In this document: positions 1 through 35,640 of the stretch, piece by piece | How positions within the stretch are numbered: the stretch's first letter is position 1 | Layout: the number at the start of each line of letters is the position of its first letter | Source: an uncultured Ignavibacteriota bacterium | Lineage (GTDB): Bacteria > Bacteroidota > Ignavibacteria > Palsa-1295 | Assembly: GCA_903900335.1 (NCBI GenBank) | Contig: CAIUMP010000057.1 | Location: 1 to 35,640 of the forward strand | Length of the DNA: 35,640 bases | Direction: 5' to 3' | Position numbers and translations under genes: made by a program | Notes under the pieces: model-generated | Databases searched by the model: none | What the model saw: the letters and a program-made list of their open reading frames with translations, nothing else | What the model was told of the DNA's origin: nothing

Positions 1-102
1 GATGAGCCGGACTACATTCTCCGCCTCATCAAGCGGGTTACGCATGTGAGCGTGGAGACGGTGAGGATTGTGCGGGATATCGAGGGGTTGGCGCTGGATT
101 GA
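1..102 (+). CDS. C-terminal fragment of an unidentified protein
   Basis: The frame is open from the first base and ends at TGA 100-102, giving 34 residues. The fragment begins DEPDYILRL and ends EGLALD. It is charged, probably helical, and too short to assign to a family. The start lies outside the window. No terminator with a T-tract follows directly; the next recognisable structure is the hairpin array from base 130. That this is the true end of a gene is inferred from the clean stop followed by obviously noncoding repeat sequence. Confidence 0.5.
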   Translation, partial: DEPDYILRLIKRVTHVSVETVRIVRDIEGLALD

Positions 103-129
103 GCAGATGAAAGGGACTGGGAATATTCC

Positions 130-479
130 GTCCCTCCGGGACTCTGATTGAATTTTGGTCATCCCCCGTCCGGGGGCTTACGCCGCCCGGCTACAAATAT
201 GCCGTGCCTACGGCACTGGGATGGAGTCGCGTAGCGACGGAGTACTCGCAGCCCAGCATGGAGCGCAGCGGAATGCTGGGTTAGGGAGGGGTTTTGATAT
301 GGGAGTCCTGAAAGGACGGTGTACCCCGGCGCGAGTGGTACATCACCCTTTCAGGGTTCATTGATTTTTGGTGGCATCCTTACCCAGGGTTTCGCTGCGC
401 ATCGTGTGCGATGCTTGCTTCACCCTGGGCTGCGGGTACTTCGTGCCTTCGGCACTGGGACTGTCGGGCAGGGATGCCC
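130..479. repeat. Array of small palindromes (dispersed intergenic repeat)
   Basis: About ten perfect short hairpins occur in 350 bases. Many have 5-bp stems and three-base loops: GTCCC-TCC-GGGAC (130-142), GTGCC-TAC-GGCAC (204-216), GTCGC-GTA-GCGAC (226-238), GTCCT-GAA-AGGAC (305-317), ACCCT-TTC-AGGGT (345-357) and GTGCC-TTC-GGCAC (443-455). Others are CCCCCG/CGGGGG (163-176), CCCAGCAT/ATGCTGGG (252-280), TGTACC/GGTACA (320-342), GGGCA/TGCCC (466-479), and a nested cruciform (383-429) with GCATCG/CGATGC inside. Reading frames across the array are low-complexity and look unreal. The style resembles dispersed intergenic repeats common in environmental bacterial genomes; whether it is transcribed is unknown. 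Confidence 0.75.
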
Positions 480-491
480 GGCCTACGCGAA

Positions 492-539
492 TTCTCCCGC
501 TATTTTGGAATTTCGAGAGCAGCAAAATATTTTTGGAAA
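492..539 (+). repeat. 48-bp dispersed repeat, copy A
   Basis: This stretch aligns without gaps to 34939-34986 with 40 of 48 bases identical. Six of the eight differences are transitions. It starts TTCTCCCGCTA, contains CAGCAAAATA and ends TGGAAA. Both copies are in intergenic DNA, here between the hairpin array and the 3' end of the outer-membrane protein gene. No coding role is apparent. Confidence 0.6.
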
Positions 540-617
540 AGCTTTCCAGAAAATGGTGCTTTTAGGAAAATTAAAACTATCACACCGGCTGCCAACTATT
601 TCCGGCGGACAGATTCC

Positions 618-3600
618 CTAAAAATCCTCCCCCAACGATATAATATACCCAGGCCGCGACCAGGTGTCGAGATTCGTCGTCCAGGCAATATCCATGTGAA
701 TATAGAAGCCGAAGAGATAGGTGCGAATGCCGGTGCCGGCGCTCATTAGGAGATCGCGCGTGATCCAGTTGCCCGTGGTTGGTGAGCGCTGGAAAAGATA
801 GACCTGCTTTTCCCACGCCGTTCCGCCATCAATAAAGCTATCACCGAAGAAGGCCAGCGGGAATCCACCGACGATGATGGGGAATGGATAGCGAAGCTCA
901 AGGTTTGCGATGGCGTAGCGTGTGCCGATCTTCTCATCATACGCGAAACCGCGCAGTGGCAGGCCCGGAGTGAAGAACGCGAAGTCCTGTGGGTCGTTGA
1001 TGGGAAAGCCTGCGGTCTTGTAGAAGCGGTTGATCCATCCATCGACACCGCCAACAAAGAAGTGCTGCGGCGTCGGACCAAAGCTCGCCGCACCTGTGAT
1101 GCGTGAAGCAAGCGAGAATGTATTGGAGAGCTTGAAATAATGACGGAAGTCAAGCTTCGGCGTCACAAAGCCCAGCCAGGAATTGCTGAACTGCGGAGCG
1201 GCTGAAACTCCGAGATTGAAGCGCGTCCCGCCGATCGGGTAGAAGTAGCTATTGAGCACATCGTCATGCACGTAGGATATCTCCGGAAAGACCGCATAGA
1301 CATTCTTCGTCGGGATATCCGCGTTGACGATGAGATCCTTTTGGAAGATAGCGGTGGTAAGCGAAAGATCCACGCGCGAAAATCTGCTCAGCGGATAGGC
1401 CACCATTCCTGCAAGCCCCGTAGAGGTAAAGCGTGCGACGGGGTAGCTAATATCCGGTACCTGTGGGTCGCTAATCTCCTGAAGGAATGCCGCACTGTGG
1501 TATCCCTGCAAACCCCAGTTGACTCGGTTCTCCAGATTGTAATAGGCAAGGAGGTAATCCGAGTTCTTCAGATCGAGAATGAGATTCGTCGCGAAGAAGA
1601 TCTGCTGATTACCAAGTTCATCCGAAAAGAGCATCTGCGTTGTGCCTTGCAGACCGTAGTATCCGGTGTATCCCGCCGAGCCAATAATAACATCCGGCGA
1701 AAAGACCGTTCGATAAGGATGCACCAGATAATGGCCACTCGAATCCTTGTAGCCTGTGACGACATCCACCGTCGGTTTGTGATCGCGCAGCGGACGCGTT
1801 CTACCCAGCTCCGCGCCGTTCTTATTATAGACGTAGTCATGCAGATCCACGCCGACGTCGCCGTATCCCTTGGTTGAATCGCTTGGATTCCCCTCGCGCC
1901 GAGATGAGTTCGAGAGGGTGTCTATCCGCGAAACCAGTCTGCCCCCATCGCTCTTGCGAAATTCTGTTGGCGGCAGGGAGTCCAGATGACGCTCGGTTGG
2001 ATTGCGAAGAAGATACAGATCGTACCCCAGCTTGTGCATCGTCGAGAACACCAGTTTCGATCCATCCGCAGAGACAGAGATCTGGTCGATCTTCGAAACG
2101 GAATTCGTGAGGGGCTTCGCATTTGTGCCGTCCGGATTGGCTTCAAAGATGTTGTTTATCCCATTGGCATCGCTGATATAGAGTAGATGCTTGTCGCTCG
2201 TTAAAACGGGATAGTACTCATTTGACGTCGGCGTTGAGGTAATTCGCGTGATCTTCTTGGTATCAAGATCATACCGATAAATATCCCGATTGGCACTCTC
2301 GAAATTCACGCCGTCCGTATGCGACATCGGATGCATCCCCGGCTCTACTGCATTCTCTCGCTCACTCGTGAAAAGAATCGACTTGGAATCAGGGCTCCAC
2401 GATGGCTCGTGATCGGCATAGACATCACCGGTCACGTTACGCATCTCCTTCTTGTCGAGATCGTAAATGAAGATGTCACACTGCCCATCCTTTACACCTA
2501 CAAGCGCGATAAGCTTTCCATCGGGCGACCACTTAAGACCTTGAATTGCATCCAGATCAATATTCGGAAGCCGTTCCTGCGGACCGCCGTTAACATCCAG
2601 AATAAATATCGCATCGGCCTCTCCTGCTTTCGAAGCGAGTGCGATCTTCTTCGCATCCGGCGACCAGCTAAGCCCCGGTGTGAGCAAATGCAACTCTTCA
2701 AAATTAGCCGAAGCACCACCGCCGCTCAGTATCTTCCGAATCTTCCCAGGATGGGAGATGCTCTGCACATAAACGTCATAGTAATCACTGCGGTCGCTGA
2801 TGAATGCCACCAGATCCCCCTGAGGCGAGATCTCCGGCGAGACATTCATAAAATTGTCGAGCTTTTTATGATCCGCGATGTCCTCTGCAAAATCACCAGG
2901 CTCTTCATACTTGGCAATGTCCGGGAAGTAGAGCACCTTCAGTCCCTGCAGAAACTTCTCGCCGAATTCGCTAACGCTTAGCCCAAAGGTCGAACGAAAT
3001 CCTTGCTCGACACTGCGGCTGGTCTTGATGCGCTGCAATAGCTCACCAACTTTGTCAGGACCATACTTTTGCTCAATGAACCAGTACATCGTTTGCCCAA
3101 CACGATACTGTACATAGCCACCAAGTCGCGCAAGGGATGGGACAGCTTCGTTTAATACAGCATCGCGCATGTACATGTCGGTGGCGATGTCCAAGCCGTG
3201 CAAGGAGTTGTACTCCGCAAGCCCCTCATTCATCCACGATGGGATCTCCATTCCACCGCCTGTGAGCAGCGATTGGTATGTACCGCCAACGAACATATCA
3301 TTGATCACGGCGTGTGTCAACTCATGATGAATGACATGTCGGAATAACTCGAAGTCCCCTTCGAAGGGAAGCACGACGCGATTCTTTAGTAACTCCGTAA
3401 CGCCGCCCACTCCCTCTGGCAAGAACTCGCCGACAGCATTGGTTTGCTGAAAATCATTGTGGGAGTTATAGACGAGTATAGCGATGCGATTCGTGATGTC
3501 GTAGCGCAACACATGCTCGATCGAATCCAGCGCCTGCTCAGCGTGGTCCGCGCAAAACTCGGCCAAATCGCGGCCACCCTGATAAAAATAGACATCGAAG

Positions 3601-3746
3601 TGCGCGGACTGAATATACTTCCAGTCGAAGTTCTTATACTCGACTTTGTTCTTGCCAAAGATCGACCCGACCTGCGCCTGCGTTGCGACCGGCAACATCA
3701 CGCATGCGACAACGAGAGATATGACCGAGAAGCGACGGAGGTTCAT
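618..3746 (-). CDS. Secreted metallopeptidase / TolB-like propeller / outer-membrane barrel protein
   Basis: The product is 1042 aa. Residues 1-25 form a signal peptide ending ATQAQ. Residues about 40-280 form a gluzincin-like peptidase domain with HHELTH (140-145) and NEGLAEY (173-179), the usual zinc-ligand and catalytic arrangement of peptidase MA-type enzymes. About 295-600 is a WD40/PD40 propeller with repeated SWSPD/KWSPD strands (for example LSWSPDAKKIAL). From about 660 to the end is a beta-barrel like the bacterial surface antigen (D15) domain, with GGTRFNLG, LPLRGF and LELRYPFP, ending in Phe as many outer-membrane barrels do. It therefore probably sits in the outer membrane with the peptidase and propeller in the periplasm or outside. 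The ATG start at 3746 is 6 bp after the EamA gene's stop, suggesting an operon. Substrate is unknown. The domain assignment is strong; the role is inference. Confidence 0.85.
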   Translation of the reverse strand: MNLRRFSVISLVVACVMLPVATQAQVGSIFGKNKVEYKNFDWKYIQSAHFDVYFYQGGRDLAEFCADHAEQALDSIEHVLRYDITNRIAILVYNSHNDFQQTNAVGEFLPEGVGGVTELLKNRVVLPFEGDFELFRHVIHHELTHAVINDMFVGGTYQSLLTGGGMEIPSWMNEGLAEYNSLHGLDIATDMYMRDAVLNEAVPSLARLGGYVQYRVGQTMYWFIEQKYGPDKVGELLQRIKTSRSVEQGFRSTFGLSVSEFGEKFLQGLKVLYFPDIAKYEEPGDFAEDIADHKKLDNFMNVSPEISPQGDLVAFISDRSDYYDVYVQSISHPGKIRKILSGGGASANFEELHLLTPGLSWSPDAKKIALASKAGEADAIFILDVNGGPQERLPNIDLDAIQGLKWSPDGKLIALVGVKDGQCDIFIYDLDKKEMRNVTGDVYADHEPSWSPDSKSILFTSERENAVEPGMHPMSHTDGVNFESANRDIYRYDLDTKKITRITSTPTSNEYYPVLTSDKHLLYISDANGINNIFEANPDGTNAKPLTNSVSKIDQISVSADGSKLVFSTMHKLGYDLYLLRNPTERHLDSLPPTEFRKSDGGRLVSRIDTLSNSSRREGNPSDSTKGYGDVGVDLHDYVYNKNGAELGRTRPLRDHKPTVDVVTGYKDSSGHYLVHPYRTVFSPDVIIGSAGYTGYYGLQGTTQMLFSDELGNQQIFFATNLILDLKNSDYLLAYYNLENRVNWGLQGYHSAAFLQEISDPQVPDISYPVARFTSTGLAGMVAYPLSRFSRVDLSLTTAIFQKDLIVNADIPTKNVYAVFPEISYVHDDVLNSYFYPIGGTRFNLGVSAAPQFSNSWLGFVTPKLDFRHYFKLSNTFSLASRITGAASFGPTPQHFFVGGVDGWINRFYKTAGFPINDPQDFAFFTPGLPLRGFAYDEKIGTRYAIANLELRYPFPIIVGGFPLAFFGDSFIDGGTAWEKQVYLFQRSPTTGNWITRDLLMSAGTGIRTYLFGFYIHMDIAWTTNLDTWSRPGYIISLGEDF

Positions 3747-3752
3747 AGTGTC

Positions 3753-4739
3753 TCACTCATGAATAACGGCTGATGTCGTGAATGGACGGTCCCCTGGTTT
3801 GGAGGAGCGATCACTCACTTGCGCAATGATTACACCAAGAATTATCAGCACTCCTCCCAACAATTCGGGAAAACCCATTCGTTCAGTGAGAAAAATTTCA
3901 GCAACGATCATGGCTACGACCGGCTCGAGCATATAAATGATAGCCGCTACACTCGGACTGACGTGGTTCTGGTACCGAGTCTGCAAGTATGCCGTGAAGA
4001 CGGTGGAGATCAACCCTGTGTACAACAGCGCTTCGATGGAGAAGGCCGTGAAGTGAACGTAGGGAGACTCCACCGGAAGGCATAGGAAGAAAAAGAGCGT
4101 GGAGGTCACCATCATGGTGCCGGTGACCATCATCGAGGCCTCGTGCTCAGCGGAAGTGCCATGGTCCACAAGCTCCAGCGCGTCCAGCATAGAACGGTCG
4201 ATCCAGATGATGAAGAGGCCGAACGAAATTGCACACGCTGTGGAGAGGATGTCCCCAACCACTACCCCTGAGGCACTAAACGGATGCGTCATCAGCAGAA
4301 TACCCGCCACCGTGATGAGCACCGCGATCGCTACATTACGCCGGAGCCTTTCGCGGCCCAGGAGAATTGCGAGGATGGGAGTCCAGATAACGGTTGTGGA
4401 GGTAAGGAAGGCAGATTTCGAGGTAGTGGTCGTTATCAGACCAATGTTCTGCAGGATATACCCAAGCCCCAGTGTTGCTCCGAGCACGAGCATATCCCTT
4501 CGGAACCGGCGCTCTGCGGCAGACTTTGGAAGGAAGACAAGCCTCACACCTTTCCGCGCCGATCTCGAAAATGCCAGGAATAACAGCGAGCAAAACCCAA
4601 ATCGAATAAGCGCGAAGGCTACTGGCGAAATATCCCGGAGCGAGTGCTGTACGACGGCGAATGTCGTCCCCCAAATGACGGGCAACGAAATCACGGCGGT
4701 CAGTGCAATGCTGCGAGAGTCTTTCTTGTTCTGGTTCAC
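3753..4739 (-). CDS. EamA/DMT-family membrane transporter
   Basis: The product is 328 aa and highly hydrophobic, with about ten predicted membrane helices in two EamA-type halves (about 12-150 and 160-310). Family hallmarks include WGTTFAVVQHSL and IRFGFCSLLFLAF in the first half, and a second half ending in a glycine-rich helix pair (LLGGVLIILGVIIAQV). The family exports or exchanges small metabolites across the inner membrane; the substrate cannot be told from sequence. The start is GTG at 4737-4739. The gene is divergent from the TPR/LuxR regulator and lies 6 bp upstream of the peptidase/barrel gene. The loop between the halves is longer than usual and acidic (residues about 185-205). Confidence 0.85.
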   Translation of the reverse strand: MNQNKKDSRSIALTAVISLPVIWGTTFAVVQHSLRDISPVAFALIRFGFCSLLFLAFSRSARKGVRLVFLPKSAAERRFRRDMLVLGATLGLGYILQNIGLITTTTSKSAFLTSTTVIWTPILAILLGRERLRRNVAIAVLITVAGILLMTHPFSASGVVVGDILSTACAISFGLFIIWIDRSMLDALELVDHGTSAEHEASMMVTGTMMVTSTLFFFLCLPVESPYVHFTAFSIEALLYTGLISTVFTAYLQTRYQNHVSPSVAAIIYMLEPVVAMIVAEIFLTERMGFPELLGGVLIILGVIIAQVSDRSSKPGDRPFTTSAVIHE

Positions 4740-4773
4740 GAAGTGTGCAACACCTAATCCACTGCTATTCTAT

Positions 4774-4790
4774 CCCCGTGCTCATCGGGG
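4774..4790. promoter_or_regulatory. Small palindrome in the divergent EamA/regulator intergenic region
   Basis: CCCCG (4774-4778) and CGGGG (4786-4790) form a 5-bp stem around a 7-base loop. It lies between the divergent starts at 4739 and 4798, and its right arm overlaps the putative ribosome binding site of the regulator. It could be an operator, could mask that site in mRNA, or may be chance. Confidence 0.25.
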
Positions 4791-4797
4791 GAGCAGT

Positions 4798-6468
4798 TTG
4801 CTGTTACCTGCCATCGTGAAGCAACAACCATCGCCCTCCCGGGCTGAGATCCAACAACTGCTTCGAGAAGCGGAGGAATCCCTGTGGTCGAACGTCTCGC
4901 AGGCGCATACGCTTGCCAAACGTGGACTTAAGCAAGCTCGCGCTCTGCCTGAGCGCATACTCGAAGCCCACTTCCGCATTGTGGACGCCGCCGCATACCG
5001 CTCCGAGGGAGCATTTGCACAAGCGCGCGCTGGTTACGAGAAGGTGCTCACGATCGCTCGCCCGGAAGGATTGCTGACCCTTCAAGCGAAGGCACTGGTC
5101 GGGCTCGCGTTCATCTTACACAATTTAGATGATGATGCTGGAGCAGCGCTGCGAATGCTCCAACAAGCGAGAGAGCTTGCTATCCAGGCAAAGGATCCCT
5201 ATACCGAAGGCGCAGTCCTCCAGATGATGTACACGATTCACTATCATCTCGGCGATGTTGTCGGTGCGGCAGAAGCGGGGATGCTGTCCTACTCACGATT
5301 GGAGGAGTCCGGAAATTACCGCGCGGCTTCCATCCAGCTTGGGAATCTCGGTATGCTCTTCTACCATACCGACCAAATGGATGAGGCGCTGGAGGTAAGC
5401 GGTCGAGCACTGGCGGTCTATGAAAACTCCGGGGAGAACATCAACGCGACCGACCCCGCGTTCGCACTGCTTCGAATCCAACCGACGTGCGTTCAAGGTT
5501 TTGTGAAGGAGCAGCTGGGTGAGTTTGAAGCTGCGCTTGCCATCTATCAATCGATGCTCGAATTGTCTCGCGAGTGTGGATTTCGCAACATCGAAGAGGA
5601 GCAGAAATTACACATAGGGCGAACGCTTGGCAGAATGGGGCGTCATGCCGAAGCGCACGAGATCCTGCAAAACTTGCGGAGCAGTCCTCAACCAAAAGTT
5701 GCCCTTGATGCTCTACTGCTCTGGGTAAGTTCGATGATCAAGCTTGGAAGAGCGTTGGAGGCGCAAGACGAGTTGAATCGAACGATCAAGAATCCGAAGG
5801 AGCAGCTTCAGGGCTTGCTTCGCGGAGAGTATTATGAAACCCTCTCCAATCTTTACCGCTCAGAGGGAAAGTTCGAACAAGCGTTGATCGCAAAGGACGA
5901 GTCCGCAAGTGTGATCGCTCAGATCTATGCATCCCCAGCTGCGCGATCTCGCATCTCCGCAACATACGTCTTGCTTCAAATGGAGCGCGAAAAACATCAG
6001 CGCGAGATTGAGCGGATGAAGATCGCCGAGACGGAGCGCGAGTTGTCGAACGCAACGTTGCAACTCATTGCGCAAACAGAACTGCTCTCCGAACTGCGCG
6101 AAGACCTGTTGCACATGGCGAAGAAGTTCTCCGTCGCTACGCCGAACGAGCGGATGTCCGTTGCGAAAGAGCTACGCGACCGCATTAAGAACCTGCCCTG
6201 CAAAGCAGTCGATTGGACGAAGTTCGACACGCAGTTCAAAGCGGCGCATCCGGAGTTCACGAAGAAGCTGATCGAACGGTACCCAACGCTCTCGCCGCAA
6301 GAGCTACGCATCTGCTCGCTGTTGCGAATGAACCTCACATCGGAGGCCATCGCGCAACTCCTCTGCCTCTCCGAGCGCACCATCGAAAGCCACCGCTTGC
6401 GCATCCGCCGCAAGATGACGCTCACCACCCGCGAGGAGGATTTGACGGTGCATTTGGCGAGGATGTAA
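4798..6468 (+). CDS. TPR-repeat regulator with C-terminal LuxR-type HTH
   Basis: The product is 556 aa from TTG 4798, or 550 aa from GTG 4816. The N-terminal two thirds is a run of helical TPR-like repeats (for example AGYEKVLTIARPEGLLTLQ and ALAIYQSMLELSRECG). A charged coiled coil follows (ERMKIAETERELSNA). The C-terminus is a GerE/LuxR-like winged helix: LSPQELRICSLLRMNLTSEA, then AQLLCLSERTIESHR. There is no receiver domain, so the signal is probably sensed by protein contact through the TPRs. I prefer TTG 4798 because GGGGGAG (4787-4793) sits just upstream. The frame stays open back to 4099, but that part is antisense to the transporter. Targets are unknown; the divergent EamA operon is one candidate. 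Confidence 0.75.
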   Translation: MLLPAIVKQQPSPSRAEIQQLLREAEESLWSNVSQAHTLAKRGLKQARALPERILEAHFRIVDAAAYRSEGAFAQARAGYEKVLTIARPEGLLTLQAKALVGLAFILHNLDDDAGAALRMLQQARELAIQAKDPYTEGAVLQMMYTIHYHLGDVVGAAEAGMLSYSRLEESGNYRAASIQLGNLGMLFYHTDQMDEALEVSGRALAVYENSGENINATDPAFALLRIQPTCVQGFVKEQLGEFEAALAIYQSMLELSRECGFRNIEEEQKLHIGRTLGRMGRHAEAHEILQNLRSSPQPKVALDALLLWVSSMIKLGRALEAQDELNRTIKNPKEQLQGLLRGEYYETLSNLYRSEGKFEQALIAKDESASVIAQIYASPAARSRISATYVLLQMEREKHQREIERMKIAETERELSNATLQLIAQTELLSELREDLLHMAKKFSVATPNERMSVAKELRDRIKNLPCKAVDWTKFDTQFKAAHPEFTKKLIERYPTLSPQELRICSLLRMNLTSEAIAQLLCLSERTIESHRLRIRRKMTLTTREEDLTVHLARM

Positions 6469-6547
6469 ATCTATCCCGCGTGGGTCGGTGCGTCCCCACC
6501 CGACATCCCCACGGGCACTTACGCCGCGACCATATAGTTCAATTTTC

Positions 6548-6775
6548 ATGGATAGAAACTGGGAAACAATCCGCGACGAAGTATTCGAACTCGACATTGC
6601 GAGTCAAGCTATGCTCGTGGACGAGTTAGTGGAACACCTATCAGCCGCCGCGCCGAAAGCATCGTGGGTTGCTGAAGCGAAGAAGCGACGTGAAGCATAC
6701 CGAGCGGGCGAATTAACTACGACCGATCCTTCAGAGGTATTCGCGAAGACGAAGCGGATGATTGAACTGGTGTAA
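6548..6775 (+). CDS. Orphan addiction-module antitoxin-like protein (TIGR02574/PF09720 type)
   Basis: The product is 75 aa from ATG 6548. It matches the pattern of the putative addiction module component family: an N-terminal segment ending in MLVDELVEHL, a linker with a Trp (SWVAEAKKRR), and a basic/acidic tail in which AYRAGELTT precedes the conserved helix. These small antitoxins normally precede a RelE/ParE toxin gene. Here the stop TAA (6773-6775) abuts the stop of the convergent T9SS gene at 6776, so there is no room for a downstream toxin. It is therefore an orphan, perhaps a remnant or a trans-acting antitoxin. The ORF could start earlier at 6488, but that region resembles the intergenic repeat and gives a proline-rich, unlikely N-terminus. 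Family assignment is from pattern memory. Confidence 0.65.
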   Translation: MDRNWETIRDEVFELDIASQAMLVDELVEHLSAAAPKASWVAEAKKRREAYRAGELTTTDPSEVFAKTKRMIELV

Positions 6776-8848
6776 TTATCTCACCACCATCATCGGCACA
6801 CGCTCCACGCGCCCATCCATTCGCACCACACACTCATACATCCCCGGCGGCACACCGCGCGCATCCCAGGTGAAGGAGTGCTCACCCACGCTAAGTTCGC
6901 CAGAGAAGAGACGGGAGACTTCGGTGCCGAGAAGATTGTGGATTGAAATATCCAAATAGCCACCAGTCGTCGAAAAAGCGATTGTTGTGACGCTTGTGAT
7001 TGGGTTTGGGTAGGCAGAAATAGCGTGTTCGATTGAGCTACCACCCGCAACCGCGGCCTTTGCAATCATTTCGGAGAGTGGGCGCCGCCAAACTCCAGAA
7101 AAACCCGTACCTGCATAGGCATAATTGGAATCGACGTCGAGCGATAGAACCAGAGCTCCAGGTGGCAGTCCTAATCCAGCCGGATGCCATGAATCTCCTT
7201 CATCAGTTGAAGCATAAATGCCAATCTGGTCATCCAAAGCTGCTAAAATCAAATGGCCGGTTCTGACAACCGACCAAACTTGCTTGGATGGTGGTAACCC
7301 ATTCAGTATGAAGTTCCAAGTCCGTCCACCATCCATTGAGCGAAGCAGTCCTTTATTTTGAATCCCGGCAAAATGTGTTTCACCATTACCTTCAAGCACG
7401 TTAATATCGCACTGTATCGAATCGATCCGAATAAATTTTCCCACTGAATCGCGCACATGGATGGTATCGCACCATACGTGCTCCCAGATACCTTGACTTG
7501 ATCTCCGGTATATACCCTTAGTGGTCCCTGCAAGGACAAAAAATCGATTTGCATACATACTCAACACATATGGTAAATTCATGCTATCCCACAGCGCCCA
7601 CGTTCTGCCGGTATCTACTGAGCGATACACCCCATACTTATCGCCGGCAAGGCAAACGCCCGAAAAGGAGGCTAGGCAGGAGAGACGAAGTCCAGGGATC
7701 TTGTTTATTCCTGTCGGGGTCCATGTTCGTCCGGAATCTGAAGAAAGGAAAACACGGCCTTTGGCTAAGGAATAAAGCTCGGATCCATCGGACGCGAAGG
7801 TGGCATCCGCAGGGAGTACACGAGAGTCTAAGTCTTCCCAAGTTAATCCGGCGTCATTAGACCGAGAGACCCTTCCAGTCGAAGCAAAGAGGTATGTGCC
7901 GTAATGGAAAATGGATGACACGAAAGTGGCAACCAGTCCGGTACTGGAGCTTGACCAAGATTTGCCGCTATCGCTTGATCGATATACACCCGACGAAGTA
8001 CCTGCCAAAATGTAATCACCTTCAAGTGTGTATGAGTCAATTCTGTCCTGTTGAATCGGTCCCTCCAACGACCGTTCCCAGTGAATTCCTTCATCCGAGG
8101 AGCGATAGACACCGCTATCTGTCCCAGCTAGTAGGAAATTTCCACTAGATCCGATTTGAGTGATTGGTCGATTGAAATCTACAGCTTGAAGATTCCAAGA
8201 TTTACCAGAGTCAGTGGAAATTAGTAATCCACTATCCGTACCTGCATAGACTCGGTGGCCTTGTACCAAGAGCCCGTCTCCATAGAGAGCCTGCCGACTG
8301 CCTCTGTACACGCGTACCCACTCCATCCCGGTCGAGTCAGTAGATCGATAGATAACTGGAAAACCGTCGTCAACGTAAAGCAAAAAATTACCTCCAGTCG
8401 AAACGATTGATCGAGTCCAACTAAATGAGGGAAGACCATACAATGGATGCCATACTAATCCATCCTCGGACTGATATGCGCTTGTGTACGCAGCAACTAT
8501 CTTTGAACCCAAGACCGCTAAGTGTGTCGCTTGAATAGGTGAGACGAAATTCCATGTGTCGCCCCCATCCTGCGAATTGTAGATTCCCGTTGTTGTGCCT
8601 GCGATGATCCCTGCATATTTTATCACTTGACCGGAGAGTCGAATTTGACCCTTATCCATAAGTCCCCAATGCGTCCCATGATCTTTGGATCGAAAGAACG
8701 GAGTTGCGAATAACGTCGAATCCACTCTCGACACCTCAGTATTATTATCTCCGACCGGCCCATTCGTCTGCACCCACTGCGCATCAACACCACCAACACG
8801 CAAAAGCATCAACAAGAAGAAGGAAGCGATGAAAAGAAGTTTCTGCAT
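6776..8848 (-). CDS. T9SS type A sorted Asp-box (BNR) repeat protein, 690 aa
   Basis: Residues 1-24 form a signal peptide (FIASFFLLMLLRVGGVDAQ). The body contains at least nine Asp-box motifs of the form SxDxGxxW, such as SQDGGDTW, STDSGKSW, SSDSGRTW and SMDGGRTW, implying one or more beta-propellers. The last about 75 residues are a T9SS type A sorting domain: SAYPNPITSVTTIAF, then HNLLGTEVSRLFSGELSVGE, then the GMYECVVRMDG strand and a basic end. The protein should cross the inner membrane by Sec and the outer membrane by T9SS, ending on the surface or outside. Asp-boxes do not imply sialidase activity, and no sialidase active-site pattern is evident. Function is unknown. The ATG start at 8848 is preceded by an intergenic dyad at 8913-8932. 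Confidence 0.85.
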   Translation of the reverse strand: MQKLLFIASFFLLMLLRVGGVDAQWVQTNGPVGDNNTEVSRVDSTLFATPFFRSKDHGTHWGLMDKGQIRLSGQVIKYAGIIAGTTTGIYNSQDGGDTWNFVSPIQATHLAVLGSKIVAAYTSAYQSEDGLVWHPLYGLPSFSWTRSIVSTGGNFLLYVDDGFPVIYRSTDSTGMEWVRVYRGSRQALYGDGLLVQGHRVYAGTDSGLLISTDSGKSWNLQAVDFNRPITQIGSSGNFLLAGTDSGVYRSSDEGIHWERSLEGPIQQDRIDSYTLEGDYILAGTSSGVYRSSDSGKSWSSSSTGLVATFVSSIFHYGTYLFASTGRVSRSNDAGLTWEDLDSRVLPADATFASDGSELYSLAKGRVFLSSDSGRTWTPTGINKIPGLRLSCLASFSGVCLAGDKYGVYRSVDTGRTWALWDSMNLPYVLSMYANRFFVLAGTTKGIYRRSSQGIWEHVWCDTIHVRDSVGKFIRIDSIQCDINVLEGNGETHFAGIQNKGLLRSMDGGRTWNFILNGLPPSKQVWSVVRTGHLILAALDDQIGIYASTDEGDSWHPAGLGLPPGALVLSLDVDSNYAYAGTGFSGVWRRPLSEMIAKAAVAGGSSIEHAISAYPNPITSVTTIAFSTTGGYLDISIHNLLGTEVSRLFSGELSVGEHSFTWDARGVPPGMYECVVRMDGRVERVPMMVVR
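6821..6937 (-). repeat. T9SS sorting-domain DNA cassette, copy 1
   Basis: This 117-bp stretch encodes the end of the sorting domain and aligns without gaps to 10731-10847 and 13095-13211. Identity to copy 3 is 100 of 117 by my hand count, well above the similarity of the rest of the genes. Confidence 0.7.
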
Positions 8849-8912
8849 TGGGGATCGGTAGGATTAACTCACCTTAACGACAACTCCCGCCCCCCTTCCG
8901 TTCTCCCATTTC

Positions 8913-8932
8913 AGGTCACAAATAAGTGACCT
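8913..8932. promoter_or_regulatory. Perfect 7-bp dyad, possible operator
   Basis: AGGTCAC (8913-8919) and GTGACCT (8926-8932) are inverted repeats separated by AAATAA. The dyad lies 65-84 bases upstream of the ATG of the 690-aa T9SS gene, in a 165-base intergenic gap. Symmetry and spacing fit a dimeric regulator site. An RNA hairpin is possible, but no T-tract follows on either strand directly. Confidence 0.4.
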
Positions 8933-8960
8933 CCTTCTAAAAAACCATTCCTCGTTCACA

Positions 8961-9008
8961 TCAGGCTATACCTTGATATTGCAAATCAAATATCAAGGTA
9001 TCACCTGA
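8961..9008 (-). terminator. Long imperfect palindrome just past the helicase stop
   Basis: A perfect 13-bp stem (8968-8980 with 8989-9001) has an 8-base loop. It extends through a two-base mismatch to a further 5 bp (TCAGG 8961-8965 with CCTGA 9004-9008). It begins within 6 bases of the helicase stop at 9014, so it probably ends or protects that transcript. It lacks an immediate T-tract; the first T-run on the minus strand is about 20 bases further on. It could instead be a mobile palindromic repeat. Confidence 0.5.
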
Positions 9009-9013
9009 TAACC

Positions 9014-10492
9014 CTACCTCTCCCGTCGTCTGCCCCCACCACCCTGCTTCGGACCACCGGGTCTCCCGCCAGAATGCGGCTTTGGCTTGCCTTGCTGGCC
9101 GCCTCGGTTGTCGGGGCGTGGGCCGCGGTTATCTCCCTGGGCATTAGAGTCTCGAGCGGGACGCTGCGAGCCGCGCGAGGGATGCTCCTGCGCACCACGC
9201 GGTGGCTGCTGGTGACGGGCAACTCCGCCCTGTGCTGGTGGGCGTCCTGAATTCGCGTGTTGGCCACCACCACCTGCTGGGGCACCTCTGCGGGCTGGTG
9301 CACCGCCACGTCCTGGTGCTGGCCCACGCGGAACGGCGGGTGCAACCTTTGTGCTCGGCATTGTTGCAATCGCGCCATCGCGAGCAACAGGAATGTGCCG
9401 ACGTGTCAGCTTTTCGATGTCGCGGACAAACGCCTTTTCATCCGGCGCGCAGAAGGAGATGGCATTGCCCTCGGCTCCGGCGCGGCCTGTGCGGCCAATG
9501 CGATGCACGTACGTCTCCGGCACATTCGGGATCTCGTAGTTGATGACGTACTCCAAGTCATCGACATCAATGCCGCGTGCGGCGATGTCGGTGGCAACAA
9601 GCACACGCGTTTTCCGCGATTTGAAATTATCCAGCGCGCGCTGACGAGCATTCTGCGCTTTGTTGCCATGAATCGCCTCAGCACCGATGCCGTTACGCAG
9701 CAGGTTGCGCACAACGACATCCGCGCCATGCTTCGTGCGCGTGAAGACGAGCGCGGTTTCAATGTTCCGGTCTTCGAGCAAGTGGATCAGCAGATCCATC
9801 TTGCGCGCCTTATCAACATAGTACAGCGTCTGCTGAATGAGATCAACTGTCGCGGCGGGCGGCGTTACTGACACCTTCACCGGATGATCGAGAATATCAT
9901 GCGCCAGCGAGACGATCGCCGGTGGCATCGTTGCGGAGAAGAACAGCGATTGCCGCTTCTGCGGAAGCACGGCAAGTATCTGCTTCACATCGCGGACGAA
10001 ACCCATGTCGAGCATTCGATCGGCCTCATCGAGCACGAAGATCTCGACATGCTGAAGCGACACGTAACCCTGATCCATTAGATCGAGCAAGCGCCCCGGC
10101 GTAGCGACGACGATATCGACGCCGCGGTGCAAGGCCATCGTCTGCTGCCCCTGCTTGACTCCGCCAAAAATAACGACGCTGCTCAGATGCGTATGCCGTC
10201 CATACGCAAGGAAACTCTCTTCGATCTGCACCGCCAGCTCACGCGTTGGCGTGAGCACCAGGCAACGGATATTCTTCTTGCGGCCAGCCGGCTTGTTGGT
10301 GGTCAGTAGCTGGATGATCGGCACAGCAAACGCGGCGGTCTTGCCCGTGCCCGTCTGCGCGACACCGAGGAGGTCCTTCCCCTGCAACACGATAGGAATA
10401 GCCTGCTCCTGAATGGGAGTAGGCGTGCGATATCCCTCTTCGTGCAACGATTTCAGGATAGGATCAATAATGTTTAATGCTTCGAATGGCAT
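9014..10492 (-). CDS. rhlE: DEAD-box ATP-dependent RNA helicase, RhlE type
   Basis: The product is 492 aa from ATG 10492, beginning MPFEALNIIDPIL. All core motifs are present: Q-motif (GYRTPTPIQ), I (AQTGTGKT), Ia (PTRELA), Ib (TPGR), II (DEAD), III (SAT), V (ATDIAARGIDV) and VI (HRIGRTGRAG). The two RecA-like domains take up about residues 1-370. The remaining about 120 residues are a low-complexity tail rich in Gly, Pro, Arg and Gln, as in many RhlE-like helicases that bind RNA non-specifically. Probable roles are ribosome assembly, mRNA turnover or cold adaptation. The frame could extend to 10603, but the added sequence is not helicase-like and the Q-motif spacing supports 10492. It stands alone between two T9SS cargo genes on the same strand. 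Confidence 0.92.
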   Translation of the reverse strand: MPFEALNIIDPILKSLHEEGYRTPTPIQEQAIPIVLQGKDLLGVAQTGTGKTAAFAVPIIQLLTTNKPAGRKKNIRCLVLTPTRELAVQIEESFLAYGRHTHLSSVVIFGGVKQGQQTMALHRGVDIVVATPGRLLDLMDQGYVSLQHVEIFVLDEADRMLDMGFVRDVKQILAVLPQKRQSLFFSATMPPAIVSLAHDILDHPVKVSVTPPAATVDLIQQTLYYVDKARKMDLLIHLLEDRNIETALVFTRTKHGADVVVRNLLRNGIGAEAIHGNKAQNARQRALDNFKSRKTRVLVATDIAARGIDVDDLEYVINYEIPNVPETYVHRIGRTGRAGAEGNAISFCAPDEKAFVRDIEKLTRRHIPVARDGAIATMPSTKVAPAVPRGPAPGRGGAPARRGAPAGGGGQHANSGRPPAQGGVARHQQPPRGAQEHPSRGSQRPARDSNAQGDNRGPRPDNRGGQQGKPKPHSGGRPGGPKQGGGGRRRER

Positions 10493-10622
10493 GAGATTCA
10501 GTAAAATATTCTGGTGAGAAATGCTTGGTAATAAGAGCGGCCACGGAAAAGCGCATGGCTCTCGCAAGGGGCTGCTGAAGGTGCTCAGCAGGGTAGGCAA
10601 CAAAACTTGGGCCGTCTAAACT

Positions 10623-10635
10623 CCCTTAGTAAGGG
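10623..10635 (-). terminator. Small hairpin downstream of the 755-aa T9SS gene
   Basis: CCCTT-AGT-AAGGG lies 48 bases past the stop of the minus-strand gene ending at 10683. It has a 5-bp stem and three-base loop, the same design as the array at 130-479, and no strong T-tract. It may be a weak terminator or a solitary repeat unit. The rest of 10493-10682 shows nothing clear. Confidence 0.25.
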
Positions 10636-10682
10636 TTCATTGCCGCTGTTCGAAATCAGGGTCGAATTATCTGAAGGATATG

Positions 10683-12950
10683 CTACCGTTGAATCATCAT
10701 CGGCACGCGCTGGAGGCGCTGCCCATTCATCCTCACCACACACTCATACATCCCCGGCGGCAGGCCGCGCGCATCCCACGTGAAGGAGTGCTCGCCCACG
10801 CCAAGCTCGCCGGAGAAGAGCGTCGCTACTTTGTTACCGAGGAGATCGAATATTGATACTTCGGCTGGACTACTTTGTTCCGATGTAAAGCTAACAATAG
10901 TGTTGTTGGTCAATGGATTTGGATGCACCTCAAACTGCGGCGCACCCGAAAGCACCGTTGTGTGCACCGCACCCGACGAGAAATCCACTTCCACCACATA
11001 CGACTCATACGCGAAAAGCAACACCTGATGGTCATTCAGCCAGTGAACTAGCACGTGGTTCGCATTGTGCATTGGCACAACAAACGGCATCCAGTGCGCG
11101 CCGCCATCGGTAGTGTGGGAGAGGAAGACGGTATCGAATGCAACAGCGGAGGAGCTTGCGCTCGTTGCAACAACACCAATCTGACGATTGTAGAAACCCA
11201 TACCGAGGCTATCACCGGGTGAATGGAGGGAAGACCAATTGAGACCCGCGTCGGTCGAAATCAGGAGGTCGGAGGTCGCCTGTGCCAAAATGGTCTTGCT
11301 ATCGAGAACCTGGAGGCGTCGGACGACGGACTGGGTACCGCTCATCACATTGTTTATATCATTCCAGCTCTGACCGCCATCGGAAGTTCGAAGAATCGTC
11401 CCATCCGAGCCACCCGCAACACCTATGTTTGAATCCAGGAAAGCGAGAGACTCCAGAAACGAAGGTGTCGTGGTTGCAACGGGGGTCCAAGTGACTCCCG
11501 CATTGGTAGATCGGGAGATGTAACCGAAGTCGCCCACAATGACACCGATTTTGGGGCTAGGAAACGCCATCCCGTGCAGCCGTTCGGTCGTATGGCTGAC
11601 GGGGTGTGTGAATGTCTTGCCTGAATCCGTTGATCTCGAGATCGAACCGGCCCATCCGCAGACCATCACCAAAGACTTCCCATCGGAATAAATGGAATTT
11701 GAATTCGACCCCGCCGAACTGGCCACGCTATCACATGGCAGCCACGTTCTGCCGCCATCTGAAGTCAATTGGACAATACCACTTTCATCAAATGTGTATC
11801 CATTCATCCCAGACGTTGGGAAGGAGATATCTAAGAAATCCATCATACCGATTGGGTTGACAAGACTATACCCATTATAAGTCGATACGGCACGGCAGTC
11901 CTCTCCCACCTGATAGATGGTTCCATTGGCGGCCGCTCCGGCACAGAATCGCCACGAAGCGATGTTCTGATTCCCATCGGCATCCCATCCCCACGTTACC
12001 CAACCGCGTGTCCAGTGCTGCTGACCTTTCTTGTCAGTACAGGAGTAGTCATCTCCCCGAAGGATAGTGGTCGTCGGGGTTAGCGCGGAATTATTCGTAT
12101 TGTGAACGATACCATACACTGGTCCGGAGAAGGGTTGGGCCCGAAAGGTGGAATCCGGATCGACCCCTCTCGGATCGACCGAGCCCCTTATTATGTAGAG
12201 AGGTAAGACGGGGCGAACCGGCGAAACAATAATTGTGTCAGGCCCACCCATCGCGACAGCAGGGAAGTCAATGTGACGAACCATTGCGGGCAGGGACGTG
12301 TAGGGGAACGCGACTGGCACCCAGGACTTGCCGCTATCGACCGTCTGGAAGATCGCCGTGTCGTTTCCGACAACAACACCAACGGCCGGATTACCGAATG
12401 AAATCGCGTTAAGTTGCTTTTGCGTCCCGAGTGGAATGGTTGTCCAATGAACCCCTTTGTCCATCGAGCGAAGCATCATTCCAGAATCGCCGACTGCGAT
12501 AAGTACTCCGTTGCCATTATTAACGATGGCGCGGATCGTATTTTGCGTACCAAGTTTCACAGGAACCCAATTTACACCCAGATTCCCGCTACGGCTCATT
12601 GTCCCTTGTGAACCCGCAATGACAATATGCGATGAATCCGCGAATGCGACCGCGTACAGTGTTATCAAGGGTGATATGTTTGCCTCAATGGTGCCAAGAC
12701 CATACCCACCGGGCCTAAAATGTCCATTTGAAGGGATAAAAATGACCGGCGTCATAACCACACCCGAATCGCCTACGCAAAATAATCTTCCATTCGGGGT
12801 TGCGGCAATTCCGCGAAGCGTAATGTGCCGAGGACCAATAGGCGTGATCTGCTGCGCGCCGGCAGCAACCGGCACGATCAAACGGAGAATTAGCGAAAGC
12901 CTGAGAATCCAGGCAGTAGCATTGCCAGGAATAGTTGAGTTCAACGACAT
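10683..12950 (-). CDS. T9SS type A sorted Asp-box repeat protein, 755 aa
   Basis: I chose ATG 12950 over the TTG at 12968. The N-terminus is a Sec signal peptide (ILRLSLILRLIVPVAAGAQ). The body carries at least eight Asp-box-like motifs (SMDKGVHW, TVDSGKSW, TSDGGRTW, STDSGKTF, STNAGVTW, TSDGGQSW, STDAGLNW, TTDGGAHW) and resembles the Ycf48-like stress-protein propeller. The C-terminal about 80 residues are a type A sorting domain: VHPNPLTNNTIVSF, then FDLLGNKVATLFSGELGVGE, then GMYECVVRMNG. The protein is expected outside the cell or on its surface. It is a distant paralogue of the 690- and 603-aa proteins. Partner and ligand are unknown. Confidence 0.85.
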   Translation of the reverse strand: MSLNSTIPGNATAWILRLSLILRLIVPVAAGAQQITPIGPRHITLRGIAATPNGRLFCVGDSGVVMTPVIFIPSNGHFRPGGYGLGTIEANISPLITLYAVAFADSSHIVIAGSQGTMSRSGNLGVNWVPVKLGTQNTIRAIVNNGNGVLIAVGDSGMMLRSMDKGVHWTTIPLGTQKQLNAISFGNPAVGVVVGNDTAIFQTVDSGKSWVPVAFPYTSLPAMVRHIDFPAVAMGGPDTIIVSPVRPVLPLYIIRGSVDPRGVDPDSTFRAQPFSGPVYGIVHNTNNSALTPTTTILRGDDYSCTDKKGQQHWTRGWVTWGWDADGNQNIASWRFCAGAAANGTIYQVGEDCRAVSTYNGYSLVNPIGMMDFLDISFPTSGMNGYTFDESGIVQLTSDGGRTWLPCDSVASSAGSNSNSIYSDGKSLVMVCGWAGSISRSTDSGKTFTHPVSHTTERLHGMAFPSPKIGVIVGDFGYISRSTNAGVTWTPVATTTPSFLESLAFLDSNIGVAGGSDGTILRTSDGGQSWNDINNVMSGTQSVVRRLQVLDSKTILAQATSDLLISTDAGLNWSSLHSPGDSLGMGFYNRQIGVVATSASSSAVAFDTVFLSHTTDGGAHWMPFVVPMHNANHVLVHWLNDHQVLLFAYESYVVEVDFSSGAVHTTVLSGAPQFEVHPNPLTNNTIVSFTSEQSSPAEVSIFDLLGNKVATLFSGELGVGEHSFTWDARGLPPGMYECVVRMNGQRLQRVPMMIQR
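10731..10847 (-). repeat. T9SS sorting-domain DNA cassette, copy 2
   Basis: This 117-bp stretch aligns without gaps to 6821-6937 and 13095-13211. The part coding for the HSFTWDARG / GMYECVVRM strands is nearly identical at the DNA level. Confidence 0.7.
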
Positions 12951-13049
12951 GAGATGTGAATGCGACAAGAATATTTCATAGCTTTTCCAGCCTACGAACG
13001 ACCGAGCTATGGAGAACTTGCTACAAAGATACGGCGCAAATCCGGTGCG

Positions 13050-14861
13050 TCATCGTTCGAGAATTATCGGAATATGCTGCACGCTTCCATTCATCCTCAC
13101 CACACACTCATACATCCCCGTCGACAGGCCGCGCGCATCCCAGGTGAAGGAGTGCTCACCCACAGAAAGCTCACCGGAAAAGAGGCGAGCGACTTCGGTG
13201 CCGAGGAGATTGCGGATGGTGATTTGTGCCACAGCACTCTCGCTGGAGGAGAGTTTTAGCGTGGTTGTCGAGGAGAGGGGATTGGGTTGGATGCTATTGA
13301 TCTGAAACGGCGAACCAGTTGCCATGTAATGCAGGAGCAGCGAATCCCCGCAGCCATCGAAATCAATCTCAACTGAATCGGCACCGTCTGCGGAGAGGGC
13401 TTGGCAATCGCAGTTAAGGCGCTTGCCGAAGAGGTGCGCGTAATCGAGATAGATTTTGGCAGAGGGAGATGCGAGATACGTATTGAACGTAAGCTGCAAA
13501 ATAGGATTTGGAAGCTCCGTGTTCGAATCTCCCTTGATGGTAAGTTCGAGAACCCCTCCACGCACACTCGAATCTGTAATAACCCATGAAGGCGGCAGCT
13601 TCACACCCTGCAACCCCAGCGCCGAATCAAACCGAATGACGATATGCCCGGAGTCGATGCCGAGTTGGGATTGATCGGCGGTCAGGTTTAGCGTTACAGC
13701 GGTGCCCGCTTTAATGATCGTTCGCTTAGTGCTGTCGGGGAATGCGAAGCCCGTGCGGAAGTATTGCATCGAATCTACGTCGAGGGACCAGAGTGTCGAA
13801 CGAGTAGTTGAGTCAACTGAGAAAATGTAAACCTGATTATTCTTTACATAAAAGCGCTGATCAGGCAAGATAAGATCGGGTTGACCACATAGGTATTTCC
13901 ATGAAACGCCTTGATCGATAGAAAGATAGCATCCGGAAGGGAGCATCACATAGAGGCTATCTAATGTGCCGCGAATACACCCGCTCGAAGTGTAGCCATC
14001 CTCCCCATTTTTGAGACGATATTGAGGAGGAAACGAATAAATGACTCTCCAAGTGTCTCCGGCGTCGTCCGTTCGTATGATTGTTCCCCAAACGGTGTTC
14101 GCGAAGTATGTCTTAGTTCCTGGAATAGCGAGCGGCTGGTAACTGGTGCTGTCGTGACCAATCGAATTCCATGAATGACCACCATCTGTCGTTCTAAACC
14201 AAGGATAGTCTTGGAAGTAATCATACCATGCTAACAACCCAGTATCATCATCGGCAAATGCGAATCCGCCAGAGACTTCGCCCCCGACATTAACACCAGA
14301 CGAAACCCACGTAGAGCCTTCATCCCAGGAAACAGGGTTCCAACCTCCGTAACCATTGTAATCAAGACCGCCAAACGTAGAAAGGAACAGCCCACCTGAT
14401 TTTTTGTCATAGTAGATTCCGTAAGAATCGACACCACTTCCCACACAGAACTTCCACGTTTCTCCTCCGTCGGTTGTCTTATAGCATCCATCTCCGCATA
14501 TCCAACCAGTGAGGCTGTCTTTAAAGGTAAAATCGCGAACAACACTCCCCGAGTTGGGGGGGAATACGATTCGTTTCCAACTTAAACCGCCGTCGGTAGT
14601 CTTTCTCAAACCACTAACGAGTGTGTCGTCAACGATCTTTGCATCCGAGACGAACCCTACTCGTGGAGGACCGGGATGATCGATGAAATAGATTACGAAA
14701 ATATCAGCGTCGATTTTTGTAAGTAATTTTTTCCATTGTGCTTCAGCGTTATGGGTAAGTATGGCCAGAAGAGATAATGACAATAGCACGCGACTGACCA
14801 AGCCCGCAAACGCGGGCCTGGTCTCACATGCTTCAGAATAGATTAATGTAGTCTTCCGCAT
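13050..14861 (-). CDS. T9SS type A sorted Asp-box protein with cohesin-like domain, 603 aa
   Basis: ATG 14861 is preferred to GTG 14897. It overlaps the preceding IGGG-repeat gene by 19 bp, which suggests co-transcription. The signal peptide is unusual: a long n-region (residues 1-24) precedes the hydrophobic core LLSLSLLAIL and the site NAEAQ. The n-region is encoded over a perfect palindrome at 14802-14817. Residues about 30-350 hold at least six Asp-box-like motifs (TTDGGLSW, TTDGGETW, TTDGGHSW, TDDAGDTW, SIDQGVSW). About 380-500 looks like a cohesin-type beta-sandwich (AGTAVTLNL, FDSALGLQGVKLP). The C-terminus is a type A sorting domain (QPNPLSSTTTLKL, NLLGTEVARLFSGELSVGE). It is probably a surface protein; its function is unknown. 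Confidence 0.82.
   Translation of the reverse strand: MRKTTLIYSEACETRPAFAGLVSRVLLSLSLLAILTHNAEAQWKKLLTKIDADIFVIYFIDHPGPPRVGFVSDAKIVDDTLVSGLRKTTDGGLSWKRIVFPPNSGSVVRDFTFKDSLTGWICGDGCYKTTDGGETWKFCVGSGVDSYGIYYDKKSGGLFLSTFGGLDYNGYGGWNPVSWDEGSTWVSSGVNVGGEVSGGFAFADDDTGLLAWYDYFQDYPWFRTTDGGHSWNSIGHDSTSYQPLAIPGTKTYFANTVWGTIIRTDDAGDTWRVIYSFPPQYRLKNGEDGYTSSGCIRGTLDSLYVMLPSGCYLSIDQGVSWKYLCGQPDLILPDQRFYVKNNQVYIFSVDSTTRSTLWSLDVDSMQYFRTGFAFPDSTKRTIIKAGTAVTLNLTADQSQLGIDSGHIVIRFDSALGLQGVKLPPSWVITDSSVRGGVLELTIKGDSNTELPNPILQLTFNTYLASPSAKIYLDYAHLFGKRLNCDCQALSADGADSVEIDFDGCGDSLLLHYMATGSPFQINSIQPNPLSSTTTLKLSSSESAVAQITIRNLLGTEVARLFSGELSVGEHSFTWDARGLSTGMYECVVRMNGSVQHIPIILER
13095..13211 (-). repeat. T9SS sorting-domain DNA cassette, copy 3
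   Basis: Gap-free alignment to 6821-6937 (about 85% identity) and 10731-10847. The three copies share the same phase in three different genes. Confidence 0.7.
14802..14817. repeat. Palindrome inside the signal-peptide coding region
   Basis: GCCCGC (14802-14807) and GCGGGC (14812-14817) form a perfect 6-bp stem with loop AAAC, inside the coding frame of the 603-aa T9SS protein. It encodes part of ETRPAFAGLVS, an odd segment for a signal peptide n-region. This is consistent with a small palindromic element captured in the gene. Confidence 0.45.
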
Positions 14862-17128
14862 ATCTTGAAATAGAAACCATGATCCCAAAGGGTACACGGA
14901 CTACCGGTAAGATCACCGTATGTTCTCACAATGAACCAGTTGGTTATTGGGAGTACCATTAATCCATTCCAGGGTGCCGGTAGAGTTGGATTCAGTCCCG
15001 TGACAGTAACACTCCCACAGCTAAGACCTTGAAAGGCGGTCGTATCGTTCAAATTCGCATCCTCTTCTCTCCGGGTGACTGTTATAGAGGCATTCTTCAG
15101 TGTGTCAAAACCAGTGATTGGAGCTTTCAGAGTCAAGCAAACGATATAGACACCGACGTGCGGATGGAATATTTTTTGAACACCCACGTCTGCGGTCGCA
15201 TTGTATCCGATTGTGCTAAACAGGGATCCTGTCCCAGCAGGTATGTCTCCCCATGCTGTGATCGTGTTATCCTTGTAGGTCGAACCATAGAAGGGGGTAA
15301 TTTGGGGGCTTGTCGATGTGTTGTCGTTCTCTCCATATACCGTCATGTACCCCTTGTTCGCGAACGTCACTGCGTTGGAGCGGTGCAGGTCGTCCGTGCC
15401 ATTGCCAAAGATGCCCAGCGGATCGTCAGGATGCACTGGGCCGACCGCCATTGACGAACCCATCGGAACATTGTATCTTCCGGCGACGAACTGTGCGTAG
15501 CTCTGTGCATTCAACCCAATCCCACCGGGAATAGCGGAGTATTCGCCATTTGTGTCAACGCGGTTTTGCATCCCTCCTGCAATTGTGCTGTGTTCGACGT
15601 AAACAGTATTTAATTGCCCGCCTCCGACGACAGAACACCAACCGCTCCCAGCAATAGTGTTTAGAGACCCCCCGCCTATCGTCCCGTGCTGCCCATCTTC
15701 AAGAATTCTATTCCCCTCCCCTCCCGCAATGGTACAATAATACTCCTCAATGTCATTGCTTTTTCCTCCTCCTATGAAAGAGTTGTCTCCTTCGAACCTA
15801 ATCAAGTTTAGTGTGCCTCCTACGATTGCGGATTGGCTTGTGCTGTCTATGGCGTTAGAGAGACCTCCACCGATAACGCTGTGCTCCTGCCCAGACATCG
15901 TGAGGATGTGATTTAACTCACCTCCCGTAATGGTTCCGTATGGAGAATTAAGAGTATTTGAGGTACCACCTACGATAGCACTGAACGGTGCCACAATCGA
16001 GTTGCCTAATCCACCTCCAAGGAAGCTCCATTTCCCTCCTCCAATGTAATTATCCGAACCTCCAACCAAAACAGCAGTGTCCGAATTGTAATCAATAAGA
16101 TTATGTGATCCTCCGCCAAGGAATCCCGCGTGTGTATGGGCTGCGTTCGAAAAGCCACCTCCTACCGTGGTATAATTGCCATGCGAGGTATTCCCATGAC
16201 CGCCACCCAAAAACTGGTAGTATTGGCCATCGAGTATATTATTACTATCTCCCCCAACTATCGAGGAGTAGAGCGTTGAAGTACCGATGGTGTTGTTCCA
16301 CCCACCACCTATAAACCCTCGCGAGGACTCAACAGTGTTATAGCCACCGCCGACAACCGAACTCGACCAAGCGTTGTATGTGAGGTGGTTCGTCCATCCT
16401 CCTCCAATAACACCAAAGCTCGGATTGTCTTCAACATTGGCATACCCCCCTCCGATAAAATTATGATCGGCTCCGGTTGCGTTGATGTAATTACTATCTC
16501 CTCCGGAGATCGCGCAAAAAGGTCCTTGTACGAAGTTTCTCCAGCCTCCACTGATCGAAGAATAGTCCGCTCCTTCCACAATGGTGTTCACCTTCCCTCC
16601 TGCTATTACTGCGTAGCTCGCTGATGCGATCTTGTTGAATTGCCCACCAGCGATAACAGATTCACCGACTCCGGTTGTATCCCACCCTGTGTTCACTCCT
16701 TCGATCCGGTTCGAATCACCGCCTCCGATGAATGTTCCCAATTGTTCGGAGAAGTTATTCTTACCTCCAACAATAGATTCGAGGACATTGGTCAATTGAT
16801 TGTGTCTTCCGCCTGCAATAACACTTACTCCCTCGGTAACCAGATTTTCTAGACCGCCGCCTATGAAGCTCCCCGTATCGTCACCGTCAAGCGTTAGTGG
16901 GGACGCATCTGCGATTTGGTTGTCGCGCCCACCCGCGATCGCAGACAGCCGATTGGAAATGAAGTTATGCACTCCTCCGACGATACTTGACCCTCGGGCG
17001 CTGTCATATATCCAATTTCCTCCTCCGCCACCTATAAAACAAAGCGGTGCGTAGCTAAGAATGGTGTTATTCTTGCCGCCTACAATTGCGGAGCTGTCAG
17101 AACTGATAGTGTGCCCACTGCCTCCCAC
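14843..17128 (-). CDS. IGGG-N repeat surface protein, C-terminal part (downstream of in-frame stop)
   Basis: The product is 761 aa from GTG 17128. The frame is open back to TAA 17228-17230 and continues the same frame as the 258-aa ORF upstream, so the repeats begin about 35 codons earlier than this start. It holds about 32 repeats of 15-25 residues with consensus (F/A/S)I(G/V/A)GGxxNxI, such as FIGGGDSNRI, SIVGGDSNNI and TIAGGEGNRI. The last is SAIPGGIGLNA followed by FVAGRYNVPMGSS, the pattern of beta-helical or YadA-head-like stalks. The C-terminal about 190 residues (DPLGIFGNG onward) form a different, probably beta-rich domain. There is no T9SS sorting domain. Whether this part is translated is doubtful: no signal peptide and no ribosome binding site are apparent at 17128. 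Confidence 0.6.
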   Translation of the reverse strand: MGGSGHTISSDSSAIVGGKNNTILSYAPLCFIGGGGGNWIYDSARGSSIVGGVHNFISNRLSAIAGGRDNQIADASPLTLDGDDTGSFIGGGLENLVTEGVSVIAGGRHNQLTNVLESIVGGKNNFSEQLGTFIGGGDSNRIEGVNTGWDTTGVGESVIAGGQFNKIASASYAVIAGGKVNTIVEGADYSSISGGWRNFVQGPFCAISGGDSNYINATGADHNFIGGGYANVEDNPSFGVIGGGWTNHLTYNAWSSSVVGGGYNTVESSRGFIGGGWNNTIGTSTLYSSIVGGDSNNILDGQYYQFLGGGHGNTSHGNYTTVGGGFSNAAHTHAGFLGGGSHNLIDYNSDTAVLVGGSDNYIGGGKWSFLGGGLGNSIVAPFSAIVGGTSNTLNSPYGTITGGELNHILTMSGQEHSVIGGGLSNAIDSTSQSAIVGGTLNLIRFEGDNSFIGGGKSNDIEEYYCTIAGGEGNRILEDGQHGTIGGGSLNTIAGSGWCSVVGGGQLNTVYVEHSTIAGGMQNRVDTNGEYSAIPGGIGLNAQSYAQFVAGRYNVPMGSSMAVGPVHPDDPLGIFGNGTDDLHRSNAVTFANKGYMTVYGENDNTSTSPQITPFYGSTYKDNTITAWGDIPAGTGSLFSTIGYNATADVGVQKIFHPHVGVYIVCLTLKAPITGFDTLKNASITVTRREEDANLNDTTAFQGLSCGSVTVTGLNPTLPAPWNGLMVLPITNWFIVRTYGDLTGSPCTLWDHGFYFKICGRLH

Positions 17129-17227
17129 AATTGCGCTAAAATTGCTATTTACATAATTTCTGTGATCTCCGGTGGCAGTGTCATTTGCGAAGCCACCACC
17201 TGCAATTACGGAGCCTTGTCCGCTGAT

Positions 17228-17230
17228 TTA
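17228..17230 (-). pseudogene. In-frame TAA interrupting the IGGG-repeat gene (14843-18004)
   Basis: The codon between TTG-N and ISGQGSV is TAA. Translation through it gives TGN-stop-ISGQGSVIAGGGFANDTAT, in which the repeat pattern starts 6 codons later in the same frame. A single base change (for example from AAA, CAA or GAA) would make one 1053-aa protein. Downstream repeats show no decay, so the lesion is recent, a sequencing error, or a recoded or phase-varying stop. Confidence 0.65.
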
Positions 17231-18004
17231 ATTTCCCGTTGTTGGGCTAGATTCGCCCGAGCCGTATCCCGAAACCAAATTCGGGGAGGTCTTCGTACCC
17301 AGTTCCACATGATAGACTCTCTTGCGTGGTTCGTGTGAGCCACTGTCCTCAAGGTGGATTTCAAATGCAGAAGTGTTATCCGTTGTCCCGATGAAATGAC
17401 TCGGAACAGAAGTACCTGTGTTTCCCGTCTCGCCCCAATAATCCGGTGCTGAACTAACCGGCGTGCTCCGAAGGGGCAGGTCGGCTGTTATCGCTTGTGT
17501 CAGGGAGTCGTAATGGAATTGAATTCCTCCTTCCGACGAGAGGTTGAGTGCTCCGCCCTTCGTTGAAACTCGTTGTCCATCAAGATTTACTTGTGAGACA
17601 TAATCCGTAGCCAGCTTACTCGCTGTGATCGAATGATCCGCGACATTCATCGCAAACGGAACTGTGCCGAGCCTTGCGAGCGGTCTCGTTTCAGCCGTGC
17701 CGTTTATGCGTGTACCAACCCATACAGGCTCGTCCATGTCGGTGGCCTTCGGTAGTGCCTGGTTAGAGCCAAGTGCTATATTGAAGATACCTTTTCGCAC
17801 TTCTGTCGCATACGTATCCTGCCAGAGCGGGTGCGCCCCGTTCTCGTCAGAATAGAATGTAACCGTGATAGAATAAGTGCCGCTATCCACAGGCATTCCC
17901 GCTTCGTTGGCGAGCGTGCCTTGGTAACTTATCGTCTGGGATTGCGCTCGAACGCCGTATGCGGAGCAGCAGAGAATTGTAAGGAACAATAGGACATGTT
18001 TCAT
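17228..18004 (-). CDS. IGGG-N repeat surface protein, N-terminal part (258 aa)
   Basis: ATG 18004 begins a signal peptide (VLLFLTILCCSAYGVRAQ). It is followed by the domain that heads many secreted stalk or tail-fibre-like proteins: ISYQGTLANEAGMPVDSGTY, LWQDTYATEVRKGIFNIALG, then ARLGTVPFAMNVADHSI. Residues about 150-258 are a linker ending SSPTTGN before TAA 17228-17230. The frame then runs on without a shift into the IGGG repeats, so this is very likely the front of a single 1054-codon gene. If the stop is real, the cell secretes a stalkless 258-aa head. The divergent XRE regulator gene starts 89 bp away and is a possible local regulator. Confidence 0.7.
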   Translation of the reverse strand: MKHVLLFLTILCCSAYGVRAQSQTISYQGTLANEAGMPVDSGTYSITVTFYSDENGAHPLWQDTYATEVRKGIFNIALGSNQALPKATDMDEPVWVGTRINGTAETRPLARLGTVPFAMNVADHSITASKLATDYVSQVNLDGQRVSTKGGALNLSSEGGIQFHYDSLTQAITADLPLRSTPVSSAPDYWGETGNTGTSVPSHFIGTTDNTSAFEIHLEDSGSHEPRKRVYHVELGTKTSPNLVSGYGSGESSPTTGN

Positions 18005-18092
18005 GATTGTGTCTTGTGTAAAGTGTCAAACTAGGATTCGCTTGATTTTTATGTAATAAGGCTAACTATGCGAATATAGTACATTTTCACCC

Positions 18093-18305
18093 GTGAATTA
18101 CAAAAAGACCGTCGGTGAAAATATCAGAGCACTACGCATTGCTAAGGGCTGGACTCAAGAAAAACTTGCTGTTCGCTGTGAGCTTAGCTTTGAATATGTG
18201 AATCGCCTCGAAAATGGTCACGTCAATGTAAGTGTCGGCACCCTCCTCAAAATCTCCAAAGCTCTTCGTTCCGCTGTCATCGACCTTCTAAAAGGTCTCG
18301 ATTGA
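18093..18305 (+). CDS. Small XRE-family HTH transcriptional regulator
   Basis: The product is 70 aa from GTG 18093 and is almost entirely one Cro/C1-type helix-turn-helix domain. GENIRALRIAKGWTQEKLA covers helices 1-2, LSFEYVNRLENGHVNVSVG the recognition helix and turn, and TLLKISKALR the following helix. There is no sensor or peptidase domain. It is divergent from the IGGG-repeat gene across an 88-base gap, the usual arrangement for a small autoregulator or local regulator. AT-rich sequence with TATAGT (18075-18080) lies just upstream and may be a -10 element giving a very short leader. Targets are unknown. Confidence 0.85.
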   Translation: MNYKKTVGENIRALRIAKGWTQEKLAVRCELSFEYVNRLENGHVNVSVGTLLKISKALRSAVIDLLKGLD

Positions 18306-18378
18306 TCCCCCGCACTCTCACAGCCGCGCGGGTGTTCTGCGGTTCGCATTCAACAAAAGCCTGGAAGACAAGACAACT

Positions 18379-19116
18379 ATGCCACATTGGAATCGCGCGC
18401 TCGTTATCGGCGCTTCATCGGGAATCGGGAAGGCGCTGGCAGAACAGCTCCTGAAGGACGGCGCGTCCGTCGCTATGATCGCGCGGCGCAAAGAGCCACT
18501 GGATGAGATCGCGAGCAAAGCTCCATCCGGCAAAGCGTTCGTCTATCCGCACGATGTCACCGATTACGACACGACCGAGGCGCTCTTTCAGCAGATCACC
18601 AAAGATCTCGGCGGACTCGACCTCGTCATCTACAACTCTGGCGTGATGTTCGCGAGTGAGGAGAACGAGTTCAACTTAAAGAAAGACCGCGAGATGATCG
18701 AGGTCAATGTCACGGCGGCCTTCGCGTGGCTGAACGAGGCGGCTCGGCGCTTTCAGCAGACTAAGAGCGGTACGATCGTCGGGATTTCGTCCGTCGCTGG
18801 TGATCGCGGTCGCCGCGCAAACCCGGCGTATTGCACCACGAAGGCCGCGCTCACAACCTATCTCGAATCGCTGCGAAACCGACTCTCGAAATACGGCGTA
18901 AAAGTCGTCACGATCAAACCCGGATTTATCGACACCGAAATGACACGCGGCAAGCCCGGACTCTTCTGGCTTATCTCCGCCGACAAAGCCGCACAGATTA
19001 TTCTGAACGCCGCGCGCAAGGGAAAATCAACCGCGTATGTACCTGGCCGCTGGCGTTATGTATCGCTCATCCTGCGGCACATTCCGTCGTTCATCTTTAA
19101 GCATTTGCCTGTTTGA
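18379..19116 (+). CDS. dprE2: DprE2-like SDR: decaprenylphosphoryl-2-keto-ribose reductase homologue
   Basis: The product is 245 aa, a classical short-chain dehydrogenase with GASSGIG (11-17) for NAD(P), NSG (86-88), N110, S138, Y151 and K155 (YCTTK). It resembles mycobacterial DprE2 (Rv3791) beyond the general SDR core: GDRGRRANPAY precedes the active-site helix (GERVRRAN in DprE2), and the C-terminus RYVSLILRHIPSFIFKHLPV matches the DprE2 ending [20 protein letters not shown] as I remember it. It would reduce the 2-keto intermediate to polyprenyl-phospho-arabinofuranose. The stop TGA shares its A with the ATG of the DprE1-like gene, so the two are translationally coupled. The pairing makes the assignment much stronger than the SDR fold alone. 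Confidence 0.85.
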   Translation: MPHWNRALVIGASSGIGKALAEQLLKDGASVAMIARRKEPLDEIASKAPSGKAFVYPHDVTDYDTTEALFQQITKDLGGLDLVIYNSGVMFASEENEFNLKKDREMIEVNVTAAFAWLNEAARRFQQTKSGTIVGISSVAGDRGRRANPAYCTTKAALTTYLESLRNRLSKYGVKVVTIKPGFIDTEMTRGKPGLFWLISADKAAQIILNAARKGKSTAYVPGRWRYVSLILRHIPSFIFKHLPV

Positions 19117-20534
19117 TGGAAGAGAGTTTTGTCTTGCCTATCGAACGCCTCGAACCGCTGAAAGGCTGGGGCGGTGCTGTGGGTGCGGCGGCGTATGTCT
19201 ATCGCCCTTCGACGGGGGGTCAACTCAAGGAGGTGTTCGCAACCGCACGCGCGACGGGCCGCACGATCACCCTTCGCGGCGCTGGCCGAAGCTATGGCGA
19301 CGCATCGCTCGGACGCGAGAACATCGTGATCGAACTGACACGGATGAATCGCATTTTGGATTGGGATCCGGTGAGTGGCATCATCACATGCGAACCGGGC
19401 GTCACCATTGAGCAAGTATGGAGATATGTTATCGAAGATGGATACTGGCCACCAGTTGTGTCCGGCACGATGTATCCAACGCTTGGTGGTGTGCTTGGGA
19501 TGAACATTCACGGTAAGAACAACTTCGTCGCGGGGCCAATCGGCGAACATGTGTGTGCATTCACATTCCTTGCGGCATCAGGCGAAGAGCTTAGCGTTGG
19601 CCGCGAGACTGACCCAGATCTGTTCTACTCCATGATAGGAAGTTTCGGAATGTTCGGCGTCTTCACTTCCATCAAGATGAAGATGAAGAAGGTCTATTCC
19701 GGTGATCTTGATGTGAAGGTTTATACGTCGGATAATTTGCATGGGCTGTTCAAGATTTACGAAGAGCGCATTCCCGAGTCGGATTATCTCGTCGGATGGA
19801 TTGACGCATTTGCAAGCGGTGATAAACTCGGACGCGCCGTTGTACATCAAGCGAATTACCTGAAACCCGGCGTCGATCCAACGCCGAAGCAATCACTTCG
19901 CGCCGCGCATCAGGATTTGCCGGATACACTCTTCGGATTCATTCCGAAGTCCATCATGTGGATCTTCCTTCGTCCATTCACTAACAATGTCGGCTTCAAG
20001 CTTGTGAATTGGGCGAAGTTCTGGTCATCGAAGATCAGTCCGAAGAAGCAGATGCGACAGGCGCATGCGGCATTTGCGTTCTTGTTGGATTACGTTCCGA
20101 ACTGGAAGAAGTCCTATGGCAAAGGCGGACTCATTCAATTTCAATCGTTCATTCCGAAGGAGTCTGCAGAGGAGGCGTTTCGTGCGCAGTTCACTGTATG
20201 TCAAAGCGTGAACATGCCGCCGTATCTCGCTGTCTTCAAGCGTCACCGTCCCGACAAGTTCTTGATGACACACGCGGTCGATGGCTTTTCACTCGCACTT
20301 GATTTCAAAGTAACCCGAAAGAACCGCGCAAAGCTCTGGAAACTCACTGAACGTTTGAACCAGATCACGCTCGATGCTGGTGGCAGATTCTACATGGCGA
20401 AGGATGCTACGTTGACACGTGAGGCATTTCGGCAATATCTTGGTGAAGAGACGCTTGCGAAGTTTGCGGCACTGAAGAAGCGGTTTGATCCGGATAATGT
20501 TTTGGTCAGCGAACTCTCGAAACGGTTGCTATAG
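19116..20534 (+). CDS. dprE1: DprE1-like FAD-dependent decaprenylphosphoryl-ribose 2-oxidase
   Basis: The product is 472 aa from ATG 19116, the usual family length. The N-terminal PCMH-type FAD domain contains LRGAGRSYGDASLG (53-66) and NIHGKNN (130-136). The C-terminal substrate domain contains WIDAFASGDKLGRAVV (228-243), GLIQFQSFIP (338-347), LAVFK (371-375) and MAKDATL (427-433). These correspond to known M. tuberculosis DprE1 landmarks, including His132 and Lys418 (here H132 and K429). The residue at the position of the drug-reactive Cys387 is Ala394 (FSLALDF against NICVDF). It would oxidise C2 of polyprenyl-phospho-ribose, with DprE2 completing the epimerisation. It converges on the glycosyltransferase operon with 18 bp between stops. 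Confidence 0.88.
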   Translation: MEESFVLPIERLEPLKGWGGAVGAAAYVYRPSTGGQLKEVFATARATGRTITLRGAGRSYGDASLGRENIVIELTRMNRILDWDPVSGIITCEPGVTIEQVWRYVIEDGYWPPVVSGTMYPTLGGVLGMNIHGKNNFVAGPIGEHVCAFTFLAASGEELSVGRETDPDLFYSMIGSFGMFGVFTSIKMKMKKVYSGDLDVKVYTSDNLHGLFKIYEERIPESDYLVGWIDAFASGDKLGRAVVHQANYLKPGVDPTPKQSLRAAHQDLPDTLFGFIPKSIMWIFLRPFTNNVGFKLVNWAKFWSSKISPKKQMRQAHAAFAFLLDYVPNWKKSYGKGGLIQFQSFIPKESAEEAFRAQFTVCQSVNMPPYLAVFKRHRPDKFLMTHAVDGFSLALDFKVTRKNRAKLWKLTERLNQITLDAGGRFYMAKDATLTREAFRQYLGEETLAKFAALKKRFDPDNVLVSELSKRLL

Positions 20535-20552
20535 GGACCTGCGCTGCACTCC

Positions 20553-22253
20553 CTACGGTTTGACGAAGACGCGGTCTCGCCAACGAAGCACAAACGCGCT
20601 ATCTAATATCTTGAAGACATCGAGATACTCCGGCATCGGCAGCCGCTCCAGATGCACCTGACGACTGACCTCCGCAAAGTCCGAACGATCGTGACGCATT
20701 AGCAATAGCACAGGTCGCGAAGTGTGAATCGGAATGAGAGAATCATATAAATTGTCCCGGTGGAATTCCCGCGCGCGCCCGACTGCTAATGCGCCGGGAT
20801 GATTGAAATCGACTTCTATATCATACGTCGTCGCACGCGGCGTCAACAAATAGCACCAGCGCGACCACCACGAAGCGATGATGACTTGGTTCGAATCATC
20901 CGCGCCATTTGCAATAAGCACCCTCAGAGTTTCGTTGTTGATGTTATCGACAGCCTGAATGCCGGAGAGATTTGTGTATTCGAACGCACGGTTAGCAAGT
21001 GTGGCATACCGCTCGCGCGAACTGGATAGGCGATTGAGCGCACCATGGACGAAGGAGTTGCGCGTGTTTTCGTTGTTGTATCGCGCTTGGCTTGTTCCGG
21101 GCCAGGGGATGAAGAACCAGAGGCAATTCGCAATCGCTGTAAAGCTGGTCAGCACAATCACATTGCGCGTAATGATGGGTCGAGTTAGGCGCAGCTTGTT
21201 CTCTGGCTTTCGCTTGGTGCGTTCGGCGAGCCAGATTGCTGCTTGATCGGTCAGAACCGCCACGATAAGAATGGCGCTTGGTACTACATTTAGCAAATAT
21301 CCCGCCTTCATGAAGAAGATCGTGAAATAGAACAGCAGTGCGGGTACCGGAAGCATCACGACATACAGAGCTTTGGCATTGACTGCATACTGTTTCACAA
21401 ACCGAACAACTCTACCAGGAAACACAGCGAGGATTAGGAGACACATGACCATTGCCGCTCCCATCCCCATTGGCAGATTGAACGCCACCTTCGCAATCAG
21501 ATCCCACTGGCTCTGCCAGCTATTGCCGAAAAGCACAGACTGCGTTTTGAAGTTGATCTCGTGTTTGGCAAACTCAAGATACGTTGCGAGGCCTCCGGAT
21601 TCGCGGAGAAGTTCTCCAAGCCAAAGAGCTGTCGTTGCAATGAATGCCAAACTCGCAAGCACGAGATGCTTCCCTCGGATGCGGCTCTTCCATAAGACAT
21701 AGACAGTCGCTGGCAGAAAAAACACGAGATCGTTTTGTCTCGCGGCTCCTGCGAGAGAGAGCAGAAGCAGAAGGAAATATGCAATGAACGTGTTGTCTTG
21801 TTGCCTCAGCAGCTTAAGTCCTGCATAGAGCATTGCGGAAGCAAAGAACGCCTCATGTGCGTAGATTGCCGCCACCTCTCCGTGAAACCAGAAGAGCGGT
21901 GTTGTCAGCCATACAATTGCGGCAATGATCGCAACACGCTCGCCTCGAAGCTGCGCAGCTGCGCGCCATAGGAACAGAACGGCTCCAATCGAGAGAAGGA
22001 GGCTAACCCAAATAAGTCCGCTATTGATGTCGCCAGTAATCCACGAGAGCAATCGCCCGGGCAGGATATGCAGTATATACCCTGGCATTTGCGGCGTTAC
22101 TTCGCGGAGATCGAAGCGGAATGTGGCGACGGCGAAGTTGATCGAATCGAATTCGAAGAACGTCTTCGCGCGAAATGGCAAGCGTGTTGCAAGCGTCGCG
22201 AGAGCGAGCGCAACGCCGGTAAGTGACCGTAATCTTCGCGCGTTAAGAGCCAT
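20553..22253 (-). CDS. GT-C-type polytopic membrane glycosyltransferase
   Basis: The product is 566 aa, with about ten membrane helices in residues 10-400 and a C-terminal soluble domain of about 165 residues. The first periplasmic loop has acidic residues (FFEFDSINFAVATFRFD), as expected for the catalytic loop of GT-C enzymes that use polyprenyl-phosphate sugars. HGEVAAIYAHEAFFASAML and GAARQNDLVFFLP resemble ArnT/PMT-like (GT39/GT83) proteins. Donor and acceptor cannot be read from sequence. Its start overlaps the AftB-like gene by 11 bp, so it belongs to the same operon and may use polyprenyl-phospho-arabinose. It could equally use another lipid-linked sugar. Confidence 0.7.
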   Translation of the reverse strand: MALNARRLRSLTGVALALATLATRLPFRAKTFFEFDSINFAVATFRFDLREVTPQMPGYILHILPGRLLSWITGDINSGLIWVSLLLSIGAVLFLWRAAAQLRGERVAIIAAIVWLTTPLFWFHGEVAAIYAHEAFFASAMLYAGLKLLRQQDNTFIAYFLLLLLSLAGAARQNDLVFFLPATVYVLWKSRIRGKHLVLASLAFIATTALWLGELLRESGGLATYLEFAKHEINFKTQSVLFGNSWQSQWDLIAKVAFNLPMGMGAAMVMCLLILAVFPGRVVRFVKQYAVNAKALYVVMLPVPALLFYFTIFFMKAGYLLNVVPSAILIVAVLTDQAAIWLAERTKRKPENKLRLTRPIITRNVIVLTSFTAIANCLWFFIPWPGTSQARYNNENTRNSFVHGALNRLSSSRERYATLANRAFEYTNLSGIQAVDNINNETLRVLIANGADDSNQVIIASWWSRWCYLLTPRATTYDIEVDFNHPGALAVGRAREFHRDNLYDSLIPIHTSRPVLLLMRHDRSDFAEVSRQVHLERLPMPEYLDVFKILDSAFVLRWRDRVFVKP

Positions 22254-23772
22254 GCTCCGCCTCCTTCACCCGATAGATGCTTAGAATGGTGTCGGCTGAT
22301 GAAGCCAAAGGCAATCGCACTCGAAACTGCGCTTGGAGCAGCAACGAATCGTGATGATGCGAGAAGAACGTAGGGTTGAGTCGATTATAGATCACAAATA
22401 GAGTAGCCCGAGCGCTACGTGCTGCTTCCCAGACCGAATCCTGATTGCTGTGAAGGGACCAGATGCTTGGCGATACGAGACCGGTGAGATCGATAACCGG
22501 ATGACCCAGATAATAACCGATCGCGCCGACATCATCCACGGCAAGAATATCAGTGGGTCGCATGTTCGTTCGAAGCCAGTCGACGGCCGCCAAGTGCTGG
22601 TCATTAATATTCCGAACGGATTCTGCTGCGATAAGCGACCAGCGCCCCGTCTCCATCGCGCCGGCGAACAGAAGTGCGAACGCAATACCTGTACGCCATC
22701 GTGTGAGATGGGTCAGCCGCTGTTCAAACGCACTCCATCCAGAGACTCCCAGTATGATGATGAGCGGGAACACGGAGAAGAAATATCTTCCATGATGACG
22801 GAATTGGGGTGCGACGAACGACTGAAGAATCGGCAATCCAACGGCGATAACGAACACGAACGTCGTGTTGTCCTTTTTCCAGGATGCAAAGAGCCCGGCA
22901 GCCGCCAACCCGAACAACACAACATTGTTGCTGGCAATCACTTTGATAGCAAACCACAAATAGTTGATGTTGGGAAGGATCGAAATGTGTGCACCTTGAA
23001 CGAGACTGGAGTGGGACATGAAATGATCCTGTGTGACCATCGGAAGCAGCAGAGCCGGGGATGCAATTGCGAGGAGCAGACATCCAACCATCGGTACATT
23101 TCGCGTGTCGGTTTGCTTTCGAATGCCGACCCACAGCCAGTCCAAGGCACAGACGACTGCCACAAAGACGAACTCCGGTCTAGCCAGTAGGCCAAGACCG
23201 AGCCACACAGCCTCGCGACCACGAAGAATGTTTCGTTGACGGGATCGCATGTGCTCCTCAACAGTTAGTAACATTAGTAGCGCCGATAGTGCCGTTTCCA
23301 TGCCACTCATGCCGCTCCAGGCAAGGCGGGAGCAAAGCACAGCGGCCCAGCCAGCGATCCGGGCATGCGACTCCGAAAGGCCGAAGACATCTCGAGAAGC
23401 GCGGTAGACTCCTGGGGCAATAATAAGGTAGCTAAGAATGGAAAGGGTTATAGCGATTAGCTCAAGTCTGCTTGTGAACAGGCCTCCAATCGCGATCAGA
23501 GATACCCACAACGGTGATGTATCAGCCGTCAGCGTCTCCCCGGGATTGAACGAGAAGCTATATCCGTGCAGGAGATTGCTCGCATACTGGCAATGGATAT
23601 AGACATCATCAAGCGGCACTCCAACGAGAGAAACATAATTGACCGTGGGAGGTGTGCCACTCTGAAGCATCAGGAATTGAGTAGCACCAAAACAGATCAT
23701 GGTGAGAACTCCTCCGAGAACCAGAAAAGCCTCGATACGGTATCGACGAAAGAGGGTTGCGATGCTTTGCAC
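22243..23772 (-). CDS. AftB-like GT-C arabinofuranosyltransferase homologue
   Basis: The product is 509 aa and polytopic. The first loop, VPLDDVYIHCQYASNLLHGY (52-71), then FNPGET and TSPLWV, matches the pattern of mycobacterial AftB (Rv3805c) and relatives (DDAYI...RYA.NL..G....FNPGE...T.PLW). The acidic pair D55-D56 is the expected catalytic position. The C-terminal soluble domain has DDVGAIGYYLG then VIDLTGLVSP (413-435), also typical. AftB transfers arabinofuranose from decaprenyl-phospho-arabinose to arabinan ends. The start is GTG 23772, 3 bp after the UbiA-like stop, the same neighbour relationship as Rv3805c-Rv3806c in mycobacteria. Family membership is fairly firm; the sugar and acceptor are inferred. 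Confidence 0.72.
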   Translation of the reverse strand: MQSIATLFRRYRIEAFLVLGGVLTMICFGATQFLMLQSGTPPTVNYVSLVGVPLDDVYIHCQYASNLLHGYSFSFNPGETLTADTSPLWVSLIAIGGLFTSRLELIAITLSILSYLIIAPGVYRASRDVFGLSESHARIAGWAAVLCSRLAWSGMSGMETALSALLMLLTVEEHMRSRQRNILRGREAVWLGLGLLARPEFVFVAVVCALDWLWVGIRKQTDTRNVPMVGCLLLAIASPALLLPMVTQDHFMSHSSLVQGAHISILPNINYLWFAIKVIASNNVVLFGLAAAGLFASWKKDNTTFVFVIAVGLPILQSFVAPQFRHHGRYFFSVFPLIIILGVSGWSAFEQRLTHLTRWRTGIAFALLFAGAMETGRWSLIAAESVRNINDQHLAAVDWLRTNMRPTDILAVDDVGAIGYYLGHPVIDLTGLVSPSIWSLHSNQDSVWEAARSARATLFVIYNRLNPTFFSHHHDSLLLQAQFRVRLPLASSADTILSIYRVKEAEHGS

Positions 23773-23775
23773 CGC

Positions 23776-24666
23776 TTACTTCATATAAATGATCGTGAAC
23801 ATCGCAAGAGCGTAGGCGATGAAATTGAGAATCATCGGGACATCCGAAAGTACCACTTCGGTGGGGTTCTCGCCGAGGTTCTTCTGGTGCAGAAGATAGA
23901 GATAGCGAAAGACACCATAAAGAACGAAAGGGGTTGTGAGGATAAGATTCTCCGTGCCAAACATCTTCACCGTTCGCTCGGAGACGGTGTAAAGCGCGTA
24001 GCTAAAGACGAAACCGCCCGCGCAGATCGTTAGCATCTGCTCGACGAACGCCACGGAGTAGTGCTCCAACACTTTGCGTGTATCAAAACTTTTGCCGTCT
24101 GAATCCTTCGTGCTAAGCGCGACGAGTTCGCTTCGCCGCTTCGCAACTCCCAAGAATAGCGAGAGAAACATCGTGGTCAGCAGAAGCCATGAGCTTCGCG
24201 GAACATCCAGCACGAATGCCCCGCCTATGACTCTCAGCATGAAGCCAATCGCGATCACAAATACATCAATGAGCACAAGGTGCTTCAGATAAAAGCTGTA
24301 GGCAAGGTTCATCGCGAGATAGACCGCGAGACATGCCGTGAAACGAACATCGAGACCAGCCACGATGCCCGCAACAATTGCGATCAATACTACTGCGATC
24401 AACGATGCTTGGGTGATCGAGATTTCGCCCGAGGCGATAGGGCGTAACCGCTTCTTGGGATGCGCGCGGTCGCGCTCGCGATCGGCCATATCGTTGACAA
24501 CATAGACGAAGCTCGCCATGAAGCTAAACGCGAAGAAGCCTCTGAGTGAAAGCAACACGAAACTGGGATCGAGCAAGTGCTGCGAAAATACCAGCGCCGT
24601 GAAGACGAAGAGATTCTTCGTCCACTGTTTGGGACGGATAAGGCGAAGAACGGCGCTGGGTGACAT
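23776..24666 (-). CDS. ubiA: UbiA-family polyprenyl-phosphate phosphoribosyltransferase (DPPR synthase-like)
   Basis: The product is 296 aa from ATG 24666; GTG 24699 would add 11 unlikely residues and overlap the upstream gene. It is a polytopic UbiA prenyltransferase fold. LRLIRPKQWTKNLFVF opens the first helix. NDMADRERD (58-66) is the Mg-diphosphate NDxxDxxxD site, followed by HPKKRLRPIASG. The second acidic loop, normally DxxxD, is less obvious. RPKQW..N and HPKKR.RPIASG are characteristic of the decaprenyl-phosphate 5-phosphoribosyltransferase branch (Rv3806c), which puts phosphoribose from PRPP onto polyprenyl phosphate, rather than the quinone branch. With DprE1 and DprE2 in the same neighbourhood this is the committed step. 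The intermediate phosphatase was not seen here. Confidence 0.85.
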   Translation of the reverse strand: MSPSAVLRLIRPKQWTKNLFVFTALVFSQHLLDPSFVLLSLRGFFAFSFMASFVYVVNDMADRERDRAHPKKRLRPIASGEISITQASLIAVVLIAIVAGIVAGLDVRFTACLAVYLAMNLAYSFYLKHLVLIDVFVIAIGFMLRVIGGAFVLDVPRSSWLLLTTMFLSLFLGVAKRRSELVALSTKDSDGKSFDTRKVLEHYSVAFVEQMLTICAGGFVFSYALYTVSERTVKMFGTENLILTTPFVLYGVFRYLYLLHQKNLGENPTEVVLSDVPMILNFIAYALAMFTIIYMK

Positions 24667-24679
24667 TATGCGGTTGGTG

Positions 24680-26374
24680 TTATCGTGTTCCCTTAACACC
24701 TCTTCGGTAACGACCTATTCCCGAACAGAGCATCATTCCCAAAAGCGTCAAACCCGAGATCCAATAACCGGCCCGTTCCTGCCAACTCTTCTGTAATCTC
24801 CACTCGGCCGTGTACTTTCCGCTTGGTAAATCTGCGACCATGCGACCGATCGAATCTGGCCACACCTTCAACTGCGAATCCGGTACGTACAAGTGCCAGG
24901 CAGGCCAATAGGATCGGTGGAATGTCACCCGATGGGGTTGCGTGAAATTCAGGTCCAAAGTTTGCGATGTTGCGAGTCGTGGGTGTGCGAGAAAAGATTC
25001 ACTGGGAGTAATATTCCCCCAAGGAAGCAGCTCCGGCTCCGATGCGTGTCTGTCCACCAAGTCTTCGAGTGTTGCTGAAACAACGAACTTCGTGAAGACC
25101 GACGCATATTCCGGTGCGTCGAAGTTGGGTCTCCCATCAAAGTGCTTACTTGGGTGGATATGCAGCATCACGAGGAAGATCGGGTAGATCGAGCCGAGAG
25201 CCCAAATGGTAGCAACGAACGTCATCGCGCGCTGCATGAACGTGTGTCTGGCAACGGCAACAAGGATCGAAACGAGAATGACCACATCAATATAGAATCG
25301 CCATCCCCCTTGAATCAGATCAAATCCGGGCACGTGCTCCCATATCGGAAGACTTACTACCGGGATCTGAAGGAAGACGATCGCGGAACAGATCATCGCC
25401 GCCACGCGGATTCCCCGTGACTCTTGAGGAGAAAGGGACTTCATGTCTGAGAGCCATCGGACGGTGAGAAACCCAACGGCACCGATACCGATGTAGATAA
25501 GGCCAATATGATATAGTGCACCGAGGTCTCGCCCATGTAAGAATAGATCAATAAAGTAGCCCGGATCCCTCGATTGGCCGTTTACCAACCAGACCTGTTC
25601 CAAATGGGAATAGGATCGGTATTGAAATATGGGAATCAAGAAAAATGCTACAAGTAGAATGGATAGCACTCCCCCAAAAATCACGTCGCGGATAAGACGC
25701 CAACGTAGCTTTTCCCATTGCGCCAACCCGCCGAGCACCATCGTGACCACGGTGAGAACCGTCAAGGGAATATTTGACAAGCATATCAAGGCGCATGAAA
25801 CCGCCAGGAGGATAATCCCCTTCTGCCGTGAGTTGGAATCGGATTCGTGCAGAAGTAGAATCGCGTACCAAACGAGAGGGAAGAACGCGTAGCCGAAATG
25901 GGCGGATCCAGATCTGTTGTACAACTCAGCAATTCGGAAGGGAGCGAAGGCAAAAAGCGCTGCGCCCACCATTGCCTGCCACCGCGACGCGGAGATGTGA
26001 TCGAGCAGTAGTTTTGCTGAGAAGTAGCTGCCTATGGTTGCCAGAAGTCCGGTAAGCTGAAAGAGTTGACTCGCATCGCTAATACCCGTGAGCATTTGAA
26101 CAATAGCGCTCTCATAGAACATCATCGGGGGGTAAAAGTAGAGCGCTGGTGCCCCGAGTCCTCCAAACGAGTCGTTGATCCAATGCGGAAAAAGGATTCC
26201 GCTCTTTAGCATTAGCCAGAAGCGTGAATTCCACCAGATCAAGTGTGAGGCATCAACGCCATCCGTCTTTGCAAAGAAGGGCGCAATCAGTTGCAGGAGT
26301 ATGACAAGCCCGAGTAGGATTTGAAGGCCACGTGAGAGCCTGAATGGATGGGATCTATGCGGGTGAGACAACAT
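24680..26374 (-). CDS. PTPS-related (PF10131-type) GT-C-like membrane protein, paralogue B
   Basis: The product is 564 aa from ATG 26374 (TTG 26386 would add four residues). It has about 11-12 membrane helices and an extracytoplasmic C-terminal domain. The first loop, DGVDASHLIWWNSRFW, leads to ILFPHWINDSFGGLGAP and LYFYPPMMFYE, the signature of the membrane family labelled '6-pyruvoyl-tetrahydropterin synthase related' but built like GT-C glycosyltransferases. FAFAPFRIAELYNRSGSAHF is also typical. It overlaps the next gene upstream by 20 bp and is clearly paralogous to it. Enzymatic activity is not proven for the family; the operon suggests sugar transfer onto an envelope glycan or protein. 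Confidence 0.72.
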   Translation of the reverse strand: MLSHPHRSHPFRLSRGLQILLGLVILLQLIAPFFAKTDGVDASHLIWWNSRFWLMLKSGILFPHWINDSFGGLGAPALYFYPPMMFYESAIVQMLTGISDASQLFQLTGLLATIGSYFSAKLLLDHISASRWQAMVGAALFAFAPFRIAELYNRSGSAHFGYAFFPLVWYAILLLHESDSNSRQKGIILLAVSCALICLSNIPLTVLTVVTMVLGGLAQWEKLRWRLIRDVIFGGVLSILLVAFFLIPIFQYRSYSHLEQVWLVNGQSRDPGYFIDLFLHGRDLGALYHIGLIYIGIGAVGFLTVRWLSDMKSLSPQESRGIRVAAMICSAIVFLQIPVVSLPIWEHVPGFDLIQGGWRFYIDVVILVSILVAVARHTFMQRAMTFVATIWALGSIYPIFLVMLHIHPSKHFDGRPNFDAPEYASVFTKFVVSATLEDLVDRHASEPELLPWGNITPSESFLAHPRLATSQTLDLNFTQPHRVTFHRSYWPAWHLYVPDSQLKVWPDSIGRMVADLPSGKYTAEWRLQKSWQERAGYWISGLTLLGMMLCSGIGRYRRGVKGTR

Positions 26375-28046
26375 TCTTCTTTCCAATCCTGCCCGTCAGA
26401 AGCAGCAACATCAAACTTATACCCGAGATCCAAAAGCCCGTCGTCTCGATCGATGCTCGTTCGAGATGAATGGATAGCCTGTGCGCTCCGACGCCTACAG
26501 CGACCACGGCTCGTCCGATGCTATCCGTTGCGGATTCGACCCTGCTTCCGTCAAGATCGAGCTTCCATTCGGGCCATGCAAATTGGTGTAACGTGACGAG
26601 GTGAGGTTTCCTCACTTCGAGAGCGTACTCTTTTGTCAAAGCGCCGCTTTTCAGGAGCCGTGTACTTTCCGCATCACCAAACTCGGGGGTTGCTAAAAGG
26701 AATTCGTCATGAAGGTGCGGAAGGAATGCCTTCTGTACGGCCGATTCTACATGGAGATTGGAGACGGGAAGGTACTCCGCAGAATCCATCCACACACTTG
26801 CTCCATGCGGATGGAGCCGAACACTAAAGAGCACCAACAGAGAGAGTCCCACCGCGGACCATGACCAGATGGCTCCAAGTCGGGTTGCGAACACTTTCCA
26901 CTGTTCCCCGGCGCGAACGCTACCGACCAACAGAGAGACGAGCAGTACAGAGAAGATACCAAAACGTATATGGAATTGTACGATCTTGAAAGGGGGCAGG
27001 TAAGACCAGATTGGAAGATTGAGATAGGGAATTTCAATCATCAAGAAGAATAGGACTACTAATCCAACGATCATTGTAGCTTGAGTTCGATCTCCGCTTC
27101 TTCGAAGCCTCCACCACAAAACAAGAATTGCCGCGTGGGTGCAAAAGATGATCAGTGCCTGGACAACAAACGTCAGCTCACTGCGCGACAGTAATGCGGG
27201 TAGCCAATTGCCTGGATCTCGCTGGTGCCCGCCGGGATTCCAATAGGTTGTAGATTGGATGAATTGTTGAAAGTGAAGAGCAGGAAGGTAATGATAGAGC
27301 GATAGTGCAGTCCCGAGCGCAACACCGAAGGCTGCGCTAACCAGCGTCATCCAACGCAGTGATTTCCAACCGAGCGCAACGATCACTACTATCAGGATCG
27401 CCATTGCAACGGCAAGCGGGAGTGACGTCAAAAGCAAACATGCCCAGGATAAGGCAAGCGTGATGCTTGGGCGAAGTCCCCGCTTCGGATCCAAGCACTC
27501 TACAAGCCCCGCGATCACCAACGGCACAAAAATGAACGCCATGGGTTGCGATAGAGAGCTTCGGGTGTAGAGGTCAAATAGGCGATAGGGCGCGAACGCA
27601 TAGAGGAGACTTCCTAAGACGGCATCCCTCTTGGAGCCGTCCAGCTTGCGCAAAAGGTAGTAACATGCAGCGCCACTTGCGACTGTCGAGAAAAGACCGG
27701 CGATATTATAGACTGTCTCCGGGCGCAAGATGCCGGTCAGCCCAATGATCGATGAGGTGACATAGTAGGTCAGAGGAGGATAGAAGTAGAATGTGGGCGC
27801 CCCTAAACCATGGAAGCCATCCGGCAGCCACGTTGGTACAAGAATTCCCTGACGAAGCAGATCGAAAAAGGCCGTGATCCAGTGCAGATGCGTCGTTGCA
27901 TCATCCCCATCAACGGGGGCGAAGAACGGGATGATGAGGCCAAGGAGGGTCGAGAGGGAGATGCCGACGATGAAGGCCTGCCGAAACCGCTGTTCCACTG
28001 GCCGCCTGGGGATCTCCGATGCCGAACGTTGTAGGCCTCGTTTCAC
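26355..28046 (-). CDS. PTPS-related (PF10131-type) GT-C-like membrane protein, paralogue A
   Basis: The product is 563 aa from GTG 28046. The same architecture and motifs occur as in its downstream neighbour: DGDDATTHLHWITAFFD, ILVPTWLPDGFHGLGAP, FYFYPPLTYY, YAFAPYRLFDLYTRSSLSQP, and a final extracytoplasmic domain followed by a C-terminal helix and basic tail. It is the first gene of the five-gene overlapping run. It lies 47 bp after the methylmalonyl-CoA mutase gene on the same strand, so read-through from there is possible. Tandem duplication followed by divergence suggests the two act on different acceptors or linkages, but this is inference. Confidence 0.72.
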   Translation of the reverse strand: MKRGLQRSASEIPRRPVEQRFRQAFIVGISLSTLLGLIIPFFAPVDGDDATTHLHWITAFFDLLRQGILVPTWLPDGFHGLGAPTFYFYPPLTYYVTSSIIGLTGILRPETVYNIAGLFSTVASGAACYYLLRKLDGSKRDAVLGSLLYAFAPYRLFDLYTRSSLSQPMAFIFVPLVIAGLVECLDPKRGLRPSITLALSWACLLLTSLPLAVAMAILIVVIVALGWKSLRWMTLVSAAFGVALGTALSLYHYLPALHFQQFIQSTTYWNPGGHQRDPGNWLPALLSRSELTFVVQALIIFCTHAAILVLWWRLRRSGDRTQATMIVGLVVLFFLMIEIPYLNLPIWSYLPPFKIVQFHIRFGIFSVLLVSLLVGSVRAGEQWKVFATRLGAIWSWSAVGLSLLVLFSVRLHPHGASVWMDSAEYLPVSNLHVESAVQKAFLPHLHDEFLLATPEFGDAESTRLLKSGALTKEYALEVRKPHLVTLHQFAWPEWKLDLDGSRVESATDSIGRAVVAVGVGAHRLSIHLERASIETTGFWISGISLMLLLLTGRIGKKNVVSPA

Positions 28047-28093
28047 GAATCTAGGACATCATTGTGAACGAATTCGATTGACGTTCCCAGCGG

Positions 28094-29851
28094 CTAGAAT
28101 ACTACCGACTCCACATACTCCCCGAACGGCACTTTCAGCGTGTCGATCATCTCACCGAGCGTCACGTAATTCCGCGCAGCCTTGATGAGCACGGGCATCA
28201 GGTTCGTGTGCCCGAATCCCGCTGCCTGAATTTCCGCGATCGACTCCGCAACATCATGAGCCGAGCGATTCGCCTTCACCTCCGCGAGCTTCCGCTTCTG
28301 CGCACGCTCGACCTCTGCCGAGATTTGCAGAATCGGAATCGTGATCTTCTCGTCCTTTTCGACAAACTCATTGATACCAACGATAAACTTCTCCTTGCGG
28401 TCCAACTCGATCTGATAGCGATACGCCGCGTCAGCAATTTCGCGTTGGAAGAATCCAGCTTCAATCGCCGGAATCACTCCACCCAATGCATCGATCTGAT
28501 CGAAGTAGGTATTGGCTTCGCGTTCGAGACGATCAGTTTCGGACTCGACGAAGTACGATCCGCCTAATGGATCGACAGTATTGATTACGCCGATCTCATA
28601 CGCAATGATCTGCTGCGTTCGAAGTGCGATCTTCACAGCCTTCTCGCTCGGCAATGCGAGCGTTTCATCCATCGAATTTGTGTGGAGGGATTGCGTACCA
28701 CCAAGCACTGCCGCGAGAGCTTCGTAAGCAGTGCGCACAATATTATTCTCCGGCTGCTGCGCTGTGAGCGAGCATCCCGCCGTCTGCGTATGGAATCTGA
28801 GCGCAAGCGACTTCGCCGACTTCGCGCCATACTTCTCCTTCATCCGACGCGCCCAGATTCTGCGCGCCGCACGGAGCTTTGCAATCTCCTCGAAGAAATC
28901 AATATGCGAATTGAAGAAGAAGGAAATACGCGGAGCAAACGAATCCACATCCATTCCACGCGCGATGCAATGCTCGACATACGTGAACCCATCGGCAAGC
29001 GTAAAGGCCAACTCCTGCGCGGCGGTCGAACCGGCCTCGCGAATATGATAACCGGAGACCGACACCGGATTCCACTGCGGCACCTCGGCGGTGCAATACT
29101 CGATCATATCCGTGATGATCCGCATCGACGGCTCCGGCGGATAGATGAACTCCTTCTGCGCGATATACTCTTTCAGAATATCGTTTTGCAGCGTGCCCTG
29201 AAGCTTGTCAAACGCCACGCCCTGCTTCTCGGCAACGCAGAGATAGTAGGCAAAGATCATCGCCGCCGGCGAATTGATGGTCATCGAAGTCGAGACCTTA
29301 TCGAGCGGAATACCGGCGAAGAGAGTCTCCATATCTTTCAGCGACGAAATCGCTACGCCGCAAATCCCGACCTCGCCCTCGCTCCACGCATCGTCGGCAT
29401 CGCGGCCCATGAGCGTCGGCAAATCGAACGCGGTCGAAAGGCCGGTCTGACCATGCGCGAGCAGATACTTGAACCGCTCGTTCGTATCCTCCGGCGTACC
29501 GAACCCGGCGAACTGCCGCATCGTCCAGACCTTGCCGCGATACCCGTTCGGATGAATCCCGCGCGTATATGGAAACTGCCCCGGAAAACCCACATTCTCG
29601 ACAAAATCGGCCGGATCATTCGCGTGGCTGGTGCCGACCCCGGCACCAGGACCATAGAGAATATCGAGCGGCTTGCCGGAAAGCGTCGTGTACTTCATCC
29701 CGGTCGTCTTCGCCGTTTCGGCCTTCGACTTCCACAGCCTGAGCGCCTCCTGATACTCGAAACTTTCCTCGAATTTCGTCGCAGCACCGTTCGTCAGACT
29801 GCCCAGCAGATCCGCTCCTAATAATTCACCCTTCTCATTTACTTCCGGCAT
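28094..29851 (-). CDS. Methylmalonyl-CoA mutase-type acyl-CoA mutase, large (catalytic) subunit
   Basis: The product is 585 aa. It covers the complete TIM-barrel substrate domain of the B12-dependent acyl-CoA mutase family: [74 protein letters not shown], and [17 protein letters not shown]. There is no C-terminal cobalamin-binding domain (no DxHxxG), so it needs a separate small subunit that is not in this window. This is the split arrangement with a large subunit of the 'acyl-CoA mutase large subunit' type. It interconverts methylmalonyl-CoA and succinyl-CoA or a related pair. AAGGGAGAA lies just upstream of ATG 29851 as a good ribosome binding site. Confidence 0.9.
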
Positions 29852-29975
29852 AGTATTCTCCCTTTGCGAGGCAGAACAGGGGGGGAATTTGTTTCGTCCC
29901 CGGAGGGCAGGCTAGCGATGGGTGGCGAACACCTAGTCATTTAGGCGGAACTCTCTTGATGGCAATAGTTTTTCA

Positions 29976-29996
29976 TTGACGTGCGTGGATTCGCAC
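29976..29996 (+). promoter_or_regulatory. Putative promoter/operator of the AIPR-ATPase operon
   Basis: TTGACG (29976-29981) resembles a -35 element. Directly over its 3' side is a perfect dyad GTGCG-TGGATT-CGCAC (29981-29996), placed so that a bound protein would block RNA polymerase. A -10 match is poor (TTATCA about 17 bases after). It lies 47-67 bases before the AIPR ATG, in the 191-base gap between divergent genes. The rest of the gap shows nothing else clear. Confidence 0.35.
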
Positions 29997-30042
29997 GATT
30001 ATCAATCACTCTGCTGGATAGCAGAAGAAACGAAAAAAGAAC

Positions 30043-31206
30043 ATGAACACAATTAGCTTCTCGACGGCTATTGCCCGTCGTTATATTGACCCGCTTACCT
30101 CAACTGATTCCGACATCCGCATCGAGCACCACCTGTTGCTCTGCGAGGCCAAAGGCATCCCGGCGGATATCCCAACCGACCCAAACCCCCGAGAACAAAA
30201 TATCGATCGCGGAATTTACAAGGATGTTCAGAAGAGCCTTCTTGATGCTCAAGATCTAAGTTTTCACCTCAAGAATAAGGGTATTACTATAATCGCCAAG
30301 TCGGTTACACTTGACGAAAAGAAAGAACGAGCCATCGTGGAATTCGAGCCGGGTGATGGTATTGTTGACGGAGGCCATACTTATAACATCCTTGTCAAAA
30401 ATCTGGCGGATTGTCCAGAGCATCAGTTCGTTAAATTCGAAATACTTACGGGAGTACCCCGATACCTTGTTGAATCGATTGCTCAAGGGCTGAACACTTC
30501 CGTGCAAGTCACGAAGATGAGCCTCGATAATCTTGGAAAGCGATTCGAGTGGATTAAGGAGATACTCGACAAGAAGGTGTATGGCAGCAAGATTGCGTAC
30601 AAGCAAAACGCCGAAGGTGACTACACGGTGCGGGACATCGTAAGTTTTCTCACGCTATTCAATATCGATCTATTCCCCGAGGGTATGGAGTATCCTAAGA
30701 TCGCATATACGAGCAAGGAGGAATGTTTGAAGCGGTATGAAAAGAATACGGAAAGTTACCGCAAATTGGCACCAATACTCCCGGACATTCTCGACCTAAG
30801 CGACCAGATTCAGCTTCGAGGAAGGGATTTATACAATAAGAAGTACGCCGGTAGAGGGGGTGGGCTTGCATTCTATCAAAGCAGAAAACGCGGGAAGTAC
30901 CAATTCGTTTTTAGCGCAGAGGAAGCTGCATACAAGCTTTATGACGGCGCTCTGTTTCCTATTCTCGGCGCATTTCGTTATCTGGTTGAGGAACACGAGG
31001 GAGCATTTCGGTGGAAATTAGGCGCATACTCAAAAGTTCTCGCACTCCTCGATAAGATCGGCGGTGACATGATTAACGCGACGAAGAATACGAGCGATAG
31101 TAGGGGAAAGAACCCCACTCTCATTGGTAAGGACGACTCTCACTGGGAAAACCTATATAAAACCGTCGCCCTCGCCTACCTTGAAGGTAAATTGCTTGGC
31201 TCATAA
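30043..31206 (+). CDS. AIPR-family (abortive infection phage resistance) protein
   Basis: The product is 387 aa. The central motif LKNKGITIIAKSV (76-88) followed by EPGDGIVDGGHTYNIL (102-117) is the AIPR-family hallmark, usually 'N.GITI.A' then 'IVNG.QT'. Here it reads VDGGHT, a variant also reminiscent of the DGQHR motif of DndB-like proteins. The rest is predicted alpha/beta with charged helices; there is no membrane segment and no obvious PD-(D/E)XK nuclease. AIPR proteins occur in phage-defence and restriction neighbourhoods, and their biochemistry is poorly known. The GHKL ATPase gene follows after 20 bp, so they form an operon. At 387 aa it is shorter than many AIPR proteins of 500-700 aa. 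Confidence 0.72.
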   Translation: MNTISFSTAIARRYIDPLTSTDSDIRIEHHLLLCEAKGIPADIPTDPNPREQNIDRGIYKDVQKSLLDAQDLSFHLKNKGITIIAKSVTLDEKKERAIVEFEPGDGIVDGGHTYNILVKNLADCPEHQFVKFEILTGVPRYLVESIAQGLNTSVQVTKMSLDNLGKRFEWIKEILDKKVYGSKIAYKQNAEGDYTVRDIVSFLTLFNIDLFPEGMEYPKIAYTSKEECLKRYEKNTESYRKLAPILPDILDLSDQIQLRGRDLYNKKYAGRGGGLAFYQSRKRGKYQFVFSAEEAAYKLYDGALFPILGAFRYLVEEHEGAFRWKLGAYSKVLALLDKIGGDMINATKNTSDSRGKNPTLIGKDDSHWENLYKTVALAYLEGKLLGS

Positions 31207-31226
31207 CAAATTGTGAAGAGGTAAAT

Positions 31227-33671
31227 ATGACTAATAAAGAATTGTGCCTCAAGCTACTCCATGCAGATACGGAGTTAGAAGTGATCGGCCTTCTTGACAG
31301 CCAGGGCTACTGGGGAAACGAGGCAGCGTGGCGCTTCTACGGCGACAACGAAATGAACTTCAGCATCGCGGGAAACCAGCAGGCAAGCTCTGATGCGGCG
31401 CTAGTCGAGAAGATAGTGAACGCATTGGATGCACGCCTGCTCGGAGCATGCGTAGGCGCAGGCATTGATCCCGTTGGTCCCGGTGCCCCACAATCTATCC
31501 CGGAAGCGGTGACGAAATTTTTCGGGGGTGTCCCCCCGGCAAAACTTGCTCAAGGGACGACGGTAACTGCTACGGGTTACAAACCTCAAAGCGGCAATCC
31601 CTGCATTACAATTTGCGACAGCGGAGAGGGTCAAACCCCGGATGAACTGCCTGCGACATTTCTATCTTTGCCCAAAGATGCGTCAAGGAAGGCCAGAATT
31701 CCGTTCGTCCAGGGAAAGTTTAATATGGGCTCAACTGGAGTTCTTCGGTTCTGCGGCAAAAATAATCTTCAACTCATTATTAGTAAGCGTGATCCGCGCT
31801 TGCTGGGACTACGAACCCAGCGGGATGAAGAATGGGGTTTTACCGTGGTGAGGAGAGAGTCGGCGACAAATGAGCGGCTTATCTCGACTTATACCTATTT
31901 AGCTCCTCTTGAGAGTGACGTCGCACCGCGTCTCGGTAGGGTACTCAGTTTTTCAGCAAACGCACTACCTTTCTTTCCCTTGTTGAACAAGCCGTACGAG
32001 CGAGATGCTGAGTGGGGAACCTCTGTGAAGCTCTACGAGTACCAGCCAACGGGATATAGCAGAAGTAACATACTTAGGAAAGGAGGCCTGCTCCGTAGAG
32101 TCGATCTCCTCCTTCCGAAAGTTGCTCTTCCGGTACGGTTCCACGAATGTAGGGACTTTCGTGGCCACGCAGGGAGCTTCGATACCTCACTGACTGGAAT
32201 CGTCAATAGACTCGAAGAAGCAAGCTCTAATCTTGAAGAGGGGTTCCCTAACAGCGCTCAGATGGTTGTTGAAGGTGAGACCTTCGGGGCTTCGATCTAC
32301 GCCTTTAAAAAAGGAATGTCAGACACCTACAAAGGGAAGACTGAAGGGATTCTTTTCGTCTTTAATGGACAGACCCAAGGAATTCTCCGATCGAGTTTCT
32401 TTCAACGGGTGGGGATGAGCTACCTTGCAGACTCCCTCCTGGTGGTATTAGATTGTAGTATGATGAGTCCTCGGAAACGCGAAGACCTGATCGCAAATAG
32501 CCGTGACCGACTCGCTAATACAGAATTTCGGAAGCGGATCGAAGAGGAGCTTGCGGAACTATTGAAGTCTCATTCTGGGCTACGAGAGTTGAGAGAGCAA
32601 AGGAGAAGGGCGGACGTTGAGGACAAGCTTGTTGATTCCAAGCCTCTCGAAGAGATATTACAGAAAATAATTCAGAAATCGCCCTCGCTCTCTTCATTAT
32701 TCCTTTCTGGGCTGCGACTATCATCACCGTTTAAAAGTCAGACTGTCGCTGCCTCAGATCATAAATTTGTCGGAAGACACTTCCCCACCTACTTTCGCTT
32801 CAAGGGACAACCGGAGGGTGAACAGCTAAAGCGCGAAGCACATCTCAATTCTAGAAGCAAGATCAGCTTTGAAACGGACGTTGAGAATGACTACTTTACC
32901 CGTACAAGTGACCCCGGAAATTACTTGTTGCGCGCTACGTCGGAATCACTTTCGGAGATCTCAATTGATTCCTTTATTAATCTGCGTGAAGGTGTAGCGA
33001 CACTAAATTTGACCTTGCCGGATACCGTCGAAGTGGGAAGCGAGTTGTATATTGAGATCACTGTTCATGACTCCGCTCATATTGATCCATTCAGTAACTC
33101 CCTCGTCCTGAAAGTCTTTCCGGAGAAAGTTACAACGGGAGGATCAACGACGAAACCACGAGTTACTCCTTCGGATGAAACAGGTAAAGATTCGCACAAG
33201 CCCCAAGGGATACAGCTACCGAAAGTAAAGCTGATTCGCGAGTCAGATTGGGCCTCCCAGAACCCTCCGTTCGATAAGTACACTGCCTTGCGTGTGAAAC
33301 ACGCAGGATTGGAGGACGCGGACGGAAAGTCAATTCCAGTCTTCGACTTCTACTTGAACGAGGATAACATCTATGCTCGCACGGAATTAAAACATTCGAA
33401 ACTGATTCCAGAAATTGTGCGTGCGCGATTTCGCTACGCAATGATTCTCCTCGGTCTCGCAATGATTCACAACCATTTACACATTTCTAATTCTCGATCA
33501 AAGGATGCCGAATCCGAGGATGAGACCGAGTTGCCAGACCTCGAAACCGAGATAGAAAGAGTCACATCTGGGATAGCAGCTGTAATCTTGCCAACGATTG
33601 ACGAGCTGGGAGGTCTAACCGAAGAAACGAGCAAGATGCTTAATTCGGTGGTGTCAGAGGATGAGGACTAA
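31227..33671 (+). CDS. GHKL (MutL/MORC/Hsp90-like) ATPase of a defence cassette
   Basis: The product is 814 aa. The Bergerat ATP-binding fold is at residues about 50-240: N-box VEKIVNALDAR (E61, N65, D68), DSGEG (131-135) and GKFNMGSTG (163-171). It is not a sensor kinase: there is no H-box, membrane helix or HAMP domain. A middle region (240-480) and a charged C-terminal half follow, with a beta-sandwich-like stretch (about 565-640) and a conserved-looking tail (FDFYLNEDNIYARTELKHSK, RFRYAMILLGLAMI). MutL/MORC-like ATPases of this kind have been linked by comparative genomics to restriction-modification loci, where ATP-driven dimer clamping may license an effector. GAAGAGG 5 bases before ATG 31227 is a good ribosome binding site. 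Its 3' end overlaps the convergent methyltransferase by 32 bp. Confidence 0.78.
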   Translation: MTNKELCLKLLHADTELEVIGLLDSQGYWGNEAAWRFYGDNEMNFSIAGNQQASSDAALVEKIVNALDARLLGACVGAGIDPVGPGAPQSIPEAVTKFFGGVPPAKLAQGTTVTATGYKPQSGNPCITICDSGEGQTPDELPATFLSLPKDASRKARIPFVQGKFNMGSTGVLRFCGKNNLQLIISKRDPRLLGLRTQRDEEWGFTVVRRESATNERLISTYTYLAPLESDVAPRLGRVLSFSANALPFFPLLNKPYERDAEWGTSVKLYEYQPTGYSRSNILRKGGLLRRVDLLLPKVALPVRFHECRDFRGHAGSFDTSLTGIVNRLEEASSNLEEGFPNSAQMVVEGETFGASIYAFKKGMSDTYKGKTEGILFVFNGQTQGILRSSFFQRVGMSYLADSLLVVLDCSMMSPRKREDLIANSRDRLANTEFRKRIEEELAELLKSHSGLRELREQRRRADVEDKLVDSKPLEEILQKIIQKSPSLSSLFLSGLRLSSPFKSQTVAASDHKFVGRHFPTYFRFKGQPEGEQLKREAHLNSRSKISFETDVENDYFTRTSDPGNYLLRATSESLSEISIDSFINLREGVATLNLTLPDTVEVGSELYIEITVHDSAHIDPFSNSLVLKVFPEKVTTGGSTTKPRVTPSDETGKDSHKPQGIQLPKVKLIRESDWASQNPPFDKYTALRVKHAGLEDADGKSIPVFDFYLNEDNIYARTELKHSKLIPEIVRARFRYAMILLGLAMIHNHLHISNSRSKDAESEDETELPDLETEIERVTSGIAAVILPTIDELGGLTEETSKMLNSVVSEDED

Positions 33672-34815
33672 GCCTATGGAATAGAACAACTTCCATTTTT
33701 GTGTTTTCGGAGGTGGTAACATTAGTGTACCACTTCCGATTTGGAACCTCACGCCAAATTCTTGCATCTGCTTGAACTGCTTCTTGGAATCCGGCAGCTT
33801 TCATTGTTTGAAGGTACTCAGGAAGTTGCCAATCCGGCTCAGAAAAAGCGAGCATTTGCACCACGAGCGTTTCGTGGTTACATAGCGCAGCGATTGACTT
33901 AAAGCTCTCCTGGATTCCTGCGAAGTAAGTTTTGAGTCCTGCTTCGTGTCGGCTGCCCAAATTGTAGTAGCTCGCTGTCTGTCCATCAAGTGAACTTGCT
34001 AGCCAATACGGAAACGCTGTCTCGCGCCGCCCTTTAATTTGCCACCGATGGTAAAGAAGGTGGACACCTGGATAGGGCGGTGAAGTAAGTACGAGTTGCG
34101 GTGTCACACCGATAAACCTTCTATCCTGTTCGATTCCGATAACTGATCGGTTAATCGCTTTTGGTTTATTAATGTCAACGTTCCGGCCCGCAGCTACTGC
34201 CTCCGTATAGGCCCGCATCCCATCAAGCATGGAAGACGCATTCAGCCTGAATTTTATTCTTGCTTCTGCCAAATTCGGAATGACCTTGCGATTGTCGAGT
34301 GCCCATTGACCTGTCCTCAGTGCAACCACCCTGATAAAGTCGCGTCCGCGCGGAGGAAGGGTGTTCGATGATGCTACCACAAACTCGAAAAAATGACGTA
34401 ACCGCCAAGTCCCGACAGCTTCCATATGGTGCTTGTAGTGAGAATCCACCACTTCCTCACGAATCCAGGAAGGTAGTGGTGCTTCGGTGATTTGTTCCAC
34501 CGCCTGCCGGACGGCAGAAATATCCTTCTTGGTTAGCCTTGATGTCTTAACTTTTGAAACAAAGCAAGCAAGAGAATTTATGTCTGTCCCTATGGCATTT
34601 CGTCCCGCCGCATGTGCTTCGACGAGGGTTGTTCCGCCACCAGCGAAAGGATCTAATATTGTATCTCCTGGCTGAGTAAAGGCTTGAATTGCTTCACGGA
34701 CGAACGAGGGTGAAAAACGGGCTGGATACTTGTAGAAATCATGCGTCAAACCTGAAACGCGTTTCACGTTCCTGGCAGCTTCAATCAAGGCTTCTGAAAT
34801 CTGAATGTTTTCCAC
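33640..34815 (-). CDS. Amino-type DNA methyltransferase (N6A/N4C)
   Basis: The product is 391 aa from GTG 34815. The SAM-binding motif I is DPFAGGGTTLVEA (55-67), followed by an acidic strand end (IGTDIN, 75-80). The catalytic motif IV is TSPPYPG (244-250), so amino-methylation of adenine or N4-cytosine is expected. HDFYKYPARFSPSFV (25-39) is the usual entry segment of this group. The order is motif I before IV, with about 160 residues between them that may hold the target-recognition region. It is convergent with the ATPase gene and overlaps it by 32 bp, which ties the two together. It could provide self-marking for the cassette, or be an orphan methylase. No partner restriction endonuclease is visible. 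Confidence 0.85.
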   Translation of the reverse strand: MENIQISEALIEAARNVKRVSGLTHDFYKYPARFSPSFVREAIQAFTQPGDTILDPFAGGGTTLVEAHAAGRNAIGTDINSLACFVSKVKTSRLTKKDISAVRQAVEQITEAPLPSWIREEVVDSHYKHHMEAVGTWRLRHFFEFVVASSNTLPPRGRDFIRVVALRTGQWALDNRKVIPNLAEARIKFRLNASSMLDGMRAYTEAVAAGRNVDINKPKAINRSVIGIEQDRRFIGVTPQLVLTSPPYPGVHLLYHRWQIKGRRETAFPYWLASSLDGQTASYYNLGSRHEAGLKTYFAGIQESFKSIAALCNHETLVVQMLAFSEPDWQLPEYLQTMKAAGFQEAVQADARIWREVPNRKWYTNVTTSENTKMEVVLFHRLSPHPLTPPN

Positions 34816-34819
34816 CAGT

Positions 34820-34851
34820 CAAAGATAGTATAAAAAAATCCAAAAAGCAAA
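34820..34851 (-). promoter_or_regulatory. Possible Bacteroidota-type promoter of the methyltransferase gene
   Basis: On the minus strand TTTG (34851-34848) is followed after 20 bases by TATCTTTG (34827-34820), matching the TTTG / TAnnTTTG consensus of Bacteroidota housekeeping promoters. It lies 4 bases before the GTG start, implying a nearly leaderless mRNA, or else that the true start is elsewhere. Whether this lineage uses that consensus is unknown. Confidence 0.3.
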
Positions 34852-34938
34852 TCTAAAGCCAGGTAAGTGCATAAGTGGGGACGAATGGGGATAAGTGGTG
34901 TTTCTCGAAAATTGTTCCGCAATCGGTCTCGGAAAGAT

Positions 34939-34986
34939 TTCTCCCGCTACTTCGGAGTCTCGGGAACAGCAAAATAATTATGGAAA
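34939..34986 (+). repeat. 48-bp dispersed repeat, copy B
   Basis: Gap-free partner of 492-539 with 40 of 48 bases identical, in the same orientation. The flanks (before TTCTCCCGCTA and after TGGAAA) do not align well. It is intergenic, about 120 bases from the methyltransferase start. Confidence 0.6.
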
Positions 34987-35290
34987 GCCATTTCTGTCTC
35001 CCAGACAAAAAGCTGTAAGTCGTTGGGTGTTGCACATAGAATGCGATTATTCTCGAAATAATTGCCTTTGCCGGGAACTCATTTTGCGTTTTTCGTGTTA
35101 TATGCGCACGGGAATTCCGTTTATTTCCATCTACTTGTGCTCCAGCAGCCACTTATTGTTTTGCATTTCGAAACGTATTCGCTTTTTGAGGAGAGGTCGT
35201 CCGTTCATGAACATTTTCCGGACACACACATCAAGTTATTTTATAGAACTCCATCCCACAGAAAGATTCATCTGAGCATAATAATGGACA

Positions 35291-35321
35291 GGCTACCTCT
35301 TAGAAGGTGGCCTTTTCTTTT
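35291..35321 (+). terminator. Strong rho-independent terminator without an obvious upstream gene
   Basis: GGCTACCT (35291-35298) pairs with AGGTGGCC (35305-35312), including one T-G wobble, around a 6-base loop. TTTTCTTTT (35313-35321) follows directly. It points in the plus direction, 62 bases before the SUI1 ATG. No plus-strand gene ends before it, so it either ends a small RNA or acts as an attenuator in the SUI1 leader. Confidence 0.7.
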
Positions 35322-35382
35322 GGCGGTAATCTCAAACACAGCACCGGGACTCTTCCGGCTCCCCGCCAAGTTTGCCCATGCG

Positions 35383-35640
35383 ATGAAGCTCACCGATCTC
35401 TCCAATCTCGCCGCGCTGCTCTCGCCGGAGGACGCCGCCGATCTCGCGCGCCAGGAAACCGCGAAGAAGGCCAAGCGTAAGATTGGCGAAGGACAGGACG
35501 TGCGCGTCTATTTGGATAAAAAAGCGCGACGCGGGAAATCGGTGACGGTCGTTGCGGAGCTGCGGCTGTCGTCCGAAATGCGCGATAAGCTCTCGAAGGA
35601 TTTGAAGCAGAAGATGAGCGTTGGCGGAACGGTCTATGAC
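35383..35640 (+). CDS. SUI1/YciH-family translation initiation factor (truncated by window end)
   Basis: 86 codons are visible, open at the right edge. I chose ATG 35383, because the next in-frame ATG upstream (35284) would place the terminator hairpin inside the gene. Residues 1-35 are a variable helical arm (LAALLSPEDAADLARQE, then AKKAKRK). From residue 36 the eIF1/SUI1 fold is clear: QDVRVYLDKKARRGKSVTVV, then a helix LSKDLKQKMSVGG leading to TVYD, as in bacterial YciH (KGKGVCLI, ELKKKCGCGGAVKD). Bacterial YciH homologues are thought to tune start-site selection or repress translation under stress. About 25-30 residues are probably missing at the end. Confidence 0.8.
   Translation, partial: MKLTDLSNLAALLSPEDAADLARQETAKKAKRKIGEGQDVRVYLDKKARRGKSVTVVAELRLSSEMRDKLSKDLKQKMSVGGTVYD

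Follow-up and report, generated by a model that had tools for sequence, protein, structure and literature searches.

A recent nonsense allele probably interrupts one member of a multi-copy, mosaic surface-fibre family in an uncultured Ignavibacteriota bacterium

Introduction

When a long, repetitive gene is divided by one stop codon, has the gene been lost, has it been switched off, or is the stop a wrong base? The question arises at a locus of an uncultured Ignavibacteriota bacterium (GCA_903900335.1, contig CAIUMP010000057.1), where the original prediction, made from the letters alone, was that a single in-frame TAA splits an otherwise intact 1054-codon stalk protein. Four options were offered for it: recent pseudogenisation, an assembly error, suppression, or a reversible switch for a surface antigen. 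The window (i.e., the whole stretch of DNA that was analysed, 35,640 nucleotides) is an entire contig (C57) of a 4.0 Mb genome assembled in 62 contigs, and the fibre gene lies well within it. Here we examine the interrupted frame, its paralogues in the source genome and its counterparts in related genomes, and weigh what best explains the stop.

Results

A single stop within one open frame

Minus-strand translation bore out the central claim. Positions 14843-18004 form one frame in which 258 sense codons, a TAA at 17228-17230, 794 further sense codons and a terminal TAA at 14843-14845 follow one another. Over the 794 codons past the internal TAA the fibre frame has 0 stops, whereas the strand's other two frames have 39 and 42, and it is therefore not open by chance. 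Two details of the prediction fared less well. The 761-aa open reading frame does share the fibre frame, as had been stated, but its GTG (17128) is internal to a repeat and is no plausible gene start, the open frame beginning directly past the TAA; nor does the repeat array begin right after the stop, which instead falls inside the first repeat unit (“..GN*ISGQGSVIAGGG”). A separate downstream gene was considered and rejected: its GTG start would lie within a repeat and its product would be without a signal peptide. The features of the locus, with the basis for each, are as follows.

17231..18004, minus strand: 5' part of the fibre gene, 258 codons, ATG start (translation, domain matches, AlphaFold model)
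17228..17230, minus strand: single in-frame TAA within the first repeat unit (translation; sense codons in the paralogues' column)
15533..17227, minus strand: repeat array of GG-x(1-3)-N-x-I units, YadA/UspA1-head-like, open frame (translation; UspA1 3pr7 match)
14846..15532, minus strand: conserved C-terminal domain of the fibre, 229 aa, undecayed (leave-one-out profile; alignment)
14843..14845, minus strand: normal terminal TAA of the fibre frame (translation)
13050..14861, minus strand: partner gene, intact, with BNR-like repeats and a T9SS-type C-terminal sorting domain (likely ATG at 14861, overlapping the fibre 3' end)

The mechanical open reading frame of the partner gene starts at GTG 14897; the likely ATG is at 14861. 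On the other side of the fibre gene, a small Xre/HTH_3 regulator gene (18093-18305, plus strand) is divergent from it, 88 bases from its start, and may regulate it.

Domain architecture of the fibre

The fibre consists, in order, of a signal peptide, a conserved beta domain, a short module, a YadA/UspA1-type head-repeat array and a conserved C-terminal domain. Specifically, residues 1-22 are the signal peptide, residues ~23-112 the beta domain, and residues 188-258 a “GTTDN” module together with the start of the first repeat unit. The AlphaFold monomer model of the 258-residue part has a mean pLDDT above 70 in blocks 21-110, with strands between residues 25 and 112 and a helix at 2-14. Residues 13-84 match NF053851 (NCBIfam Bdello_MAT_N) at E 4e-7, though the score of 30 bits is half the cut-off of 60; of 13 aligned family members, 10 reach E 0.01 or better with this model. 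When PDB sequences were searched with an N-domain profile, none matched.

Past the TAA, the array has a match in the UspA1 head structure 3pr7 (E 1.7e-5), and 34 GGx(1-3)N motifs are spread across the whole fibre frame. A Pfam search of the 794-aa part gave nothing at E 0.01, and no YadA outer-membrane anchor was recognised in it, so identity as a type Vc autotransporter is unsupported; no secretion signal beyond the signal peptide was recognised in the fibre. The last 229 residues form a domain common to 18 aligned genes, 17 of which gave no Pfam match there and one a weak Ig match, and its model (low confidence, mean pLDDT 63) had no Foldseek match at E 0.001.

A many-membered family, with a partner gene behind its array-type fibres

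The N-part of the fibre matches 34 places in the source genome. In the regions fetched around them, tblastn delimited 24 family frames, of which three running off contig ends were dropped to leave 21; regions L065, L067 and L068 had no hit at the tblastn threshold and stand outside this count. Only one of the 21 frames with their end in view is split, namely the window's, and 794 open codons follow its stop (longest elsewhere, 74). Four members, here called array-type (the window fibre and those on contigs C58, C21 and C17), are each followed by a partner gene of ~600 codons, the four partners sharing 35-62% mutual identity. The closest paralogues are intact—C58 with 1324 codons and C21 with 1194, at 64 and 61% identity over the 258-aa part—and both carry sense codons in the alignment column of the TAA.

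Fibre–partner pairs are not confined to this genome: 18 are in view in 7 of the 13 family genomes (four own pairs, 13 from the 24 relative loci fetched around partner matches, and G012:C123). With the broken partner of G006:C242 set aside, 17 pairs were examined, and in 12 of them a partner-frame ATG lies 4-22 bases before the fibre gene end (in the window, at 14861). This overlap suggests that fibre and partner are translationally coupled, provided that the overlapping ATGs are the true starts.

No decay past the stop

The claim that no decay is seen held for the 794 codons past the TAA. Besides the lack of further stops, the C-terminal domain scored 186.3 bits against a leave-one-out profile, sixth of 18 in a range of 119-208. 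From nonsense changes only, with transitions weighted twice, the lesion can have been followed by no more than about 0.04 substitutions per site of unconstrained divergence (95%). In most blocks past the stop, comparison with the paralogues shows saturated synonymous sites, and dN/dS is therefore uninformative on selection there. The locus thus shows one mark of a pseudogene, an in-frame stop where intact homologues have sense codons, while relaxed constraint downstream, the other mark looked for, was not seen; if this is a pseudogene, it is therefore a recent one. More broadly, the absence of a second stop and the undecayed C-terminal domain mean that the lesion is recent or that the consensus is in error, and the two have the same appearance in one assembly. 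As a search of 60 related genomes gave no orthologue (the best-scoring match is 46% identical), sister strains cannot settle the base.

Lesions in the fibre–partner pairs of relatives

Breaks of a similar kind occur elsewhere in the family. In G012:C123 (L118, reverse-complement 941-955), the fibre frame shifts at a G7 run that lies just within the array and is a candidate slippage site; the rest of the array and the tip are undecayed, and the C-terminal part past the break scores 198.6 bits, among the best. In G006:C263 (L169), where a contig end cuts off part of the fibre, the frame changes within the array, with a C-terminal domain score of 162.3 bits. Altogether, the fibre is broken in two of the 13 pairs in which it is seen whole (the window's and that of G012, with 11 of 13 open throughout) and in one of the five cut by contig ends. 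The partner gene can also be hit: the fibre of G006:C242 (L170) is intact and its partner has one in-frame TAA followed by 577 open codons. Apparent partner lesions in G005:C58 and G001:C15 were discarded, the TAA lying just upstream of the start codon. In G002:C1 (L175) and G003:C22 (L177), 3' fibre remnants made up of the C-terminal domain only stand directly before an intact partner.

A survey of family frames in relatives yielded 27 frames, 11 with their end in view and two of these broken, a sample biased towards broken copies because it was picked as best hits or short frames. G012 also has an N-domain gene of a different type, with two in-frame stops. As a control, 124 DEAD-helicase matches from these 13 genomes were checked and none has an internal stop, a comparison that counts stops only, in a strongly selected family, and is no proof of excess lesions in fibres.

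Mosaicism among paralogues

Similarity among the array-type fibres depends on where it is measured. The window's beta domain is 84% identical to that of C58 and 83% to that of C21, and only 40% to that of C17; in mid-array, C17 has 70% identity to C58 and 73% to C21, while for the window the figure is only 48-53% against any of the three. In genome G001, exact tracts of 30 to 92 bases at the 5' end are common to four of the five paralogues; the fifth has none. Since N-domain and array identities disagree and G001 shares exact tracts, the paralogues are, judged by their sequences, exchanging or separately inheriting parts, as happens in mosaic fibre families. In the window gene itself, exact matches to the own-genome family regions that were fetched extend to at most 47 bases, the longest lying far from the stop, and hence no donor for a conversion at the TAA is seen.

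Discussion

A recent nonsense allele as the best explanation

We consider it probable that the window carries a recent nonsense allele of one of four array-type fibre paralogues in a fast-turnover family. Among the four options first offered, recent pseudogenisation fits best, because the paralogues are intact, the sequence past the stop is undecayed and relatives have similar lesions; suppression found no support and nothing at this stop points to a switch. Under the favoured explanation, a single nonsense substitution, recent relative to protein divergence, would end translation of one array-type fibre. The cell may then export a 258-residue stub made up of the signal peptide, the anchor-like beta domain and the short module, without the repeat stalk and C-terminal tip, so that this fibre would be lost or reduced while the paralogous fibres remain. 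Translation of the partner gene may fall as well, its likely start overlapping the fibre end and ribosomes stopping 2.4 kb upstream. A family of this kind would turn over by birth and death, and the loss of one fibre member would therefore be tolerated.

A wrong base

The chief rival is an error of sequencing, assembly or strain mixture, in which the TAA reflects a wrong consensus base or the base of a minority strain. We judge this unlikely, though with an appreciable chance of being right. A single-base event without decay in a draft assembly of 62 contigs is what such an error would produce, and repetitive paralogues hinder assembly: in G005, two contigs (L166 and L167, on C58 and C88) start with a shared fibre segment (95% identity across 365 bases), an indication that shared fibre segments break assemblies. 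Against an error, internal stops are rare in these genomes, both in the helicase control and in the source genome's own family, where the window's frame alone is split. The fibre is about as similar to C58 before the TAA (57% identity) as past it (55%), giving no sign of a chimeric join, and the longest exact own-genome family match lies well away from the stop.

A reversible state

Reversible or population-level ON/OFF variation would make the TAA an OFF state, restored by reversion or by recombination with a paralogue; we hold this to be rather improbable. For the family as a whole the idea is not absurd, because the fibre of G012 breaks on a G7 run, and fibres of the same kind of pair in G012 and G006 are broken within the array and undecayed past the break. 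Paralogues may also exchange sequence, given that the window's N-domain is much closer to C58 and C21 than the rest of the gene is and that exact tracts occur in G001. A precedent is the badA island of Bartonella henselae, where badA is frameshifted in two of eight strains, with pseudogenes flanking it (PMC8859334). As there, a single lesion here would silence a repetitive fibre gene with homologous copies elsewhere; whereas population data exist for badA, the window case is one assembly, with a nonsense codon rather than a frameshift. The site itself speaks against a switch, however. No hypermutable tract that would toggle the frame, as at a phase-variable locus, lies at the TAA: homopolymers in the fibre gene reach at most six bases, and the stop coincides with none of the three runs listed. 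Nor does a long identical donor tract span it. A literature search on premature stops together with phase variation found no paper. In the genome at large, the search for a diversity-generating retroelement gave a single reverse-transcriptase match, on contig C3.

More speculatively, fibre–partner pairs might constitute an undescribed contingency system, in which single revertible lesions at or within the array switch fibres off lineage by lineage and exchange between paralogues behind the shared N-domain recombines the tips. The window copy would then be a genuine OFF allele. This proposal, which draws on the kinds of lesion found (nonsense in the window, G7 slippage in G012, a frame change in G006), seems to us doubtful at best.

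A short form, or readthrough

Very improbable, in our estimation, is that the 258-residue product functions as a short form of its own. Signal peptide and the entire conserved beta domain are retained in it, and short family members of about 260-350 aa do exist; yet those end in C-terminal sequences of their own whereas the window product ends inside a repeat unit, and a long-established short form would have allowed the downstream sequence to decay.

Programmed or suppressed readthrough yielding some full-length fibre can be dismissed with still greater assurance, for although the frame stays open over 794 codons without decay, covariance-model search with ARAGORN typing of the source genome's 46 tRNA genes found no TTA anticodon (i.e., no ochre suppressor), the paralogues have no stop here, of the 13 fibres seen whole 11 have no interruption, and just one of 21 own-genome frames is split. 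A change of genetic code was rejected because TAA terminates the fibre frame and other family genes normally.

Relation to known fibres and significance

The closest described counterparts are the mosaic adhesive trimer (MAT) fibres of Bdellovibrio bacteriovorus, which have a signal peptide, a conserved beta-rich N-domain, a long repetitive mosaic fibre and many paralogues (PMC10769870). The window fibre likewise has a signal peptide followed by a beta-rich N-domain, mosaic repeats and many paralogues per genome. Of the ~130-aa beta-rich domain expected directly after the signal peptide of a MAT fibre, it has strands modelled at 25-112 and the NF053851 match, at half the curated cut-off; no S74 domain was found. 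In place of the beta-prisms described for MAT fibres it has a YadA-like array, and a T9SS/BNR partner gene follows. The array has YadA-like head repeats, with the UspA1 head match, as do trimeric autotransporter adhesins; the C-terminal YadA anchor of type Vc adhesins was not recognised in its 794-aa part, and of 18 C-terminal domains of the family one alone gave a weak Ig match. By architecture, it is a MAT-like mosaic fibre with a YadA-like stalk, a candidate rather than an established member of either family.

Taken alone, the window locus is one recently interrupted gene. Its modest wider interest is that it reveals a multi-copy mosaic surface-fibre family outside Bdellovibrio, the array-type members of which usually stand with a T9SS/BNR partner. 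Several independent single lesions suggest fast gain and loss of surface structures in this family and, if the lesions were reversible, they would represent an unrecognised means of cell-surface variation in environmental bacteria. The same N-domain also heads many other mosaic fibres of the source genome, e.g., L058 (3124 codons), L049 (3425 codons), L053 and L061; some of the genome's other N-domain fibres carry collagen-like GATG repeats and phage-tail-like tips, part of a large repertoire that bears no family name.

What the first reader, a model, noticed from the sequence alone, without database searches (positions are those of the whole stretch)
22243..24666. AftB-UbiA neighbour order conserved with mycobacteria
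The AftB-like gene starts 3 bp after the UbiA-like stop on the same strand. As I recall, Rv3805c (aftB) and Rv3806c (ubiA) are also adjacent in mycobacteria. The loop VPLDDVYIHCQYASNLLHGY followed by FNPGET matches the AftB first-loop pattern. Shared order over such distance suggests either transfer as a unit or strong functional coupling.
Basis: partly seen in the sequence, partly recalled or inferred. Interest (0 to 1): 0.6.

Follow-up and report, generated by a model that had tools for sequence, protein, structure and literature searches.

The report
Lipid-linked pentose transfer operon, not AftB
A bacterium related to Kapabacteria carries side-by-side genes that probably make a lipid-bound five-carbon sugar and attach it to something on the cell surface; the gene order resembles that of mycobacteria but involves a different transferase, so it is a new variant of a known kind of pathway, not an inherited mycobacterial unit.

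Summary
In detail: UbiA (23776-24666, -) is followed after 3 bp by a 509-aa membrane glycosyltransferase (22243-23772, -). The same order holds in all 13 genomes of the family and, as recalled, in mycobacteria. The AftB label fails. The curated AftB model gives 20.6 bits (cut-off 1050), and glycosyltransferases of related genomes not linked to UbiA score higher (up to 41). In a tree of 85 GT-C proteins AftB is the most distant group, and an AU test rejects a Kapabacteria+AftB clade (p 0.001). The 'first-loop pattern' marks a broad superfamily.

UbiA itself passes the phosphoribosyltransferase model and keeps nearly all substrate residues of Rv3806c. DprE2 and DprE1 homologues lie close by (18379-20534). 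In Ignavibacteria the related locus reads GT-C, UbiA, EamA transporter; EamA follows in 19 of 19 loci with enough downstream DNA. The only own-genome homologue of such a transporter is in this window (3753-4739).

Best reading: a three-component lipid-phosphate-pentofuranose system (donor synthase, flippase, GT-C), as Kelly 2024 described for Citrobacter, with an EamA-type flippase and another GT-C lineage. UbiA and GT-C co-inherit within the phylum; no mycobacterial transfer is indicated.

The parts
23776..24666 (-). UbiA-superfamily polyprenyl-phosphate phosphoribosyltransferase (donor synthase), 296 aa from the ATG at 24666
   Evidence: NF008977 273 bits, cut-off 234; Rv3806c 8j8j E 1.1e-34 with R22, K28, Y70, N73, D77, K87, R90, Y138, K143 kept, Q135 to N, Y157 to F
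22243..23772 (-). 509-aa GT-C glycosyltransferase, starts 3 bp after the UbiA stop
   Evidence: AlphaFold model pLDDT 86.6, GT-CA fold; invariant D56, R198, R329 match AftB D62, R221, R372; NF041481 only 20.6 of 1050 bits
20553..22253 (-). 566-aa second GT-C-like protein (PMT_2/TMEM260-like), overlaps the end of the 509-aa gene; third in the Kapabacterial operon
   Evidence: PMT_2 28.9 bits; downstream of the GT-C in all ten named relatives and in G007
18379..19116 (+). DprE2-like SDR (2-keto-pentose reductase of the epimerisation step)
   Evidence: best PDB hit DprE2 21gq_C E 1.8e-29, full length; NF053786 157 bits, cut-off 250
19113..20534 (+). DprE1-like FAD oxidase (ribose to arabinose epimerisation), overlaps DprE2
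   Evidence: PDB DprE1 4aut E 7.7e-50 over 15-472; NF053785 258 bits, cut-off 500
3753..4739 (-). EamA transporter, flippase candidate
   Evidence: EamA 106 bits; only own-genome match to the EamA that directly follows UbiA in family f8; homologues directly follow UbiA in Ignavibacteria
24680..26386 (-). 568-aa membrane protein upstream of UbiA, GT-C-like, lineage-variable
   Evidence: no Pfam match; present or absent among relatives
26355..28046 (-). 563-aa membrane protein, paralogue of the 568-aa one, GT-C-like
   Evidence: PTPS_related 20.0 bits and WsfD 20.2 bits, both below cut-off
28094..29851 (-). methylmalonyl-CoA mutase large subunit; conserved neighbour of UbiA in the class, role here unknown
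   Evidence: PF01642 712 bits; next to UbiA or the GT-C in many relatives

Best explanation
The locus is a three-component lipid-phosphate-pentofuranose glycosylation system. UbiA transfers 5-phosphoribose from PRPP to polyprenyl phosphate (family membership and substrate residues shown). An unlinked phosphatase removes the 5-phosphate (inferred, not identified). DprE1 and DprE2 convert the ribose to D-arabinofuranose on the lipid (homology shown, activity inferred). An EamA-type transporter flips the lipid-sugar (inferred from gene order in relatives). The 509-aa GT-C, and perhaps the coupled 566-aa one, transfers the pentofuranose to an extracytoplasmic glycan or protein (fold and catalytic residues shown, donor and acceptor inferred). 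The GT-C is not AftB. UbiA is ancestral to the class; a GT-C from a broad superfamily sits beside it, upstream in Ignavibacteria and downstream in Kapabacteria. The likeness to the mycobacterial order is parallel clustering of partners, or at most a very ancient association that is no longer traceable.
For: UbiA passes the phosphoribosyltransferase model and keeps Rv3806c substrate residues. Pair in 13 of 13 family genomes. GT-C, UbiA and EamA adjacent in 19 of 19 Ignavibacteria loci with downstream DNA, the component set of PMC11127046. DprE1/E2 homologues within 2 kb of the GT-C, DprE1 found in 12 of 13 family genomes. UbiA and GT-C trees congruent. Relatives of the GT-C in Pseudonocardiaceae lie beside DprE2-DprE1. 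GT-CA fold with the essential Asp and two Arg of AftB kept.
Against: No phosphatase in the cluster; nine PAP2 matches elsewhere in the genome. EamA is 19 kb from UbiA in the window. Many class genomes have UbiA without a strong DprE1 match, so the sugar may be ribose there. DprE1 and DprE2 score below NCBIfam equivalog cut-offs. No donor or acceptor was measured.
Confidence: 0.7

Rival explanations
1. Orthologous AftB-UbiA pair, inherited from a common ancestor with mycobacteria or transferred as a unit, adding terminal beta-(1->2)-arabinofuranose to an arabinan.
For: Same order and strand as in mycobacteria; AftB is the only PDB sequence hit of the family profile; catalytic residues kept.
Against: NF041481 20.6 of 1050 bits while GT-Cs not linked to UbiA reach 41; AftB most distant group in the tree, AU p 0.001; profile score 80 to AftB against 388 and 325 to GT-Cs not linked to UbiA; UbiA groups with its own class; no Emb arabinan polymerase in the genome.
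Confidence: 0.04
2. The GT-C uses another polyprenyl-phosphate sugar (mannose, glucose, aminoarabinose) and sits beside UbiA only because both belong to envelope glycan synthesis.
For: GT-CA fold alone does not tell the donor: Pmt4, OST and ArnT match as well as or better than AftB. Other lipid-P-sugar synthases were not looked for systematically in the genome.
Against: Tree congruence and adjacency in Kapabacteria, Ignavibacteria and Omnitrophota; no other lipid-sugar synthase found in the operon.
Confidence: 0.2
3. UbiA is an ordinary prenyltransferase (quinone or lipid head group), and the pathway reading is wrong.
For: UbiA is near-core in the class and often next to methylmalonyl-CoA mutase, an unexpected partner.
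Against: NF008977 above cut-off, prenyltransferase models far below; K/R pyrophosphate cluster and K28 of Rv3806c kept.
Confidence: 0.06

Closest known systems
Three-component pentofuranose system of Citrobacter youngae O1/O2 (Kelly 2024, PMC11127046; GT136)
   Same: Polyprenyl phosphoribose synthase, flippase and GT-C encoded together; epimerases (DprE1/E2 for Araf) diversify the sugar.
   Different: EamA transporter instead of MATE; no PRP phosphatase domain fused to the synthase; another GT-C lineage with a DD motif; membership of GT136 not tested.
Mycobacterial Rv3806c-Rv3805c (UbiA-AftB) and DprE1/DprE2
   Same: Order UbiA then GT-C on one strand; same synthase family; DprE1/E2 homologues; catalytic Asp and two Arg of AftB have invariant counterparts.
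   Different: GT-C not orthologous to AftB; no Emb polymerases; no GtrA-family match; UbiA in a separate clade.
LA_3751/LA_3752 family putative glycosyltransferases (NF047440)
   Same: Best NCBIfam match of the UbiA-linked GT-Cs tested from Ignavibacteria and Omnitrophota and of the Dojkabacteria relative, up to 78 bits.
   Different: All below the 200-bit cut-off; the family is described only as putative glycosyltransferase.
PLDD-type GT-C beside DprE2-DprE1 in Prauserella and Amycolatopsis
   Same: Same first-loop motif, lipid-pentose genes next to it.
   Different: Separate clade with a longer C-terminus; UbiA several kb away.

Membership tests
AftB, terminal beta-(1->2)-arabinofuranosyltransferase (NF041481) | curated equivalog score of 1050 bits over the 633-position model | tested here: not met
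   20.6 bits over positions 29-89 only
AftB | falls in the AftB clade | tested here: not met
   separate long branch; Kapabacteria+AftB clade rejected, AU p 0.001; long branches are a caveat
AftB | catalytic D62, R221, R372 | tested here: met
   D56 and R198 align directly, R329 through an intermediate profile; not specific, equivalents also seen in GT-Cs not linked to UbiA
AftB | retaining transfer of Araf to arabinan termini | not testable with these tools
   no Emb homologue in the genome makes an arabinan acceptor unlikely
Polyprenyl-phosphate phosphoribosyltransferase (NF008977, Rv3806c type) | score above curated cut-off 234 | tested here: met
   273 bits
Polyprenyl-phosphate phosphoribosyltransferase (NF008977, Rv3806c type) | PRPP and Mg2+ residues of Rv3806c | tested here: met
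   9 of 11 identical; Y157F also occurs in mycobacteria; Q135N differs
GT-CA fold glycosyltransferase | fold with periplasmic loop carrying Asp after TM1 | tested here: met
   Foldseek AglB, AftB, ArnT E 2e-6 to 7e-6; VIA Z 19.3 for AftB 9dlh over 420 residues and 23-25 for AglB, OST and Pmt4
Three-component pentofuranose system | synthase, flippase and GT-C encoded together | tested here: met
   GT-C, UbiA and EamA adjacent in 19 of 19 Ignavibacteria loci; in the window EamA is on the same contig 19 kb away
Three-component pentofuranose system | phosphatase for the 5-phosphate | tested here: inconclusive
   nine unlinked PAP2 matches, none assigned
GT136 | sequence relation to C. youngae ORF12 | not tested
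   ORF12 sequence was not on hand
DprE1 (NF053785) and DprE2 (NF053786) equivalogs | scores above 500 and 250 bits | tested here: not met
   258 and 157 bits; best PDB hits are nevertheless DprE1 and DprE2 over full length

The most novel reading that the evidence does not exclude
A whole class of Bacteroidota keeps a polyprenyl-phosphate-ribose synthase as a near-core gene and builds, in Ignavibacteria and Kapabacteria, a three-component pentofuranose system with a new GT family and an EamA-family flippase, so that an undescribed pentofuranose-containing envelope glycan or glycoprotein is general in this group.
Probability: 0.4. Interest if true: 0.6.

Novelty: new variant of a known kind. 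Interest (0 to 1): 0.4.

Why it matters
If true, it extends the lipid-phosphate-pentofuranose pathway, known from mycobacteria and some O antigens, to a large group of mostly uncultured bacteria, names an EamA-type flippase candidate for a step whose transporter lacks direct proof in the characterised systems (PMC11127046), and supplies a GT-C family whose donor can be tested with existing farnesyl-phosphate substrates. It also warns that AftB annotation by first-loop motif or by neighbour order is unsafe.

Tried and rejected
Direct phmmer of the 509-aa protein against PDB gave nothing; only the family profile reached AftB. Structure comparison does not single out AftB: Pmt4, OST and AglB score as high or higher. 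The idea of a mycobacterial transfer was dropped because UbiA and GT-C both group inside the phylum. A GtrA-type flippase was sought and not found; Emb arabinosyltransferase was sought and not found. The second GT (566 aa) shows no profile relation to the 509-aa one. A literature search for this locus type in Kapabacteria or Ignavibacteria listed no paper describing it.

Full report
OBSERVATION. On the minus strand UbiA ends with TAA at 23778-23776; three bases follow, then the GTG start of a 509-aa ORF at 23772. The ATG at 24666 is the better UbiA start. The 566-aa ORF begins inside the end of the 509-aa gene. Pfam gives UbiA for the first and nothing for the second. NCBIfam gives decaprenyl-phosphate phosphoribosyltransferase (273 bits, cut-off 234) for UbiA, and only a 20.6-bit fragment of the AftB model (cut-off 1050) for the 509-aa protein.

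WHAT ELSE IS THERE. On the plus strand, 2 kb from the end of the 509-aa gene, DprE2-like and DprE1-like genes overlap at 18379-20534. Three signature steps of the mycobacterial decaprenyl-phosphate-arabinose pathway (synthase, oxidase, reductase) are thus in the window, which the finding did not say. The DprE1-like protein keeps the His of IHGKN and the Lys of the AKD motif, but has Ala where M. tuberculosis DprE1 has the Cys targeted by benzothiazinones (alignment; residue roles from my own knowledge).

WHOSE GENOME. The genome is a 4.0-Mb assembly in 62 contigs. Its named nearest relatives are MAGs labelled Candidatus Kapaibacterium, Ignavibacteriae and Bacteroidetes, so it is a Kapabacteria-like member of the Bacteroidota group.

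CONSERVATION OF THE PAIR. UbiA then GT-C, same strand, is found in 13 of 13 genomes of the family, followed by the 566-aa GT-C in all eleven loci checked. DprE1 is in 12 of 13; the one without it is a 67% complete genome. In 22 Ignavibacteria loci the GT-C relative is upstream of UbiA, not downstream, nearly always behind a methylmalonyl-CoA mutase gene. In three Omnitrophota-type loci it is downstream. In other families of the class UbiA occurs without the GT-C, often directly behind the mutase. So UbiA is probably the older resident.

AFTB OR NOT. But four tests speak against orthology. First, two GT-Cs of other class genomes that are not linked to UbiA score 41 and 25 bits against the AftB model, more than the window's protein. 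Second, profile comparison gives 80 to AftB, but 388 and 325 to two groups of such unlinked GT-Cs, and one of those is closer to AftB (113) than the window's family is. Third, in a tree of 85 GT-Cs AftB stands on its own long branch; the mean path from the window is 7.7 to AftB, 3.6 to the Ignavibacteria group, 5.0 to the set of class GT-Cs chosen as not linked to UbiA (three of which fall inside the Ignavibacteria clade) and 5.8 to the Pseudonocardiaceae group. Fourth, holding Kapabacteria and AftB together costs 43 log units, p-AU 0.001; the tool warns that long branches weaken such tests. The motif PLDDVYIHxxYA...FNPG also occurs, in the same or close form, in Chloroflexi, actinomycetes and Thorarchaeota, so it is no AftB signature.

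WHAT THE GT-C KEEPS. The model (pLDDT 86.6) has the GT-CA fold; solved matches include AglB, AftB and ArnT, with Pmt4 and OST on the second look. Of the AftB residues reported as essential (D62, R221, R372; PMC12041299), D56 and R198 align directly. R329 corresponds to R372 by two profile alignments through an intermediate family. Equivalents of these residues are also present in the GT-Cs not linked to UbiA, so they support GT-C chemistry, not AftB identity. Whether the enzyme retains or inverts cannot be told.

THE DONOR SIDE. Rv3806c residues for PRPP and lipid phosphate (PMC10994848) are kept in UbiA: R22, K28, Y70, N73, D77, K87, R90, Y138, K143; Q135 is Asn, Y157 is Phe. In the UbiA tree the window groups with its class and is separated from mycobacterial and Pseudonocardiaceae UbiA by a branch of 3.7. 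For 29 organisms with both proteins, 13 of 26 splits are shared by the UbiA and GT-C trees (shuffled mean 0.19, maximum 3); path lengths correlate at 0.86. This is co-inheritance inside the phylum, without sign of a recent transfer from actinobacteria.

THE FLIPPASE. In Ignavibacteria the gene directly behind UbiA encodes an EamA transporter in 19 of 19 GT-C-UbiA loci that have enough downstream DNA; it is also there, or one gene further, in several families without the GT-C. Searching the window's genome with one such EamA finds a single homologue, in this same window at 3753-4739; in relative G009 the homologue lies just behind the DprE1-DprE2 genes. Synthase, flippase and GT-C together are the set that Kelly et al. 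2024 (PMC11127046) defined in Citrobacter, where the flippase is a MATE protein and DprE1/E2 homologues mark arabinose. That paper's main text does not mention EamA or Bacteroidota.

VERDICT. The adjacency is genuine and probably functional, but it is not a conserved AftB-UbiA unit. It is a lineage-specific version of the three-component pentofuranose pathway. Shown: genes, families, order, trees. Inferred: donor, sugar identity (arabinofuranose where DprE1/E2 exist, perhaps ribofuranose elsewhere), flippase, acceptor. The phosphatase is missing from the picture (nine unlinked PAP2 matches).

Noticed in passing
window 28094-29851 and L159, L164, L165, L170, L171, L173, L179, L180, L183, L184: A methylmalonyl-CoA mutase large-subunit gene is a recurrent upstream neighbour of UbiA across the class, also where no GT-C is linked; no functional reason is known.
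   Followed up: partly
L162, L168, L174, L178, L182: Five class genomes hold a different, very divergent UbiA in an apparent UbiA-DprE1-DprE2 operon, separate from the class-wide UbiA lineage.
   Followed up: partly
L090, L095, L100, L102, L111, L113 and others: In Prauserella and Amycolatopsis a PLDD-type GT-C that is not AftB stands convergent to DprE2-DprE1, a possible unrecognised pentofuranosyltransferase of Pseudonocardiaceae.
   Followed up: partly
L158, L176, L177, L181: A DUF362 protein directly follows UbiA in families f2 and f3.
   Followed up: no
window 19113-20534: The DprE1-like protein has Ala at the position of the benzothiazinone-reactive Cys of M. tuberculosis DprE1.
   Followed up: no
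window 24680-28046: Two adjacent paralogous 563-568-aa membrane proteins (GT-C-like, weak PTPS_related/WsfD match) between the mutase and UbiA; their number varies among relatives.
   Followed up: no
window 30043-34815: An AIPR-domain protein, an 814-aa protein without family and a DNA methylase look like a restriction or defence island; PADLOC matches only the methylase.
   Followed up: partly
window 6776-17128: Several large BNR-repeat or beta-propeller-like proteins, three of them with type IX-style C-terminal sorting domains, lie in a row.
   Followed up: no
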